From an uncultured Clostridia bacterium (lineage in GTDB: Bacteria; Bacillota; Clostridia; Christensenellales; UBA1242), in the NCBI GenBank assembly GCA_944384405.1, contig CALWTH010000011.1, forward strand, positions 1 to 64,000: 64,000 bases of DNA, read 5' to 3'. Made by a program: the position numbers and the translations under genes. Under the pieces are notes generated by a model, which was given only the letters and a program-made list of their open reading frames with translations, was not told where the DNA came from and did not search any database. Shown piece by piece: positions 1-64,000 of the stretch (position 1 is its first letter; each line of letters begins with the position of its first letter).

Positions 1-69
1 CACATTTAAGGAAAATTATCAAATAAAATAATTATTTAATTTATTTTGTCTAAACTAAAATAGTTTTTG

Positions 70-99
70 TTTACATATGTTAGTATATTATTGTATAAT
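70..99 (+). promoter_or_regulatory. sigma-A-type promoter of the pseudouridine synthase gene
   Basis: TTTACA (70-75) and TATAAT (94-99) are separated by 18 bp. The expected transcript start lies about 8 nt before the ATG at 115, so the leader is very short. Confidence 0.55.
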
Positions 100-114
100 C
101 TTTTTAGAACAAAA

Positions 115-972
115 ATGAACAAATACATGCTGATTGCACAAAAAAAGTGTAGGCTTTTAAAGTTTTTGCAGGACAATGTTAGGGGATATTCATATTCCTC
201 ATTTTTGCGTGCGCTAAGGAAAAAAGACATAAAAGTCAATGGCGTTAGGGTGAGTGAAAATATTGTACTTGACGGCAGTGAGCAAATTGAAATTTATCTT
301 GAAGACAAGAAAGACATATTGAACATATATTACGAAGACGAAAATATAATCGTTTTTAACAAACCCAAAAAAGTTGAAGTGGTTGACGGAGAGTACAATA
401 TTTGTGACGAATACTTTTTGCAATATAACAAAAAAATATTTGCAGTTCACAGGCTTGACCTTAACACCGAAGGGCTTGTTATTTTTGCAAAAAGCGAAGA
501 AGTTTTAAATATTTTAATTTCACAATTTAAAAAACATCATGTGAAAAAATATTATCTTACCATTGTTTTTGGCAAGCCATTAAAAAAACAAACACTTGTG
601 GGATATTTAGAAAAACATGAAAAATATGTGAAAATTTATGAAAAAATGCAAAAAAATGCTCAAAAAATTGTTACTTCTTATGCTTTTCTTCAAAAAAATG
701 GCGAACTTTCTCTTCTTGAAGCTATAATTGAAAACGGAAAAATGCATCAAATAAGGGCACATTTGTCGCATGAAAATTTGCCGATTTTGGGTGATGAAAA
801 GTATGGGGACAGTGAGCGTAATAAAAAATATGGGGAGAAATCTCAGTGCCTTGTTGCATACAAAATTGTGTTTAATATAGACGATAAAAAACTTGAATAC
901 TTAAACAATTTGAAATTTGAACTTGAAATGCCGTCACACTTTTTGAAATATTTTCATAAACAAAATGTGTGA
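115..972 (+). CDS. RluA-family RNA pseudouridine synthase
   Basis: Probable rRNA or tRNA uridine-to-pseudouridine isomerase acting in the cytoplasm. The first 60 or so residues read as an S4 RNA-binding domain, ending in a KVNG turn. The catalytic RluA motif HRLDLNTEG starts near residue 112, with the catalytic Asp at about 115, and MHQIRAHLSHENLPILGDEKYGD is the usual C-terminal family signature. The 285-residue length suits the RluA/C/D family. I chose the ATG at 115 over an in-frame TTG at 67, because the TTG lies upstream of the -10 box. Its stop overlaps the GTG of the next gene by 4 nt (GTGA), so the two are probably translationally coupled. The exact target uridine cannot be told from sequence. 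Confidence 0.9.
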   Translation: MNKYMLIAQKKCRLLKFLQDNVRGYSYSSFLRALRKKDIKVNGVRVSENIVLDGSEQIEIYLEDKKDILNIYYEDENIIVFNKPKKVEVVDGEYNICDEYFLQYNKKIFAVHRLDLNTEGLVIFAKSEEVLNILISQFKKHHVKKYYLTIVFGKPLKKQTLVGYLEKHEKYVKIYEKMQKNAQKIVTSYAFLQKNGELSLLEAIIENGKMHQIRAHLSHENLPILGDEKYGDSERNKKYGEKSQCLVAYKIVFNIDDKKLEYLNNLKFELEMPSHFLKYFHKQNV

Positions 973-1400
973 ATAACTATGTTGTGGGACTATTAAAAAA
1001 TCTTTATGCCGATGATTATGGCGAGATTTTTTGTGGTATGCAATTAAAAACTTTTTACTTTACACTTCTTGGCAAACAAAGTGAATTTGCACAAGTGTTT
1101 TTGAAGATGTGTGAAGACGAAGTTTTGCATCAAAAAATACTTGGCGAAAAAATTGTTGAAAGTGGTGGAGAAATAGATTTTGACAAAAATATTTTTAATA
1201 ATTTAATATTCACAAAAAACATTGTAGAAATGTTAAATTTTGTCATTGAAATAAAAGAAAAAAGCATAATAAATTACAAATTGTCAATCGCAAAAATGCC
1301 TGAAAAAGATGTTGCTTTATTATTAAAAAAAATACTAATTGATGAGCAAAAACACATTATGATTTGCCGTGATTTACTTGAAAAATATTGTCAAAATTGA
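969..1400 (+). CDS. small ferritin-like diiron protein
   Basis: A 143-residue, mostly helical protein with the layout of a ferritin-like four-helix bundle. Two EXXH pairs are visible (EVLH near residue 48 and EQKH near residue 126), with further Glu residues in the first and third helices, as in the rubrerythrin or ferritin-like diiron superfamily. Its likely role is iron- or peroxide-related redox chemistry, but there is no rubredoxin domain. It starts with GTG overlapping the stop of the pseudouridine synthase and has no strong ribosome binding site of its own. The substrate is unknown. Confidence 0.65.
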   Translation: MNNYVVGLLKNLYADDYGEIFCGMQLKTFYFTLLGKQSEFAQVFLKMCEDEVLHQKILGEKIVESGGEIDFDKNIFNNLIFTKNIVEMLNFVIEIKEKSIINYKLSIAKMPEKDVALLLKKILIDEQKHIMICRDLLEKYCQN

Positions 1401-1538
1401 TTATTTTTAGGCAAAAAATAGCAGATTTTTTTTGAAACATATTTATGTAATAAATATTTTATATATAATTTTATGTTATTTCGTTTGATAAAATATTGCA
1501 AATAGTGTTAAAATAAATCGAAAAGTGTAGGAGAGTTT

Positions 1539-4500
1539 ATGAAAAAATTAACTTCATACTTACTGTCGATTTTTTGTTTATTCACCATGGTGACGCTTTT
1601 TGCGTGTGGTGAAAATTATGAATTGAGTTTACAGCAAAATTATATTGAAATGTCAATCGGAGATGATTTTGACATTTCTTCTATTTTATCGCTCAAAAAC
1701 ATTGACCAAAGCGATGTTGAATATTCAGTGTTTGACCAAAATGTTGTCACGCTTGAAAATTCAACAATCACTGCGGTTGGAGCGGGCACAACTTTTGTTG
1801 AAGTCTCATATGAAAACTATGTGGACAACCTTGAAGTCAAAGTCACAGGAAATCCACTCACACTTGAAAATGTCAGCGGGCTTAGTTATGACAAAAGTTC
1901 AAAGAGCATAATTTGGAACCATAGCCTTATTAGTCAAAATGGCAACGTCACAGTTGCAAACTCCTACACAGTTAAAATAACAGATTCTCTTGGCGACAAA
2001 GAAGAGCAAGTTGTCTACACAAACAGTCTTGCTTTTGAAAGTGTTGGCGAGTATCAAATATCTGTTAAAGCAAATGATAGCATAACAGACGGACACGTAA
2101 ACTACTATGGCTCACAGTACTGCGAACCAATAACTGTTCAAATACTCAGTGCACCAAAAGATATTTCTTTTGACGATGAAAGTGGAGTGCTTTCTTGGAA
2201 TAGTGATGACCAAACGGCAAGTTATAAGGTTATTGTCAATGGCCTTGTTAGCGAAGTGACAACAACAAACAGTTTAAAACTAAGTTTGTCACAATTAAGT
2301 GATATGAAACAAACAGTTTATGACATAGTTGTTGTCAGCACAAAGCAAAGCGAAGCTAATGTCATTATGGTTGAAGGCGAAAGCGAGAAAGTTACATTCA
2401 CAAGGCTTTACGCTCCAACACTTTCAATTTCTGATGGATACATTGTTTGGGACAATACGCAAAGCGGAAATTTTCACTATGAATTAACTTACCAAAGTGC
2501 AAACGGCACAGACAAGACAGTCACAGTGTCGGGCGGGAAATACGAACTTTCAAACATTCCTTCGGGAGTTTACTCACTTTCACTTAAAGCGGTGAGTGAC
2601 AACGCAAGTTATCTATCAAGCCAAACTCAAAGTGCACTAGCTGGCGTTACAAAACTTGAAGCCCCTGTACTTTTGTTTGATTACGCTCAAAAAGTTGTCA
2701 GTGTGACAGACTATGAAGGCAAAGATATTGAACTTACAATAACATATGGCACGCAAAGTCAAAAAGTTATGCTTGAAAATGGAAAGTATACACTAGGTGA
2801 CCTAAGCGCAGGAACATATACCATTGTTGCTCGCTCTCTTGCAGGTGAGGGAGAACTTGAACTTTCAAGTGATGAATCAAACAGTATTGATGTTGTTCAG
2901 CTTCCACAAGTTGACTTTGAAAGCATTGTGCAAGAGGTTAGTGATGGCAAATACTATGTAACTTTTGAAACACAGCCACAAATAACATACACGCTTTCAT
3001 ATTTTGACGGCGAACACGAGTATGATTTGACTTATGACGGCGCTAGCTACGGCAATGCTGATGAGATATTTGACGAAGCAAAGCAGTATGAAGTTTACAT
3101 CACTGCCTCAAGAAAAGATTCAACTCAAACAACTTATTACTTGCCTTCAAAAACCACAATCTTGGTTATAAGGCTAGAAGATGTGGCTCTTACAGATACA
3201 AAACATTCAAACAACTCTCACACCATAAGCTATAACGCATTAAACTATGCAACTGGCTATAACTATGTCGTTACAAAAGACGGTGAAAGTCATGGTGGCG
3301 GGCAAACAAACTTGACATCGCTTGAACTAAACAACCTTGAATATGGACACTACAAAGTCAGCGTCAGGGCGATTGGTGGGGCTTCGGGTGGTAAACTATA
3401 TCTTGACAGTTTAAACTATGGCGAGTGCGAGTTTGATGTCACACTTCCACTTGAAACGCCCGTCATTACTTTTGATAGACAAACACTTGTTGCGACAATT
3501 CAAAAAGTGGAAAATGCAACAATATACAATATAACATTAAACGATGTCACACTTCTAGCTAGTGATGACGGCGACACACTTAGTGTTGACCTTAGTGAAA
3601 ATGTTGAAACAAGTGGAGAATACACTTTAAGTGTATTTGCACAAAACGAAGATGAACTTATTTTGGACAGCAGTGTTTCTTCAATAAAAATAGTAAGACA
3701 CAAAGCTCCTGACATTTTCGATATTTCAACAGACGGAGTCATTACAATTAGCACCGATGTAGAGGTGTCACAGTTGTCACAAGAAAAATACGAAATTTTA
3801 CTAAATGACGAAAAGACAAATACAATTGGGGACTTAAGTGAGTACATAGTTAAAGGCAAACTTTTAGCAACAGACCAAGTTGTTGAAAATACATATTATC
3901 TTGATAGCATTTACACACAATTTAAAGTTCAAAGACTTGCAACGCCAAACGCACCAGTGCTTGACGAAACAAATTTAACATTTGACGGAACAAAAGAGCA
4001 AAATTTTGAGTATGTTTTGACTTTGACTCAAGGCGATGTAAAGGCAGAGATTGCACTCAAAACAACAACTCTTGATGTACTTTCTTCACAAGTGTCAGAT
4101 GCAGGAATTGACGCAGGTCAAGACTTCACTGTGACGCTTAGATATGGCTATGTTGGCTCAGTTGTTACAGTAAACGCTGACACGGTTGTTTACTTCTCAA
4201 GTTTTGAAAGCACACCAACAACGGTGCAAAAACTTAAAAGCGACCTTGAAATGTATGTCACAGAAAGTGACGGAGTGGTCACTGCAAGTTGGCAGGAAAG
4301 CGAAGTTTCGGGCGTTACATATACACTATCTCTTAACGATGATGTGAAAACATCGCAAAGTGAAACATCTTTTGACATAACACCATATGTTGAAGATGAA
4401 GGTCAGTACACATTACTTTTAAAAATTAGCAAAGAAGGGTACATCTCATCGGAATATATTAAAGTTTTTGTGACAAGACTTGAAAGTGTAAAACAAATAA

Positions 4501-7500
4501 CAGTTGACGAACTTGAAGATGTTGCTGTTGACTCTAAGTACCAAGTTGGAACAGAACTTGAAAGCATACAGATTTTGTCAAATGGTGAAGACGCATCAAA
4601 TCTTTCAGCATTTTCTGGTGTGTTTGATGTTACAGTTAAACTTATTGCAAACAAAAGTACAAAAGGCGAGAACTATTACCTTGACAGCAAAGAAACAACA
4701 TTTAGTTTTGAAAGAATAAATACACTGAGTACTCCAACAATTGACAATGACGGACTAATGTCATATGACAGTGTGAGCGAGATAATTTCATATATGCTAA
4801 AAATCTCAACAGAGAGAAATTATGAAGTCTATCAAACTACTTTAAATCAAATATATATTGACAGTGAAGACATTTTAGACATAACACAAACACTAGGAGG
4901 ATATGGCTTTACGGCTTGTGTCAAGGCATATGTTGGCGAGTTTACACTCTTGGCAGGAGAAAAACACTATTTGTCATCATATTATAGTGACGGCATTGAC
5001 TTTCATAAACTTATGGAAGTTTCAAACATCACAATCAGTGCAAGTGGTGACGACTTTAAACAACAAGACATTTCTCTATCGTGGCAATACGATTTTGAGA
5101 ACATAAGTCTTAAAGGCTTCAAGATTGAATTAGTTAGTGGCAGTGATGTAGTGACATATGAATGTCTTGGGCAAAACACACAGTTCACAATAAGCGAAGC
5201 GCTTTTAAGTGGTGAATACTATGTTCGAATTACTGCACTTGGTCAAAGCAATTATATAGACAGTACACCTATTGAGTCGGAGAAATTTACAAGACTTGAT
5301 ATTCCAACAAATCTTGCGGTAAGTCAAGAGGCAGTGCTTACATTTACAGGAACAAATAACGCAAGTGGGTATATGATAACATATTCAAACGGCGGAGATG
5401 TTGTTGGACAAGTTGAAAGTTCTTCAACAACTGTTGACCTTCACAACGAGTTTTATGCAAGTGCATTCTCCGGCAACATAAGTATCACAGTATACGCACT
5501 TGGAAATGCAAAGAGCACATACACAAGCCCAAAAAGTCAAACTCTTGTTATCACAAAAGTTGAAGATGGCGAAATAACGCTTTGTCCAGACAAACTTGTT
5601 GCAGGCAGAGGTGCAGCAGACACTCAAAATTATGATTATCTCATAACAATTACTCAAAACAATAGAATTGTTAAACAACTTCAATTAAAAAATGGCGATG
5701 AGTATGTTTATGAAGACTTTACATATCAAGACAACAACCAAAAAGTTGACACCACAGTGGATATGGACTATGTCGTCACAGTTTCGAAAAAACTTGACCA
5801 AACTGGTTACATTTTAAGTGACACAAACACATTCACATTCACAAAACTAAAAAGCGTTCAAAGTCTTGGCTTTTTGAAACAAGAAGAGGGCGCTAATGCA
5901 ACAATATATTTTAGAGGCAATGCAGTTCAAAACGCAACATCATATTATTTGACAATAAATGAAAATGTTGTTGACAGTTATGTTTTAAGTCAAGATTATA
6001 TCAGCCTAGCACTCACAAGCAACATATACGAACTTTTAGGCACTGACTTTACTTTTGAAATTTATGCACAAGGCTTTATTGACCAAACGGGAGCAGGGAA
6101 GAACTATATAAACAGTGCGAAAACATCAATCTCAGGCACAGTACTTCCACAAGTTGAAAACTTTAAAGTTTCAAACGGCGTGCTTGTTTGGGACAAAGTG
6201 GCATCAGCATATGACTATGCACTAAACATAGATGCTGACACAATTTACACAGGATATGTTAAAAATGGAGTACACACTCTTACAGAAAACTTAAAGGGCA
6301 AGAGTGGCGACTTTACATTAAATATCAAATCAGTTGGAAACATTGGCACATCGCTAGTAAGTCAAAATGTTGTTTTGGACTCACTTTACACAGGCGACCT
6401 TGTTTGCACAAAACTTGCACCAATTCAAAATTTGGCTGTGACAAATGGCTATATATCATTCTCAAAATTGTCTGACACAACTATTGTTTATGACGCAATA
6501 ATAAGTGGCAATCATTATGTTCTTGAAGAAAAGCTAGAAGATGATACACAGCAAGCATATTCAATGTTTTATAGTGAAGAGATGTATAATGATTTTAGCA
6601 ACGACACCACAGTTTACTTCTTGACAGTTAGAGCGACAACCGAAGCAGAAAATATACTTTATAGCGATGAAAGTAATCAAATTAAAGTTAAATTGTTAAA
6701 CAACAACACGCTTGGTAGTTTAAAAGTCACATTAAAGAAAGTCAATGGATCATATGACTACACTGACAGTTATCTCACTTGGACAGACACCTCGACTGCA
6801 CAGTACGGTTATAATCTTCAACTAGATGACCAAACACGCACAGTTTCAACAAACGAATTTAGGCTTGACACAGAAGATTTTCCTTTGACAGCAGGAGTTC
6901 ACACTGCAAGTATATCAGTTAGAGGCAGTGGAGATGTTGACGGCGACGGAGTTTATAGTTTGAACTCAAAGCCAGCAGAAATACTTACATTTACAAAACT
7001 AGATTCACCAACTCCAAGTTTGACCGACGGAAAACTTTCTTGGGCACAAGTTGCTGGCGCAGGCGGATATTTGTTGTATCTTGATGGGAAATTGATTGTT
7101 GACAGTCCAGTAAGTTCAAACACATATGAATATAAACTTGCCGATTTAAGCATAAATATCACATATAAAAGATACGAAGTTCAAGCAGTGCCAACCAATG
7201 GAACAAACTATATTGCAAGCACGAAAGCGTTGTACACAGGTGAAGACGGCTCAGAAAAGAGCATAACAAAACTAAGTCCACCAGATGTGTTTAGAGTGCA
7301 AGATGGGTCGCTCACTTGGGACATAGATTTTGGAAAACTCAGTGATATTATTGCCTTGACGAAGGGTTCGACAATTGAATCACCATTTACTATGAGCATG
7401 GCAAGTTTGCAAGATAACCTTCGTGACAAAATAACGCTCAGGCTCACAGCATCAAATAGCACAGGGCTTAATAACATATATGAATATATAGACAGGGCGG

Positions 7501-10500
7501 CTTACTATTGTCTTATTGATGAAAGACTTTTGGGTCTCGCAGGCAGTTTAGTTCCTCAAGAATTTCTTGATATGCTTGCTTTCTATGGCTGGCCAAGTCT
7601 TAACAACAACTATACAGATTTTGGCTCAGACATTCCGGCAGGGCTCTATTCATTGACAGTTAACCAACTTGGAAACAGTGACGACCAACTAACATCAGAG
7701 TTTGGTGACAGTATCTCAGTTTACATACCATACGCACCAGTGCTTGAACTTGTCTACACAAATAACAGTTATGAACTTAGGTGGAACAAAATAACAATAC
7801 CTTCTCAGTATTATTCAGGCGAAGTTAAGTATATTGTCTATGGCATTAAAGAAAGCATAAATGAGTATGACGAAAAAGTCACCGAAAGGGTTATGCTCAC
7901 AGACGAGGCAGGGATAACCGAAAACAAATTAAACATAACCGAACTTATTGAAAGCGGTGACATTGACGACAGTTTCACAAGCTTTGCAGTATATGTTCGT
8001 GGCGACAATAACATGGTGCTAAACGGAAAAGTTTCAAACTTCATAACTGTCAGCGTGCTTGACGAAAGTAAAGCATATGTCAAAAACGGCGAACTTTACT
8101 GGAACGCTCAACAAAGTGCATCGTCATATATAATAACCTATGTTGCATCGGGCACTTCACTTAGTGAACAATTAGTTGTTTATGAACCATATTGGGACGC
8201 AAGCCAACTTTCAAGTGATGTTGAATATTATGACATATACATTCAAGCAACAGGCGACAGGGGAACAACAACAACTAATGTTGTTTTGACAGGACCTAAC
8301 ACTCATGTCGGAAAACTTACTAAACTTGCTTCTCCAAGTCCAGTTGTTGAAAATGGTGTATTCTATTGGAATAATGTAGATAACAGTACTTCATACACCG
8401 TTCACTTAGAAAATCAGGACAAGATTTTGTCTTTGCCAATCTCTCTTGATGAAGATAATAGAATGAAATATGAATCTCAAGAAGTTGGTGAAAATGTTGG
8501 ATACGGATTTATGGCAATGGGCGACCTTAATGTGATGTTAAGTTCTGACATAGTGGCGTATGTGAACTCAGATACAAGTAGAACAATTTATGCAACTATT
8601 GTGCCAACGGTCCAAAACGTAATCGCTACAAGTGGTGAACTTGTTTGGGACAAAGTTATTAACTACAACAATGCAAAGATTAATTACTATCGCATAACGC
8701 TTCAACAAGTTGATTCGCTGGGTGCACCACTTAACACAAAGATAGTTATCTATGGAGACTTTTCAAGCGTCTTAGATAAGGCAAGTTACAGCTGCGAAGA
8801 TTTAGATGCCGGAATATATCAAGTGAATATTTCCGGATATTTCATAACAGCAGAGAATCTTGGAAAATATATTTACAATTCACAAACTTCATATTACTTG
8901 ATGGGAATACCAAGCGAAACATACACATTTGAAAAATACGAGACAGTTGTTGGTTATGATGATACAGGACTTGTTGATAACATAGTCATTCATGATGGTG
9001 TATTCTCATGGATGTATGGTGGTGACATTGAAGAAAGAAATTACGACTATGAACTCATGTTCACAACTCCATCAGGAATATTTACAGAAATTGTGACAGA
9101 TGAAACATATGAAGGTCCAATAGTCGATGCTTTGCAAGTAGATGGAAGTATTGAATTAAAGATAAGAGTTGTTGCAAGAGAAGGCGATGCCGGTCAGGGC
9201 TATATCAACTCCAATTACAAGACTTTTGTAAATGTAAATAGCAATAGTTCTCCATATATTTACCAACTTAATGGAATACAAGATAATGAGATATTGCTTG
9301 GAACAATTGGTGATAGTGAAGACTTAAATATCATTTGGGATAGTTACACGCCAAAGGCAGGAATAAATACTGCTGACATAGACGTTGAATATTTGATCAC
9401 ATACTACACAAGTTTGGATTCATCATTGAAAACAATCAAAGTCAATACTCCATACATAAACACAACAGAGTTTAATTATTCAATAAATGATGCATATACA
9501 CTTTATTACACTATTCAAGTATTACCTCTTGGTGACGAAAGTTATGTTGCGTCATATCCATCAAATGTTCGTGAAATTCAAAAACCAAAGTCGGTGGCAG
9601 AAGTCACATTCAACGCAACTGAAATGTACTTTACTTGGTCGACAGAAGGAACTTCAACAGACCATGCGTTTAGGATTAAAGATGAAGTACTCGCAGTTGA
9701 TGAAAACGGCGATATTATGTATCAAGACGGCGAACCAGTGGTACTAAGAACATATCTGTTTACAACTGAGGACAACACAACGAACAGATATTATCCAATT
9801 GAAATGGGCGCTCACAAAGTTTCAGTCGCAGTTGTTGTTAAAAACGCCGTTGGTGGCTATGGAAGTTTGACATCTGATTACACATATTACTATGATCCAA
9901 TTTTGGAACCAGAAAATCAGTATATCGGAACGTGCGTGACAATAAATCTATTCAAAGTCACCATGACATCACAGTCAAGTTATGGGGGAATGGGAACTAC
10001 CGAAAATCCATATTTGATTGAAACTGCACAACACTTCTCAAATATATTGTATAGATTGAACAAGCCAGCCTATGAAAATAGTTATACGCTTTCAGTTGGC
10101 GAAACTGACACGCGTGTGACGCTAAGTGAACAAGATAGGTATTTCCACTTCAAACAAGTTGAAGATATAACTGGAGTATCTCCACTTGGACTAAATGAAG
10201 AACTTGATTTCACTGCTGTGTATGACGGAGATATGCACTCTATTACTTGGGACTTTGATATGAAAGACATTTCAATGTCAGTTTCTCAAATTCAGTATGT
10301 TGCATTGTTTGGAACAATAGCAAAAGACGGCGCAGTGAGAAACTTAAGAATATTTGCAAATCTTGAAACAGAGATGGTCATCGGCTCAACAGTTTCGCTT
10401 GTTGCATATGAAAACCATGGAACAATTGAAAATATTGTCCTAGGCGAAGAAAACGCAAGCAAAATTTCAATTCAAACTCAGTACACAATCAATGTATATG

Positions 10501-11246
10501 CAGTTGCAACAACCAATGATGGTACAATAAGCAAAGTCATAAACTACTACGATTTCGATATAAGAAATCTCACAAGTACATCAGGAACACTTGCAAACGT
10601 TGCACTTATTGGTACAAACCTTGGCACTGTTTCTGAAATTGCAAACTACGCAGATATATACATTCAAACAACGCGTAGCACAAGTTCAGGTATAGTCGCA
10701 ATAAATAGGGGTAGTATACAAAACGCAGTGTTTACCGGAGATGTGACACTAAACATTGCTCGCGATAGGCAAGAGGCGATAACATTTACATTCGGTGGCA
10801 TAGTTGGAACAAACACCTCGGGCACAATAAGTTATGCTTACACAATGTCAAACATCAATGTTTCAAGAAGTGCACGTGCAACATCTGAAACGGTGAAAAT
10901 TGCAGGACTTGTTGGCTCATCAAATAATGGAGCAATAACATCAGCATATGTCAGTGTGGATATTACAGCCACAACATCAATAGATAAAGTCGGAGATTTG
11001 GCATTGTTCATTGCAAATGTAACAAATGTTTCATCTTCAAGTGAAACATCAACAAGATTTGCAAACATAGACGCGCCATATTCGGCAGCACTTGGAACAA
11101 GTGCAACAAACTTCATAGTCGAGACATATCAGACTGTTCCATCAGGACTTGCACTCAACACCTCAAATGCATACTTCACAATGAACGAAAACGATTTTCC
11201 AACACTCGTGTTTGAATCGTCACTCAAATCCATTTGGGGAATTTAA
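1539..11246 (+). CDS. giant 3235-residue surface lipoprotein with Ig/Fn3-like repeats
   Basis: A very large predicted lipoprotein: a lipobox (LFAC, Cys23) follows a hydrophobic signal sequence, so it should be lipid-anchored on the outer face of the membrane. Residues about 28-105 resemble a bacterial Ig-like group 2 domain. The bulk is roughly thirty degenerate Ig/Fn3-type modules of about 85-100 residues, each with a 'W(D/N)...Y.(V/I)' strand, a 'G.Y.(V/L).(V/A)' strand and a closing '(F/V)T(R/K)L' boundary. The last 450 residues change character: a 'GTxENPYLIETAQHF' segment leads into GLUG-like repeats (LRIFANLETE, GTIENIVLGEE, GGIVGTNTSGTISYAY). No catalytic motif was seen, so adhesion or a scaffold role is the best inference. 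TAGGAG precedes the ATG, and an intrinsic terminator follows. Confidence 0.85.
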   Translation: MKKLTSYLLSIFCLFTMVTLFACGENYELSLQQNYIEMSIGDDFDISSILSLKNIDQSDVEYSVFDQNVVTLENSTITAVGAGTTFVEVSYENYVDNLEVKVTGNPLTLENVSGLSYDKSSKSIIWNHSLISQNGNVTVANSYTVKITDSLGDKEEQVVYTNSLAFESVGEYQISVKANDSITDGHVNYYGSQYCEPITVQILSAPKDISFDDESGVLSWNSDDQTASYKVIVNGLVSEVTTTNSLKLSLSQLSDMKQTVYDIVVVSTKQSEANVIMVEGESEKVTFTRLYAPTLSISDGYIVWDNTQSGNFHYELTYQSANGTDKTVTVSGGKYELSNIPSGVYSLSLKAVSDNASYLSSQTQSALAGVTKLEAPVLLFDYAQKVVSVTDYEGKDIELTITYGTQSQKVMLENGKYTLGDLSAGTYTIVARSLAGEGELELSSDESNSIDVVQLPQVDFESIVQEVSDGKYYVTFETQPQITYTLSYFDGEHEYDLTYDGASYGNADEIFDEAKQYEVYITASRKDSTQTTYYLPSKTTILVIRLEDVALTDTKHSNNSHTISYNALNYATGYNYVVTKDGESHGGGQTNLTSLELNNLEYGHYKVSVRAIGGASGGKLYLDSLNYGECEFDVTLPLETPVITFDRQTLVATIQKVENATIYNITLNDVTLLASDDGDTLSVDLSENVETSGEYTLSVFAQNEDELILDSSVSSIKIVRHKAPDIFDISTDGVITISTDVEVSQLSQEKYEILLNDEKTNTIGDLSEYIVKGKLLATDQVVENTYYLDSIYTQFKVQRLATPNAPVLDETNLTFDGTKEQNFEYVLTLTQGDVKAEIALKTTTLDVLSSQVSDAGIDAGQDFTVTLRYGYVGSVVTVNADTVVYFSSFESTPTTVQKLKSDLEMYVTESDGVVTASWQESEVSGVTYTLSLNDDVKTSQSETSFDITPYVEDEGQYTLLLKISKEGYISSEYIKVFVTRLESVKQITVDELEDVAVDSKYQVGTELESIQILSNGEDASNLSAFSGVFDVTVKLIANKSTKGENYYLDSKETTFSFERINTLSTPTIDNDGLMSYDSVSEIISYMLKISTERNYEVYQTTLNQIYIDSEDILDITQTLGGYGFTACVKAYVGEFTLLAGEKHYLSSYYSDGIDFHKLMEVSNITISASGDDFKQQDISLSWQYDFENISLKGFKIELVSGSDVVTYECLGQNTQFTISEALLSGEYYVRITALGQSNYIDSTPIESEKFTRLDIPTNLAVSQEAVLTFTGTNNASGYMITYSNGGDVVGQVESSSTTVDLHNEFYASAFSGNISITVYALGNAKSTYTSPKSQTLVITKVEDGEITLCPDKLVAGRGAADTQNYDYLITITQNNRIVKQLQLKNGDEYVYEDFTYQDNNQKVDTTVDMDYVVTVSKKLDQTGYILSDTNTFTFTKLKSVQSLGFLKQEEGANATIYFRGNAVQNATSYYLTINENVVDSYVLSQDYISLALTSNIYELLGTDFTFEIYAQGFIDQTGAGKNYINSAKTSISGTVLPQVENFKVSNGVLVWDKVASAYDYALNIDADTIYTGYVKNGVHTLTENLKGKSGDFTLNIKSVGNIGTSLVSQNVVLDSLYTGDLVCTKLAPIQNLAVTNGYISFSKLSDTTIVYDAIISGNHYVLEEKLEDDTQQAYSMFYSEEMYNDFSNDTTVYFLTVRATTEAENILYSDESNQIKVKLLNNNTLGSLKVTLKKVNGSYDYTDSYLTWTDTSTAQYGYNLQLDDQTRTVSTNEFRLDTEDFPLTAGVHTASISVRGSGDVDGDGVYSLNSKPAEILTFTKLDSPTPSLTDGKLSWAQVAGAGGYLLYLDGKLIVDSPVSSNTYEYKLADLSINITYKRYEVQAVPTNGTNYIASTKALYTGEDGSEKSITKLSPPDVFRVQDGSLTWDIDFGKLSDIIALTKGSTIESPFTMSMASLQDNLRDKITLRLTASNSTGLNNIYEYIDRAAYYCLIDERLLGLAGSLVPQEFLDMLAFYGWPSLNNNYTDFGSDIPAGLYSLTVNQLGNSDDQLTSEFGDSISVYIPYAPVLELVYTNNSYELRWNKITIPSQYYSGEVKYIVYGIKESINEYDEKVTERVMLTDEAGITENKLNITELIESGDIDDSFTSFAVYVRGDNNMVLNGKVSNFITVSVLDESKAYVKNGELYWNAQQSASSYIITYVASGTSLSEQLVVYEPYWDASQLSSDVEYYDIYIQATGDRGTTTTNVVLTGPNTHVGKLTKLASPSPVVENGVFYWNNVDNSTSYTVHLENQDKILSLPISLDEDNRMKYESQEVGENVGYGFMAMGDLNVMLSSDIVAYVNSDTSRTIYATIVPTVQNVIATSGELVWDKVINYNNAKINYYRITLQQVDSLGAPLNTKIVIYGDFSSVLDKASYSCEDLDAGIYQVNISGYFITAENLGKYIYNSQTSYYLMGIPSETYTFEKYETVVGYDDTGLVDNIVIHDGVFSWMYGGDIEERNYDYELMFTTPSGIFTEIVTDETYEGPIVDALQVDGSIELKIRVVAREGDAGQGYINSNYKTFVNVNSNSSPYIYQLNGIQDNEILLGTIGDSEDLNIIWDSYTPKAGINTADIDVEYLITYYTSLDSSLKTIKVNTPYINTTEFNYSINDAYTLYYTIQVLPLGDESYVASYPSNVREIQKPKSVAEVTFNATEMYFTWSTEGTSTDHAFRIKDEVLAVDENGDIMYQDGEPVVLRTYLFTTEDNTTNRYYPIEMGAHKVSVAVVVKNAVGGYGSLTSDYTYYYDPILEPENQYIGTCVTINLFKVTMTSQSSYGGMGTTENPYLIETAQHFSNILYRLNKPAYENSYTLSVGETDTRVTLSEQDRYFHFKQVEDITGVSPLGLNEELDFTAVYDGDMHSITWDFDMKDISMSVSQIQYVALFGTIAKDGAVRNLRIFANLETEMVIGSTVSLVAYENHGTIENIVLGEENASKISIQTQYTINVYAVATTNDGTISKVINYYDFDIRNLTSTSGTLANVALIGTNLGTVSEIANYADIYIQTTRSTSSGIVAINRGSIQNAVFTGDVTLNIARDRQEAITFTFGGIVGTNTSGTISYAYTMSNINVSRSARATSETVKIAGLVGSSNNGAITSAYVSVDITATTSIDKVGDLALFIANVTNVSSSSETSTRFANIDAPYSAALGTSATNFIVETYQTVPSGLALNTSNAYFTMNENDFPTLVFESSLKSIWGI

Positions 11247-11255
11247 TGTGAAAGC

Positions 11256-11300
11256 AAAAAAATACTCGTAATAACTATAAAAGTTTTACGAGTATTTTTT
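11256..11300 (+). terminator. intrinsic terminator of the giant lipoprotein gene
   Basis: A stem built from AATACTCGTAA and TTACGAGTATT with a loop of about 14 nt, followed by a T run, begins 10 nt after the stop codon. Confidence 0.85.
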
Positions 11301-11753
11301 TGACCGCCGAAAAACTTCGCAATACTTTGTTTCTGCTATGCTGTTTTTGACAAAAGAAATGCACTGCATTTCTTCCCCTAAGTCACGGCAAAAGTGCCAA
11401 CAAAGTGCACTTTTCGTTTGGCCGTGAGAAAGGGGTAAAAACAAACTCAAGCACAACTTTTGCGAAACATTCGCAAAAGTGTGCCGATTAGTGCAGTTTT
11501 TGCCCCAAGACTCGTCTTGCTTGTTTTTAGGCAGTCAAATTTTTTCAGTGGTTGCCGAAAAACGGCGCAATACCCTCACTTGTTTTTAGGCAGTCAAAAT
11601 TTTTCAGCGGTTGCCGAAAAACTTCGCAATACTTTGTTTGTGCTAAGGTCAAATATAGCCCAAAATCGTGACACATTTAAACCAATTTTGTGCCAAAATG
11701 ACAATTTTTAACTATTTTGCTCAAAAACTTGACAAAAATCATTTGACATATTA
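11301..11753. repeat. structured intergenic region with three hairpins and tandem 60-bp repeats
   Basis: No convincing gene lies here. Three inverted repeats follow one another: 11354-11374 (AAGAAATGCA/TGCATTTCTT), 11375-11435 (CCCC..TCACGGC.AAAAGTGC against GCACTTTT..GCCGTGA..GGGG) and 11452-11483 (CAACTTTTGCGAA against TTCGCAAAAGTGTG). Two direct repeats with a 60-bp period follow at about 11520-11578 and 11580-11638, each holding a GGCAGTCAAA...TTGCCGAAAAAC core. A third partial copy of the core is at 11306-11332. The region is richer in GC than its surroundings. It may be a relic of small repeat elements or a structured RNA. Confidence 0.6.
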
Positions 11754-11769
11754 GGGGGGGGGGGGGGGG
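11754..11769 (+). repeat. homopolymeric tract of 16 G
   Basis: An uninterrupted run of sixteen G in an AT-rich intergenic region, 46 bp upstream of the -35 box of the following surface-protein gene. Such tracts are prone to slipped-strand length change and are known as phase-variation switches in other bacteria. That role here is an inference. Confidence 0.7.
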
Positions 11770-11815
11770 CAAAATAGTTATAGGCTTTTAAAATTTAGAA
11801 AAAATGTTGAAAAGT

Positions 11816-11854
11816 TTGATTTACGAACAATATTCGTATATACTAATATACGAA
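11816..11854 (+). promoter_or_regulatory. promoter with palindromic spacer and overlapping operator-like repeats
   Basis: TTGATT (11816-11821) and TATACT (11839-11844) are 17 bp apart. The spacer itself is the inverted repeat TACGAA-CAATA-TTCGTA (11822-11838). A second inverted repeat, TTCGTATAT/ATATACGAA (11833-11854), overlaps the -10 box. Three TACGAA/TTCGTA half-sites in 33 bp look like a regulator binding site. Confidence 0.6.
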
Positions 11855-11907
11855 AAAACTAGTACTTTATAGCAAATATCATAACTTTTATGTCAAGGAG
11901 TTATAAC

Positions 11908-14766
11908 ATGAATAGAAAATTCAAACTGTTTTTTAGTTTAGCATCACTTTGTTTTAGCATAGCAATGTTATGCTTTGGTGTTTATAGTGCTATGAGCGTC
12001 AGTTACTCTGTCAGTGGTAGTGTTAGCTATGAAGTTAGCGGAGTTTATGTAAACATTAACACAACTTTGTATATGTCAACATTAACAACACTGACTGGCG
12101 ATTCAAGTCTTGGTTCAAAAGTGAGTGAATTTGAAACTCAACTTAAAAGTAATGGTAGTACTAATGTTAATGTCGCAGACACTGCAAATCATTCATATAA
12201 TTATGACTATTCGTCATATTCAGAAGAAAGTGGATTTAATGCTGAAACAAATCCAAAATCAGATAATATACCAATCAATTATGGAAGTTACATAGAAGAC
12301 CAAACAGCATATGCATATTACATAATAGTGAAGATAGAAAATATAGCAGAAAATAAAATAAATGCAGTACTAGACTTAGGTGACACAAGTATGCTTAATA
12401 GTTATGTTAAGCCAAACATGACTCAAACAAACATAGATGCAAACTCAACGCAATATTTTGTGATAGGTATGTCATTAAAGGACGCAACAATAGGAGTCAA
12501 TGAAACATTTAATTATCATATCACAATAACCCCAGGGGAATTGCAAGAACCAACTCTTTATCAACAAACTTACACTCAAGCAGTTGAAAACCCAACAGGC
12601 TTTATGCTTTCATCATATGATGTTTATGAGCTAGATACAAGCGCTACAGGGTATAATGTTTCTTTGGCAAATGAGGACTCTTTTGTCGATTTGGCAAATT
12701 CTTCAATCACCGCAACAAGTGATGATATTATATCAATTCAAGCAGGTGAAGGGATATATATAAGTCTAGTTGAATATAAAATTGAAGATTTAAGTAAATT
12801 TTTGAGTACTCCAAAGCTTGAATTGAACATCTCTGTACCGAATAATGAAGGGTTTATTTATGCTATTGTTTTTAAGGGTTCTGCAAAAAATTACGATGCT
12901 GACAATTTTATGAAAATTCTTCCAGATGTACTTCTCAACCCTGACGCAGAGCCAAACACACTTGGATGTTATACTTCGAGTGAATTACAATCATTATCAG
13001 ATGCAGATATTGACTTAGATTATATTTCAAAATTAGATAAAGAAAACACTTTCACAGTTGCTCTTTTGGGGGAGGGGAAGATTAGCGAAACAAGGATATC
13101 TAACCTTGCAGTTTATAAACCAAAATATAGTGCCGATATTGCTATTGAAGACTATTATCAAAATATTGAATCTTATGACATGCATGTAAATGAAACGGCA
13201 TATGTTAATTATGTCGCTTTGCCTAAGTTTACATTTGTGAAGCAGGCGTCTATTGAAAATATTACTGGAATGACTTTTAATATTTCATCTACGGATAGTT
13301 TTAAAGTGGCTTTAATTTTAAATGGAACTAACTATAGTTATGATGGCAGTACAGGAGAGGATATTTGGGATATTTTAAATGTTGTTAATTTAAATGATTT
13401 ATTTTTTGTTGACGGATTAATAGGTTGTTTTGCTTCAGATACTGAAGTTAATAATGCAAGGGTTTATGTACCCTATGTACCCTCAGAACTTATATCTCAA
13501 ACTGAAATTTCAAATATAACTGTTGTGCTGGCTTCAAAGCATCAAAAAATATCAGATATACAAAAAATATCAGATATAAAAATAAATTTAACTGATATTA
13601 GTACCCAAAGTGATAATCCAGTAAGTTCTTCACTTGGTCAAATTCCAGTTGATTCTTCGCTAACTATCACTGCAAACAATGCAGTTTCGTTTGATTTTCC
13701 AGCTTTTACTCCTGGGGCAGAACTTCAAGTATTTAATTATAGAATTGATAATTTTTATCCAAAAGCGCCATTTATGGATATTACATCTTTGCAGCCACAC
13801 TTATATGATAATGGTAGATTTTTATGTGCGTTAAATGGAAATTTTTCTTCTGATGATTCAGAATATGTTGTGTCAACTGTTCTTGAGGCCTTGACGAGTG
13901 GGAGTGATGCAACGTTCCCTGTTAGTACAGATGGAACTCTTATAAGCTCGCAAGAAATTTATGATTCTTATTGTACTTCTGATGGGACATTGGAATTTGC
14001 TATCGTGTGGCTTTCCGGGGAATTGCCATACCCAGGGGGGTTACCAATATTGCAAATTGGCTTTAGAAGTGGGGAATATCAATATACATTAAATGAAGAT
14101 GGCACTTACACTGCTGAATATGTTGGTAAAGAAAAAAGTATTGAGGTCCCAACCGAGTACCAAGGTAAAAAAGTCACAGGCTTTAAAATTAGTACAGGTG
14201 GTATGAGTAGCATAGTTGTTCCAGAAGGAATTACAGATATTTCTTTAAACAATTCTACATACTCACAAATAGGTATCAGCAGCATTACAATTCCTACTAC
14301 TATTGAAAGTGTAGAAATTAACACGCCAGGTAGTTGTAGCTTTGAGATAAATTTTAAAATTAATTTAAATAACATCAACGATTGGTTAAGTTCCAAGTAT
14401 TACGATATAAGATATTATTGTAGCCAAAATAGTTCTGACTATATACTCTCATTTGATTTATATGTCGACGGCACTCAAGTTAAGAATATAGTTTTAGAAG
14501 ATGTCACAGAGCTTCCAGAATATGCTTTTGCTTATGCCGATCAAATACAATCAGTGACATTGGGTGAAAAAATTGAAAAAATAGGAGGTTATGCCTTTTA
14601 TGGCTGTACAAGCTTAAACTCAGTTGATTTTGAAGACAAAGACTCTACATGGACAATTGGAGGTTCTATACATCAAATAACATTAGCAGATTTAAATGAT
14701 TCAAGCAAGATAGCACAATATTTGACAGATGAATATTTCTCTTACAACTGGACAAAAAATGTGTAG
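11908..14766 (+). CDS. 952-residue exported protein with N-terminal FGVYSA module and C-terminal BspA-type repeats
   Basis: A predicted surface or secreted protein. The N-terminus has a basic start, one hydrophobic segment and the motif LCFGVYSA...VSYSVSGSVSYEV. This is almost the same as the start of the protein at 34499 and related to the one at 27111. The layout recalls SipW/TasA-type exported proteins, but I cannot confirm that family. The middle is Ser/Thr/Asn-rich beta structure. The last 250 residues hold BspA-type leucine-rich (LRR_5) units such as SSITIPTTIESVEI and IEKIGGYAFYGCTSLNSV. The start is the ATG at 11908, with AAGGAG 7 nt upstream; an earlier in-frame ATG at 11890 has no ribosome site. 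Adhesion is the likely role. Confidence 0.75.
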   Translation: MNRKFKLFFSLASLCFSIAMLCFGVYSAMSVSYSVSGSVSYEVSGVYVNINTTLYMSTLTTLTGDSSLGSKVSEFETQLKSNGSTNVNVADTANHSYNYDYSSYSEESGFNAETNPKSDNIPINYGSYIEDQTAYAYYIIVKIENIAENKINAVLDLGDTSMLNSYVKPNMTQTNIDANSTQYFVIGMSLKDATIGVNETFNYHITITPGELQEPTLYQQTYTQAVENPTGFMLSSYDVYELDTSATGYNVSLANEDSFVDLANSSITATSDDIISIQAGEGIYISLVEYKIEDLSKFLSTPKLELNISVPNNEGFIYAIVFKGSAKNYDADNFMKILPDVLLNPDAEPNTLGCYTSSELQSLSDADIDLDYISKLDKENTFTVALLGEGKISETRISNLAVYKPKYSADIAIEDYYQNIESYDMHVNETAYVNYVALPKFTFVKQASIENITGMTFNISSTDSFKVALILNGTNYSYDGSTGEDIWDILNVVNLNDLFFVDGLIGCFASDTEVNNARVYVPYVPSELISQTEISNITVVLASKHQKISDIQKISDIKINLTDISTQSDNPVSSSLGQIPVDSSLTITANNAVSFDFPAFTPGAELQVFNYRIDNFYPKAPFMDITSLQPHLYDNGRFLCALNGNFSSDDSEYVVSTVLEALTSGSDATFPVSTDGTLISSQEIYDSYCTSDGTLEFAIVWLSGELPYPGGLPILQIGFRSGEYQYTLNEDGTYTAEYVGKEKSIEVPTEYQGKKVTGFKISTGGMSSIVVPEGITDISLNNSTYSQIGISSITIPTTIESVEINTPGSCSFEINFKINLNNINDWLSSKYYDIRYYCSQNSSDYILSFDLYVDGTQVKNIVLEDVTELPEYAFAYADQIQSVTLGEKIEKIGGYAFYGCTSLNSVDFEDKDSTWTIGGSIHQITLADLNDSSKIAQYLTDEYFSYNWTKNV

Positions 14767-14778
14767 GGTTTAAAATCT

Positions 14779-14817
14779 AAAAAACACGCAGACATTTTAT
14801 ATGTTTGCGTGCTTTTT
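14779..14817. terminator. bidirectional terminator between convergent genes
   Basis: AAAACACGCAGACAT pairs with ATGTTTGCGTGCTTTT (one or two G-U pairs), flanked by A and T runs. It can serve the plus-strand surface protein and the minus-strand acetyltransferase. Confidence 0.75.
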
Positions 14818-15343
14818 ACTTTTTGACAGTGCAAAGGTATATTTCGCCATTTTTGCTATTGGTGATTTTTTTGCTGTCAAATGTTCGTGTGACATATTTT
14901 TTTCCGTCAATAGACACACATTCGGCTAAAATTTTTGTGATGTATTTTTTCTCTTTGGCAAGAGAGTTGATTTTGTCAAAAAGTGCGTTTGTCAAAAGGT
15001 TAATTGTTTCGCCGTTTTGGTATTTTTCGTCCACGACAATGGACATTAATAGGCACAAGTTTTTACCTTTATGATAAGGTAAAATGTCACTACCTTGTAT
15101 TTCGTCATCGGACATTTCGCCGTTTTTGAATTTTTCAAAACATGCTGGCGTGAGTGGTACGAAGTTAATATATCCCACCATTTTTTCATTGTCATAAATT
15201 GATATGTACATGTCAGGGCAGGCATCAAGCCACTGTTTGCACCTTTCTAGTGAACCCATAAGAGTTTCGTCTTTGTATGCCTTTTTATCAAGTTCAATTG
15301 CCTGTTTTAGTTCATACTCATTTGTTATTGGTTTTATTATCAT
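14816..15343 (-). CDS. GNAT-like acetyltransferase
   Basis: A 175-residue protein that reads as a GNAT N-acetyltransferase: an N-terminal 'IKPITNEYELKQAIELDKKAY' helix, a 'MYISIYDNEKMVGYINFVPL' beta hairpin (strand 3-4) and 'LLMSIVVDEKYQNGETINLLTNALFDKI', which fits the acetyl-CoA-binding turn and helix in a divergent form. The substrate is unknown. The ATG at 15343 is chosen because a TATACT -10 box ends 6 bp before it and overlaps the only upstream in-frame start (a GTG). No Shine-Dalgarno sequence is present, so the mRNA is probably leaderless. It is convergent with the surface protein gene and shares its terminator. Confidence 0.65.
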   Translation of the reverse strand: MIIKPITNEYELKQAIELDKKAYKDETLMGSLERCKQWLDACPDMYISIYDNEKMVGYINFVPLTPACFEKFKNGEMSDDEIQGSDILPYHKGKNLCLLMSIVVDEKYQNGETINLLTNALFDKINSLAKEKKYITKILAECVSIDGKKYVTRTFDSKKITNSKNGEIYLCTVKK

Positions 15344-15449
15344 AGATGTAGTATATAGCACATTTGAAAAAAAGTAAATTTTTATTTTTGGCTATACACA
15401 ATTTTTTTAAATTAGTTATATACTCTAACTTTATACAATAAAATATAGT

Positions 15450-16136
15450 ATGAAATTTTTTGTTGTAAAGAAGAATACACTTGCAGTAATTTTAGCAATT
15501 ATTGTTTTTTTAATAAGTTTAATTTCATTTGTTGTAATTTCAACATCTTCATCACCACAGCCATATTATTCAATTGTGATTGATGCAGGGCACGGCGGAA
15601 TAGACAATGGCTCAATTGGTTACAGTGGCACGCTTGAAAGTGAAATAAATTTGTGGTATGCAAAAACACTTCAACAGTACTGCACCGAATTTGGATTTTT
15701 TGTCACCATGACACGCACAAATGACAATGGGCTTTACAGTCCGTTTGCAAAAAACAAGAAAAAAGACGATATGAAGGCAAGGCAAAAGATAATTGAAAGT
15801 GCATCGCCAGACATGGTCATCAGCATACACATGAACAGTTTTCCAGAAAGTTCTTCGCGTGGGGCACAGGTGTTTTATGCAAAAGATAATAATAAAGGAA
15901 AACTTTTGGCAGACAGCATACAAGAGCAGTTTGTTCAAAATCTCGTAAAACCAAGACAAAGTAGCGAGGTGGGTGATTATTACATAGTCAACTGCACGAC
16001 TGCACCAAGTGTCATTGTGGAGTGTGGATTTGTTTCCAATCCCGAAGAAGAACAACTTTTGCTGAAAGAAGACTACAAAGACAAAGTTTGTTACAGCGTG
16101 GTTTGCGGTATATTAAAATATTTAATGATAAATTAA
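15450..16136 (+). CDS. cwlD: N-acetylmuramoyl-L-alanine amidase, CwlD-like
   Basis: A zinc amidase (Amidase_3 family) that cleaves the bond between N-acetylmuramic acid and L-alanine in peptidoglycan. One N-terminal membrane segment (residues about 9-30) would place it outside the membrane. Zinc-ligand motifs are present in order: DAGHGG (His), ESEIN (Glu) and SIHMNS (His), with the catalytic Glu in VECGFVSNPEE. At 228 residues it matches CwlD, the spore-cortex amidase that starts muramic-lactam formation, and SpoIIE in the same window fits sporulation. The assignment to CwlD rather than another small amidase is an inference. A -10-like TAAAAT lies 5 bp before the ATG and no ribosome site is visible. 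Confidence 0.8.
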   Translation: MKFFVVKKNTLAVILAIIVFLISLISFVVISTSSSPQPYYSIVIDAGHGGIDNGSIGYSGTLESEINLWYAKTLQQYCTEFGFFVTMTRTNDNGLYSPFAKNKKKDDMKARQKIIESASPDMVISIHMNSFPESSSRGAQVFYAKDNNKGKLLADSIQEQFVQNLVKPRQSSEVGDYYIVNCTTAPSVIVECGFVSNPEEEQLLLKEDYKDKVCYSVVCGILKYLMIN

Positions 16137-16144
16137 AATTTATT

Positions 16145-16915
16145 TTAAAGTTTCAAATCTGCCTTACTTATTGCAGACTCAAATTTTTCCAACAGTGTTT
16201 TGTTTGCAAAGGCATAAAAACCATATTGTTTATTGGCATACATACTGCCACCAGCCATTTCAATCAAATACTGGCCTGGGGCAATATCCCAAGCATTTTT
16301 TGAAAATATGATATAAAGGTCGCACTTGCCGTCTGCAAGGTATGCACTGCTTACGCAAGAAGTGCCAATTAGGCGTAGTCTTTTGCAGTTTTCACTTAAA
16401 TACTCTATAAATTTTTGTTGGTCTTTCATATATGTTGCTGAAAAATCTCCAAACAAAACAATGCTTTCACAAAGTTCTTTTTCGTCTGAAACAAAAATTC
16501 TTTTGCCATTTCTATAGGCACCAAACTTGTTTGCATAGTAAACATCTTTTAGCGCTGGGACAACCAAAACAGATATTAATATTTTGTCATCTTCTTTTAG
16601 GCAAAGTTGTGTTCCGTATAGTGGAATATTGTGCTTGAAGTTGCAAGTGCCATCAATTGGATCAACAACAAAAGTATATTTGTTGTTGCTTGATATTTTT
16701 TGCTCTTCACCAATAAAAGAAAAATCGGTGAATATTTTTTTGCACTTTTTTAAAATGTAATTTTGCGTTTCGATATCTCTATTGGTCACATCATCACCTT
16801 CGAATTTATGACGAGAAGAAACTTCATAAAATGAATGTTTATAATATAGTTTTGTTGCCGATTTTGCAATTTTTATTAGTTTTTTTGTTATTTTTGTTAT
16901 TTTTTTATCTTCCAT
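16145..16915 (-). CDS. inositol-monophosphatase family phosphatase
   Basis: A 256-residue member of the Mg-dependent, Li-sensitive sugar phosphatase family (SuhB/CysQ/IMPase). The metal-binding motifs are all present: the GEEQ box near residue 70, VDPIDGTCNF near residue 86 (usually DPLDGT) and WDIAPGQYLIEMAGG near residue 205. The natural substrate could be inositol phosphate, PAP or another sugar phosphate. TGATATAAT, an extended -10, ends 9 bp before the ATG and there is no Shine-Dalgarno sequence, so the leader would be only a few nucleotides. Convergent with the amidase gene, with an 8-bp gap. Confidence 0.85.
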   Translation of the reverse strand: MEDKKITKITKKLIKIAKSATKLYYKHSFYEVSSRHKFEGDDVTNRDIETQNYILKKCKKIFTDFSFIGEEQKISSNNKYTFVVDPIDGTCNFKHNIPLYGTQLCLKEDDKILISVLVVPALKDVYYANKFGAYRNGKRIFVSDEKELCESIVLFGDFSATYMKDQQKFIEYLSENCKRLRLIGTSCVSSAYLADGKCDLYIIFSKNAWDIAPGQYLIEMAGGSMYANKQYGFYAFANKTLLEKFESAISKADLKL

Positions 16916-17003
16916 AATAAATATATTATATCAAAAAATCTTATTAAAAAAAATTAAAAAAGCCAATTACAATTAAAATATATTATTTTTTTTGATTTCT
17001 ATG

Positions 17004-17012
17004 TGATATAAT
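17004..17012 (+). promoter_or_regulatory. extended -10 promoter directly before the hydrolase ATG
   Basis: TGATATAAT is a perfect extended -10 element. Only 6 bp (ACTTAT) separate it from the ATG at 17019, which should make the transcript leaderless. Confidence 0.6.
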
Positions 17013-17018
17013 ACTTAT

Positions 17019-17951
17019 ATGACGACACTGGAAATTGTTTTTTTATCAATATTTTTGGTAATTAGTATAAGTTTGTTATACCTTTTATTTTCAAGTGAAT
17101 TAAAGTATATTTTGACATTAAAAAGAAATTGTTTTTTTGGAAAAATAATATATAAATACACAATAAAAAACAAAAATAAATACAGTATTGACCTTTCTTG
17201 GTGGCAAAACACTGAGTATGAAGAAGTGGAAATTACTTCAAAAGACAACTTGAAATTGCATGGATATTTTTTACATAAAAATGACAAAAAAATTGCCATT
17301 GTGGTTCATGGCTATGGCACATGTGCTTTTGCTATGCAACAATATGTCAAAATGTTTTATGACGAAGGCTATTCTGTGCTTGCAATAGACAATCGTGCAC
17401 ATGGCATTAGTCAAGGCAAGTGTATTAGCATGGGATATTTTGAACACATTGATTTGTCCTCATGGGTGGATTACACTGTCAAAAGATATTCTGGCTGTGA
17501 AATTGTGGTGTTTGGTCTTAGTATGGGCGGGGCAACTGTTTGTCTTTATAGTGGTGACACAAAGCCCAAAAATGTCAAGGCAATAATTAGCGACTGCGCA
17601 TATTATAGCGCTTACGATGTTGTTCAAAATCTTTGCGAGCAAAGTATTATTTTAAACTTTTTCCCATCACTTTTTGTATATAATTTATATTTGAAATATC
17701 GTGCAAAATTTAGACTGTCGGACATTGATGTAAAAAGTGCAATAAATAAGTGCGATGTTCCTATACTTTTAATTCACGGAAGTCGTGACAAGTTCGTGCC
17801 TTTTTATATGCAAGATGTTTTATATAAAAACGCACCACCTTCGCTATGTCAAAAATATGTAGTACAGGGTGCAGGGCATGCCGAGAGTATGACCACGGCA
17901 AAAGAGGAATACATAAAAACAGTGAAACAATTTTTGAAAAATAACACATAA
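17019..17951 (+). CDS. membrane-anchored alpha/beta hydrolase
   Basis: A serine hydrolase of the alpha/beta fold, close to the Bem46/FSH-like group of small Firmicute hydrolases. An N-terminal membrane segment (residues about 4-24) is followed by VVHGYGT (oxyanion turn), DNRAHGISQGK, the nucleophile elbow GLSMGG near residue 167, the acid in LLIHGSRDKFVP and the catalytic His in GAGHAES. All catalytic elements are intact. The substrate is unknown; esterase or peptidase activity is likely. The start sits 6 bp after an extended -10 box, with no ribosome binding site. Confidence 0.8.
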   Translation: MTTLEIVFLSIFLVISISLLYLLFSSELKYILTLKRNCFFGKIIYKYTIKNKNKYSIDLSWWQNTEYEEVEITSKDNLKLHGYFLHKNDKKIAIVVHGYGTCAFAMQQYVKMFYDEGYSVLAIDNRAHGISQGKCISMGYFEHIDLSSWVDYTVKRYSGCEIVVFGLSMGGATVCLYSGDTKPKNVKAIISDCAYYSAYDVVQNLCEQSIILNFFPSLFVYNLYLKYRAKFRLSDIDVKSAINKCDVPILLIHGSRDKFVPFYMQDVLYKNAPPSLCQKYVVQGAGHAESMTTAKEEYIKTVKQFLKNNT

Positions 17952-17958
17952 TATCTTT

Positions 17959-18153
17959 ATGGGATATTATAATTATCACGCTAAAATAAAACAAAAAATA
18001 AAGGCGGGCGAACTTTTGAAATTTGAATTTGTAGATAGCTACAAATCATATTCGCCATGCCTTGTACTTTATTTTGCAGACGGAAGTGTGTATCCAATAA
18101 AAGAGTATATGTTTGATGAATACATTAAAATTTTACAACCTTTTTTAAATTAA
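17959..18153 (+). CDS. 64-residue conserved-looking protein of unknown function
   Basis: A small soluble protein with a Tyr-rich start (MGYYNYHAKIKQKIKAGEL) and a compact alpha/beta pattern (LKFEFVDSYKSYSPCLVLYF). It starts 7 nt after the hydrolase stop, so it is probably co-transcribed, though its ribosome site is weak. It has no signal peptide or membrane segment. I do not recognise a family. Confidence 0.55.
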   Translation: MGYYNYHAKIKQKIKAGELLKFEFVDSYKSYSPCLVLYFADGSVYPIKEYMFDEYIKILQPFLN

Positions 18154-18197
18154 CACTTTTATTGCAATTTGTTTAGTTTAATGATATACTTTTATTG

Positions 18198-18302
18198 ATG
18201 CAAAACAATTCAAAAAAAGACATAAGAACATACACAATCGTGTTTTTAAGTCTTAAAAATGTTGATTGTTGTGCTTTTGATTTCAAAAAATTATATGTAT
18301 GA
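18198..18302 (+). CDS. 34-residue leaderless small ORF
   Basis: A tiny ORF starting MQNNSKKDIRTYT and containing VDCCAFDF. It is supported by its surroundings rather than by homology: TGATATACT, an extended -10, ends 7 bp before the ATG, and an intrinsic terminator begins within a few bases of the stop. This makes a complete, independent 105-nt transcription unit. It could also be a small RNA gene in which the ORF is incidental. Confidence 0.4.
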   Translation: MQNNSKKDIRTYTIVFLSLKNVDCCAFDFKKLYV

Positions 18303-18334
18303 TAAAAATCAAGACAAATTGTCTTGAATTTTTA
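18303..18334 (+). terminator. terminator of the small ORF
   Basis: AAAAATCAAGACAA pairs with TTGTCTTGAATTTTT around a very short loop and ends in a T-rich tail, just after the stop of the 34-residue ORF. Confidence 0.7.
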
Positions 18335-18344
18335 TGTTAAGTAG

Positions 18345-18353
18345 TGGTATACT
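18345..18353 (+). promoter_or_regulatory. extended -10 promoter of typA
   Basis: TGGTATACT is an extended -10 motif 47 bp upstream of the typA start. AGGAG lies at 18390-18394, so this gene has a normal leader. Confidence 0.5.
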
Positions 18354-18400
18354 TTATAAGTTTTTATTATTAGGATGTTTTATTTATATAGGAGTACTTT

Positions 18401-20236
18401 ATGAAGAATGAGAAAATAAGAAATATAGCAATAATAGCACACGTTGACCACGGCAAAACTTCACTTGTCAACGAAATGCTAAAACAAGGTAATGTTTTTC
18501 GTGATAACCAAGTTGTTGTTGATAGGGTTATGGACTCAAATGCACTTGAACGTGAAAGAGGAATAACAATTCTTTCAAAAAATTGTAGTTGTCAATATAA
18601 AGGTGTGAAAATCAACATTGTCGACACCCCAGGACACGCAGATTTTGGTGGAGAAGTTGAACGCGTACTCAAAATGGTTGACGGCGTACTTTTGGTTGTT
18701 GATGCTTTTGAAGGCCCTATGCCACAAACTCGTTTTGTTCTTGAACACGCACTTAAACTTAACTTAAAAGTAGTTGTGGTAGTGAATAAAATAGATAGGC
18801 AAGATGCAAGAATAAGCGAAGTTGTTGACGAGGTTTTGGAACTGTTAATGGATTTAAACGCAAGTGATGAGCAACTTGACTCTCCTTTTGTATATGCATC
18901 CGCACGAACAGGGAAAGCAAGTCTTGACCCAAACAAAGAAGGTGAAAACTTTATACCACTTTTTGAAACAATACTTTCACACATACCAGCACCAGAGGGT
19001 GAAAGCGATGCTCCACTTAGAATGCTTGTTTCTTCCTGCGAACACAATGACTATGTCGGCAAACTTGCAATAGGTAAAGTTGAAAGGGGAAGCGTTAAAG
19101 TTGGCGACAACATTGTGCTTTGCAACTACCATGACAGTACAAAAAATTCAAAAGGCAAAATTGTTTCACTTTTCACTTACAAAGGCTTAAAGCGTGAGCA
19201 AATCCAAAGCGCAGAGTTTGGTGATATTGTTTGTATTGCGGGACTTGAAGACGTGCAGATAGGCGATACAGTTTGTGCACCAGAAGATGTCACTCCACTT
19301 GAATTTGTCAAAATTGCAGAACCTAGTGTTGAAATGACATTTTTGGTCAACAATAGTCCTTTTGCAGGAAAAGAAGGAAAATTTGTTACAAGTAGACACC
19401 TTCGCGAAAGACTTTACAAAGAGGCAGTCAAAGACCTTTCACTTCGCGTAAGTGACACGTCAAGCGCCGAGGCTTTCACAGTTTGCGGACGTGGTGAGAT
19501 GCACCTTAGCATACTCATTGAAAATATGCGTCGTGATGGGTACGAGTTCCAAGTAAGTATGCCAAGAGTTAGATTCAAAACTATTGACGGCAAAAAATGT
19601 GAACCAATAGATATTGTCACACTTGATGTGCCAGCAGACAGCGTTGGAACAGTTATGAATAAAATGGCAATAAGAAAAGGTGAACTTATTAAAATGACTC
19701 CAAAAGGCTCACGTATGAAAATGGAGTTTTATATCCCAGAACGTGGACTATTTGGCTATAAGAGTGAACTTTTAACCGACACCAAAGGTGAAGGAATAAT
19801 GGCATCAGTATTTTATGACTATGAACCATATAAAGGCGAAATTGATAGGCGTGTTTATGGCTCGCTCATCGCATACGAAACAGGCGAAGCAATAGTCTAT
19901 GGACTTTTCAATGCACAGGAGCGTGGTGAACTTTTCATAACTCCAGGAACAAAGGTATATGGCGGAATGGTTGTTGGAAGAAATCCAAAAGGTGATGACC
20001 TTGTCGTCAACGTATGCAAACGTAAGCACCTTTCAAACTGCCGTTCAAGTGCCTCAGATGATGCTTTAAGACTTGAAACGCCAGTTGTTATGAGTCTTGA
20101 AGATTGTCTTGAATTTTTGGCTGATGATGAATATTTGGAAGTTACGCCAAAAAGTGTTAGAATAAGAAAGATAATTCTTGACCACAATATGCGTCTTCGT
20201 GAGCGTGGCAAGATGCTCAGGGGTGAAAATGAATAA
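18401..20236 (+). CDS. typA: ribosome-associated GTPase TypA/BipA
   Basis: A full-length (611-residue) translational GTPase of the TypA/BipA family, which binds the ribosome and helps 50S assembly and stress or cold growth. The G domain shows G1 AHVDHGKTSL (near residue 13), G2 RGITI, G3 DTPGHADFGGEV and G4 NKIDR. EF-G-like domains 2, 3 and 5 and the TypA-specific C-terminal domain follow (KSELLTDTKGEGIM, GRNPKGDDLVVNVCK). It heads a cluster with a small membrane protein, dnaB and a VTT protein. The next start codon overlaps its stop by 8 nt. Confidence 0.97.
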   Translation: MKNEKIRNIAIIAHVDHGKTSLVNEMLKQGNVFRDNQVVVDRVMDSNALERERGITILSKNCSCQYKGVKINIVDTPGHADFGGEVERVLKMVDGVLLVVDAFEGPMPQTRFVLEHALKLNLKVVVVVNKIDRQDARISEVVDEVLELLMDLNASDEQLDSPFVYASARTGKASLDPNKEGENFIPLFETILSHIPAPEGESDAPLRMLVSSCEHNDYVGKLAIGKVERGSVKVGDNIVLCNYHDSTKNSKGKIVSLFTYKGLKREQIQSAEFGDIVCIAGLEDVQIGDTVCAPEDVTPLEFVKIAEPSVEMTFLVNNSPFAGKEGKFVTSRHLRERLYKEAVKDLSLRVSDTSSAEAFTVCGRGEMHLSILIENMRRDGYEFQVSMPRVRFKTIDGKKCEPIDIVTLDVPADSVGTVMNKMAIRKGELIKMTPKGSRMKMEFYIPERGLFGYKSELLTDTKGEGIMASVFYDYEPYKGEIDRRVYGSLIAYETGEAIVYGLFNAQERGELFITPGTKVYGGMVVGRNPKGDDLVVNVCKRKHLSNCRSSASDDALRLETPVVMSLEDCLEFLADDEYLEVTPKSVRIRKIILDHNMRLRERGKMLRGENE

Positions 20237-20516
20237 AAAAGACACCGAAAATGACATAAAAAGGCAAAAAGCACACGACATGAAAGTGAACATAAAGCGT
20301 ATTTGGATTTGCGTTGCAATTTTGATACCTGTGTTCATAATTTTAACATATGTATTTTCGCTTGTTCCATTGCCAGTTTGGCTTATTATGCTCTTAAATG
20401 TCATAATAGGTGGCTTAATTTGTTTACTTGTTTATATCATTTCTGATAGAATAGAACAAAGAAGAAAAACAAAAGAAATTTTGGATCCGGACAATGACGA
20501 TCCGTTTTCAGATTAA
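20229..20516 (+). CDS. small two-helix membrane protein
   Basis: A 95-residue protein with a basic N-terminus, two membrane segments (about residues 24-46 and 48-70) and an acidic tail (ILDPDNDDPFSD). I choose the ATG at 20229, which overlaps the end of typA and has AGGGGTGA just upstream. It sits between typA and dnaB with 11 nt to dnaB, so it is translated with them. I do not recognise a function. Confidence 0.7.
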   Translation: MNKKDTENDIKRQKAHDMKVNIKRIWICVAILIPVFIILTYVFSLVPLPVWLIMLLNVIIGGLICLLVYIISDRIEQRRKTKEILDPDNDDPFSD

Positions 20517-20527
20517 AAGGGGTAGTT

Positions 20528-22000
20528 ATGGCACTAGCGAATGTAAAAACCATGCCACACAGCATAGAGGCAGAACAGTCAGTGCTTGCCTGCATGCTTA
20601 TTGACAACAATGTAGTCACAAAAATAACATCAAGACTTTCATCGTCAGACTTTTATAGTGAGGCACACAAAAGCATATACCAGTCTATGCTTGAACTAAA
20701 CAACACAAATCAGCCAATAGATTTTGTTACAGTTGTTGATAGACTTGAAAAAGACAACACTCTTTCGCAAGTCGGTGGTGCTGACTATATCAACACTTTG
20801 ACCACGGCACTTCCTAGTGCGGCAAACTTTTCAATATATGTTGATATTGTCAAAAGGGATAGTCTTTTACGTGCACTTATAAATGTTTCAAACCAAATTG
20901 CAGAAATGGCTTATTCGTCAGATGATGGGCAAAAAACGCTTGAATATTCTGAGGGACTTATTTATCAACTTGCAGAAAAACAACAACAAAGTGATCTTGA
21001 ACATATAGCCCCAGCGCTTAGTGAAGCCATATCAAATATGGACGAAATTGCCAAAAATGGTGGAAAAATCAAAGGTATTTCGTCAGGGATTAAGGAATTT
21101 GACCAACTCACAAACGGACTTCAAAACAGCGACCTTATTTTGCTTGCTGCACGTCCTGGTGTTGGTAAAACATCTTTTGCACTCAATATAGCGATAAACG
21201 CTTGTTTAACGCAAAACAAGACTTGCGCTATATTCTCACTTGAAATGCCACGCATTCAACTTGCTCAGCGTGCTATATGCAGTGTTGCCAAGGTTAGTAT
21301 GAGCAAAGCCAAAAAAGGCACACTTTCAGCAGAAGATTGGAAATATATTTGGACAGCAAACAAAAAACTCAGCGAAGCAAAAATATATATTGATGACTCT
21401 TCAATGAATAGACCAAACGACATTTTGGACAAGTGCCGAAGACTAAAAAGAGAAAAAGGCCTTGACATTGTTGTCATAGACTATCTTCAACTTATGACAG
21501 GTATGACAAAGACTGACAATCGTCAGCAAGAAATTAGTGAAATAACAAGATATTTAAAGATTACAGCCAAGGAGTTAAACGTTCCAATCATACTTTTGTC
21601 ACAATTAAGCCGTGCTATTGAACAGCGTAAAGACCACAAGCCAATGCTCAGTGACCTTCGTGAGTCTGGCGCTATTGAACAAGATGCAGATATTGTGCTC
21701 TTCATTGACAATCCAGACAAATATAATGATGTTGTCAATCAAAACGAACCCGGAATATGCGAACTTGTTGTTGCAAAGCATAGAAACGGTGAAACTGGCA
21801 ACATTAAAATGAGATGGGTTCCAGAGTACACATTGTTTGTTGATCCTGACAAACGAATTGAAAAACGTGACTATGGTGATGGTGTCAAAATTGTACCAGA
21901 CGGAGCGTATGGTGGTGAGCCAGAAAATAGTGACCAAGACCTTAAAGATTTTGACTTTGATGAAGTTGCGACGGCTTTCAACGACAAAAAAATTGACTAA
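20528..22000 (+). CDS. dnaB: replicative DNA helicase DnaB
   Basis: The hexameric helicase that unwinds DNA at the replication fork. The N-terminal DnaB domain begins with the classic PHSIEAEQSVLACMLID. The RecA-like C-terminal domain has Walker A ARPGVGKTSFALNIA near residue 208, Walker B VVIDYLQLM near residue 316, and the DnaB-type motif LSQLSRAIEQR...LSDLRESGAIEQDAD. At 490 residues it is about 40 longer than usual because of an acidic C-terminal tail. GGGG-type ribosome site (AAAAGGGGTAGTT) before the ATG. Confidence 0.97.
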   Translation: MALANVKTMPHSIEAEQSVLACMLIDNNVVTKITSRLSSSDFYSEAHKSIYQSMLELNNTNQPIDFVTVVDRLEKDNTLSQVGGADYINTLTTALPSAANFSIYVDIVKRDSLLRALINVSNQIAEMAYSSDDGQKTLEYSEGLIYQLAEKQQQSDLEHIAPALSEAISNMDEIAKNGGKIKGISSGIKEFDQLTNGLQNSDLILLAARPGVGKTSFALNIAINACLTQNKTCAIFSLEMPRIQLAQRAICSVAKVSMSKAKKGTLSAEDWKYIWTANKKLSEAKIYIDDSSMNRPNDILDKCRRLKREKGLDIVVIDYLQLMTGMTKTDNRQQEISEITRYLKITAKELNVPIILLSQLSRAIEQRKDHKPMLSDLRESGAIEQDADIVLFIDNPDKYNDVVNQNEPGICELVVAKHRNGETGNIKMRWVPEYTLFVDPDKRIEKRDYGDGVKIVPDGAYGGEPENSDQDLKDFDFDEVATAFNDKKID

Positions 22001-22029
22001 TTTATTTTATTTGTTTTGTTTTATTAATC

Positions 22030-22728
22030 ATGACCAAAATTCAAATATATAATATCTTAAAAATAAGTTTAATAGCAGTCGCCATCATGTTTGGCTTTGA
22101 ACTGCTATTTAGTTTCGATTCAATAACAGACGCCATATCAAGCTATATTGCTAGCATGCATGGCGTCATTCTTTATTTAATAATATATTTGATTATGGTG
22201 ATTCAGGTGTGTTTTATACCTGTTCCTGTTTATGTTGTTGTCAACGCTTGTATACTTATCGAAAGCATAAATTTGTCATTGACCAGTTCTGACGGTTGGA
22301 TTTTCATAGCAGTCACCATGCTTGCATACATGACAGGAGTTGCAATTGCCTACCTTCTTGGCTTAAAGTTTGGAAGTAAAGCAGTGAGATGGTGTGCGGG
22401 AAGTGACGAAGACTATCAAAAATGGGTCAAAGTTTTTAACACGAAAGGCAAGTGGTATTATGCGCTAACCGTGCTATTGCCAGTGTTTCCAGATGACATA
22501 CTTTGCATTGTCGCTGGGAGTGTGAAGATGAATTTTGGCTTTTTTATGATTGTCAATTTTATATGTAGATTTATTGGACTTATTGTCATGATTTATTCAC
22601 TTGGCCTTGCTCAAAGTCTAAATGACGGCGGTTTTCCTTGGACAGTGCTTGGCTGGGGAATTGCACTTGTTTTGAATATTGTCGCACTTATAATTTTAGG
22701 AGTAAAAATTCGCAAAAAACATTCATAA
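22030..22728 (+). CDS. VTT/SNARE-associated domain membrane protein (DedA/TVP38-like)
   Basis: A 232-residue integral membrane protein with about five or six hydrophobic segments. The central stretch LPVFPDDILCIVAGSVKMNFGFFMIVNFICRFIG matches the 'P..P...l...aG' re-entrant motif of VTT-domain proteins, a family linked to lipid scrambling or undecaprenyl-phosphate recycling. It follows dnaB by 29 nt. The start at 22030 has a poor ribosome site. The specific role is unknown. Confidence 0.75.
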   Translation: MTKIQIYNILKISLIAVAIMFGFELLFSFDSITDAISSYIASMHGVILYLIIYLIMVIQVCFIPVPVYVVVNACILIESINLSLTSSDGWIFIAVTMLAYMTGVAIAYLLGLKFGSKAVRWCAGSDEDYQKWVKVFNTKGKWYYALTVLLPVFPDDILCIVAGSVKMNFGFFMIVNFICRFIGLIVMIYSLGLAQSLNDGGFPWTVLGWGIALVLNIVALIILGVKIRKKHS

Positions 22729-22784
22729 AAATCAATGTTTGAACGCTTAATTATTGTGTTATACTAATGATGTTTGGAGAACTT

Positions 22785-25700
22785 ATGAAAAAACTATTTT
22801 TATTTATCATACCAATTATTTTGTGCACATTTTTTGCAAGTGCCAAAATTTTGCCAAGTGTGTATGCACAAACTTCTGATAATACGCAAATAACATATTT
22901 TGCTTTTGGTGACTCAATAAGTGAAGGGACAGTGCTAGAAGAGAACAACTCTTCCCACAACACCCAAAACCGCTTTACAAATGTTTTGACTGACAACATG
23001 GAACAACTTGTTAGCAGTGTGGACTACCAAAACTACGCAATAGCAGGTCACAAACTTGAAGATTTTGTAAATGTCTATAATAGTACCGAAAATCTTGATA
23101 CTGCATCTATTGTCACACTTGATATTGGACCAAACAACATATTGGGACCTGCAACAGACACCCTTTTGGCACAAGCAAGCAACATAGGTTCTTTCATGAA
23201 TATGTCAAATGAAGAAATTGTAAACTATTTAATGCAAGAAGTTGATGCGGCAATGTCAGAAGGAGCACAGTATTTTGCAGATAATTTTGAACAAGACTTT
23301 TTGGATTTTTTGTCAAAACTCGATGAAAATGCAAATGTATATGTTATGAATATATACAATCCCTACAAAGACCTATCACTTCGTTTCAAAATCGATGTTG
23401 ACCTTGAAGGTTTTTTACAAGTCCATAAAGATATAAATTTGCCTTTTGGGGATAAGACAAACGAATATTTAAACACGAAGTCTATAAGCATAAACAACAC
23501 CATTGAAAATACAATACAAAATATAAAGAAAAATCCGCAAGTGACACAAAATGTCACACTTGTTGATGTTAAAGGTGCTTTTGACGACTATTATTCAACA
23601 TATGGGATTGACGGTTACCGTTCATTAATTTTAATAAAAGATGAGGCAATAAATAGTCAAACAACACCACTTACTGCCGCTTTAATCGCTAAAATATCAT
23701 ATCTTATTGATCCACACCCATCGGACGCAGGGCATGCACTTATCGCACAAACATTTTGGAAGGAAATGAGTGGTGCATGCACACCAGAAAATTTTGAAAT
23801 AAAATATAACGATGCAACACTTTCTCAAAATACAGATGTTTTATATCAATATGGCGAGAGTTTGAATTTAACTTCAACGACTCCATTAATTTGGAAAACT
23901 AGTTCAACAATCCAAAACGGCACAACTTTTGATATACCATTTTCTAGTTTACAATTAAACACACAAAGTACATTAAAAGTGAGAGTGTTAAATGGAGACA
24001 TTGCATCTTCTGTATATTATATATACAATTTAACTTCAATAATTGACGCAAGCATCACTATTGATAACATAGACAAAACTTTGGGTGATTTTAACTATTT
24101 TTATACATACACTTTAAAAGCAAATTTTGAAAATAAAAATAAGATACCAGATGATTTGTTTAATATTGTTTGGACTGTCGACGGTGAAAAACAAAGTTCG
24201 TCTGGAAGACAATTGACATACATACCAAGTCGCAGTGGGACAATAGATGTTACTGTATCATTGCAGTATGATGGACAAGAAGTTGCTCAGGACACAACAA
24301 CTTTTGTTGCAGAGAAAAACCAAACTACAATTTCTGAAATATCGCATAAACAACTATCTCAGCCAGGACCAAACCAATACCCAACCTATGAACTTACTGC
24401 AACAGTGGTAAATTCAGATAATTTAGAGTTAACGGTTGTTTGGTACTCGGGTGGCCAAAAAATTGATGTGGGCGAAACAATTTCGTATACACCAACAGAA
24501 GACGATGTAAATGTCTATGCAATTTTAGAGTATGAAGGCGAAGAAATTGTCTCGTCAAGATGTGATTACTCATTTATTGCAAATAAAGGTGGAGATATCA
24601 AAGTCTCACAAATAACATACACCGAAGAAAAAAATCCAGGCGATTATTCAACTTACACATTCACGGCAAGAGTAGAAAATCCAGAAAATTATGATGTCAA
24701 AGTTGTTTGGTATGTGGATAATCAAAAGGAGAAAGACGGCGAAACAATTACATACACACCAACACAAGATAATGTTAATTTGTATGCAATTTTAGAGTAT
24801 GAAGGCGAAGAAATTGCTTCATCAAGATGTGACTATTCATTTGTGGCAAAAAAAAGTGCAAATATATTAGTTTCTGATATTGAATATACCGAGGAGAAAA
24901 CTCCTGGGGAATACTCAACATACACATTTAGTGCGATAGTAGAAAATCCTGATAATTTTGATGTGATTGTTATTTGGTATGTAAACAACCAAAAGATTGA
25001 CGAGGGTGAAACACTTTTGTACACACCAACTCAAGATGAAATATATATTCGTGCTATTTTAGTGTATGAAAGTCAGGAAGTTGAACAAAGCGAAAGTGAA
25101 TTATATTTAACAGTAAACAAATCAAATAGTGTATACATTCAAAATATTGAATTAAGTGAAAATAAATTCCCAGGCGAATATTCAACTTACACTTTAACTG
25201 CGACAGTATCAAACCAAGACAATTTTGACGTCACTGTTGTTTGGACAAAAGGTGATGACGTTTTGGGAACAGGTGAAACTATTTTCTATAAGCCAACAAG
25301 TTCAGGGGAACAACTAATCGTTGCACATGTTGAGTTTAACGATCAACCATTACCAAACTCATACTTAGAAAAGACTTTTTTGGCAGAGCAAAGTCAATTG
25401 GTGTATGTTTCTAATATTGCTGTAACAGAACAAAAATTCCCAGGCGAATATTCAACTTACACATTTTCAGCAACTGTTCAAAACGATGAAAATTATGATG
25501 TTTTAATTGTTTGGAAAATTGGTCAAATGCAACTTGAAAATCACGAATTGTCAATAACTTACACTCCAAACAAAGACGAAAATGTTATTTTGACGGCATA
25601 TGTTACCTATAATAACAAAAAAGTAGAAAATAGCGATTTTTCAACATCAATTACTTTTAAAAAGAGCAGCGTGGTCACAATAACTGGAATCACCAAAAAA

Positions 25701-26315
25701 GATATTTTGAAAGGACCTGGACAATTCAATTCCATAAAGTTCACTGCACAAGTAGACAATGAAGACGATTTTGATGTTGTTGTTGTGTGGGAGATAAACA
25801 ATGTAGTTGTTGGGCAGGGCATAACTATTGAATATAATCCAAAATCAGCCGGAAATGAAGAAATAATTGCTTACTTATTAATAAATGGACAAAAAGTTGA
25901 AAATAGTGAAAAATCATTGTCTTTTGATGTTTTTAAAAATGATATCTCAATAAAATCAATAGAAGTCCAAGAAACCAGAAATGGTATGAATAAAAATTAC
26001 ACATATAAATTTACTGCAATAGTCGACAATCCTTACAACCTGACAGGTTATCAAATAAAATGGTATGTTGATGATGAGTTTGTTGCAAGTGGAACGATGT
26101 TTGAATTTACACCAACTTCTCTTAAAGAGCAAAATATTTGTGCTAAGATATACATCAATGATCAAACTTCACAAAGCCTAAGTGTTGAATATTTACTCCA
26201 TCCACAAAAAGACAACACACTAACAATTTTAATAGTTATTTTCGTGTTTGTCGGTGTCTTAACAATCGTTATTGCTATAATATTTATAAGAAAATACAGA
26301 AAAACTCTATATTAA
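22785..26315 (+). CDS. membrane-anchored SGNH/GDSL hydrolase with Ig-like repeats
   Basis: A 1176-residue cell-surface enzyme. A signal peptide (residues 1-29) precedes an SGNH hydrolase domain: FAFGDSISEG with nucleophile Ser44, a divergent block III (DIGPNN instead of GxND) and DPHPSDAGH near residue 309 for the catalytic Asp/His. About nine Ig-like modules of 85-95 residues follow, each with a 'PG.YSTYTF.A.V.N..NFDV.V.W' core; they are near-copies and imply recent duplication. A C-terminal membrane helix and a basic tail (IFIRKYRKTLY) anchor it. It probably de-acylates a carbohydrate or lipid outside the cell. The ATG at 22785 has GGAG upstream; the one at 22767 does not. Confidence 0.8.
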   Translation: MKKLFLFIIPIILCTFFASAKILPSVYAQTSDNTQITYFAFGDSISEGTVLEENNSSHNTQNRFTNVLTDNMEQLVSSVDYQNYAIAGHKLEDFVNVYNSTENLDTASIVTLDIGPNNILGPATDTLLAQASNIGSFMNMSNEEIVNYLMQEVDAAMSEGAQYFADNFEQDFLDFLSKLDENANVYVMNIYNPYKDLSLRFKIDVDLEGFLQVHKDINLPFGDKTNEYLNTKSISINNTIENTIQNIKKNPQVTQNVTLVDVKGAFDDYYSTYGIDGYRSLILIKDEAINSQTTPLTAALIAKISYLIDPHPSDAGHALIAQTFWKEMSGACTPENFEIKYNDATLSQNTDVLYQYGESLNLTSTTPLIWKTSSTIQNGTTFDIPFSSLQLNTQSTLKVRVLNGDIASSVYYIYNLTSIIDASITIDNIDKTLGDFNYFYTYTLKANFENKNKIPDDLFNIVWTVDGEKQSSSGRQLTYIPSRSGTIDVTVSLQYDGQEVAQDTTTFVAEKNQTTISEISHKQLSQPGPNQYPTYELTATVVNSDNLELTVVWYSGGQKIDVGETISYTPTEDDVNVYAILEYEGEEIVSSRCDYSFIANKGGDIKVSQITYTEEKNPGDYSTYTFTARVENPENYDVKVVWYVDNQKEKDGETITYTPTQDNVNLYAILEYEGEEIASSRCDYSFVAKKSANILVSDIEYTEEKTPGEYSTYTFSAIVENPDNFDVIVIWYVNNQKIDEGETLLYTPTQDEIYIRAILVYESQEVEQSESELYLTVNKSNSVYIQNIELSENKFPGEYSTYTLTATVSNQDNFDVTVVWTKGDDVLGTGETIFYKPTSSGEQLIVAHVEFNDQPLPNSYLEKTFLAEQSQLVYVSNIAVTEQKFPGEYSTYTFSATVQNDENYDVLIVWKIGQMQLENHELSITYTPNKDENVILTAYVTYNNKKVENSDFSTSITFKKSSVVTITGITKKDILKGPGQFNSIKFTAQVDNEDDFDVVVVWEINNVVVGQGITIEYNPKSAGNEEIIAYLLINGQKVENSEKSLSFDVFKNDISIKSIEVQETRNGMNKNYTYKFTAIVDNPYNLTGYQIKWYVDDEFVASGTMFEFTPTSLKEQNICAKIYINDQTSQSLSVEYLLHPQKDNTLTILIVIFVFVGVLTIVIAIIFIRKYRKTLY

Positions 26316-26373
26316 TTTTTAACACAAACTCACATTGTAAAAATCATGACTGCTAAAATAAAAAATCTTATTT

Positions 26374-26431
26374 AAAAAAAAGTCCCCAAATAAGTTGTCT
26401 AGGTAAACTTAACTTAATTTGGGGCTTTTTA
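26374..26431. terminator. terminator between convergent genes
   Basis: AAAAAGTCCCCAAAT pairs with ATTTGGGGCTTTTT, with an extra inner AAGTT/AACTT pairing, flanked by A and T runs. It can serve the SGNH gene and the minus-strand gene that follows. Confidence 0.8.
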
Positions 26432-26469
26432 GTTTTTATATTTTTTATGTGAGTTGTTTGTGTCAACAA

Positions 26470-27111
26470 TTACTGTATTGTTTCTAATACAATGTCTATG
26501 TTGTTTTTAACAGGGGGGTCAATCTTTTGATCAAACTGTTTAAGTTCAAACACAATATTTACATAAAGTACTCCATTTTCTGGAATAGTGATTTGGTCAA
26601 TATTAACTGTATTTTCATTTGTGCTTGACAATGTATTAAGTGTGGCATCGGCAAGTTCTTCTTCACTTTCTGCCTGTTTATATGAAGTTGAAAATCTTTG
26701 GCCAATATCATATGCTATGTTTCTAAATTCAACTCCAACTGCGTTTACATTATTTAGATTGGTTATAACAAAAGTGAATGAAATCAATGTTTGCTCTGAT
26801 GTGAAATTTGTTGGTCCAAGATCCCATTGCCAATCCCCACTAGTTTTAATTAATTCTTCATCGTCATATGCTTCTGGATTATCTCTGTTGATTTCAACAT
26901 TGACTTCTTGTCTTGCTCCATTTTGAAGCGCAGGCCCTTCGTATTTTGCGTTTATTCTAACAAAAACATTTTCATCACCATTGTCAAAAGATACCGTGTT
27001 TGACACGCCGGAGTAGTTGGTGACAATGGAGTACACTCCAAATGTGAGAAGTGCCAAGCACAAAACAAGCATAATTACTACAATAGAAAGTCTTATATAC
27101 TTTGATTTCAT
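26470..27111 (-). CDS. small exported protein with FGVYS N-terminal module
   Basis: A 213-residue protein with one hydrophobic N-terminal segment ending LLTFGVYSI, then a beta-rich, acidic body (NTVSFDNGDENVFVRINAKYEG). It is a diverged relative of the proteins at 11908 and 34499. All three share the basic start, the FGVYS motif about 25 residues in, and a following strand. It resembles SipW/TasA-like exported proteins in layout only. The ATG at 27111 is chosen because AAGGAG lies just before it; an upstream in-frame ATG at 27150 lacks one. TATACT lies upstream as a likely -10 box. Confidence 0.65.
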   Translation of the reverse strand: MKSKYIRLSIVVIMLVLCLALLTFGVYSIVTNYSGVSNTVSFDNGDENVFVRINAKYEGPALQNGARQEVNVEINRDNPEAYDDEELIKTSGDWQWDLGPTNFTSEQTLISFTFVITNLNNVNAVGVEFRNIAYDIGQRFSTSYKQAESEEELADATLNTLSSTNENTVNIDQITIPENGVLYVNIVFELKQFDQKIDPPVKNNIDIVLETIQ

Positions 27112-27261
27112 AACAAGCTCCTTATTTGTTTTTAGTATAAACCAAACCATAAAAAAAACAAAACATTTTTATCATATTAACAAAAATACAAAAAATAGTT
27201 GCAAAGAACTGTTTTGTGTGATAAAATACCACAGACTAGTTAATAAGGAAAGGAGAAACAA

Positions 27262-27525
27262 ATGCCAAACATAAAATCAGCAATAAAAAGAGTCAATGTA
27301 AACAAAAAAAAGAATTTAGAAAACAAATCAATTAAGTCTCAGATAAACACTGCAGTTAAAAAGTTTGAAGATGCAGTTATTGCAAAAGATGTAGAAAACG
27401 CAACAAATCTTTATACTGAGGCTGTTTCAGTGATTGATAGTGCAGCAACTAAAAATGTTATTCACAAAAATACCGCATCAAGAAAAAAATCAAGATTGGC
27501 TAAAAAAATTGACGCAATAAGATAA
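27262..27525 (+). CDS. rpsT: 30S ribosomal protein S20
   Basis: An 87-residue basic protein with the S20 pattern: MPNIKSAIKRV start, KSQINTAVKKFEDAV, and the HKNTASRKKSRLAKKI motif. It binds 16S rRNA during early assembly of the small subunit. GGAGA ribosome site 8 nt upstream and a terminator 20 nt downstream make it monocistronic. Confidence 0.97.
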   Translation: MPNIKSAIKRVNVNKKKNLENKSIKSQINTAVKKFEDAVIAKDVENATNLYTEAVSVIDSAATKNVIHKNTASRKKSRLAKKIDAIR

Positions 27526-27547
27526 TTTTTAGGTAACATCATAAAAA

Positions 27548-27577
27548 CTTACGGCACATATTGTGTCGTATTTTTTT
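27548..27577 (+). terminator. terminator of rpsT
   Basis: TACGGCACA pairs with TGTGTCGTA around a TAT loop and is followed by seven T. Confidence 0.9.
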
Positions 27578-27651
27578 CATATTCTATATATAGGTATAGA
27601 CAAATATAAAAGTCTATGATATCATATAATATCGTATAATAGGAGATATTT

Positions 27652-29445
27652 ATGCCAACATCAAAATACCACAGAGTTTATAAATTTAAAAACGGAGCAA
27701 CACTTATCTACTTTAAACACAATGTCAATAACACCACGAGAGTTTCAAGTGCTTTTATTAGTGGTGCTCAAAAAGACATTATTCCAGGAACTGCACACTT
27801 TTTGGAGCATATGATGGCTAACCTTGGTGACAAACAAGATTTAACAAGAAGAAGTGATATTTATACCAATGCTTTCACTACATCCAGTTGCGTATGCTTT
27901 GACTTAAACATTCCAAACAAGCACCTTGACCAAGGATTTGAAGTTTTGAAAGCCATGACATTTAATAGTGATTTTGATCCAGATTATTTTGAAAATGAAC
28001 GCAAAGCCATACTTCAAGAAAAAGAACTTTATTCAGAGCAAACAAAGTATATCAGTGATTTGTACAATGAATCATATTCAAGGCAACAACTTATAGGTAC
28101 TGAAGAAGATATAAATAAGATAACAATAAAAGACATAGAAGATTATAAAAAGCAAAACTTTGTTTCTGAAAACTTGGTCATTTGTGTAACAAGTTCGCTT
28201 GATTTTGACACCATTAAACAAAAAGTTGAAGAAAGTATTATATCAAATCTTCCAAGTGATATAAGCAAGAAAAACACACCATATCAAGATAAAAAGAGAG
28301 TTCCAAAAAGTTACTTTATTTATCAACCTGTTTCTGATGTTAAGACACTTCAACTTACTTTCGCTATTGTTACAAAAATGTCTTTCGAAGGTGTAAATAT
28401 TTACGAGTATGTTGATGACTTTATATTCAATGATTCTTTCTCTGGACTTTTATTGGATAAATTCAGAACTAAAAAAGGTATTGTTTACAGTGCCCAGATG
28501 CACAACGAATGTGGAGCAAATGACGATGTTTACAAAGTTTTTACAATCACCACGACAAAAGAGTACGTAAATGAAATCATAGAAACGCTTGCCGAAGTGC
28601 TTGATATTGCACGAAAAGGCATGTCTATAAAGCAATATGATGATTTTATCTCGAAATTAAAAACGATTGAAACAGAAAGAAGAGTTCAGCAAAAATATTT
28701 GGATTCAGCAACTATTTTGCAAAGATACATAATGGGTGATAGACTTTGGTTCAACAACCCTGTGCATAAAGCAGTTAAGTTGACCAGGGAACAAATAAAC
28801 AATTATTTAAGCAAAACATATAAAAACAAATCTATTTATTTTAACTTAGTAGGCGATTTTGATTTAGAAAATATTTATGGTCCAGTTAATGTTCAGGAGA
28901 TGACAAAATCCAAGCGTTTCGACTTGGTTCGTGCAAAAGATTCCACAGGAGTGTATTATTACTCTTCAAAAACAGGCGAAGATGTTGAAGAAAAAGATGT
29001 CAAAAACAGCGATAAACACACAGCATCTATCCAGGTTATTGAATCAGCTGATAACATGATCTCAAGCAAACTTATTCTTGCTTTATCGTCTGCACCAATG
29101 GACGGCAAAATGATAATACTTGAAAGGTTATCAAGAATGTCGGGAGTTGACGATCTTGAACTTCGATTAAAGGAATTTAACGCAAAGAAAACACTTATTG
29201 AAATGTTTGCAAAAAAACTCAATATCGAATTAGATTTGATAACAGGAGTGGTGAAAGAAGTTGAAGATAATAATGACAATGACGAAATTGACGAAAAACT
29301 TAAAGAATTAAGGCAATTACCTTTTGAAAAAAGATTGCAGTTAATTTCAATATTTGCAAAGAAATACAAACTTGATTTGGACTTCAATGTTCCAAGTTCG
29401 AGCAGTGAAAACGAAAGTGAAAATCAAGAAGAGATACAAAAATAA
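27652..29445 (+). CDS. M16-family zinc metallopeptidase
   Basis: An insulinase-type (M16) peptidase. The inverted zinc motif HFLEH is at residues 49-53, and the distal Glu ligand is in ERKAILQEKELYSE about 75 residues later. The 'LLLDKFRTKKGIVYSAQMH' segment matches the second half-domain of M16B proteins. It has no signal peptide, so it is probably cytoplasmic like YmxG/YmfH. At 597 residues it is about 170 longer than typical M16B proteins; the extra C-terminal part is charged and helical and ends in a Ser/Glu/Asn tail with no recognised domain. The target peptide is unknown. Confidence 0.85.
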   Translation: MPTSKYHRVYKFKNGATLIYFKHNVNNTTRVSSAFISGAQKDIIPGTAHFLEHMMANLGDKQDLTRRSDIYTNAFTTSSCVCFDLNIPNKHLDQGFEVLKAMTFNSDFDPDYFENERKAILQEKELYSEQTKYISDLYNESYSRQQLIGTEEDINKITIKDIEDYKKQNFVSENLVICVTSSLDFDTIKQKVEESIISNLPSDISKKNTPYQDKKRVPKSYFIYQPVSDVKTLQLTFAIVTKMSFEGVNIYEYVDDFIFNDSFSGLLLDKFRTKKGIVYSAQMHNECGANDDVYKVFTITTTKEYVNEIIETLAEVLDIARKGMSIKQYDDFISKLKTIETERRVQQKYLDSATILQRYIMGDRLWFNNPVHKAVKLTREQINNYLSKTYKNKSIYFNLVGDFDLENIYGPVNVQEMTKSKRFDLVRAKDSTGVYYYSSKTGEDVEEKDVKNSDKHTASIQVIESADNMISSKLILALSSAPMDGKMIILERLSRMSGVDDLELRLKEFNAKKTLIEMFAKKLNIELDLITGVVKEVEDNNDNDEIDEKLKELRQLPFEKRLQLISIFAKKYKLDLDFNVPSSSSENESENQEEIQK

Positions 29446-29467
29446 CCGCTATTTGCGGTTATTTTTT
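29441..29467 (+). terminator. terminator of the M16 peptidase gene
   Basis: AATAACCGC pairs with GCGGTTATT and is followed by T. The stem includes the stop codon. Confidence 0.85.
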
Positions 29468-29794
29468 ATTTTGAATATTTAATCTTTTAATTATCACAAC
29501 ATGTTTAAAATCGCGCTTAATTTGTTCATTGGTTGGGAAAAATGGAAAAGACAAATTTTCAGCTCTTGTTTTTATGACAAATTTTCTAACATGTTCTTTC
29601 AAGTCTATTTCACATTGACTAATATCTTCATGTACAATATCTTTCATAACAATTCCAGGGACAAAGCCATGAATTTTGCCATTTTCACGCGTAAAGACAA
29701 GTGGTATGCTGATTTTTGTATTATCTTGTTGTTTTTCTGTCTTTTTTTCTTCATTTTGTTCAAAAGCAAAATAATTACGTTTAACAAATGCCAT
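29459..29794 (-). CDS. 111-residue protein of unknown function, faintly HicB-like
   Basis: A small soluble protein. The segment IPLVFTRENGKIHGFVPGI followed by a helix with CEIDLKEHVRKFV loosely resembles the beta-hairpin plus helix of HicB-like proteins, but no HicA toxin gene is adjacent, so this is a weak suggestion. The ATG at 29794 has GAGGG upstream, and TATACT lies about 25 bp further up. Confidence 0.5.
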   Translation of the reverse strand: MAFVKRNYFAFEQNEEKKTEKQQDNTKISIPLVFTRENGKIHGFVPGIVMKDIVHEDISQCEIDLKEHVRKFVIKTRAENLSFPFFPTNEQIKRDFKHVVIIKRLNIQNKK

Positions 29795-29839
29795 AATAAC
29801 CCTCTTTTTTGTGAAGTATAGCACAAAAAACACTTAAAA

Positions 29840-30133
29840 TCAATTATTATCTTCCAAAATAGCCTCATCTTCATTGTTTTTTCGTCTTTTTCTTTGAAAC
29901 AATACAACTTTGCCCTTGTTTTTCAACATATTAAATAAAATAATAAGGCAGGCAACTCCTATTGCAATATACACAAGTCTTGAAAAAATGGAAGCCTGAG
30001 TTCCAAAAAATCCTGCAACAAAATCATACTGCAATAGTCCAATGCTCAGCCAATTCAGTCCTCCTAAAATTAGTACAATAAATGATATAATAACCATACA
30101 TATATTTTGTGAATATTTTTTTGTTGTATTCAT
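29840..30133 (-). CDS. DUF378-family small membrane protein (YuzA-like)
   Basis: A 97-residue protein with two membrane segments. The pattern LGGLNWLSIGLLQYDFVAGFFG followed by SRLVYIAIGVACLIIL is the signature of DUF378 proteins such as B. subtilis YuzA. Their function is not known. A basic and then acidic tail follows. It is divergent from greA, and no ribosome site is obvious before the ATG. Confidence 0.85.
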   Translation of the reverse strand: MNTTKKYSQNICMVIISFIVLILGGLNWLSIGLLQYDFVAGFFGTQASIFSRLVYIAIGVACLIILFNMLKNKGKVVLFQRKRRKNNEDEAILEDNN

Positions 30134-30163
30134 ATTATTTATAATAATAAATTAAAAAAATGA

Positions 30164-30192
30164 TTGACAAATTTGTGCTATGTTGTTAAAAT
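30164..30192 (+). promoter_or_regulatory. strong promoter of greA
   Basis: TTGACA (30164-30169) and TAAAAT (30187-30192) are separated by exactly 17 bp, which gives a predicted transcript start near 30199. Confidence 0.8.
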
Positions 30193-30211
30193 ACCACATG
30201 CTTATTTAAAG

Positions 30212-30239
30212 GCGAGTGGCATAGCCACTGCATTTTTTT
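30212..30239 (+). terminator. terminator-like hairpin in the greA leader
   Basis: AGTGGC-ATA-GCCACT, extended by an outer GC pair across one bulge, is followed at once by a run of seven T. It lies between the promoter and the AGGAGG of greA, so it looks like an early (attenuating) intrinsic terminator. Confidence 0.7.
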
Positions 30240-30259
30240 AATTATTTAGGAGGCTAATT

Positions 30260-30724
30260 ATGGAGCAAGTATATTTAACAAAAGAAGGGAAAAAACAGCT
30301 TGAAGAAAAGCTTGATTATTATAAAACAGTAAAAAGACCAGAAGTAATAAAAAGAATTGGGCTTGCTCGTGAGTTTGGAGATCTAAGCGAAAATTCCGAG
30401 TATGATGCAGCAAAAGAAGAGCAGGCACGTATTGAAAGTGAAATAAGTGAGATGGAACAAAAACTTCGCGACTGTATTGTCATCACAAAAATTGACACTT
30501 CAAAAGTTACCATTGGCTGCAATGTTGAACTTTTGAATAATACACTAGGTCAAACTGTGACATACAAGATTGTTGGCTCAACAGAAAGCAATCCACTTCA
30601 AGGACTCATCTCAAACGAGTCACCAGTGGGCAAAGCAGTGCTTGGCAAAAAGGTTGGTGAAGATGTTGTCGTCACCACTCCAAATGGAGATATTCATTTC
30701 ACAGTCAAAAAAATATTTGCATAA
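30260..30724 (+). CDS. greA: transcription elongation factor GreA
   Basis: A 154-residue GreA that rescues backtracked RNA polymerase by stimulating transcript cleavage. The N-terminal coiled coil carries the acidic tip GDLSENSEYDAAKEEQ, and the C-terminal FKBP-like domain ends ...GDIHFTVKKI. An AGGAGG ribosome site lies 6 nt upstream. The leader contains a terminator-like hairpin, so a sizeable part of transcripts may stop before the gene. A strong terminator follows. Confidence 0.97.
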   Translation: MEQVYLTKEGKKQLEEKLDYYKTVKRPEVIKRIGLAREFGDLSENSEYDAAKEEQARIESEISEMEQKLRDCIVITKIDTSKVTIGCNVELLNNTLGQTVTYKIVGSTESNPLQGLISNESPVGKAVLGKKVGEDVVVTTPNGDIHFTVKKIFA

Positions 30725-30745
30725 ATCATGTTAAAAAAAATGTTG

Positions 30746-30777
30746 AATATTGCGTAATTTTTACGCAATATTTTTTT
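30746..30777 (+). terminator. terminator of greA
   Basis: AATATTGCGTAA pairs with TTACGCAATATT and is followed by seven T. Confidence 0.9.
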
Positions 30778-30869
30778 GTTTTATATATCGACAAAAATAC
30801 ATTATAAAACCAAAATTATTTCTTACCATTTTTTAAATTTTGCAATTATGCTTGAATTCGAGGTGAGAA

Positions 30870-33152
30870 ATGAGCAAACAAAAATTATTTTATTCATTAT
30901 GTAAATACACATTATTTTTTGGACTATTTTATTTACTTGCACGCGCACAACTAAACAATGTGATAAGTCCCTTTTCTTTTGGAATGTTTTTTGCGCTTGT
31001 GTGGTGCAATCAAAACATTTTGATACTTTCCCCACTTTATATAGGTGCATCATACCTTTCTGCGTTTTCACTATTTGACCTATATTCTGCACTGGCGACT
31101 TGCTTTGTTATGATAATTATATACGGCATACACCAAAAACTTGGCAAGCGAATACTTCCACAACTAATGATTGTCTATGTTCTTTTGTGTCAAGCGGTCA
31201 GCGTGTTTTTGGACATTTACAGTGGCGTGTCGCCAGTTGTTGTGTTTGTTGAACTTGTGTTTGGCCTACTTTACACCTTTGTACTCATGAAACTATTTGA
31301 AAGTGTGCTTTCTATCGGCTTTGTCAAAAAATTTACTTTAACAAAGTCAATTTGCCTTGGTGTGTTCTTGCTTTCAATATCATGTGCTCTTAGAAGTGTT
31401 GAAATTTATGGCTTTGACTTTGCAAAACTTTTTATTTTAATATCCGCCATATTTTCAAGTTTAATATTACCACTTACAGAAGGTGGATTCATAGTTACAC
31501 TTTTGAGTCTTGGCACACTGCTTTATGACAATAATCCATATTTGGTTGCTCCCATGCTTGTGACTTACATAGTCTTGTCTTGTTTTCGTGGCAAACATAG
31601 AATTTTTTCGGTACTTGGCATGCTCGTGGTTGAGTGTATGAATGTGTACTACTTTAATTTTTATTATTCGACGTCGCTTATTGTGTTTTTACCATGCTTA
31701 ATTACCGCACTTTTCACAATGGTCATACCAAAGAAGTACTATCAAAAACTCAGTGAGCAGTACAACGCTAGTTTTGCTTCAAGAAGTATGGAAAGCGTAA
31801 TCAATCGCACACAAAACGCCATTCATTCACGACTTTTGAAACTTTCACAAGTTTTTTATGAAATGGACAAAGTTTTTCGTAGCATGGTGAAAGGTAGGGC
31901 GAGTGAAGACGAATTGAAAGCACTCATGCTAACTGAACTTAAAGGCAAATTATGCGTAGATTGTCCAGAAAAAAACAGATGCCACAAACTTTATAGCGAA
32001 GAAACAGAAAAAACTCTTTGCATGCTCATAGACAAGGCTTTTGCAAATGGCAGAGTGACGCTCATTGACATTCCAACAACTCTCACCGGCAGGTGCTTCA
32101 AAGTCAATCAACTGGTGTATGTTATAAATGATCTTATATCACAATATAAAAGTTATGCAACACTTGTTGGAAATATTGATGCTTCAAAAGTACTGATAAG
32201 CGAGCAACTTTATGGCGTCAGTGATGTTCTCCATCGTCTTGCAGACGAAACTAAAAAGACAGTTGATTTTGATGATGGTATGGAGAAAAAAATAAGTGAT
32301 GAACTTTTATACAACGATGTTGTTTGCAGTGATGTTATCGTATATCACAAAAACGAAAATGTTGTTTCTTGCACCTTAGAAGTCAAAAAAGAAGATACCT
32401 TAAAAAGTAAAATTCCAAGCATAGTTTCCAAAATAACAAAAAGCAAAATGATAGTTGAAAGTGACCAAACAAGTCCACATGCCGGTTGGCAAATACTAAC
32501 GCTTAAAAACGCACCAAAATATGATGTCATATTCGGCACAAGCGCCTGCACAAAATCATCTTCAACAAAAAGTGGTGACACCTATTCGCTTATCAGAATA
32601 GAAGACGGAAAAATTTTAATGGCGCTTTGTGATGGAATGGGCAGTGGAGAAAAAGCGCAAAGGACAAGCACCACAGCAATTTCACTTGTTGAAAACTTTT
32701 ATAAAGCAGGTTTTCAAAGTGACATAATTTTATCTTGTGTAAATAAGTTTTTGTCGCTTGGTGGTGAAGATACATTCTCTTGTCTTGATATGAGCATAAT
32801 TGATCTAAACAATGGAAGCGTCGACTTTGTAAAACTTGGTGCAACACTTGGCTTTATAAAACATAACGACACCATATCAACAGTTGAGTGTGAAAGTTTG
32901 CCACTTGGGATAATCTCAACACTTTCTCCAACAATAAAGTCCACTATAGTTAGTGCGGGAGATATGATTGTGCTTGCAACTGATGGTGTGGCGGATAGTT
33001 TTGCTTCTGATGAAGAATATACCGATTTTGTGAACAATACAAAAACACTAAATCCACAAGAATTAGCTGATGCTATAATGGACAAAGCGCTTGAAAATAA
33101 TCATGGAGTGGCGGTGGATGATATGACGATACTTGTCGCCAAACTATTTTAA
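30870..33152 (+). CDS. spoIIE: stage II sporulation protein E, serine phosphatase
   Basis: SpoIIE dephosphorylates the anti-anti-sigma factor SpoIIAA and so activates sigma-F in the forespore; it also acts at the polar septum. The first 290 or so residues hold about ten membrane segments. A central regulatory region carries a four-Cys cluster (CVDCPEKNRC). The last 195 residues are a PP2C phosphatase with LMALCDGMGSGEKA (metal-binding Asp), the EDTFSCLDMSIIDL segment and VLATDGVADSF. At 760 residues it is somewhat shorter than B. subtilis SpoIIE. The ribosome site is GAGGTGAG. This is the clearest evidence that the organism is, or descends from, a spore former. Confidence 0.95.
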   Translation: MSKQKLFYSLCKYTLFFGLFYLLARAQLNNVISPFSFGMFFALVWCNQNILILSPLYIGASYLSAFSLFDLYSALATCFVMIIIYGIHQKLGKRILPQLMIVYVLLCQAVSVFLDIYSGVSPVVVFVELVFGLLYTFVLMKLFESVLSIGFVKKFTLTKSICLGVFLLSISCALRSVEIYGFDFAKLFILISAIFSSLILPLTEGGFIVTLLSLGTLLYDNNPYLVAPMLVTYIVLSCFRGKHRIFSVLGMLVVECMNVYYFNFYYSTSLIVFLPCLITALFTMVIPKKYYQKLSEQYNASFASRSMESVINRTQNAIHSRLLKLSQVFYEMDKVFRSMVKGRASEDELKALMLTELKGKLCVDCPEKNRCHKLYSEETEKTLCMLIDKAFANGRVTLIDIPTTLTGRCFKVNQLVYVINDLISQYKSYATLVGNIDASKVLISEQLYGVSDVLHRLADETKKTVDFDDGMEKKISDELLYNDVVCSDVIVYHKNENVVSCTLEVKKEDTLKSKIPSIVSKITKSKMIVESDQTSPHAGWQILTLKNAPKYDVIFGTSACTKSSSTKSGDTYSLIRIEDGKILMALCDGMGSGEKAQRTSTTAISLVENFYKAGFQSDIILSCVNKFLSLGGEDTFSCLDMSIIDLNNGSVDFVKLGATLGFIKHNDTISTVECESLPLGIISTLSPTIKSTIVSAGDMIVLATDGVADSFASDEEYTDFVNNTKTLNPQELADAIMDKALENNHGVAVDDMTILVAKLF

Positions 33153-33184
33153 AACAAATTTGGGAAAAACACTTTGCACAATGC

Positions 33185-33486
33185 CCCTTGCGTACAATCG
33201 AGTGCAAAGCACACTCATGTACGCTCGTGACATTCTGCTTTGTGTTTTTCTCCAACTTTGTTTTAAAATGGACTTTAATTTGTCGAGCCTCGTCTACGCC
33301 TCGCAATTTTGCGTTTTTAGTTGTTACATACAATTTATTTTTTAAATAATTTTGCCCTTGCGTACAATCGAGTGCAAAGCACACTCGTGTACGCTCGTGA
33401 CATTCTGCTTTGTGTTTTTCTCCAACTTTGTTTTAAAATGGACTTTAATTTGCTGAGCCTCGTCTACGCCTCGCAATTTTGCGTTT
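33185..33486. repeat. two near-identical 132-bp direct repeats with an internal hairpin
   Basis: Copies at 33185-33316 and 33355-33486 have a period of 170 bp and differ at only a few positions. Each holds an inverted repeat (GCGTAC...GAGTGC-AAA-GCAC...GTACGC) and ends GAGCCTCGTCTACGCCTCGC. Both are GC-richer than their surroundings. ORFs across them look like chance. The stretch between spoIIE and the methyltransferase holds nothing else. Confidence 0.85.
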
Positions 33487-33571
33487 TATGGTGGTTGAAA
33501 GTGAAATTATGATTTGTGTTTTATTGTTATCTTATTGCTAAACACTATTTTAGTTTGAAAAGTGTGCAAAA

Positions 33572-33582
33572 TATGTTATAAT
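33572..33582 (+). promoter_or_regulatory. extended -10 promoter directly before the methyltransferase ATG
   Basis: TGTTATAAT (33574-33582) is an extended -10 element ending 6 bp before the ATG at 33589, so the mRNA should be leaderless. Confidence 0.6.
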
Positions 33583-33588
33583 ATCAAT

Positions 33589-34350
33589 ATGCAAAATATA
33601 TATGATAACGAACATTTTTTCACTGAATATGAAAATATGCGTGGAAAAGAAATTAACGCAAACAATTTGATTGAAAAGCCCATTTTCCTTTCAATAATTC
33701 CATCTCTTTCTGATAAACGAATTTTGGATTTGGGATGTGGAAGTGGTGACTTTTGCAGATTTGCTTTGTCAAGTGGTGCAAGTTTTGTTATGGGAATAGA
33801 TTGTTCCAAAAATATGTTAAGCAAAGCCAAGAGTTATGACGATGGAATAACTTACCTTAATTTACCCATGGAAAATATAAGTAAACTTGATGATAAATTT
33901 GATTTGATAACTAGTTCGCTTGCTTTCCATTATGTCGAAGATTTTGATAAACTAATAGGAGACATAGCAAACTTACTTAAAAATGGCGGAGAACTTGTTT
34001 TTTCGCAAGAACATCCAGTGGCAACTGCTTTCAAATCTCCAAAAGGTGGCGAGATTGACAAAAAAATTGTTATAAAAGGTAAAAGATATTACCTTTTAAG
34101 TGATTACAACAACATAGGCAAGCGTTTTGTTAAGTGGAATGATAAAGAAGTCATTAAATATCATAGAAATTTTAGTTGTATTTTAAACACACTTATTCGT
34201 CATGGCTTTGTTGTCACGAATGTTATTGATAGTTACGCAGATGAAGATGCAATAAAAAAAGAACCAAAATACGCATATCAAAATGACAGGCCCTACTTTT
34301 TGTTCATTAGTGCGAAAAAACTAGATATAAACAAAAATTTTATTGAATAG
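33589..34350 (+). CDS. class I SAM-dependent methyltransferase
   Basis: A 253-residue Rossmann-fold methyltransferase. Motif I is ILDLGCGSGDF near residue 47, followed by the acidic residue in MGIDCSKNML, motif II/III in FDLITSSLAFHYVED and the LLKNGGELVFSQEHP strand (post-III). The last shows the usual methyltransferase_11/25 layout. The substrate is unknown. I start it at 33589 rather than an in-frame ATG at 33562, because the latter lies upstream of the promoter -10 box. Confidence 0.85.
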   Translation: MQNIYDNEHFFTEYENMRGKEINANNLIEKPIFLSIIPSLSDKRILDLGCGSGDFCRFALSSGASFVMGIDCSKNMLSKAKSYDDGITYLNLPMENISKLDDKFDLITSSLAFHYVEDFDKLIGDIANLLKNGGELVFSQEHPVATAFKSPKGGEIDKKIVIKGKRYYLLSDYNNIGKRFVKWNDKEVIKYHRNFSCILNTLIRHGFVVTNVIDSYADEDAIKKEPKYAYQNDRPYFLFISAKKLDINKNFIE

Positions 34351-34379
34351 AAATCCACATTTTAAATATGTGGATTTTT
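34351..34379 (+). terminator. terminator of the methyltransferase gene
   Basis: AAATCCACAT pairs with ATGTGGATTT around TTTAA, followed by T. Confidence 0.85.
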
Positions 34380-34429
34380 CTTTATCAACAATTATTTAAA
34401 CAAAAAAACGGAGAAAATCAAACAAAAAA

Positions 34430-34470
34430 CGTCAAAATATTTGACGATTCAATGTCGTATTTGATAAAAT
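34430..34470 (+). promoter_or_regulatory. promoter with operator-like inverted repeat over the -35 box
   Basis: TTGACG (34441-34446) and the extended -10 TGATAAAAT (TAAAAT at 34465-34470) are 18 bp apart. The inverted repeat CGTCAAA-ATA-TTTGACG (34430-34446) covers the -35 box and could be a repressor site. Confidence 0.5.
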
Positions 34471-34498
34471 TCTATTCGTACAATACGGAGTTACACCA

Positions 34499-35107
34499 AT
34501 GAAAAAGAGAGCTAGGTTATTTTTTACTATTGCATCATTATGTATGACGATAAGCATGTTTGTATTTGGAGTATATAGTGCATCTCAACTAACTTACAGT
34601 ATTAATGGTAGTGTGTCATATGAAGTTAGAGATGTCTTGGTTACAATATCAACCAAAGTTGCATATATCTCACAAAATACCATTATACAAAATCCAATGC
34701 AATTAATAATGACTAGTTTTACTGATGATACAAGTCAAGATGGGAAATACTCATCTTATTCAGACAACAATATAGTAAAGCCAGGAGAAATAGACACACC
34801 AACTTTAGATGTTGAAATTGATTTTAATAAAGCATATGCTTGGAGAATAACGATAAATATAAAAACAATAAATGAAAGTAATGTTTTTGTAAGTTTGGGT
34901 AGTAACGATAATTTTGGTATTCCTAATGATGCAACTTATAGCATTTATGAAATTAATAATAATAATTATGATGAACCTATTAATTCAAGTGATTTAGAAA
35001 ATCCAGGGATTGACTTTGTATATTACATCTACATAACTGACTTAACTAAATCCATAAACATGGAATCATTTGAAATACCATTGATTATTGCAAATCAAAA
35101 ATTTTAA
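34499..35107 (+). CDS. small exported protein with FGVYSA module
   Basis: A 202-residue protein whose first 50 residues (basic start, hydrophobic segment, FVFGVYSASQLTYSINGSVSYEV) nearly copy the start of the 952-residue protein at 11908. A short beta-rich body follows, with no BspA repeats and no C-terminal anchor. It looks like the minimal form of this exported family. CGGAG ribosome site upstream. The function is unknown; a surface fibre or matrix role is one guess. Confidence 0.65.
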   Translation: MKKRARLFFTIASLCMTISMFVFGVYSASQLTYSINGSVSYEVRDVLVTISTKVAYISQNTIIQNPMQLIMTSFTDDTSQDGKYSSYSDNNIVKPGEIDTPTLDVEIDFNKAYAWRITINIKTINESNVFVSLGSNDNFGIPNDATYSIYEINNNNYDEPINSSDLENPGIDFVYYIYITDLTKSINMESFEIPLIIANQKF

Positions 35108-35141
35108 AATCATGGAAAATTTATATAAATGAGGAAGAAAA

Positions 35142-35537
35142 ATGAAACAAATTCAAGTTGTGGCAGGAATAATTGAAAATGATGGAAAAATATTATGCAT
35201 GGAAAGAGATAAGGGCAAATATGATTATGTGTCATATAAGTGGGAATTTCCTGGTGGAAAGATTGAACCAGGCGAAACAAAAGAACAAGCACTTGAAAGG
35301 GAACTACGAGAAGAAATGGAATTGGAAGTTCAAGTTGGTGACCATTTTTGTGATGTGACTTATGAGTATCCTGATTTTGTAATAACAATGTATTGTTATA
35401 GTTGCAAGACACAGGATTTGAATTTTAAACTTAATGTGCATAAAGATTATAAATGGCTTGAAAAAGACAAACTTGACACTTTGGATTGGGCTCCTGCTGA
35501 TAGACCTATAGTAAAAAAGCTTATGCAAGACAAGTGA
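35142..35537 (+). CDS. NUDIX hydrolase, MutT-like
   Basis: A 131-residue NUDIX pyrophosphohydrolase. The complete NUDIX box (GGKIEPGE...RELREEM) starts near residue 36. The 'VVAGIIENDGKILCMER' start and the late 'WAPADRPIVKKL' are typical of the MutT/CTP pyrophosphohydrolase group that cleans oxidised or unusual nucleotides. GAGGAA precedes the ATG and a terminator follows. Confidence 0.9.
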   Translation: MKQIQVVAGIIENDGKILCMERDKGKYDYVSYKWEFPGGKIEPGETKEQALERELREEMELEVQVGDHFCDVTYEYPDFVITMYCYSCKTQDLNFKLNVHKDYKWLEKDKLDTLDWAPADRPIVKKLMQDK

Positions 35538-35551
35538 AAATTTATTTATAC

Positions 35552-35580
35552 AAAACACAGAATAAAATCTGTGTTTTTTT
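35552..35580 (+). terminator. terminator of the NUDIX gene
   Basis: AAAACACAG pairs with CTGTGTTTT, followed by more T. Confidence 0.8.
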
Positions 35581-35649
35581 AAGTTAAATTATTTTGATAC
35601 AATAAAAAAATATGTTATTTTAAAATTATACAAAAAAGTTGAGGTAAAC

Positions 35650-36666
35650 ATGGAATATAAAGTTAGGAAAAAAATTTTTTCTAAAAATAAAATTGACCAC
35701 ATGGAGATTTTTTTTGACAATGGCGACTTTTTATCAATTTCAAAAAAAGAAATTGTTGATTTTTCAGTAAATTTATATGATGAACTTGTTATGGGAATAG
35801 ATTATTGGAACAGTTTCAGTTGTGTTGTTGAAAGTGGGAATATCAGACTAAAAATAGAAAAAAAGCCAAATGGTATTTATGACAATCCATACTTATGTGA
35901 TTTGTGTGCTTACAAAAAAGATAGAATTTCCTATATAAAAGACAGATTGTGTGTAAAAAATGATGAAATAGTTTGCGTCAAGATATATGATAAAAGTAAT
36001 TGGCATTTCACTCTTTATTGCAGAACTGAAAATACTATTGACGGCGAATATTTATTGTTGAAATTTTTACCTTGCAAAAACAAAAGTTGTGATAGCAACT
36101 TTCATACCATTTCTTTGCCACAAGTAACAAAGTCAATTGTGGAAACTATCAATTTAGATTTTGAAAATTGCGAATCTATAACGATAAAAAAAGAAGAAAT
36201 AGTTGATATGAATTTGAAGTTTAGTGAAACTTTATGCTGGGGCTCAGGAGACTATATTCGAGTTGTTACGGGTGGATTTTTGAAAATAAAATTAGATAAA
36301 GAATACAACTATTTTCGAGATTGTTCACTGCAAGATAAACTTGCACTTGGTGAAAAAGGCAATAAGCAGATTGAAAGGCGTTTATGTGGCAAAAAAGGTT
36401 TTGATGTCCACGACATATGTAATTTATATGTTGAATATGATTACGCAGGTAGTGCATTTTATAGGCGTGAGTGTCTTGAAGTTCGTAGCATTGTTGATAT
36501 TTATAAATTGTCAGATGTTGAAAAATTGTCACAAAAAGATGAAGATTTGTCTTTGTATATTGGGGGTTATGCGCAAAAGCAAGATGATGGCACTATTCTC
36601 ATCACTTTTGGTGAAACAAGCAAACAAAACGAAATATTCAATCAGCAAATAAAAAAATATGTTTAA
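35650..36666 (+). CDS. 338-residue protein with an internal duplication, unknown function
   Basis: A soluble, Cys-containing protein that I do not recognise. Its two halves look like copies. Residues about 15-75 (KKEIVDFSV...NIRLKIEK) align with residues about 165-225 (KKEEIVDMNL...FLKIKLDK): in both, a strand with an acidic stretch is followed by K(K/E)EIVD and a later 'G.(I/L).(I/L)K(I/L)'. It has no signal peptide or membrane segment. GAGGTA precedes the ATG. The esterase gene follows after 8 nt, so the two are probably an operon. Confidence 0.7.
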   Translation: MEYKVRKKIFSKNKIDHMEIFFDNGDFLSISKKEIVDFSVNLYDELVMGIDYWNSFSCVVESGNIRLKIEKKPNGIYDNPYLCDLCAYKKDRISYIKDRLCVKNDEIVCVKIYDKSNWHFTLYCRTENTIDGEYLLLKFLPCKNKSCDSNFHTISLPQVTKSIVETINLDFENCESITIKKEEIVDMNLKFSETLCWGSGDYIRVVTGGFLKIKLDKEYNYFRDCSLQDKLALGEKGNKQIERRLCGKKGFDVHDICNLYVEYDYAGSAFYRRECLEVRSIVDIYKLSDVEKLSQKDEDLSLYIGGYAQKQDDGTILITFGETSKQNEIFNQQIKKYV

Positions 36667-36674
36667 GGGAATTC

Positions 36675-37355
36675 ATGATAAGTCATTTTGAGACAAGTAA
36701 AAAAATCAAGTTTTCTGTTTATGGTAGTGATCTTAAAGATGTACCGGTCGTATATCTTCCTATGGTAATAGATGAGGGTGAAAAGATTTGGAATGAGTGC
36801 AAAAAGGAGGGGTGCAAACATTTTATTTTGGTGGTTATTTCAAACTTTGATTGGAATGATTATCTAACGCCTTGGCCTATACCTCCTATTTATAAAAATG
36901 ACACACAAAGCAAGGGCTTGGCAGATGAGTTTTTGAAAATTTTAGTTGAAGAAATTATTCCTACCGTAAACAATTTGATTAAGAATAAAGCTGCATATAA
37001 CATACTGGCTGGATATTCACTCGCCGGACTTTTTGCTGTGTATTGCATATTCAAGACAAAAATTTTTGACAAATTTGTTTCAGCGTCAGGATCGCTTTGG
37101 TGTCCCAATTTTTGCGAATATGTTTTTAATAATCAAATGTTAAAAATCCCTAAGTGCATATACTTTTCTCTTGGCGACAAAGAAAATAATACAAAAAACA
37201 AATATTTAAAATCTGTTTTTGAAAATACTGAGAAAGTATATAATTATTTTAAAAACAATAACATAAAAACGATATTTGTTTTAAACAAGGGAAATCACTT
37301 TACAAACACTGTAAATAGAACAGTTGATGGAATAAAGTGGGCTTTAGAAAATTAA
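36675..37355 (+). CDS. alpha/beta hydrolase, esterase-D-like
   Basis: A 226-residue enzyme of the putative-esterase (EstD/enterochelin esterase) group. The nucleophile elbow GYSLAG is near residue 115, the acid is in FSLGDKE near 172, and the catalytic His is in NKGNHF near 213. 'DWNDYLTPWP' matches the region that shapes the active site in these esterases. It lacks a signal peptide, so it is cytoplasmic. GGGAATTC precedes the ATG. Confidence 0.8.
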   Translation: MISHFETSKKIKFSVYGSDLKDVPVVYLPMVIDEGEKIWNECKKEGCKHFILVVISNFDWNDYLTPWPIPPIYKNDTQSKGLADEFLKILVEEIIPTVNNLIKNKAAYNILAGYSLAGLFAVYCIFKTKIFDKFVSASGSLWCPNFCEYVFNNQMLKIPKCIYFSLGDKENNTKNKYLKSVFENTEKVYNYFKNNNIKTIFVLNKGNHFTNTVNRTVDGIKWALEN

Positions 37356-37453
37356 ATATATTTTAAATATTTCATTTATTACAAAAGAACAAAAAACATC
37401 AAAAAATAAATATAAAAAAGTGGCTAGCACAAAACTAGTCACAAATTTTTTAA

Positions 37454-37529
37454 TGGTGGGCAATAAGAGGCTCGAACTCCTGACTTCCACTACGTGAAAG
37501 TGGCACTCTACCAACTGAGTTAATTGCCC
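37454..37529 (-). tRNA. tRNA-Val (anticodon CAC)
   Basis: A full cloverleaf with encoded CCA: acceptor GGGCAAT/ATTGCCC, D stem ACTC/GAGT, anticodon stem CCACT/AGTGG around loop TTCACGT (anticodon CAC), variable loop AAGTC, T stem AGGAG/CTCTT around TTCGAGC, discriminator A. It reads GUG codons. Confidence 0.93.
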
Positions 37530-37674
37530 ATAGAACACACTATATATTATATATGTTTATTCACAATAAAGCAACTTATTTTTTATTAATGTTAATATTT
37601 CGACTTAAAATCATCATTAACAAGTCTGAAAATAGCCATAAATCATTATTGAACACAAAACAGGCATTTGTCTA

Positions 37675-37703
37675 TTGCAAATTTATTTAGTGTGGTGTAT
37701 AAT
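37675..37703 (+). promoter_or_regulatory. promoter of a structured RNA
   Basis: TTGCAA (37675-37680) and TATAAT (37698-37703) are 17 bp apart, which places the transcript start at about 37711, exactly where the RNA structure begins. Confidence 0.7.
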
Positions 37704-37710
37704 ATATTAT

Positions 37711-37808
37711 GATCAGGCGTAGATTTTATGTTGCTCGTAAGGACTGTTAACTTAACATGCCGTTTTAACCTTAAAAACGGCTAGAGCAATGTCACGATTG
37801 TCTTGATC
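37711..37808 (+). ncRNA. structured RNA of unknown class
   Basis: The ends pair (GATCAGG with TCTTGATC, including a G-U), an inner stem pairs TTGCTC with GAGCAA, and the tip is a perfect hairpin GCCGTTTT/AAAACGGC. A further TCTTGC/GCAAGA hairpin follows at about 37812-37826 without a clear T run. The next gene (YgjV-like) starts at 37967. It could be a riboswitch or leader for that gene, or a small RNA; it is much shorter than 6S RNA. I do not recognise the family. Confidence 0.5.
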
Positions 37809-37966
37809 TATCTTGCTTTGCAAGAAATCTAAGTCACAAATTCTCATTTAACAAGTGGGGCTTGTAATTAAAAAGGTCATTGGCGGACGCAATAAGTGTT
37901 ATAAGTCAGTCTATGAGAATGAGGCAATATATTTGTGGCGAACAGAGGTTATATTTTCATATTTTT

Positions 37967-38683
37967 ATGTCAAACGTCTATTTTATTTTTGCTCAAGTTT
38001 TTGGCGGAATAGCGACTTTGATTTTGTGCTTATCCTATGTGGTAAAAAGTAAAAAGGGCTTTTTGCTTTTAGGACTGTTTGGCGATACAATGTATGGAAT
38101 ATCATTTTTGTTTGTGAGTTCTTGGAGTGCAGGGGCAATAGCGTTATTATCATGTTTGCAATTTGTTTTTGTTTACTATTATGAAAAGAAAAACAAAAAA
38201 CTGCCAAAGAGCATAGCATTTGTGTTCATTGTTATGTTTTTAATAGCAGGTATACTTACATGGAGTAGTGCTTGGGATATCATTCCTCTTGCAAGCTATA
38301 TTTGGTACACGTTTGCATTATATGTTGATGATGTTAAATCAATTAGATTAATGTATGTTTTACCAAATTTGCTTTTAGTGGTCTATGACATAATGGTTAT
38401 GGCATATGCCAGTGCTTTTGAAGATGGGATTGAAGGTTTGTTTTTAATTTTTATGATTTTGTCAGTTTTTGTAAAATCACAAATTTCAAAAAAGAAAGTC
38501 TTGTTGTATTCAAAAACACAATTCGCGAAGAAGTCAAAAGGAACTATTTTTGATAGTTTACAGTCCGCTTATTCACGAATGAGAAAAGTCAATAACTTTT
38601 ATATGTCAAAAATCGCTAAAAATCAGTGGAACACTGTCAGCATTCCAAGTTTTTGCAAATTTAGCAAAGTGTCATTCTATTAG
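37967..38683 (+). CDS. YgjV-family membrane protein
   Basis: A 238-residue protein with about six membrane segments up to residue 165 and a basic, soluble tail of 70 residues. 'FAQVFGGIATLILCLSYVVKSKKGFLLLGLFGDTMYGISFLF' matches the start of YgjV (Imp-YgjV) proteins, whose function is not known. The start is uncertain: the ATG at 37967 fits the family start, but it has no ribosome site, and an in-frame TTG at 37880 has AAAGG upstream. The long basic tail is unusual for the family. Confidence 0.65.
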   Translation: MSNVYFIFAQVFGGIATLILCLSYVVKSKKGFLLLGLFGDTMYGISFLFVSSWSAGAIALLSCLQFVFVYYYEKKNKKLPKSIAFVFIVMFLIAGILTWSSAWDIIPLASYIWYTFALYVDDVKSIRLMYVLPNLLLVVYDIMVMAYASAFEDGIEGLFLIFMILSVFVKSQISKKKVLLYSKTQFAKKSKGTIFDSLQSAYSRMRKVNNFYMSKIAKNQWNTVSIPSFCKFSKVSFY

Positions 38684-38706
38684 CGTATCGGCTATACCAA
38701 GCAGAT

Positions 38707-38739
38707 TAAAAAAAAGAGAGAAAAAACTCTCTTTTTTTT
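38707..38739 (+). terminator. terminator of the YgjV-like gene
   Basis: AGAGAG pairs with CTCTCT around six A, with A and T runs on either side. Confidence 0.75.
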
Positions 38740-38954
38740 GTATTTTAAATTTATTTGAAGTGTGTATTTTTTGTAATTAATAAATTTTTTATTTGATAAA
38801 ACATAAAATAATAAAAAAATATATAAAATTTTTTTAAAATTTACAAAAAATTTATTATTTTTATTTTAGCGAAAATAATTATTATTTATAAAAAAATAAT
38901 TTATTGTGACATAGTTTGATTTTTTTGTATTTTTTGATATATTATAAATTGAAT

Positions 38955-39062
38955 ATGAAAACATTACAAATTGTTCCACTATGTGAAATTGAAAATTTAC
39001 GAAAAATGCTGTTTGAATATTTGGTAGAGTTGTCTAAATTTGATAAAGACAACAAAAGATGA
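38955..39062 (+). pseudogene. truncated acetyltransferase-like remnant
   Basis: A 35-residue ORF (MKTLQIVPLCEIENL...FEYLVELSKFD) reads like the first helix of a GNAT acetyltransferase and then stops. The following 85 bp carries only a short unrelated-looking ORF. A -10-like TATAAA ends 6 bp before the ATG. The rest of the gap from 38740 to 39277 is very AT-rich, and I see nothing else in it. Confidence 0.35.
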
Positions 39063-39277
39063 AATGGTAGCCACATACAGAAACATCTACAAGCGTGAAG
39101 ACGAAGACAAATATGGAGTAGTTATTTTTAAAATAAAAGTTATACATTAATTTTAATAGTACAACAATTTTTTTCAAATATATTATAAGATAGATTTTAC
39201 ATATGTAACAAATATACTCCTTTATTAAATATATTAATATGATGGCAACTCGTTGTCGACAAATTAAAGGAGGGAAA

Positions 39278-40372
39278 ATGAACAGAAATTGTTTTTGTGA
39301 TAACCTTTTTTGCAATAAGAACAAATGTTGCTGCAAATATATAATTAAACACATACATCAGTCATCAAGTGGAGTAGGTACAACTGGTCCAACTGGACCA
39401 ACAGGCCCCACTGGGCCGACTGGACCTAATGGAATAACAGGGTCAACAGGGTCAACAGGGTCAACAGGACCAACAGGTGCAACCGGACCAACAGGTGCGA
39501 CAGGACCTATTGGACCAACTGGACCAAGTAGTGGAATAATAGGGCCAACAGGTCCAACTGGTGCTACAGGTGCAACAGGGCCAACAGGAGCGACTGGACC
39601 AACGGGAGCGCAGGGAATTATTGGAGCAACAGGGCCAACAGGGGCGACCGGGCCTGCGGGCAACAATGTTGTAAATCCTTATGATTTGTATGTAAGAAGC
39701 AATACAATCGGAGGTATTGGAACTCAGTCTAGTCCGTTACCTTCAATAGAAGAGGCGTTGGATTTAGTTGCCAATAATGGAACAATTCATGTTTATGATG
39801 GAACATATCCAATTGACACAACTACTAATATTTCAAAAAACAATATCACGCTTGAAGGTAAGCCAAACGCTATGATTCTTTTGACGGCGAATACTGTTCC
39901 ATTTTTAATTTCTGGGAGTGGTAACACGATAAAGGGCTTCACTATCACAAGCGATGTAGCATATCCTGTTGAGTTTATTCAAGTGGGTGGTAATAATAAT
40001 GTTATACGTGATAACATTATATACGGACCATCTCAACAAGGCAGTTCGGACACATGGGTAACAAATAGGGGAATTGTCACACAGGGTGGTACTTTGAATA
40101 ACTGGATTGATGGGAACATCTTTTACTCTTTAAGGCAAAGTGGATATCTAAATCCTTCATCTACTGGATATGTCACGCACAATGTTGTTTATAACACAAG
40201 AGGCTGGGTTGTTGATGGTGCACTTTTTCAATTCTCTGGCAATTCTTGGGGAGAGCCAACCAACGCCGTTGATATTGCGCTTTTAAGTGGCACAACTAGT
40301 GGAGTGCCTTACAATTCAATAACCGAATTACAAGAAAATAACAGTAACGCAAACATAAGTGACCAAAGATAG
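39278..40372 (+). CDS. collagen-like GXT-repeat protein with beta-helix C-terminus (BclA-like)
   Basis: A 364-residue protein in three parts. Residues 1-25 are Cys-rich ([14 protein letters not shown]) and lack a signal peptide. About 95 residues of Gly-X-Y repeats follow, mostly GPT and GAT with Pro and Thr as in Firmicute collagen-like glycoproteins. The last 230 residues read as a right-handed beta-helix ([36 protein letters not shown]). BclA-type spore-surface filaments share the collagen stem, but BclA ends in a TNF-like head, so the beta-helix end is different. AGGAGGG precedes the ATG at 39278. A role on the spore surface is an inference, supported by sporulation genes nearby. Confidence 0.8.
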
Positions 40373-40440
40373 TTTTTAAACTGTCTTTGCTACGCTATAA
40401 AAATTTAAGTAAAAATTTTGTTTCATTGTTATTGAATGCA

Positions 40441-40474
40441 AAAAAGTAGTTTAGGTAACTAAACTACTATTTTC
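40441..40474. terminator. bidirectional terminator
   Basis: AAAAGTAGTTTAG pairs with CTAAACTACTATTTT around GTAA, with A and T runs on both sides. It can end the collagen-like gene (plus) and a small transcript on the minus strand. Confidence 0.8.
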
Positions 40475-40487
40475 TCTGTTTTTTTGT

Positions 40488-40559
40488 TTAATCTCCGGCA
40501 AGGTCGGCATCTAGTTTTGTTTTGTGAGTCGTGCCTTTCCGGGAGGTATGCAAAAACAT
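40488..40559 (-). CDS. 23-residue small ORF in a GC-rich hairpin region
   Basis: A tiny ORF, MFLHTSRKGTTHKTKLDADL plus three residues (AGD), lies within a GC-rich stretch that can fold (CTCCGGCAAGG against CCTTTCCGGGAG). On the minus strand TATAAT directly precedes the ATG, and the bidirectional terminator begins about 14 bp after the stop. It may be a real small peptide, a structured RNA, or a regulatory leader of the CYTH gene on the other strand. Confidence 0.3.
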   Translation of the reverse strand: MFLHTSRKGTTHKTKLDADLAGD

Positions 40560-40683
40560 ATTATAATTTATGAATACATACATATTTTTGTTAAAAAACT
40601 TTTTTTTACTTTTTAATTTTAATTTTATATGTTATTATACATTTAGTTTTTCAATTTCCATATTTAAAAAAATGGGAGATAAA

Positions 40684-41151
40684 ATGAAAGAGTATGAAAA
40701 AGGTATAAAGGTTGACGATATACAACCATACATAGAATATTGCGAAAAAAATGGTTATAAAAAAGTTGCAGTAACTGAGCAAAATAGAAAAGTTTTTGAA
40801 AATAAAAATGATAGGAAGATAATATCACGTATAACCACCGAAAAGCATGGTGACCAAGAGAAAATATACCTAGACTTTAAAAACTTTTCAACGCATACGG
40901 ACAGTTTGCAAATATCACAAGAGTCAAAAGAACTTGAAATAACAAGACAGCAAATTCCTATTATTTTATCAATGCTTAACACGTTAAACTTCGAGCAGTC
41001 TGCAGACAATTTCAGAACTAGATATGTTTACAAAAAGGGAAGTGTGAAATTTGAAATTGATGATTATAAAGTGCCTAGTATGAAAGTGGTGGCGTTAGAG
41101 GGCAAAGACGATGACGTGGGGCGTGTTTTTGACGAGATAACAAAACTTTAA
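40684..41151 (+). CDS. CYTH-like domain protein
   Basis: A 155-residue protein resembling the CYTH fold (adenylate cyclase class IV / triphosphatase). It shows an EYEKG start in place of EXEXK, 'DRKIISRITTE', 'YVYKKGSVKFEIDDYKVPSMKVVALEG' and alternating charged strands typical of the tunnel. These enzymes hydrolyse inorganic triphosphate or thiamine triphosphate. The signature is imperfect, so activity is uncertain. I start it at the ATG at 40684 after GGGAGA; the 38 residues before it in frame are hydrophobic read-through without a ribosome site. Confidence 0.6.
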   Translation: MKEYEKGIKVDDIQPYIEYCEKNGYKKVAVTEQNRKVFENKNDRKIISRITTEKHGDQEKIYLDFKNFSTHTDSLQISQESKELEITRQQIPIILSMLNTLNFEQSADNFRTRYVYKKGSVKFEIDDYKVPSMKVVALEGKDDDVGRVFDEITKL

Positions 41152-41244
41152 TAATATGCAATTTATTTTTTATTTTTGTGAAAATTTTATATTAAACATA
41201 AGGGTTGAACAAAAGTATTTTTTAAATTTGGTATAGGAGGAAAT

Positions 41245-41577
41245 ATGAGTAAAGAATATTTAGGAAAAACAGTGACTGTTAAAATGGACAGACCAATGGG
41301 GACAAAACATCCAAAGCATGGATTTGTGTATCCAGTAAACTATGGTTACATTCCAAACACTGTGTCGGGAGATGGCGAGGAACTTGATGCCTATGTTTTG
41401 GGTGTATTTGAGCCACTTGATACATTTGAGGGCAAAGTTATTGCCATTATTCACAGAACAAACGACAATGATGACAAATTGGTGGTTGCACCAGAAGGCA
41501 AAAACTATTCAGATGAGCAAATAAGGGCTTTGACAGAATTTCAAGAGCAATGGTTCAAATCTGAGATTTGGCGTTAA
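41245..41577 (+). CDS. short inorganic-pyrophosphatase-like protein
   Basis: A 110-residue member of the soluble type I pyrophosphatase fold. 'YPVNYGYIPNT' and 'DGEELDAYVLG' match the metal-binding core (DGDPLD in standard enzymes), and 'NDNDDKLVVAP' fits the third metal-binding region. It lacks about 60 residues of a standard PPase, mainly at the N-terminus, and may have a different phosphate substrate. AGGAGG lies 5 nt upstream. Confidence 0.8.
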   Translation: MSKEYLGKTVTVKMDRPMGTKHPKHGFVYPVNYGYIPNTVSGDGEELDAYVLGVFEPLDTFEGKVIAIIHRTNDNDDKLVVAPEGKNYSDEQIRALTEFQEQWFKSEIWR

Positions 41578-41681
41578 CTAAAATTAATACTAAGTTTACA
41601 AAAACTTTTTTAATGTATTTATATTAAATTTTAAAAAAACAATGGTAAAGACAACTTTTGATAGTCAAAAATATAGGCACT

Positions 41682-41713
41682 AAAAAAAAACACTCTTTAA
41701 TTATAAAGAGTGT
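41682..41713 (-). terminator. terminator of the M60 surface-protein gene, displaced by an insertion
   Basis: On the minus strand ACACTCTTTA pairs with TAAAGAGTGT and is followed by nine T. A copy of the stem (41889-41908) lies at the end of the gene itself, about 180 bp away. Confidence 0.75.
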
Positions 41714-41908
41714 TTCAGCGTGTAGACAAACAAATCAGACTGCCGAAAAGCAAGTGAGGCGAGGCTCGCAAAATGTCCAAAAGCAGGAGTTTAGTTACCT
41801 AAATGACTGTTTTTGGGCGTTTTGCAGTAAACAAAGCAAGAAAAATTTTGCAAAATTTTTCGGTCACGCAGTTTTTCGACAGTCTGAACACTCTTTAATT
41901 ATAAAGAG
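41691..41908. repeat. 20-bp direct repeats flanking a small insertion
   Basis: CACTCTTTAATTATAAAGAG occurs at 41691-41710 and 41889-41908, identical over 20 bp. The pair brackets the inverted-repeat element at 41736-41886. Confidence 0.8.
41736..41886. mobile_element. 151-bp element with terminal inverted repeats (MITE-like)
   Basis: The ends are CAGACTGCCGAAAA (41736-41749) and TTTTCGACAGTCTG (41873-41886), inverted with one mismatch. No ORF of note lies inside. GAGGCGAGGCTCGC in it resembles the tail of the repeats at 33185-33486, so related small elements may be scattered in the genome. Mobility is an inference. Confidence 0.5.
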
Positions 41909-44900
41909 CGCTTTTTATTGCGTTTTTTCAAAATTAAAATAAATATTATTATAATTACAATTAAAATAAATATTGCACCAAAAACAACTGCATAAAATAT
42001 TATTTGATTTTGTGGCCGAGACTCATTTTCATCAACAATAGCAGTAATTTCTGTATAGTATTTATCAAAAACAATAGTTTCATTTGGTTCGTATGTATCT
42101 CCGGCATAATACCAGCCCAGTATTTTATTTTTATTTGCGTCTAACAAGTTAAGCGATATTTTGTCACCATCTGAATAAGAGTCTTTTGATGTAAATATTT
42201 CACCATTTATATTTATTTTTAAATTAAACAAAAGTTGATATAGCACTGCAACAATATTCGTATTTTGAGTTATTGTTATTGTATCGCCAGGGTTATATGT
42301 CGCGTTGGCATATTGCCATGAAACAAACTCATATTTATTTGAAACATTGGCAGTAGGTAATGTATATGTGTCACCATAACTAAACTGCTGGTCAATCATT
42401 GTTGTTTGGTCGGCAATCGTGATTCCGATTTGATAAGTTGCTTTTTTTAGTTTTATTTCTTTTTGATTTTCAGAGAGATATAAATCATATTTAGAAGACA
42501 TTTTTGGCGAAATTTTTATGTGATTTTTAAAATCTTCTGACATAACTATGTTGTTAGTTATAATAGTTTTATCAAATCCTTTGTCTGTATATATTGTCGC
42601 ATTTATGTTGGTCAAATTGCCATTTAATTTCAATGTATTTGAACCATTTATATACATTTCACCTTCAATTTTGTTGTCTGCAACATTTAAAATTATTGTG
42701 CCGTTATTTAGATAAAGTACATCGCCTTTATTTGATTTGTTTGAGTATATGTCTGAGCTATTTAGTGTTATTGTGCTGTACTGATTTGTATAAACAGTTG
42801 CACCTTCAACTGATGCTGAATTTTTGGTTAGGGTACAATTTGTAAAAGTTGTCTTTGAAGAACTTTGACCATAGACAACTCCGCCATATTTGGCACTATT
42901 TGATGTGAAATTGCAATTTTCAAATTGCACTGTGCCATATGCAAAACATACGCCACCAAAACCACTTGCACTATTTTGAGAAAATTCACAGTTTGTGAAC
43001 GAGCAAGAGTTTGAGTTGTTGATAAACGCTCCGGCACTTGATGCCTTGTTTGAAATAAAAAGTGAATTTGTAACAATTGTTTTGCACTTTAATTCAAGTG
43101 CTCCGCCGTTGCCACTTACTGAGTTATTTTCAAAAGTGCACGAGTTTATCACAAGCGAAGCAGTTGTCGATGTGGTTATTGCACCACCATTGTCATTTGC
43201 TTTGTTGTTCAAAAACTCTGTATTTTCAAATGTTGCTGTTCCACTTGCAACGTATATCACGCCGCCAGCAGAAGTGTTTGAATTGAAGTTTTGAAAAATC
43301 ACATTTTTTGTCGTCAAGTTGCCGTTTGAAACAATGGCTCTTTCGCCAAGACTTGCATAATTGCCTTCAAAAACAATTTTATTTGTGCTATTTCCTTCAA
43401 CGTCGAAATTCACTGCCGAATTTACTGTAAAGATGTTTGAAGAAGTTGTTTTGTAGAAAGTTATATCTTTTGTAACACTTGAATCTATTTTTATGGTAAC
43501 ATTTTTGTCTATGATGATATTATTTTCTTTAATATCTTTTAATAGATATATTGTGTCACCAGCACTTGCATTTTTTATTGCGTCTTTAAGCCTTGTGAAA
43601 TATGTATCTTCAATTCGGCAAACTGTACTTTCTGTGTTGGCGAATGTATCGCTGTATGCGGTGCAATTTAGTCTTCTGTCAAACGCTCTAATTTTGTAAT
43701 TTGGTGTGTAGCCGTCTTGGTATGTTTTTGTGTCTGTGTAATAGTTTGAATTTGTGAAGGCGATTACTTTGTATCCGTCTGTGTCGTTTCCTTCAAGTAT
43801 TTCATAGCCAAGGTGTCCGATTTTGTCTTTTTGGTAAGGCATGAGTATGCTATAACCGTTACTTGTTTTTTCAACAGAAATTATATTTATTTTCATTGAA
43901 TCGTCATATATGGAAAGTTTGTCACCATGTTCAAGTAGGTAAGTGTATGTCATGTTGTCTATATACCACAACTTTAATTGATTGTTAACTATTGTACCTT
44001 CGTCATGTAGTTTTTGCATTGCAGATTTAAAAGCATCACTTGCAGAATTTTCAACAAACATCGTTCCGCCAAGTGCATATCCATATCTTTCAAAGTAGTA
44101 CGATAAGTCAATACCTGTAACAATACTGCTAAAATAAACTTGCTTTTCAACTTTGTTCATCCCACTAGCCGTTGCGGTGCGATACATATTTTCAAGTTTG
44201 CCCCAATATCCAGGAAAAACACTTTCAATGTTCCACCATATTGCTGCATTACCTTGATTTTTTTGCCAAACATCTGCTGGATTGACATCGTCTGGTGCCA
44301 TGAGGTTAGTGATAGTTGAATGATTTTCTCTTGAACCTGTTTTTTCGTTTGCTGACTTGTTGAAGTTAGATACCATGTTGTTTGTTGTTTCTGACACAAC
44401 GCGTTCGCCAATGTCCATCATGTGCCCAATTTCGTGTGTCATTCCCCAGCCAAAGTTCTCGCCAGCCAGTGCAGTGTCTTGCCAGTTATTTGTCTGAATA
44501 CCAATGTGCTCTGTGTATGCGTATGCGGCAGCATATGGTTGCATTATTCTCACATTAACATTAAGATACTCTGCTCTTTCATCATAACTTGATGAATTTT
44601 TGTCAAAATTTACGCCTTCAAAAATGTACAAACTTTTAAGATATGTATCCCAATTTTCGCAAACTTTAGCCACGCTGTAACTTTGAGTTATGTAGTAATC
44701 ATACGCCCTTGATGCTTGAACGGTGAGAATTACTTTGTTTGAAACTATCTCTGTTAAATTCAAATAATTTTCTGGTTGTGCGTTTAAAAGTTCAACATAA
44801 TCTCTTAAATTTTTCTCATATCTTATCTCATCTTGTCCCATGTAATACACAGGGAAAACCGTACCACCTTCAATATAAATTTTCACATCTTCACTTTGCT

Positions 44901-46071
44901 CGGTGGTTTTGTATGGATTGATTATGTAAATAGGTCCGCCAGCCAAAGTTTTAATTGACCAAGAAGAATTATAAAGGTTGGGTGTTGTTAAAACATTTTC
45001 ACCGATTTGTAGTGTATAATTTCCGCTCTTCCATTGACTCCAATAACCTTGGTGCTGTGTAAACACTATTTGTGGCAATGGATCAGTTGACTTTGCATCA
45101 ACATAAATAGTTATTGTTTCATTGGGTTTAGCATAAATTCCTGTTATTTGCCTGTTTGTTCCTTGCCAAGTCATGTCTAGGTCATACCTTGCGTAGTCCC
45201 ATACATTTCCAACTTGCTTTATATATTTTCCTTTTGTGTCTTTGTTTGTTGAAAATTCCCTATATCTTGTATCAAAAGTCAAATTGCCGTTTAAGATGTT
45301 TTTTGCCCTTTGAATGTCGCTTAAAACTATGCTTGGCACAAAACTAAGTTCGTTTATGTCTTGTTCAAGTTTGTTTATAGCAGACAATGAATTAAAATCT
45401 GAAATAATAACGCTTTTTTTGTAATCTGTGAACAAATTTCTAGCAGTTTGTAAAATGTCTTGTTCTGGCTTAAAGAATATGAATTCACTAGCAGAGCAGT
45501 GTTGTGTCAAATTACTATTTACATTTGTGTATTCAAATTTAAAGTATTTGAATGAGTATGCTTTATCAAAATTATATATTAGTACATTGGTACTAAGTGG
45601 GGAAACCCCTTCGCCGATTTTTTGAAAAGAGATGCCATCATCTGAGATATAAAAAGTTGCAGTCAAAGGGAAACCCTTTAATTTGTCATCTCTTCTTGTG
45701 GCGAATATGAGTCTGTCGACTTCAACTTGTGTATTAAATTCAATTAAAACATAGTTTTTGTAACTGTCACTGTTTACTTTGTTTGTTTCCCAAAATGTAT
45801 TAAAATTCAAGTCAAACGCTCTTGATAGTACATTCCCAGGATAATTTCCGCCGTTGTTTGAATAGTTTGTAATATACTCAGTGTTTTGAGTGTTTGTTGT
45901 TATTGCGTATGCGTTTAAATAATCGCTTTGCAAGTACTCACTTGATGTGGTTGTGTACTCTATTTCAAATTGGATATCGGCATCTGCACTAATAGGGTGT
46001 TGTATATAGTTAATTGATGTTATACAAAACATCATCATTGTTAGCATCACTAAAATAAAATATTTTTTCAT
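41899..46071 (-). CDS. 1390-residue surface protein with discoidin, M60 peptidase and repeat domains
   Basis: A multi-domain cell-surface protein. In order: a signal peptide (1-27); an F5/8 type C (discoidin) carbohydrate-binding domain at about 60-200 (AFDLNFNTFWETN, YVLIEFNTQVEVDRL); an M60/enhancin-type metallopeptidase at about 290-700 with the zinc motif HEIGH near residue 545 and the following Glu in GERVVSE; Pmp/beta-helix repeats at about 890-1170 (NNKANDNGGAI, NSLFISNKASSAGAF); InlB-like beta repeats (FVSWQYANATYNPGDTI); and a membrane anchor with a KKRNKKR tail. M60 proteins cleave mucin-type glycoproteins, so mucus use or adhesion is likely. The stop codon sits inside the duplicated 20-bp repeat. 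Confidence 0.85.
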   Translation of the reverse strand: MKKYFILVMLTMMMFCITSINYIQHPISADADIQFEIEYTTTSSEYLQSDYLNAYAITTNTQNTEYITNYSNNGGNYPGNVLSRAFDLNFNTFWETNKVNSDSYKNYVLIEFNTQVEVDRLIFATRRDDKLKGFPLTATFYISDDGISFQKIGEGVSPLSTNVLIYNFDKAYSFKYFKFEYTNVNSNLTQHCSASEFIFFKPEQDILQTARNLFTDYKKSVIISDFNSLSAINKLEQDINELSFVPSIVLSDIQRAKNILNGNLTFDTRYREFSTNKDTKGKYIKQVGNVWDYARYDLDMTWQGTNRQITGIYAKPNETITIYVDAKSTDPLPQIVFTQHQGYWSQWKSGNYTLQIGENVLTTPNLYNSSWSIKTLAGGPIYIINPYKTTEQSEDVKIYIEGGTVFPVYYMGQDEIRYEKNLRDYVELLNAQPENYLNLTEIVSNKVILTVQASRAYDYYITQSYSVAKVCENWDTYLKSLYIFEGVNFDKNSSSYDERAEYLNVNVRIMQPYAAAYAYTEHIGIQTNNWQDTALAGENFGWGMTHEIGHMMDIGERVVSETTNNMVSNFNKSANEKTGSRENHSTITNLMAPDDVNPADVWQKNQGNAAIWWNIESVFPGYWGKLENMYRTATASGMNKVEKQVYFSSIVTGIDLSYYFERYGYALGGTMFVENSASDAFKSAMQKLHDEGTIVNNQLKLWYIDNMTYTYLLEHGDKLSIYDDSMKINIISVEKTSNGYSILMPYQKDKIGHLGYEILEGNDTDGYKVIAFTNSNYYTDTKTYQDGYTPNYKIRAFDRRLNCTAYSDTFANTESTVCRIEDTYFTRLKDAIKNASAGDTIYLLKDIKENNIIIDKNVTIKIDSSVTKDITFYKTTSSNIFTVNSAVNFDVEGNSTNKIVFEGNYASLGERAIVSNGNLTTKNVIFQNFNSNTSAGGVIYVASGTATFENTEFLNNKANDNGGAITTSTTASLVINSCTFENNSVSGNGGALELKCKTIVTNSLFISNKASSAGAFINNSNSCSFTNCEFSQNSASGFGGVCFAYGTVQFENCNFTSNSAKYGGVVYGQSSSKTTFTNCTLTKNSASVEGATVYTNQYSTITLNSSDIYSNKSNKGDVLYLNNGTIILNVADNKIEGEMYINGSNTLKLNGNLTNINATIYTDKGFDKTIITNNIVMSEDFKNHIKISPKMSSKYDLYLSENQKEIKLKKATYQIGITIADQTTMIDQQFSYGDTYTLPTANVSNKYEFVSWQYANATYNPGDTITITQNTNIVAVLYQLLFNLKININGEIFTSKDSYSDGDKISLNLLDANKNKILGWYYAGDTYEPNETIVFDKYYTEITAIVDENESRPQNQIIFYAVVFGAIFILIVIIIIFILILKKRNKKRSL

Positions 46072-46257
46072 TTGAAACTCCTATAAAATTTAGCGCTAAA
46101 AGTATACAACTTTATAAAAACAAATTCAACACTATTAGTAAATATATCTTGTTGAGTTGTGTTATTCATAAAAGTTTTGTGTAATTAATACATTAAAAAC
46201 GCTTGCAAAGTAGTTTACATTTTATTAAACTAAAAAAGATAGAAGGGATTTAAGTGT

Positions 46258-46596
46258 ATGGATAGCAAAAAAGACAATATTTTTGATATATATAATAACT
46301 ACCTAGATGTGTTTAATCAAGATAAATTATATGATTTTATTTGTAAATATTTAATTGAAGATGAAAGTTTTATTAATATTGTCAATGATATTATTGCACC
46401 AAAATCGCTAAAAGACATGACACTTGAACAAAGAAAATTTGAATTTTTATATTTTTTGCATAATGGGCATAGAAGTTTTATTTTAAATGTAATTGTTTTA
46501 AAATATTTGGCACAAAAATTTGAAAAGTTAAGCCCTAACTTTTTAGATGGGTATTGGCAAGAAAAATTTAAAAAATTGCACAATTATGAAATATAA
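46258..46596 (+). CDS. 112-residue helical protein of unknown function
   Basis: A small, mostly helical, acidic soluble protein (IYNNYLDVFNQDKLYDFICKYLIEDE; LEQRKFEFLYFLHNGHRSF). AGAAGGGAT lies before the ATG. It is followed 30 nt later by the HIT-like gene, so it is probably co-transcribed. No family is recognised. Confidence 0.6.
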   Translation: MDSKKDNIFDIYNNYLDVFNQDKLYDFICKYLIEDESFINIVNDIIAPKSLKDMTLEQRKFEFLYFLHNGHRSFILNVIVLKYLAQKFEKLSPNFLDGYWQEKFKKLHNYEI

Positions 46597-46626
46597 TTAA
46601 AAAATTTTATAAAAAGGAAGGAAAAA

Positions 46627-47124
46627 ATGGAAGAAAAAGAGTTATTAAAACTATCTGCAAAACAATTGACGGATTTAGGAGTATGTCCAACTTGTCTAAA
46701 CCGAAAATACAACGGTGCAATATTTGGTGATGATTCAAAATTGAAACTTTATGAAGATAAAGACATAGAATGTTTATTTGTTGGAAATCCAAGAGCAGTA
46801 GGGCATATGATGATATCAACTCAAACACACTATCATGATATGAGCGAAGCCCCAGATGCCATAAATGAAAAAATCATAAGATTTGCAAAGCAGTTTATGA
46901 TTATACTAAAAAAAGTTTATGACTGTGAAAGAGTTTATTTGTGCACAATGAGTGATGGTCCAATGAATCATTATCACGTTCAATTAATCCCAAGATACAA
47001 AGATGAGGAAAGAGGTTCAAAAAATTTTGTCAAACCAAGGAAACCATATGTTTACGACGAAAAGTCATTTTCTGAAATAAAAAAACTTATAAATGAATAC
47101 GCACGAGCAAATGAAAACCATTAA
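46627..47124 (+). CDS. HIT-like (histidine triad) protein
   Basis: A 165-residue histidine-triad hydrolase or transferase. The active-site motif HYHVQLIPR is near residue 114, after 'CTMSDGPMN', and 'FVGNPRAVGHMMISTQTHYHDMSE' is the usual HIT strand-turn. An N-terminal CPTCLNR cluster is an addition, perhaps half a zinc site. HIT enzymes hydrolyse or transfer nucleotidyl groups; the substrate here is unknown. Strong AAGGAAGGA ribosome site. Confidence 0.85.
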   Translation: MEEKELLKLSAKQLTDLGVCPTCLNRKYNGAIFGDDSKLKLYEDKDIECLFVGNPRAVGHMMISTQTHYHDMSEAPDAINEKIIRFAKQFMIILKKVYDCERVYLCTMSDGPMNHYHVQLIPRYKDEERGSKNFVKPRKPYVYDEKSFSEIKKLINEYARANENH

Positions 47125-47159
47125 GAGTTTTGATTTAAAAATAGCGGAATTGGCAAAAA

Positions 47160-47654
47160 ATGAAATATTTTAGGCTTTTTGGTGTTGTTTTGTGTGCAAT
47201 TTGTTGTATTTTTGGTATGGGTGCATGCGATAATAAAAAGTTAGATACAACACCAGACACAGAAATAGGAAGTTCAAACAATGATGAAAATACTGACGCA
47301 AATGAAGGGGAGATTATGAAAATTGATATAAACGGTGTTATTTTTGAAGCAGTTTTGGAAAATAATAGCACTGCAAACGCTTTTCACAATATGTTGCCAC
47401 AAACTTTTAATATGAATGAACTTAATGACAATGAAAAATATTGCTATCTAAACACAGAATTGCCACCAAACACGTATAAACCACAAACAATTTATGCTGG
47501 CGATATCATGTTATGGGGGAATAATTGTTTGGTAATATTTTATGAAACTTTTTCAACAACCTATTCATATTCAAAAGTTGGAAAGATAAAAGATGTCACC
47601 AATCTTAAACAATGTTTGGGCAATGATGATGTCGTTGTTGATTTTAAATTGTAA
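47160..47654 (+). CDS. lipoprotein with cyclophilin-like fold
   Basis: A 164-residue lipoprotein: lipobox MGAC (Cys23), then a 30-residue Asp/Asn/Thr-rich linker and a compact beta domain (IDINGVIFEAVLENNSTANAFHNMLP; GDIMLWGNNCLVIFYETF; YSKVGKI). The last pattern is that of the cyclophilin-like domain often found in Firmicute lipoproteins and NADPH-linked gene clusters, where the biochemical role is unclear. Prolyl-isomerase activity should not be assumed. The ribosome site is weak. Confidence 0.7.
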   Translation: MKYFRLFGVVLCAICCIFGMGACDNKKLDTTPDTEIGSSNNDENTDANEGEIMKIDINGVIFEAVLENNSTANAFHNMLPQTFNMNELNDNEKYCYLNTELPPNTYKPQTIYAGDIMLWGNNCLVIFYETFSTTYSYSKVGKIKDVTNLKQCLGNDDVVVDFKL

Positions 47655-47831
47655 AAATAAATTAAACAAAAAAACGATCGAATATAAATTCAACCGTCCA
47701 TAAGTATGGCTTAAAGGAACAAATAAAAATTATGATTGTTTGACCTTTTGGTCATATTTTTTTATAATATCAATATTGTAATTGTTTATTTAGAATTGTT
47801 TTTATTATGTGGACAAAAGAAAGGGGTATTT

Positions 47832-48374
47832 ATGGAAATTTATGTAATGAGACATGGAAGGACTGTGTGGAACGAAAAGCATATTTGTCAGGGCAGGTCA
47901 CAAAATAGATTAAGTAAATTTGGAAAATTGCAAGTTGAACAACAAGCAATTGAATACAAAAGATTAAAAATTGATTTTATTTTTGCTTCACCGCTTATGC
48001 GTACCCTGCAAACTGCAAATATCATGAATAAATACCATAACGCAAAAATTATTCGTGACAAAAGAATAATAGAAGTGAATCAGGGAATATTCACTGGTCA
48101 AAAAAAGGGAAAACTCACTGATGAACAAAAATTTGAAATAAATCAGTTTAAAAAAGATAGCGGAATTGAAACTTATGAGGAAATTTACGAAAGGACAATC
48201 GATTTTATAAACTATTTAAGAGAAAACTATAAAGATAAGAACATATTAGTTGTAACTCATGGAATAATTGCAAGTTATATTGAAAAAATTGGTGAGAGAT
48301 TATCTTTAGAACAAAACGAGATAAAAAACTATTCAACTTTTGATAACGCCGAAATAAAAAAAACATGTATTTAG
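47832..48374 (+). CDS. histidine phosphatase superfamily protein
   Basis: A 180-residue phosphoglycerate-mutase-like phosphatase. The phospho-accepting motif MRHGRTVWNE is at residues 6-15, with FASPLMRTLQTA near residue 57 and the second His in VVTHGIIASYIE near residue 145. The general acid region (EVNQGIFTGQ) is present. It may act on phosphosugars, nucleotides or a cofactor intermediate. The start is the ATG at 47832, with AAGGGG upstream; the hydrophobic in-frame extension before it is not used. Confidence 0.85.
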   Translation: MEIYVMRHGRTVWNEKHICQGRSQNRLSKFGKLQVEQQAIEYKRLKIDFIFASPLMRTLQTANIMNKYHNAKIIRDKRIIEVNQGIFTGQKKGKLTDEQKFEINQFKKDSGIETYEEIYERTIDFINYLRENYKDKNILVVTHGIIASYIEKIGERLSLEQNEIKNYSTFDNAEIKKTCI

Positions 48375-48524
48375 ATATTTCAATTCACTTTAGTTAAACT
48401 ATTTAGGCAACATTAGATAAAGAACAAACTCTTAATACATAATTTGTATTGAAGTCAAATATTTGTGAAAATATAAAAGATATGATATTATACCATTAAT
48501 TAAATTATCTTTATTGGAGGACTA

Positions 48525-51500
48525 ATGCTATTTTATTGCAGTGGGAAAAAGGTTGAAGTAGACGAAAACACGAAGTTTAGCAATTATTTGTTTAAACGTA
48601 TTTATGAAGCCTTGCTCTATAATAAAGAAATGGTACCTGGCAAAAATGGTATTCCTAAATCCATACAATTTAGTGTTAATGACATAATATATTTTTCTTA
48701 TTTTGAAACTGGCAGTAATCCAAATGCTCCAGTGCCTTTTGAAATAATAGATGAACAAGATTTAAATTTTGATGAAGTTTATGCAAATACTATTTTTATA
48801 CGTTTTAACGATGAAAATTTTAAAAATAAGTATATTTCTTGCAAGTTAAGTAAAAGATGTTGCGAAAGTGACAGATATTTAAAAGGCTATGATGATATAA
48901 CTTCAATGAAGAACAACAAAGATGATTTTTGTGTACTATACGCTGATTTTAGCAGTCAATCAAATATTGATAAACTTGAAAAATACCATGATTATTTTAA
49001 TATGCTCTTAATTAAACTTGAAAGCAAAGAGGAAACTCGCTTTGAAATAAATCTTGATTTGATGAAAGAAAATTATTCTTCATTTAATGATACCGCCGTA
49101 GATGATAAATCGTTACTTCTCCCTGTATATGGTAAATTCTCATATATAAAAGAAGTAGTTTTAAAATACACAATCAAGGGCGAAAACAAAGAATTACATA
49201 TTAATCTTCAAAATTGTTATGTTAAAAATGAAAACAGTTTATATAGAAAAAAATTAATTGATTTGCACATCAATTTAGATGAAAAAACCACAATTTATGA
49301 ACTTTGCGATTTGGAGGAACAAGATAGAAATGAAATTGAATGGGTGATAAAAAATGACAAAACTGAAAAATTGTATATTACTGAAGATTTAAAAGGTGAA
49401 ATAACAAGATTAAAACGTATTTTGCGTGCTTTATCAAGAATAAGTTCCGAAAATGTAGAAAACTTAAATTTAGTGGAAACTATATGTAATAATTCTATAG
49501 ATGAATTTAAATATAAATTTAATGTAAATGACACTAGTCTTGATGAGATTACTAATAAATATCCTCGTTTTAAACAAAACAAAGAGCAGGCCATTGCCAT
49601 GAAGAAAGTGCTTGACATGGATATCAATAATGTTGATGTTATGCTAATCCAAGGCCCACCGGATACGGGAAAAACGGAGCTTATCATAGCATTAATAAAA
49701 GAACTTTTTCATAGAGGCAAAAATATTTTAGTTTCTTCAAATGTTCATGTCGCATGCGACAATATTATTGAAAGAATAAAAGATGACAAAGAAATTATTG
49801 TTAAAAGATATAAAAATCTTAATCAAACATCTAGTTATAAAATTGAAAAATTAATAAATCAGCAAAACTATGTCAAATCACAAGTTTATAATAAATATAA
49901 GATAAACGACAATCCTATTTTGAATTTTGATGAGTTAAAAAGCTTACAACTAAAAAAAGCCAATCAATTAAAAGAGATAAACGAACATTATGACGAACTA
50001 AAAACCAAACAATATGATTTTTTTTGTAAAATCCAACAATTAAAAGATTTAGAAACAAACATTATACAAAATAAAGAAAAAATTGAAACTAAGCAAGAAG
50101 AGATTAGAGTATTAGAAGATGAAATAAAAGTATTAAACAAAAATTTATCTGACCTAAATGATGAACTTTCTGGAACCTTGGCAGAATTTAACCAAAAGAC
50201 ACAAGAGTATGACAATTTAGTAAAAAATATAGACAAATTTAAAGCCAAAACAAATAAAGTAGATTTGAAAATTTCTCAATTAAATGATGAGATAACAACA
50301 CTACAAAACAACATTGATTTCAATAAAGATAATATAAAATATATTGAAGAAAATTGTTTAAAAATAGAAAAAGAGATAGAAGAACTCTATTCTATCAACA
50401 TTGAAAATTTAAGAAATGAAATACAAGACAAATTTTATCATTGTATTTGCATCGAAAACGCTAACAATTATTTTGAAAAAGCCATAAAAAAAATCAATGA
50501 CTTCATTTCGCTTGTGGCTATATTAAACAATCAAAATTTATCTCTTATGGCAATAACCAAAAAGTTACTTTCAAATAACTTTAAAGATTGCAGTTTTATA
50601 AGTGAAATTTTGGAAGATTTAGAAATTTTGAATAAATACTATTCATACGACGCAACTTCAAAAATACTTTCAGTTTTCAAAATAAAGTCTAAAGTAAATA
50701 ATGTTTCATATTGGGATTATTTAAAGGCAAAAGAAAAAGTTTTGAATTTTATTTATAATATTTTAAGCACAAAAAAAGAAATTCTTAACACAATTATAGA
50801 TAACAATATAAACAAAGGGGAAATACTAAAAAGAATAAACAGAAGAAAAGGCAGCATACAAAAACAAACTATCCAAAAAGAAAACTTAGAGCAAAAAATT
50901 TTAACTACAAATAATTCTATTTTGCAAAATGAGAAAAATTTAGAAAATCAAGTTGCAATTAGGGAAAATTTGCAGCACAACATCATGATGATGGAACCTA
51001 ATGTCGCGATGTTAAAATATGACATTGATGAATTAGTTGATGATGAAAAGTCCCTACAAGAAGATATATTACAACAAAAAAAGAAATTACAAGAGAAAAA
51101 TGAACTTTTAAAAAATTATTATGAAAGTTTAAAGAAATTGGAAGACGAATTATCTAACTTAACTATAAATGAAAAAACTTTTAACCAATCTATTGACTTG
51201 TTGTCTAATAATGAAGAATTTTTAACATTTAAACAAAGCCTTGATGCCTGTGAAAAACTTCAAAATGACTTAAGTACAGAAATAAATCAATTAAATAACA
51301 AAATACAATTTTTAAATAAATGTCAAATGTCATTAACAAGTGTAAAAGATAATAGTATATTATTTGATTACATTAAAGAATTGCGAGATATTTCAAATTG
51401 CAAAATTGAAGATTTGAATAAATATTTTGATGGTTGTGGTAACCTTTTTGATGCAGAATTCAATGTCGGAGGAGAGAATAAAGGTTCAATACTGTCTATG

Positions 51501-52511
51501 ACAACCAATCAAGTGGCACAAGTTTATAGAAAGGATATGACTTTTGACTATGCTATTATAGACGAGGCAAGCAAATGCAGTTTGCAAGATTTATTAATAA
51601 GTTTGCCCATTGTTAAAAACATAGTTTTAATTGGCGACTATATGCAACTTGACCCCGTCTACGATAGATACAAAGATTTAGATGATGACACAAAAAAAAT
51701 ATTTGATGATTGTAAACAATTTTGGGAAGAACTGAATAAATCAGCTTTTAGTCTTTTACTTACAAAAGCTATTGAAAACAACTATAAAAACCAATTAACA
51801 TCATTTAATATTTGCAACAATGTTGCCATTATGAAAAGACAATATCGAATGAATAAAGGCATATTTGATTTGATAAGTCCAATATACAAAATTCATAATG
51901 GATTTGAACTTATAGATGAGAAAAATACAAAATCAAATGATGTATTGTGCTTAAACATTTATGGGAAAGAGGAAATTGTTTTTATTGGAGAAAGACCAAC
52001 ATATAGAAATGTTTTTGAAGCCAATTATATTAAAGATACTATTGAGTATATAGCACAAAATTATGATAAACTTGATATCAAAACTATTGGTATAATTACA
52101 GGTTATAATGGACAAGTTCGAGAGCTTAACAAAATACTAAAAAAGCCTACAAAACAAAGCTTGAAAATTGAAATAGGTACTTTTGATAGATTTCAAGGGA
52201 AAGAATTTGATTTGGTGCTTGTAAGTCTGGTTAGAACTGAGAAATTGGGATTTTTAGATGATGTACGCAGAATGAATGTTGCCTTTTCTCGTGCCAAGAA
52301 ACATCTTATTATATTTGGAAACATAAAAGAAATAGTAAAAAACTGCATGGTGAAGAAAACATATCAAACAAATTTAACTCCTATACAAAAAGAGCATAGA
52401 TATGTTAATGATGAGTTACTTCCAAAATTAAGTAGACTTTCTGATTCAAATGACTGTCATTCGGCAAATGAGGCAATACAAAAAATTAAGAAAATGTTGG
52501 AGGGCAAGTAA
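48525..52511 (+). CDS. SF1 helicase with a 500-residue coiled-coil insert
   Basis: A 1328-residue ATPase of the Upf1/Dna2-like SF1 group (AAA_11/AAA_12). Motif I is QGPPDTGKTE near residue 377; Ia is VSSNVHVACDN; II is IDEASK near residue 1013; III is VLIGDYMQLDPV; IV is KRQYRMNKGIFDLI; V is TFDRFQGKEFDLVLVS; VI is RRMNVAFSRAKKHLIIFG. About 500 residues of coiled coil (about 460-985) sit between motifs Ia and II, as in an SMC/Rad50-like arm. The first 300 residues have no recognised domain. It is directly joined to the next gene. GGAGG lies upstream. The pair looks like a defence module, but that is inference. Confidence 0.85.
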   Translation: MLFYCSGKKVEVDENTKFSNYLFKRIYEALLYNKEMVPGKNGIPKSIQFSVNDIIYFSYFETGSNPNAPVPFEIIDEQDLNFDEVYANTIFIRFNDENFKNKYISCKLSKRCCESDRYLKGYDDITSMKNNKDDFCVLYADFSSQSNIDKLEKYHDYFNMLLIKLESKEETRFEINLDLMKENYSSFNDTAVDDKSLLLPVYGKFSYIKEVVLKYTIKGENKELHINLQNCYVKNENSLYRKKLIDLHINLDEKTTIYELCDLEEQDRNEIEWVIKNDKTEKLYITEDLKGEITRLKRILRALSRISSENVENLNLVETICNNSIDEFKYKFNVNDTSLDEITNKYPRFKQNKEQAIAMKKVLDMDINNVDVMLIQGPPDTGKTELIIALIKELFHRGKNILVSSNVHVACDNIIERIKDDKEIIVKRYKNLNQTSSYKIEKLINQQNYVKSQVYNKYKINDNPILNFDELKSLQLKKANQLKEINEHYDELKTKQYDFFCKIQQLKDLETNIIQNKEKIETKQEEIRVLEDEIKVLNKNLSDLNDELSGTLAEFNQKTQEYDNLVKNIDKFKAKTNKVDLKISQLNDEITTLQNNIDFNKDNIKYIEENCLKIEKEIEELYSINIENLRNEIQDKFYHCICIENANNYFEKAIKKINDFISLVAILNNQNLSLMAITKKLLSNNFKDCSFISEILEDLEILNKYYSYDATSKILSVFKIKSKVNNVSYWDYLKAKEKVLNFIYNILSTKKEILNTIIDNNINKGEILKRINRRKGSIQKQTIQKENLEQKILTTNNSILQNEKNLENQVAIRENLQHNIMMMEPNVAMLKYDIDELVDDEKSLQEDILQQKKKLQEKNELLKNYYESLKKLEDELSNLTINEKTFNQSIDLLSNNEEFLTFKQSLDACEKLQNDLSTEINQLNNKIQFLNKCQMSLTSVKDNSILFDYIKELRDISNCKIEDLNKYFDGCGNLFDAEFNVGGENKGSILSMTTNQVAQVYRKDMTFDYAIIDEASKCSLQDLLISLPIVKNIVLIGDYMQLDPVYDRYKDLDDDTKKIFDDCKQFWEELNKSAFSLLLTKAIENNYKNQLTSFNICNNVAIMKRQYRMNKGIFDLISPIYKIHNGFELIDEKNTKSNDVLCLNIYGKEEIVFIGERPTYRNVFEANYIKDTIEYIAQNYDKLDIKTIGIITGYNGQVRELNKILKKPTKQSLKIEIGTFDRFQGKEFDLVLVSLVRTEKLGFLDDVRRMNVAFSRAKKHLIIFGNIKEIVKNCMVKKTYQTNLTPIQKEHRYVNDELLPKLSRLSDSNDCHSANEAIQKIKKMLEGK

Positions 52512-54053
52512 ATGGGGATAGTTAAATATAGTAAAGCGATATCAATTCCGCTTTCTCTTTATTTGCTTAACATAAAAGATGCACCAATTTTAAAGTATGA
52601 AAATTTAAGATTTTATGAGAAATACATAGTACTTGCCTTAAAATATGGAATCCAAGCAAATGATTTAAGTGATTTAAAACAGAAGATGTGTGAAATTTTT
52701 AATATTAAATATTCTTTTGTAGAAGAATTTATAGAGCACTATAACAATATAGGATTTATTAATTATGATAAAGAAAAGTCTTTATTTTCATTAACTGATT
52801 CGTATTTACTTGAATATGACAAGAAAAACAATTCCATAATTCGCTCATGCACAAAAGAAAGTTTGTGTGACTTTATTAATATTGTTTACTTTAAAAAATC
52901 AAATACTTTTCTTTATAATGAGGGTTTTAAAGATTTTATAAAAGACATGAAAAGTTATGAGAAAATTAACGATGAAACGTTTATTCAAATGTGCAAAGCA
53001 AATGAACAATTATTGTTACTGCTCAATGATATATTAAAAAAAGATTCAATACATGCGATTATAAATAATAATCAGTTTGAAAAATCCAACATAGAAGTTT
53101 ATGATGCCGCAATAAAAGTTGATTGTTTATTAAATTATGCATACGATGGGCAATCGTCTAGTTTACAAAACTATATAATACCAAACTCCATACTTAAAGA
53201 AAGTATTAAAGATATTCTTGACGATACCATTGTTTTAAACTATAAAACTGATTTTGAAATTCCAAAATATGTTAAAGAGCATGAGTTGTATTCAGAAATG
53301 AATGAAAGGAATAAACTTATCTCAAAGCATGAAGAAGAAATATTAAAAAATAACGAAGCGATTTTTGCAAAAGAAAATATTTTAAATTCGTTATCTATTA
53401 GGAAAAATCTAAAAAATAAAGAAAAAAAGACAATTAAAAAATTAAACAAAGAGGTTGTAGATTTAAAAGAGAAAATAGCAGAATTACAACGAGAAAACAT
53501 CAATTTGACAAATTCAAAAGAAGAATATAGTTTTTTTGACAATACAACAAAAGAAGTTTATTACAAATATTGTGGTAATATGTATTTTGACTATATGATT
53601 AGACAAATTTGTGTAGTTATTGATAAAACAATTGAAGCACTATCAATTGGTGATAATGAAAATGTAGTTTTGGATTTAGCAAGCATAAGAAGTTGGGTAA
53701 ACAAATTGGCTTATGCGATATACGACTATTATTGCGATGGACTAAAAGCAAAAGATTTATCTATGTATTTCCACGATAAATTTAAGCGAATGGAACTGGA
53801 AAATATTTTGGCTAAGTTTAATATAAAACCTTATGACCTTACCAATATGGAAAAATGTCATAAACTTGTTGATTCTTGCTATCATCAAGGAGAAATAAAC
53901 AATAAAACTAAAATCAACCAAGAAAACATTGCAGATTTTTTAACAATTTCACAACAAGAAAAACGAGATATTTTATTAAGTTATATAAAATTATATAAAG
54001 TAATTGATTTGACGGAAGAACAAAAGAAAGAAGTTTTAAGAAAGATAATATAG
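52512..54053 (+). CDS. coiled-coil partner protein of the SF1 helicase
   Basis: A 513-residue protein that begins at the base after the helicase stop, so the two are translationally coupled. An N-terminal segment (about 28-95: YEKYIVLALKYGIQ...FVEEFIEHYNNIGFINYDKEKSLFSLT) looks like a winged-helix domain. Residues about 255-345 form a coiled coil (KNKEKKTIKKLNKEVVDLKEKIAELQ), and the C-terminal 170 residues are helical. No catalytic motif is seen. It may target or regulate the helicase. Confidence 0.75.
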   Translation: MGIVKYSKAISIPLSLYLLNIKDAPILKYENLRFYEKYIVLALKYGIQANDLSDLKQKMCEIFNIKYSFVEEFIEHYNNIGFINYDKEKSLFSLTDSYLLEYDKKNNSIIRSCTKESLCDFINIVYFKKSNTFLYNEGFKDFIKDMKSYEKINDETFIQMCKANEQLLLLLNDILKKDSIHAIINNNQFEKSNIEVYDAAIKVDCLLNYAYDGQSSSLQNYIIPNSILKESIKDILDDTIVLNYKTDFEIPKYVKEHELYSEMNERNKLISKHEEEILKNNEAIFAKENILNSLSIRKNLKNKEKKTIKKLNKEVVDLKEKIAELQRENINLTNSKEEYSFFDNTTKEVYYKYCGNMYFDYMIRQICVVIDKTIEALSIGDNENVVLDLASIRSWVNKLAYAIYDYYCDGLKAKDLSMYFHDKFKRMELENILAKFNIKPYDLTNMEKCHKLVDSCYHQGEINNKTKINQENIADFLTISQQEKRDILLSYIKLYKVIDLTEEQKKEVLRKII

Positions 54054-54551
54054 TGCTAATAAACAAAAAATAATTTTTTTGCCAATTAACCGAAGCCGTA
54101 TTTACTGGCGGGACTACGCAAAGTTTGGCTAACAGCAAATTTTTGGGGGACATTCATTGTTGTATTTTCCTATACAAAAATTTCATCATGCTTACAGTTG
54201 AATAAAAGTAGATTACATTTAGATATTATAGCAAAATGGTATTTTAATCAAACAAAAAACATTTCAACAACCCAAAATGTTTTGTAAACTGTATCCATAT
54301 CTATTCATGAAATTAATTGATATGTATTATTTTATTAAAGGATCAGAAGATACTTTTTGTTTAGTTTGGGATTTAATAAAGATGAATTTAAAGATACAAA
54401 TGATTTTTTAAAATAAATTGATGTTGAAGGCAAAATGTGGGCAAATCTTGTATTAAGTAATTGTTGCAAGAAGCATTTAAAAATATAAAAAGTTGTCTTA
54501 CAGGTATTAATCTAAATTCAAATGAGGGAAGCGAAGATTGGGTTTCTATAA
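54054..54551. other. intergenic region with possible gene remnants
   Basis: About 500 bp without an intact gene. The stretch 54353-54530 can be read in one frame as protein-like sequence (FSLGFNKDEFKDTNDFLK, then IDVEGKMWANLVLSN) interrupted by in-frame stops, which suggests a decayed gene. I cannot name it. No tRNA or integrase was seen. Confidence 0.35.
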
Positions 54552-56141
54552 TTATCGGTTAAGAGAAATTAAATTTTTAGGTATATACATGTATTGTGTT
54601 CTATATAAAACTTGGTTTCTTTTTTTTATGTAATTTGAAATCCGTTTATTGTTATAAAATTTTTTTAACATATTTTGCTTTGTTAATGATACCTTAGTTT
54701 TATACATAACAACCAAATTTGTCGAATTGTCAAGATGTAGTTTTTTGCTAAGAATGGAGTTTCGTGCAAGCTTAAACTCGGCAAGACCAAAACAATCTAT
54801 ATACTTAAAGTGTTTTAGAAAGTGTAGTGTTTTTCTTAGGTCAAAATTTGTTTCTGACGGATAGTTGTACATTAATGTAACGGAAGTGATTATATTATTT
54901 AGATAACAATTTTTTAATATTTTTTTTGCTTGCAAAATATTTATTTGTTTATTCATTTTCTTTAGTAAACTATGGCTTAAGCATTCCAATCCAAAAGAAA
55001 TTTCCTTAATCCCACTATGAGCTAGCTTGGCAACTTTGTTAAAATCTAAAAATTCCTTTTGAAATCTTGTTTCAACAATCCAATTTAGTTTTATATTATT
55101 TTTAATTAAAAAATCAGAAAGTTTTGACAAAACTTCAAACTGTACACATTCATCGATAAAATAAATCCCTTGTATATTTTCGGATTGAACAAGATCTTTG
55201 ATTTTGTTAAAAATAGAGGTTAAGTTTAATAGTCTGTGTTTTTCATAATATATATACCTATTACAAAATTCACATTTAGAATGAAAGCAACCCAAATTTA
55301 AGTAAAATGGAACAATTTTTATGTTTGAAAGATATTTTTCCAAACACAAATCATCAAAACAAGGCGTGTATAAACTTGTATTTATTTCTGGGGTGTTACT
55401 ACGTTTGTAAGTGCTGATTGTATCATTAATTTTAATTAAACAATCAATATAACTTTTTTTAGTAATAACATTGCAAATATTTTCATAATTGCCATGAAAC
55501 ACAATGGCATCAAAGTCTGTTTTTTTTAAAATTTCCATTGCGTTGTCTTTGATTTGTGTTAAGTAATCGCCGCCAACAACAATGTAAGTATGCTTAAAAT
55601 TTTTTTTAATTAAGTTTGCTAATTTAATGGCGAAAGGAATTTGGTAAGCATAACGGATTGATAAATAAAAAGAATCTTTATTTTTGTATGAGTTTAATTG
55701 AGAAAAAAAAATATCATCAAAAAGAGTACAATCATTTAAGGAATAAGAAATCAGCTCGTTGACTGTCCATAGCTGTTTTTGCGGTGTTATATTTCTTGCT
55801 GACCATTCCAAATTATGAATATTTGAAATAAATTTTAAAACATTATAAAAAGAAGTATTTAATTTAAAAATATTATGAGGAATTTTTGTTTTATCTGTCA
55901 GTAATTTTTTTGTATCGTTAATATTTTTTATATCTTCTATTGTATTTATATCACAATCATGTAAATACTTTGAATATTTTTCAGTTAAATATTTTTTATT
56001 TAGGCATTCTTGTAAAAATGAAAGAGTTAAATCATAATGAGTCGAACATATATGAGATTGGTTTAAAATATTCTTTATTATACAATTTTCCAGTTGTGGC
56101 ATATTAAAATTTGAAGCCGGGAGAGAAATTAAATTTATCAT
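54552..56141 (-). CDS. cobalamin-type radical SAM enzyme of the RiPP cluster
   Basis: A 529-residue protein with a B12-binding-like N-terminal half (VVGGDYLTQIKDNAMEIL; DAIVFHGNYENI) and a radical SAM half. The cluster motif is GCFHSKCEFC, with Cys285, Cys290 and Cys293. This CX4CX2C spacing differs from the usual CX3CX2C. 'GIYFIDECVQF' and 'EISFGLECLSHSLLKKMNK' follow as in class B-like enzymes and in RiPP-maturation radical SAM proteins. C-methylation or another radical change of the precursor peptide is likely. No B12-binding DXHXXG motif is obvious, so cobalamin use is uncertain. The start at 56141 has AAAGGA upstream. Second gene of the left arm. Confidence 0.75.
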   Translation of the reverse strand: MINLISLPASNFNMPQLENCIIKNILNQSHICSTHYDLTLSFLQECLNKKYLTEKYSKYLHDCDINTIEDIKNINDTKKLLTDKTKIPHNIFKLNTSFYNVLKFISNIHNLEWSARNITPQKQLWTVNELISYSLNDCTLFDDIFFSQLNSYKNKDSFYLSIRYAYQIPFAIKLANLIKKNFKHTYIVVGGDYLTQIKDNAMEILKKTDFDAIVFHGNYENICNVITKKSYIDCLIKINDTISTYKRSNTPEINTSLYTPCFDDLCLEKYLSNIKIVPFYLNLGCFHSKCEFCNRYIYYEKHRLLNLTSIFNKIKDLVQSENIQGIYFIDECVQFEVLSKLSDFLIKNNIKLNWIVETRFQKEFLDFNKVAKLAHSGIKEISFGLECLSHSLLKKMNKQINILQAKKILKNCYLNNIITSVTLMYNYPSETNFDLRKTLHFLKHFKYIDCFGLAEFKLARNSILSKKLHLDNSTNLVVMYKTKVSLTKQNMLKKFYNNKRISNYIKKRNQVLYRTQYMYIPKNLISLNR

Positions 56142-56151
56142 GAAATATCCT

Positions 56152-57129
56152 TTATTTAATAATACTATTAACAATCGTTTTTGAAAACAACAAATTTTTT
56201 ATCCAAATCTTAATAAAGAATATATTGTTAATGTTATATTTGTTTACGCCAACAAAATTTTTAATTTTAGAATAAGTCTTGTTCATCTTTTCTTCTGTAT
56301 CAAAAATCAGTGTTAAAAAGTTTGCACTTGATTTTATAATTTTAATACCGTCAAAACCATTTAAGTTGTCATAAATATAATCTCTGTTTTCCATAATGTA
56401 CTTTCTTGTAGAATCAAAAGATTTTAATAATTTGGTGTCATTTAATAGTTTGACAATTATAGAAATTGAATGAGTGGAAATGGAATGAGGAGGAATAAGA
56501 GTGTTTCTTAATCCATTTATTCTTAATTTTGTTATCAAATATCCTGCTCTTAAGCCAGAAGCAATGAATTTTTTAGAGAAACTTCTTGCGATCATAATTC
56601 TTTCATTTTTCATACAAAGGTCAAGCAAATGATTCGGGTTGTTTGAGAAATCTACATATGCCTCATCAATAAAAAGATAACCTTTAAAAATAGATAGAAT
56701 TTCATTTATTTGGGCTAAAGAAAAAATTTCGCCATTAAACCATCGTGGGGATGAAATACAAAGCAGTGAATTTTCACTAGAATTTTTTGTTTTTAATTCC
56801 TCTATAAATTCAGCCGTAGAAACAGCATCAATATGTGTTGTCTTTTTATTGTGTATTATACAGGTTCTTTCGTATAAGCCAAATTCGATAGATGGCAAAA
56901 AAATTTCTTCCCATCTACTTAATGGCAAGATTGCCGATATAAGCTGACTAATTCCTGCACTAGCATAAATGTATTCTTTATCTATTTTTAAATCGTTAGA
57001 AATTGCATTTACCAAAGGATCACTTAATGGGGCTTTGGGATCAAAACAGAAATCTCCATCAATATCCCCAAACTTAAATTTTTTAGACCACTTTTTTAAT
57101 TTTTTGTTATATAACCAAACAGATGACAC
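56152..57129 (-). CDS. PLP-dependent aminotransferase-like enzyme (HisC/CobD type)
   Basis: A 325-residue fold-type I PLP enzyme close to histidinol-phosphate aminotransferase and threonine-phosphate decarboxylase. The PLP lysine is in SFSKKFIASGLRAGYL (Lys186), the cofactor Asp is in LFIDEAYVDF, and an early FDPKAPLSDP fits the substrate-binding entry. It starts with GTG at 57129 after GAGGTGAT. It is first in the left arm, just downstream of a consensus promoter, and 10 nt before the radical SAM gene. In a peptide pathway it could transaminate or decarboxylate a residue or a free amino acid phosphate. Its role here is inference. Confidence 0.8.
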   Translation of the reverse strand: MSSVWLYNKKLKKWSKKFKFGDIDGDFCFDPKAPLSDPLVNAISNDLKIDKEYIYASAGISQLISAILPLSRWEEIFLPSIEFGLYERTCIIHNKKTTHIDAVSTAEFIEELKTKNSSENSLLCISSPRWFNGEIFSLAQINEILSIFKGYLFIDEAYVDFSNNPNHLLDLCMKNERIMIARSFSKKFIASGLRAGYLITKLRINGLRNTLIPPHSISTHSISIIVKLLNDTKLLKSFDSTRKYIMENRDYIYDNLNGFDGIKIIKSSANFLTLIFDTEEKMNKTYSKIKNFVGVNKYNINNIFFIKIWIKNLLFSKTIVNSIIK

Positions 57130-57146
57130 ATCATCACCTCATAGAA

Positions 57147-57175
57147 ATTATAAATTAAAAACAATTTCATGTCAA
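57147..57175 (-). promoter_or_regulatory. consensus promoter of the left arm
   Basis: On the minus strand TTGACA (57175-57170) and TATAAT (57152-57147) are 17 bp apart, a perfect sigma-A promoter for the PLP enzyme and radical SAM pair. Confidence 0.85.
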
Positions 57176-57179
57176 ATAC

Positions 57180-57208
57180 TTGACTTGTAAATTCATTGTT
57201 TATAAAAT
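57180..57208 (+). promoter_or_regulatory. promoter of the right arm, back to back with the left promoter
   Basis: TTGACT (57180-57185) and TAAAAT (57203-57208) are 17 bp apart. The ATG at 57216 is 7 bp after the -10 box, so the ycaO mRNA is probably leaderless. The two -35 boxes form the palindrome TGTCAA-ATAC-TTGACT. Confidence 0.75.
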
Positions 57209-57215
57209 ATTAACA

Positions 57216-58814
57216 ATGATTCGATTAGAAAATGAAATTAGGAAAGATGCTCCATTAAGGTCAACGATCAGGCTGATAAAAAGAATTTTAAAAAAAAATA
57301 ATATAAAATTTAAAGAAAAAGGGTTCAAATCCTTAAATGGTTTTTTTTCTGGAAGAATAGCGTTAGATCGCTATACGGGTGCAAACGGCAAGGGGATAAC
57401 CAAAAGTCAGGCAAAAGCATCTGCTTATGGCGAATTGCTTGAAAGGCTACAGACAAATATGCTTTATAAAAAAATAACAGAAAAGAAGACATATATTGTA
57501 AATAGAAAAAATAAATATATTAATATTGCTTTAAAATCTGCATCACAACAATTTAGAGAAGAGTTTTACAAGTTAGACGATACATATTTTTTTGAAGATG
57601 AATTTGTGGATTTAGCAAGTGAACAAGCAGAAAAATTGCCAATAAGTGTTATAAATTATTCATGCCATACTAATGGTCTTGCTGCTGGAAATTCGAAAGA
57701 TGAGGCATGTGTTCAGGCAATTTGTGAGGTGCTTGAACGATATATATACAAAAAAATATTGTCGTGTAATGTTTCTACAAAAATTGTTATGAACTATGAA
57801 AAGAACTTAACTAAAAATAATAAAAAGATCTTGGATAAAATATGTGAAAAAGGATATGATTTTGAAATAAGATATTGTACGGATTTTTGCTATCCAGTGA
57901 TTGCTTTTGTGCTTTATAATAAAGAACATACAAAATATATGTTTACACTTGCCTCAGACATTAATTTTAATATTGCTCTTCAAAGAGCTGTTACTGAAAT
58001 GTTTCAAGGTCGCAATATAAAAAATATCAACAATCAAATGTTAGATAAAAACGAGGATATTGAAGAACTTGCAAACAAATATAAATATGATTATAATTCA
58101 TATAATTGGCTCCTTTGCTTTAATTATAATTGTGGTTTAATTCCCAAAAGTGCATTTAGTTTAGAAAAAGTTTCGTTTGCAGCTTTAAACTTTAATAGTT
58201 GCATTAATTCAAACACAAAGGCATTAGAATGGCTAAAGTCATTAATCAACTCGCACATATATGTGAAAGATTATAATGTATTAGGATTTGATACTGTGCG
58301 CGTTTATATCCCTGGGTTAAGTGAAATTGATTGCTTTGACCAATGTGATTTAATAATTTCTAAAAATCAAGAAAAACTTAAGAATATTTTTTTAGACATT
58401 TTAAACCAATCAGATGAGAATATAAACTTTTTTTTAGATAACATATGGGAATTATGTAAACACATAAAATATCAAAATCTTATTTTACCAAAAAATTTTT
58501 TTAAAGTGGAGGGAACTACAAAATATTTTCAGCTGACCTTTACAAGCCTTGCAATAATTTTGTCTGCTATTGTAAAAAGGAAAAAAGAACTAGCTGATTT
58601 ATTACAATTTCAAATAAACAACTTTCCACTTTCGTTAAAAGCAAGAGAAAATAATTTGTATATTCTAAGCTTGTTACAAGACAGACCTTTAACATTAAAA
58701 AATAAAAATTTAGAAAATTATTATAAAAACTTATTTTTGAATCCCAAAGAATATTTAAAAAGTTTAAAACCGAAAGTAAAGATAGTGGAATCAAAATTGT
58801 TTAATAAAATATAA
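57216..58814 (+). CDS. YcaO-domain protein, E. coli YcaO type
   Basis: A 532-residue YcaO protein. YcaO enzymes activate peptide backbone amides with ATP to make azolines, thioamides or amidines. The ATP/Mg motif NGKGITKSQAKASAYGELLER (written here in part; residues about 56-76) and NGLAAGNSKDEACVQAICEV near residue 155 closely follow the order in E. coli YcaO, as do 'FNIALQRAVTEMFQGR' and 'VRVYIPGLSEID'. The C-terminus has no PXPXP and is helical, also as in E. coli YcaO, which is linked to ribosomal S12 methylthiolation rather than to RiPPs. It has no TfuA or cyclodehydratase partner gene. The in-frame ATG at 57216 is chosen on promoter position and homology. Confidence 0.88.
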   Translation: MIRLENEIRKDAPLRSTIRLIKRILKKNNIKFKEKGFKSLNGFFSGRIALDRYTGANGKGITKSQAKASAYGELLERLQTNMLYKKITEKKTYIVNRKNKYINIALKSASQQFREEFYKLDDTYFFEDEFVDLASEQAEKLPISVINYSCHTNGLAAGNSKDEACVQAICEVLERYIYKKILSCNVSTKIVMNYEKNLTKNNKKILDKICEKGYDFEIRYCTDFCYPVIAFVLYNKEHTKYMFTLASDINFNIALQRAVTEMFQGRNIKNINNQMLDKNEDIEELANKYKYDYNSYNWLLCFNYNCGLIPKSAFSLEKVSFAALNFNSCINSNTKALEWLKSLINSHIYVKDYNVLGFDTVRVYIPGLSEIDCFDQCDLIISKNQEKLKNIFLDILNQSDENINFFLDNIWELCKHIKYQNLILPKNFFKVEGTTKYFQLTFTSLAIILSAIVKRKKELADLLQFQINNFPLSLKARENNLYILSLLQDRPLTLKNKNLENYYKNLFLNPKEYLKSLKPKVKIVESKLFNKI

Positions 58815-58825
58815 AGGAGAAATTT

Positions 58826-58945
58826 ATGGGGAAGGTTGCAAAGAAAAAAAACAAAATTTATATCAAGGAGTTAAAACCAGAGATAACACAATGTAGAATA
58901 ATACAAGTGGAGAAAAAAATAAATGAGAAACAAGCAAAAATATGA
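58826..58945 (+). CDS. 39-residue basic peptide, possible second precursor or partner
   Basis: A small ORF with a strong AAAGGAGA ribosome site, 11 nt after the ycaO stop and overlapping the next gene by 23 nt. It starts MGKVAKKKNKIYIKELKPEI, has a single Cys at residue 23 and a Lys/Glu-rich end (QVEKKINEKQAKI). It is too short for a RiPP recognition domain. It could be a second substrate peptide, a small structural partner or a coupling leader for the radical SAM gene. Confidence 0.55.
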   Translation: MGKVAKKKNKIYIKELKPEITQCRIIQVEKKINEKQAKI

Positions 58946-60155
58946 ACTTGCAGGCTTAAGCCAAAAAATAAGCTTAAATTCTTTCAAAACTCCCTTGTAT
59001 GTATATCTACAAATAAACACCATTTGTAATTTCAATTGCAAATTTTGTTCAAGGGAAAGTATGCCCAACAAATCAATAGATTATTTAGATTTTAAATATA
59101 TTATAGATAGTTTATCCGAGTTCGGCGTTAATGATATTTATATTACAGGAGGAGAGCCTCTTCTTCACCCTCAAATTGATGATATGATTGATTATGCTTT
59201 GACTAAAAAAATGAACATTTCAATTTTGACAAATGGTTTTTACATAGATAGACATGTTGAAATTTTAAAAAAAGTGGCTTGTTTGAGTGTTTCGCTTCAT
59301 GGCGAAAAGGAAACACACAACAAAATTGTGGGATTTAATTGTTATGACAAAATTATAAATAATATAAATTTAATGGTTGGCAAGGTTAATTTAACCATAA
59401 ATTACACCGCATTTAACGAAAATATAGATGAAAAGAATATATTGTCAGTTTATAACTTTTGTGATCATAACAAAATCAAAATGAACGTATCTCGCTACAA
59501 CGATTTAGGGTGTGGAAAAATTAATAAATGCGATTTAGACTTAAATATTTTTATGAAAAATATTTATCATTTGGTTGAAAGAGGATATGATATTGGTGTT
59601 AATAATTGTATTGCTCCGTGTGTTGTTTCTCCGAAATATCTCCATTTAACGCATGGCTGTGGTGCAGGAAGTATATTTTGTGCGATTGATTATGATTTGA
59701 ATGTAAAAATTTGTTCAAGTGCAACTCAAGTGATAAGCAATTTGAAAAAAAATTCATTACAGAAGATTTGGAACAACAAATTATTAAAAACATTTCGGGG
59801 ACTGAAATGGTTGCCGATTTACTGTAAATCATGTATAAATCTAGCGCGATGTAGAGGAGGCTGTAGGATTGAAGTTGGTAATAACCTTCTAGGGCTTAAT
59901 GATAAAAATGTTTACGACTTAAATGAAAACACTTGGAGAAAAATTCGAAACAAAAATTTTGAAGTGTGTATTGGTAAAGCAAGGAAAGAAGCAAATTTCT
60001 TTATTAGTTTATCCACGCCATCAAGACTATTTTCAAAGGAGGTATTAAATGTCTTACAAAAAATACAATCTACCGGAAAAATTTCTGACTTAGAACAATA
60101 TAAAGATCTTATTTTATCTCTCTATAGAGATAAAGTTATAAAGGAGAAACAATGA
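58923..60155 (+). CDS. radical SAM/SPASM peptide-modifying enzyme 1
   Basis: A 410-residue radical SAM enzyme. CNFNCKFC holds the cluster Cys (35, 39, 42), followed by ITGGEPLLHP. The SPASM domain is complete: HGCGAGSIFC near residue 245, CSSATQ after 'DYDLNVKI', and CKSCINLARCRGGC near residue 301 for the auxiliary clusters. Such enzymes make thioether, C-C or C-O crosslinks in RiPPs. The C-terminal 75 residues are a helical extension. It ends with an ATGA overlap with the next gene. Confidence 0.88.
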   Translation: MRNKQKYELAGLSQKISLNSFKTPLYVYLQINTICNFNCKFCSRESMPNKSIDYLDFKYIIDSLSEFGVNDIYITGGEPLLHPQIDDMIDYALTKKMNISILTNGFYIDRHVEILKKVACLSVSLHGEKETHNKIVGFNCYDKIINNINLMVGKVNLTINYTAFNENIDEKNILSVYNFCDHNKIKMNVSRYNDLGCGKINKCDLDLNIFMKNIYHLVERGYDIGVNNCIAPCVVSPKYLHLTHGCGAGSIFCAIDYDLNVKICSSATQVISNLKKNSLQKIWNNKLLKTFRGLKWLPIYCKSCINLARCRGGCRIEVGNNLLGLNDKNVYDLNENTWRKIRNKNFEVCIGKARKEANFFISLSTPSRLFSKEVLNVLQKIQSTGKISDLEQYKDLILSLYRDKVIKEKQ

Positions 60156-61327
60156 TAAATAAGAGATGTTTGGAAAAAGACAAAAACTTAATTATGTGGC
60201 TTAACAAATACTTTGTTGTGAATGATTTTACATTAAAACTAATCGAGTTTTTTGATGAAAAGAAAACAAAAAAAGAAATAAGTTCGCTTTTGAATATTAG
60301 CAGATTTAAAGTTGGAAGATATTATAAAAAAATAGAAAATGAAATAATAAAAAGAGATTTCTATGAAAATAATATTAATTTAAAAACACCAATAAAAGTA
60401 CAATGGAAGGTGACAAAGAAATGTAATTTGAAATGTAAGCATTGTTATTTGGGTGAACTTAATAATTTTGAGCCTTCAAAAGAGTTGGTTGATAAAATAT
60501 TAAGTGAGATTTTAAAATCAAATGTTATGGAGGTGACATTGTCTGGTGGAGAATGCTTGACCTGCCAATACATTGATTATATCGCAAATACACTGCTATC
60601 TCATGACATAAAAATAACGATTTTTACAAATGGTTTATTACTAAATAAGTTTGTAGAAAAAATTGATACAAAATACAAGGATAGGGTTGTCATAAATGTT
60701 AGCGTTGATGGCTTAAAAAACACTCATGAACAAATTCGCGGGAATAATACTTTTGACAAAACTATATCTAATATTGAATTTGCCGCATCAAAAGGTTTTT
60801 CAATAACATCAGCAACAGTGGTTAATAGTATCAATTATGATGATATTATAGACATGATTGTTTTATTAAGGTCAAAAGGGGTTAAACATATTCAGCTGTC
60901 AAATATTATAATTAGGGGTCGAGCTGAAAAAAAATTAGAATTGAGCATTGAAAAACAAATGGCTATGAAACAAAGATTGTTAAATTTATATAAAGAACAC
61001 CCTGAATATGAGCATATTTTCTATTCAGAAGTACCAGATGAAGATGGTAAACGGAAAGTTTTTAAAATTGAAAATGGTAATTCTGAATTTGTTGGTAATG
61101 ACAATTGGAAGTGCACCGCAGGACTGGCAAGGGTAACAATAAATGAAGATGGCCGTGTTTATTGCTGTCCATTCTTAGAAAAAAGCTACTTAGGTGATTT
61201 AAAATGCAACACTTTAGAAGAAATATGGAACAAGAAAGAAAGATATGAATTTTTGGATTTTATAATAAAAAGTAATACTGACAGAGTTTGCGTTGCAATC
61301 AAACAAAATAAAGGAGAGGATAAATGA
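60152..61327 (+). CDS. radical SAM/SPASM enzyme 2 with PqqD-like N-terminus
   Basis: A 391-residue radical SAM enzyme. Residues 1-68 read as a PqqD-like or winged-helix domain (LNKYFVVNDFTLKLIEFFDEKKTKKEISSLL), as found in RiPP recognition elements that bind leader peptides. The radical SAM core has CNLKCKHC (Cys91, 95, 98) and LSGGECL. The SPASM end begins with KCTAGLARVTINEDGRVYCCP but lacks the final CXXCXXXC group, ending RVCVAIKQNK, so it probably holds one auxiliary cluster. ATGA overlap joins it to both neighbours. It is the most likely leader-binding enzyme here. Confidence 0.85.
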   Translation: MINKRCLEKDKNLIMWLNKYFVVNDFTLKLIEFFDEKKTKKEISSLLNISRFKVGRYYKKIENEIIKRDFYENNINLKTPIKVQWKVTKKCNLKCKHCYLGELNNFEPSKELVDKILSEILKSNVMEVTLSGGECLTCQYIDYIANTLLSHDIKITIFTNGLLLNKFVEKIDTKYKDRVVINVSVDGLKNTHEQIRGNNTFDKTISNIEFAASKGFSITSATVVNSINYDDIIDMIVLLRSKGVKHIQLSNIIIRGRAEKKLELSIEKQMAMKQRLLNLYKEHPEYEHIFYSEVPDEDGKRKVFKIENGNSEFVGNDNWKCTAGLARVTINEDGRVYCCPFLEKSYLGDLKCNTLEEIWNKKERYEFLDFIIKSNTDRVCVAIKQNKGEDK

Positions 61328-63042
61328 TATCGGTTGAGAAATTTTATAATAATAAATCAAAAGTTGAAGAGTTTATTTCAAAAAGAGCATTTTGTAGTAG
61401 AATGTTGTTTCAAATGATTATAAATGAAAAATTTGCAGATGAAATAAATAATTACATTGATTTTTTTAATAAAAAAATATTTGATAGTAAAAAAATTGAC
61501 AAAATTCTAAACAAAATTCACGCTAAAACGGTAAAGTATTACGAAAAGGCCTACAATGAAAGCAAGAATAAGGTAAAGAATATTTTAATGTCACTGGCAT
61601 ATTTTTACTTCTTAGAGAGTGTTGATGAGCATAGTTCATTTTCTGTTGGGTTGCAAGAAGAAATTAAGAAAAAATATGGTGAAGATAAATACTTGGATAT
61701 TATTTCAAAAGTTGACAAAATTTACCTATCTAATGATGTTAAAAATATAATTCAACAAAGTAACGAAGATATTGACTTAAATTGTCAATTAATTGCGACA
61801 TATTTGGTATTAAAAAAATTCCAGGATTCTCAGCATGATTTTTTTGAGGGCGAATATGGGAAATTTACCGAAGAAGTACAACGAAGGTACTGTAAAAATT
61901 ATTCTGCAACACCATTTGATATTGATTTTTTAACTTTAAGAAAATTTTTGTTTAAAATTATGCAGAAAAACAAAATTTTATCATTGGATCAAGTAAGTCT
62001 TTTATGTGGACTATATATAAAAAAATATGTTATTAAATTAGTTGGTGGAAAAATGTTTGGGCTAGGTATGCTCAATTTACATGGTATAAAAGTTCCGTTC
62101 ACGGTTTGTATTCCAACAAATACAAATTTAAAAAACGAAGATCTAAGTTTTCTTGAATCAAAATGTACAAAATTTTCAGTCAGGAGTTCTGCTGATATTG
62201 AAGATGGAGAAGAAAATTCTTTTGCAGGAATGTTTGATTCATATTTAGATGTTAAGTTTGAAAATTTACCAAAAGCAATACATGATGTTAAAAATTCTGT
62301 AAACAATTCTCGTTTAAAAGCATATATAAAAAAGACCAAACTTGATAAGCCACATATGGCAGTTGTAATACAAGAGTTTGTTGAGCCTGAATATTCGGGA
62401 GTTTGGATTGGAAATGATAAAGACGATGGAATTTTAGAGTGGGTTAAAGGAAATGGAGAAAAGCTTGTTTCTGGCTCCAGTACTCCTGTTTCCGAAGTGT
62501 GGAACAAAAAACAATGTGAGGGCCCTTCATTAAAATCTGATAATGATGTTGCTATAGGGGAACAACTGATTTGCTTTCAAAATAAATTAAATGTTATCGC
62601 TGATTTTGAATGGATGGTTTTAAATGGAAAGCTTGTTATGTTGCAGTATAGGCCAGTAACAAGAAAAATCAAGATAGAGACTATTAAATCTGAAGAAAAT
62701 AATGATGGAGTTATAAAAGGCACGCCAGCATCTTCTGGAATTGTTGAAGCTAAGTTTTATATTGCGGATGATTATACTGAAAAAATCCAAACAGACAAAA
62801 TTCTTGTTGCATATGCAACCGATCCAAATTGGATTCCACATATTATAAAATCCAAAGGGGTAGTAACTGTAACTGGTGGTTTTTTATGCCACGCAGCAAT
62901 TATTTGTAGAGAACTTGGAATTCCATGCGTTACTGGTATAGGCAATGAAGGATTAAGTGTTTTAAGCAATAATTTGGAAAAAGTATTGACTTTAAATGGG
63001 AATCATGGTAGCATTAGTTTAGGAGGGAGTAGTAGTGATTAA
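61324..63042 (+). CDS. PEP-synthase-type dikinase without PEP-binding domain
   Basis: A 572-residue protein. Residues 1-235 are helical and unrecognised. Residues about 240-470 are the PPDK/PEP-synthase ATP-binding domain: VRSSADIEDGEENSFAGMFD (residues about 286-305), VVIQEFVEPEYSGVW, GNGEKLVSGSSTPVSEVW and MLQYRPVTR. Residues about 475-572 are the swivelling phospho-His domain with GGFLCHAAIICRELGIPCV and catalytic His523. The large PEP/pyruvate barrel is absent, as in rifampicin phosphotransferase, although the domain order differs. It should phosphorylate some acceptor using ATP via phospho-His. An acceptor in the peptide pathway is inference. ATGA overlap upstream; the precursor start lies within its 3' end. 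Confidence 0.82.
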   Translation: MISVEKFYNNKSKVEEFISKRAFCSRMLFQMIINEKFADEINNYIDFFNKKIFDSKKIDKILNKIHAKTVKYYEKAYNESKNKVKNILMSLAYFYFLESVDEHSSFSVGLQEEIKKKYGEDKYLDIISKVDKIYLSNDVKNIIQQSNEDIDLNCQLIATYLVLKKFQDSQHDFFEGEYGKFTEEVQRRYCKNYSATPFDIDFLTLRKFLFKIMQKNKILSLDQVSLLCGLYIKKYVIKLVGGKMFGLGMLNLHGIKVPFTVCIPTNTNLKNEDLSFLESKCTKFSVRSSADIEDGEENSFAGMFDSYLDVKFENLPKAIHDVKNSVNNSRLKAYIKKTKLDKPHMAVVIQEFVEPEYSGVWIGNDKDDGILEWVKGNGEKLVSGSSTPVSEVWNKKQCEGPSLKSDNDVAIGEQLICFQNKLNVIADFEWMVLNGKLVMLQYRPVTRKIKIETIKSEENNDGVIKGTPASSGIVEAKFYIADDYTEKIQTDKILVAYATDPNWIPHIIKSKGVVTVTGGFLCHAAIICRELGIPCVTGIGNEGLSVLSNNLEKVLTLNGNHGSISLGGSSSD

Positions 63043-63157
63043 ATTTATTAAAAAATTATTTTCTAGGAAAAAGGATGTTTTGATTGATATTAATTCAATT
63101 GATAATTCTTTGTCTTTGTCTATGGCTGGACATGGTGATTGCTCTGATCAATGTTAA
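63035..63157 (+). CDS. 40-residue candidate RiPP precursor peptide
   Basis: A short ORF starting with GTG and with an AGGAGGGAG ribosome site 5 nt upstream. It overlaps the dikinase gene by 8 nt. The first 30 residues look like a leader: a basic amphipathic start (MIKFIKKLFSRKKDVLIDIN), then SIDNSLSLS. The end is MAGHGDCSDQC, rich in Gly, Asp and Cys with the two Cys 4 apart and a C-terminal Cys, a typical core for radical SAM or YcaO chemistry. A strong terminator follows. It is too short for automatic ORF calling and would be missed by most pipelines. The role as substrate is inferred from position and composition. Confidence 0.75.
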   Translation: MIKFIKKLFSRKKDVLIDINSIDNSLSLSMAGHGDCSDQC

Positions 63158-63219
63158 TCAAAATTTATATTGTTTTTTATTAAAAACAAAATACAAACAG
63201 TTTAAAAAATATATATAAG

Positions 63220-63261
63220 AAAAACACACTCTCTTAGATTGTTCTAAGAGAGTGTGTTTTT
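63220..63261 (+). terminator. strong terminator of the RiPP operon
   Basis: AACACACTCTCTTAGA pairs with TCTAAGAGAGTGTGTT around a 4-nt loop, with A and T runs: a perfect 16-bp stem or longer. Confidence 0.95.
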
Positions 63262-63690
63262 AACATCTCCAAATTGCTGAGTTGAAATAATAAAGTTGAA
63301 GTTTGTCCTAATAAAGTACATATGCTAATTTCAATTCCACCAAATTTAATCATGAGTCGAACTAATGTATCAGAAATATGCAAATATGAAAATCAAATAT
63401 AGGAATAGAGAATTTTGGTACGTGGATATTATGTAAACAAGTAGAGGAAATTACCAACTTGCCCAGCACAAAAATTGGATTGTGCTCTGCCCACTAAAAT
63501 CCTTTAAAACACTAGCAAATAAGATGGTGTTTTTTCTTTTGCTGTCAATCTTAAAATTCACTGACACCTACTGACACCATGCTCAATATTTATGAAAAAT
63601 TCTGCCCATTTTAGACTTTCTAGGACTATCTAAAACTAAATATATTATGAATTGAATTTTGTATATTTGAGTTTTCGTAATCAAAAACAA
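63262..63690. other. intergenic region, no gene seen
   Basis: No supported gene. It holds a small inverted repeat AGCACAA/TTGTGCT bracketed by TGCCCA direct repeats (about 63459-63492) and a tandem octamer CTGACACC-TA-CTGACACC (about 63561-63578). These could be the edge of an inserted segment, but no integrase or second att copy was found. Confidence 0.4.
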
Positions 63691-63723
63691 TATACAAGAA
63701 AGTATATAAGAAAATATACAAGA
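63691..63723. repeat. three 12-bp iterons upstream of the last gene
   Basis: TATACAAGA, TATATAAGA and TATACAAGA start at 63691, 63703 and 63715, a strict 12-bp period just before a -35-like box. They could be a regulator binding site. Confidence 0.55.
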
Positions 63724-63726
63724 TAA

Positions 63727-63756
63727 TTGACTTTTAATGTGAGAATAGGTTACAGT
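63727..63756 (+). promoter_or_regulatory. candidate promoter of the last gene
   Basis: TTGACT (63727-63732) and TACAGT (63751-63756) are 18 bp apart, directly downstream of the iterons. Confidence 0.4.
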
Positions 63757-63775
63757 GTAAAAGGAGAAATGATTT

Positions 63776-64000
63776 ATGGAATATTATAAAAAAATAGATA
63801 AATCCACATTTGATGGCAGGATTACTGTTCCCAAAAAATATTGGATATACTTTATAGATGTTAATAAAGAGACATGGGGTACACATAAAAAAATTTGCAT
63901 AAAATTTAAAAATAAAAAATATAATGGAAAATTTTCTTTTGTTTTACAATCAACAGGAAGAAAAGTTTTTCAAATATTTTTAGATACTGAACTTGTTAAA
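63776..64000 (+). CDS. unidentified protein, 5' part (runs off the window)
   Basis: The first 75 codons of a gene that continues past the window. AAGGAG lies 9 nt before the ATG. The sequence (MEYYKKIDKSTFDGRITVPK start; KKYNGKFSFVLQSTGRKVFQI) is beta-rich with basic residues and might be a nucleic-acid-binding N-terminal domain, as in some restriction enzymes. That is only a guess from pattern. Confidence 0.55.
   Translation, partial: MEYYKKIDKSTFDGRITVPKKYWIYFIDVNKETWGTHKKICIKFKNKKYNGKFSFVLQSTGRKVFQIFLDTELVK

Follow-up and report, generated by a model that had tools for sequence, protein, structure and literature searches.

Does a two-armed gene island in an uncultured Clostridia bacterium encode one pathway for a RiPP, and if so, of what kind? 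The question is raised by positions 54552-63261 of the 64,000-nucleotide stretch of DNA analysed here (the window), where six enzyme genes and two small genes lie together (Table 1), with defence-type genes as neighbours. The island is probably a RiPP biosynthetic cluster. On our best reading the pathway, whose chemistry and product we infer, matches no RiPP class found in print; no paper in the literature searched joins YcaO, radical SAM, dikinase and RiPP, in agreement with an earlier, sequence-only reading that knew of no named class with this enzyme set.

Layout of the island

The ORFs and their Pfam matches agree with the families that the sequence-only reading had given the six enzymes: Radical_SAM, Aminotran_1_2, YcaO, Radical_SAM with SPASM twice, and PPDK_N with PEP-utilizers. 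They are arranged in two divergent arms, the left with a radical SAM and a PLP enzyme, and the right with the YcaO, the two SPASM enzymes (rSAM1 and rSAM2), the dikinase and the small genes. The tight coupling claimed for the right arm is real, with ATGA overlaps between rSAM1 and rSAM2 (60152/60155) and between rSAM2 and the dikinase (61324/61327). The divergent promoters have counterparts in two promoter-like sites lying back to back; this pair is supported by its position and quality and not by number, as the region holds no more such sites than its shuffles (70 versus 62, sd 7.2). Terminator-like sites are also not above shuffles in number (2 versus 2.3), and the hairpin at the end of the right arm is as strong as had been supposed. 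Alignment to relatives places the YcaO start most likely at ATG 57216, and that of the left-arm radical SAM enzyme, whose ORF opens at 56174, likely at ATG 56141. No TfuA, transporter or protease domain was found by Pfam among the island proteins, so that export is unexplained, as noted before.

Table 1. Features of the island, with positions in the window
Feature	Position	Strand	Evidence or remark
Radical SAM enzyme, cobalamin-dependent type (B12 binding putative)	54552..56141	-	PF04055 E 2e-8
HisC/CobD-type PLP enzyme, 325 aa	56152..57129	-	PF00155 E 4e-26
Promoter-like site, left arm	57147..57175	-	TTGACA-17-TATAAT, 12/12 consensus match
Promoter-like site, right arm	57180..57208	+	TTGACT-17-TAAAAT, 10/12 consensus match
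YcaO ATP-dependent amide-backbone enzyme, 532 aa	57216..58814	+	PF02624 E 2e-36
sORF1, 39 aa, motif TQCRIIQV	58826..58945	+	AAAGGAG ribosome site
rSAM1, first SPASM radical SAM enzyme	58923..60155	+	PF04055 + PF13186
rSAM2, second SPASM radical SAM enzyme	60152..61327	+	PF04055 + PF13186
Dikinase, 572 aa	61324..63042	+	PF01326 (PPDK_N), PF00391 (PEP-utilizers)
sORF2, 40 aa, basic N-terminus, C-terminal core GHGDCSDQC	63035..63157	+	GTG start behind TAGGAGGG
Hairpin, terminator-like, closes right arm	63220..63261	.	19 bp stem, -28.4 kcal/mol, z -7.8

Related clusters and their small genes

A scan of GTDB species contigs by YcaO-profile alignment gave 79 loci from the best 80 of 244 relatives, and five of them hold related clusters, all from MAGs, with host names in Bacilli, Clostridia and Lachnospiraceae. 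L053 carries all six enzymes and both small genes. The YcaO, rSAM1, the dikinase and the peptide are present in L051, L052 and L054, the last also with rSAM2, while L056 has the YcaO, rSAM1, rSAM2 and both small genes without the dikinase. The expectation that the six enzymes and a 40-residue ORF occur together elsewhere is borne out by L053, but among the best 80 of 244 relatives the full six-enzyme set is found in only two of the six clusters, the window and L053. Judged by these alignments, the stable core is the YcaO, rSAM1 and the peptide, usually with the dikinase, and the PLP and B12-type enzymes are optional. The window-type PLP enzyme is missing from four of the five relative loci and from those genomes (L052 carries another, different PLP enzyme), and the B12-type enzyme from four of the five relatives when searched within the loci. 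A search at E 1e-40 found no rSAM2 in the genomes of L051 and L052, and the dikinase is absent from the L056 genome. Homologues of rSAM1 occur in all five relative clusters and in L031; those of the dikinase occur in four relative clusters and in G114, a count that excludes the weak matches (about 50 bits) in L064, L069 and L097.

Chance co-location was set aside in view of the recurrence with the peptide in L051-L054. The sequence-only reading had named two outcomes that would speak against one pathway, namely homologues lying apart or a small ORF without conservation, and L051-L054 give neither. The class-sample YcaO loci L044-L050 were rejected as the same cluster, being other RiPP-like or lone YcaO contexts, as was L155, a YcaO from the same order with neither peptide motif nor dikinase. 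The YcaO-tree neighbours L055, L057 and L104 are without the gene set, and an exact-peptide YcaO scan of genome contigs (104 stretches) gave no relative. In a tree of 85 rows, the five YcaOs with dikinase and peptide, including that of the window, form one group (SH-aLRT 98). The YcaO is present in one of 309 family genomes, and plasmid searches gave no match to the dikinase at E 1e-20 and one weak match to the YcaO at E 1e-15. An ABC ATPase and two ABC2_membrane_6 permeases lie directly upstream of the L056 YcaO; for exporters, the flanks of L051-L054 were profile-searched in part.

The small peptide gene previously placed at the island end is sORF2, which has homologues in all five relative clusters and in G114; its GTG start sits inside the 3' end of the dikinase gene. 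Peptides of 39-42 residues in the five relative clusters carry the core GGNYC[S/Q]D at the C-terminus, and with the window included the consensus is G-G/H-N/G-Y/D-C-S/Q-D, often followed by x-C. A six-frame scan of the 79 YcaO loci (segments of up to 150 residues; best 80 of 244 relatives) found the motif in these five clusters; the remaining 74 loci are without it. Drift of the window core to GHGDCSDQC explains why a leave-window-out profile, although it puts sORF2 first among 1724 segments, does so at an E of only 0.14 (0.43 for the next segment). The G114 peptide shares 35 of 40 residues and an identical core with that of the window, and the 8.0 synonymous versus 5.0 non-synonymous differences (dN/dS 0.11) show sORF2, at the codon level, to be a constrained peptide gene. 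The sORF2-type peptide accompanies the YcaO and rSAM1 in 6/6 clusters and the dikinase in 5/6. All six peptides that accompany this dikinase (G114 included) have a basic N-terminus, with 4-6 Lys or Arg in 16 residues, and the L056 peptide, from the cluster without the dikinase, scores 0.

The other small gene, sORF1, was overlooked in the sequence-only reading. Its homologues, 44-49% identical, lie directly upstream of rSAM1 in L053, L054 and L056, and the leave-window-out profile places it first of 1724 segments at E 4.5e-15. It is present in all four clusters with rSAM2 and readable upstream DNA; no copy was found in L051 or L052, where the YcaO, rSAM1, the dikinase and sORF2 are retained. 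sORF1 may be a second precursor or an accessory peptide.

The enzymes and known systems

The residues invariant among YcaOs, which form the ATP site, are kept in the aligned window enzyme. By profile, its nearest solved relatives are E. coli YcaO (E 4.7e-54) and MJ1094 (2.8e-20), a methanogen YcaO for McrA thioamidation, while azoline YcaOs are much weaker matches (LynD 1.6e-6; LynD and TruD about 1e-6). By this measure the window YcaO is nearest to characterised thioamide-forming enzymes. The TOMM/azoline class was set aside, with the azoline PxPxP C-terminus absent from 6/6 cluster YcaOs and neither an E1-like partner nor an FMN dehydrogenase in the island. E. coli YcaO thioamidates uL16, likewise without TfuA; it is acidic (pI 4.4) with a folded ribosomal protein as substrate (PMC13063428), unlike the window YcaO (pI 9.2), whose gene has a short peptide gene and radical SAM genes as neighbours. 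The TfuA-YcaO thioamidated RiPPs are alike in being RiPPs with a probable thioamide-forming YcaO, but the island, with no TfuA domain among its proteins and with radical SAM and dikinase partners, does not belong to that class. The C-terminal Cys cluster common to the other five cluster YcaOs is missing from the window enzyme, which with its long branch (1.34 in the 85-row tree) could be drifting.

Both SPASM enzymes have invariant Cys columns for CxxxCxxC and for auxiliary clusters, and all their matches to curated NCBIfam maturase models are far below cutoff. The best structural match of the rSAM2 model is the RiPP maturase SkfB (386 alignment columns, TM 0.62); SkfB (6efn) and SuiB (5v1q) match it along the chain at 14-19% identity, and the island differs from such systems in joining two SPASM enzymes with a YcaO and a dikinase. 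The modelled rSAM2 N-domain has strands followed by three helices, an RRE-like fold, for which Pfam and profile searches with that domain alone find nothing. As for the left-arm radical SAM enzyme, 35% identical to its L053 copy with a C-x4-C-x2-C cluster motif in both, the Pfam family stands, but no cobalamin-binding Pfam domain was detected, and the label "B12-type" comes from similarity to NCBIfam rSAM_ocin_1 (E 1e-15), below cutoff. The PLP enzyme, 48% identical to its L053 copy, keeps Lys186 and Asp155, has SPRWFxGE in place of the HisC SPNNPxG, and matches NCBIfam hisC below cutoff (E 2e-32). Daptides also pair a YcaO with a PLP aminotransferase acting at the C-terminus (PMC12670281). 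Their aminotransferase is of class III, and they rely on oxidative decarboxylation and on a YcaO with PxPxP; the daptide class was rejected for the island, whose PLP enzyme is PF00155 (class I/II).

The dikinase model has an all-helical N-domain (about 1-235), an ATP-binding domain and a phospho-carrier domain with His523. Its nearest solved relatives are rifampin phosphotransferase and PEP synthase, with which it shares the latter two domains and their residues: Arg287, Gln350, Glu429, Gln441, Arg443 and His523 are invariant in 5/5 dikinases and align with rifampin phosphotransferase, by which alignment the ATP site and carrier histidine are kept. Unlike these relatives, it is a protein of 572 aa beside peptide genes, in which Pfam gives only PPDK_N and PEP-utilizers and thus no C-terminal PEP-binding barrel, the domain expected of a PEP synthase or PPDK. 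The helical N-domain has no Pfam or PDB sequence match. Dikinases with the same N-domain occur in L024, L025 and L027 with no YcaO or obvious peptide gene nearby.

Proposed pathway and its alternatives

The island very probably makes a small, extensively modified peptide. The whole set or parts of it recur in distant relatives together with short peptide genes of the same type, so an undescribed kind of natural-product pathway is likely. The reactions proposed here for the enzymes follow from their families. sORF2 would be the precursor, with its basic N-terminal stretch as leader. The YcaO would phosphorylate a core backbone amide with ATP and most likely exchange oxygen for sulfur (thioamide), as its nearest characterised relatives do, rather than close an azoline; next, rSAM1 would use radical chemistry to crosslink the invariant Cys of the core. 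The dikinase would move phosphate from ATP by way of His523 onto the peptide, where the invariant core Asp or the C-terminal carboxylate is the most plausible acceptor. The phosphate could stay there for good or serve as activation for bond formation, and the basic leader is probably bound by the helical N-domain of the dikinase. A second module may consist of rSAM2 and sORF1. The longest variants (window and L053), and no others, may have a C-terminus tailored by the PLP and B12-type enzymes. Enzymes encoded elsewhere in the genome would see to leader removal and export. We put forward, tentatively and at somewhat less than even likelihood, a new class of RiPP whose peptide is acted on directly by a histidine-swivel dikinase with a helical N-domain that reads the basic leader, together with a thioamide-forming YcaO, SPASM crosslinking on the fixed GGNYC[S/Q]D core, and sORF1 as second substrate or peptide partner.

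The part of the dikinase can be read otherwise. It may be a bystander, or may phosphorylate a small-molecule building block then used by the CobD/HisC-type enzyme. HisC and CobD enzymes use phosphorylated amines, the closest solved dikinase homologues act on small molecules, and the related dikinases of L024, L025 and L027 stand in other contexts. We consider this rather unlikely, since the dikinase gene overlaps that of sORF2 within the operon, its presence coincides with the basic leader type, and 4/5 relative clusters have it, three of them in genomes without this PLP enzyme. Still less probable is a linear azol(in)e peptide, with azolines formed by the YcaO at the core Cys and a phosphopeptide as the end product of the dikinase: Cys is a usual azoline residue and is among the invariant core residues, but the missing PxPxP and E1-like or dehydrogenase partners, and the far weaker profile matches to solved azoline YcaOs, speak against it.

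Other alternatives concern the substrate and the use of the product. PQQ is cut from the middle of PqqA, and sORF1 could in the same way be the true precursor for the radical SAM chemistry, with a product cut from its middle (TQCRIIQV) and sORF2 as a second substrate. sORF1 is conserved as much as or more than the enzymes and abuts or overlaps rSAM1 in 4/4 clusters that have it, all four with rSAM2; we nevertheless find such a two-peptide system unlikely, as sORF2 alone is present in all six clusters. A somewhat better case, though a doubtful one, can be made for a cofactor- or metallophore-like peptide, of which PQQ, mycofactocin and methanobactin are examples, used in or near the cell and not as an antibiotic. 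A core near-fixed across Bacilli, Clostridia and Lachnospiraceae hosts and an island without exporter or protease domain fit such a product; the patchy distribution, the defence-type neighbours, the altered window core and the ABC transporter beside the L056 cluster do not, the flanks of L051-L054 having been covered in part.

The cluster type is thus defined from sequence alone by a near-fixed peptide core and a dikinase family with a helical N-domain, and GGNYC[SQ]D and T[QE]CR[IM][IL]QV can serve as markers for finding more such clusters. It raises the questions of whether a YcaO without TfuA can thioamidate a RiPP, how a phospho-His enzyme acts on a peptide, and why two small genes are kept. 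We know of no dikinase in peptide maturation; if the one described here does act directly on the peptide, it would be the first.

Gene content and signals of the island

The six enzyme genes of the island, assigned by domain searches, form two divergent arms. The plus-strand arm runs in the order YcaO, sORF1, rSAM1, rSAM2, dikinase and sORF2, where rSAM1 and rSAM2 are the first and second SPASM radical SAM enzymes and sORF1 and sORF2 are small genes, each behind a good ribosome site; sORF1 overlaps rSAM1, and sORF2 overlaps the end of the dikinase gene. The sequence-only reading had described a pathway ending in a small peptide gene and a strong terminator, and sORF2 is indeed the last gene and is followed by a strong hairpin. 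The absence of transporter and protease genes from the island also stands, as a domain search of its proteins found neither. The divergent promoters are less secure: an outward-facing promoter-like pair is present, with consensus matches of 12/12 and 10/12, but such sites are no commoner in the region than in shuffled sequences. Since the plus-strand site stops just short of the likely YcaO start codon, the YcaO mRNA may be nearly leaderless. Likely defence genes lie on both sides of the island, with an MkoA-type helicase and a 513-aa protein of no assigned family on the left, and SoFic, a type II cytosine methyltransferase and a 773-aa protein of no assigned family on the right.

Coordinates of the island, its neighbours and loci on other contigs
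Feature	Sequence	Position	Strand	Remark
Island	window	54552-63261
B12-type radical SAM enzyme	window	54552-56141	-	left arm; putative cobalamin-dependent type
HisC/CobD-type PLP enzyme	window	56152-57129	-	left arm; 325 aa
Promoter-like pair	window	57147-57208		plus-strand site ends at 57208
Likely YcaO start codon	window	57216	+
sORF1	window	58826-58945	+	39 aa
sORF2	window	63035-63157	+	40 aa
Collagen-repeat protein	window	39239-40372
Beta-helix protein	window	41899-46071		1390 aa; M60-like N-terminal domain
Likely defence genes, left	window	48525-54053
Likely defence genes, right	L030	14682-19500
Extra radical SAM protein	L051	655-1488		upstream of rSAM1
Extra radical SAM protein	L052	166-960		upstream of rSAM1
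YcaO locus with radical SAM matches	L047	4103-17848
Dikinase locus	L028	14379-8537		31-aa basic peptide MIKIIKK...SCCGQRA, 78-aa small protein, radical SAM, ABC transporter, weak M16-like protein, N-domain dikinase
Dikinase locus	L029 (G000:C7)	3008-8799		another candidate peptide locus of the genome that contains the window
Dikinase locus	L031 (G076:C12)	2337-9240		counterpart of L029 in genome G076
Dikinase locus	L026			dikinase, then radical SAM fragment

Recurrence of the enzymes and small peptides

The island is rare: a YcaO occurs in only 1 of 309 host-family genomes, the window's own, and a class sample of 341 genomes has one in 8, the window's own counted. When GTDB species contigs were scanned with a YcaO profile, 244 relatives emerged; the best 80 were kept, giving 79 loci. 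The proposed co-occurrence of the enzymes in other genomes has been confirmed in one complete and four partial sets. All six enzymes are found by tblastn in a Bacilli MAG (L053), with identities to the window of 39% for YcaO, 42% for the dikinase, 48% for the PLP enzyme, 40% for rSAM2, 30% for rSAM1 and 32% for the B12-type enzyme. One Lachnospiraceae MAG (L054) has YcaO, rSAM1, rSAM2 and the dikinase, another (L056) has YcaO, rSAM1 and rSAM2, and two Clostridia MAGs (L051 and L052) combine YcaO, rSAM1 and the dikinase on contigs that start only a short way ahead of the cluster. A dikinase of the window kind was not found in the L056 genome, nor rSAM2 in the L051 and L052 genomes at E 1e-40. 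Only the window and L053 have both the PLP and the B12-type enzyme; the L052 cluster ends with a different PLP enzyme of 510 aa. The other 74 of the 79 loci, drawn from the best 80 of 244 relatives, gave no strong dikinase match and three weak ones of about 50 bits. In a YcaO tree of 85 rows, the window, L051, L052, L053 and L054 form one group (SH-aLRT 98), and L056 falls just outside it together with L057.

In G114, a genome of the same genus, a contig of 3984 bases that terminates inside rSAM1 carries the end of this gene together with rSAM2, the dikinase and sORF2, its enzymes being 85-93% identical to those of the window in protein sequence. Neither a YcaO nor a PLP enzyme of the window kind was found in the G114 assembly, which may reflect a gap or a real absence.

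Conservation of the small ORF, proposed as a check on the pathway, holds for sORF2, which has homologues of 39-42 residues in all five relative clusters and in G114. The peptides end in GGNYCQD (L051, L052), GGNYCSDVC (L053, L054), GGNYCSDIC (L056) or GHGDCSDQC (window, G114), and a six-frame search of the loci collected, run with a regular expression on segments no longer than 150 residues, detected the core motif nowhere else. Met1, Gly32, Cys36 and Asp38 (window numbering) are invariant. The window and G114 peptides share 35 of 40 residues and differ by 8.0 synonymous and 5.0 non-synonymous changes, a dN/dS of 0.11 that is comparable to the 0.08-0.15 of the enzymes. With these two left out of the profile, sORF2 is still the top match among 1724 window segments, though a weak one (E 0.14, next 0.43). 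No NCBIfam model matches sORF1, sORF2 or the sORF2 relatives.

Homologues of sORF1 adjoin or overlap rSAM1 in L053, L054 and L056 and share the motif T-Q/E-C-R-x-x-Q-V; a profile made without the window ranks sORF1 first of 1724 window segments (E 4.5e-15). The gene is present in the four clusters with rSAM2 and readable upstream DNA, and it was not found in the two clusters without rSAM2 (L051, L052). rSAM2 and sORF1 probably constitute a separable second module. In its absence, L051 and L052 each have an additional radical SAM protein of ~270 aa, NrdG2/MoaA-like and similar in the two.

Properties of the putative modifying enzymes

The window YcaO retains the residues invariant among aligned YcaOs; the other five, unlike it, have a C-terminal cysteine cluster. 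The YcaO profile scores E. coli YcaO (4.7e-54) and MJ1094 (2.8e-20) far above the azoline enzymes LynD and TruD (about 1e-6). The PxPxP motif, linked to azoline formation in PMC12670281, is absent from the YcaO of all six clusters. PMC13063428 shows thioamidation of ribosomal protein uL16 by E. coli YcaO, and describes the absence of TfuA from E. coli and the occurrence of a few YcaOs of the E. coli YcaO group in RiPP-like (ribosomally made, post-translationally modified peptide) contexts.

The predicted structure of rSAM2 (pLDDT 72.5, with low-confidence stretches) has an N-terminal domain that is strand-rich, then helical. Its best structural match is the RiPP maturase SkfB (386 columns, TM 0.62), followed by MoaA and SuiB; SkfB and SuiB carry N-terminal leader-binding elements (RREs). 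Lys186 and Asp155 are retained in the PLP enzyme, which differs from HisC in having SPRWFxGE in place of SPNNPxG. The L053 copy shares SPRWFxGE, and the B12-type enzymes of the window and L053 both have C-x4-C-x2-C rather than the usual C-x3-C-x2-C cluster motif.

The dikinase model (mean pLDDT 85.8) is all helical to residue ~235, followed by the ATP domain and the His domain. It resembles rifampin phosphotransferase and pyruvate phosphate dikinase, the nearest solved structures, at the level of domains, with query-normalised TM-scores of 0.24-0.46 among the ten best rows. For the N-domain, neither Pfam nor a PDB sequence search gave a match, and by domain search the PEP barrel is absent. At positions that align with the ATP and His sites, six residues are the same in all five dikinases compared. 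All six peptides that accompany the N-domain dikinase, window and G114 included, have 4-6 K/R in their N-terminal 16 residues, the L028 peptide beside a related dikinase is also basic at its N-terminus (7 K/R), and the L056 peptide, from the cluster without a dikinase, has no K/R among its N-terminal 16. A basic leader recognised by the dikinase N-domain is a possible lead, the peptides compared being few and related.

Dikinase contexts and the proposed pathway

Dikinases of the window kind occur in 7 of 197 host-family genomes, its own included (E below 1e-75), at eight places, one of which is interrupted by stops; in the 341 class genomes, a profile search at E 1e-60 recovered the window's genome only. 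Their contexts differ from locus to locus. No obvious peptide gene was seen at L024, L025 and L027. The L029/L031 locus encodes a 20-aa peptide ending ECCVHR[CS], a dikinase with another domain order, its extra domain being C-terminal, an rSAM1 homologue (truncated in L029, intact in L031), ThiF, a solute-binding-type protein (SBP_bac_5) and an aminotransferase. The proximity of a dikinase to peptide and radical SAM genes is thus a repeated finding.

A literature search that excluded outside preprints and most subscription papers found no publication joining YcaO, radical SAM, dikinase and RiPP, and the titles and abstract openings listed by related searches showed nothing on this enzyme set. 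The L047 locus has a YcaO/radical SAM mix unlike that of the island, with three radical SAM proteins and one that we take, by eye, to be a B12-type radical SAM, and presumably also two Nif11-like small genes, an ATP-pyrophosphatase-like protein and a transporter, likewise named by eye.

At the sequence level, the gene set, the peptides and the active-site residues are conserved. sORF2 would be the precursor, its core would be thioamidated by YcaO, a crosslink would be made at Cys36 by rSAM1, and Asp38 or the C-terminus would be phosphorylated or activated by the dikinase. The island is rated as a probable RiPP pathway, one outside every named class tested.
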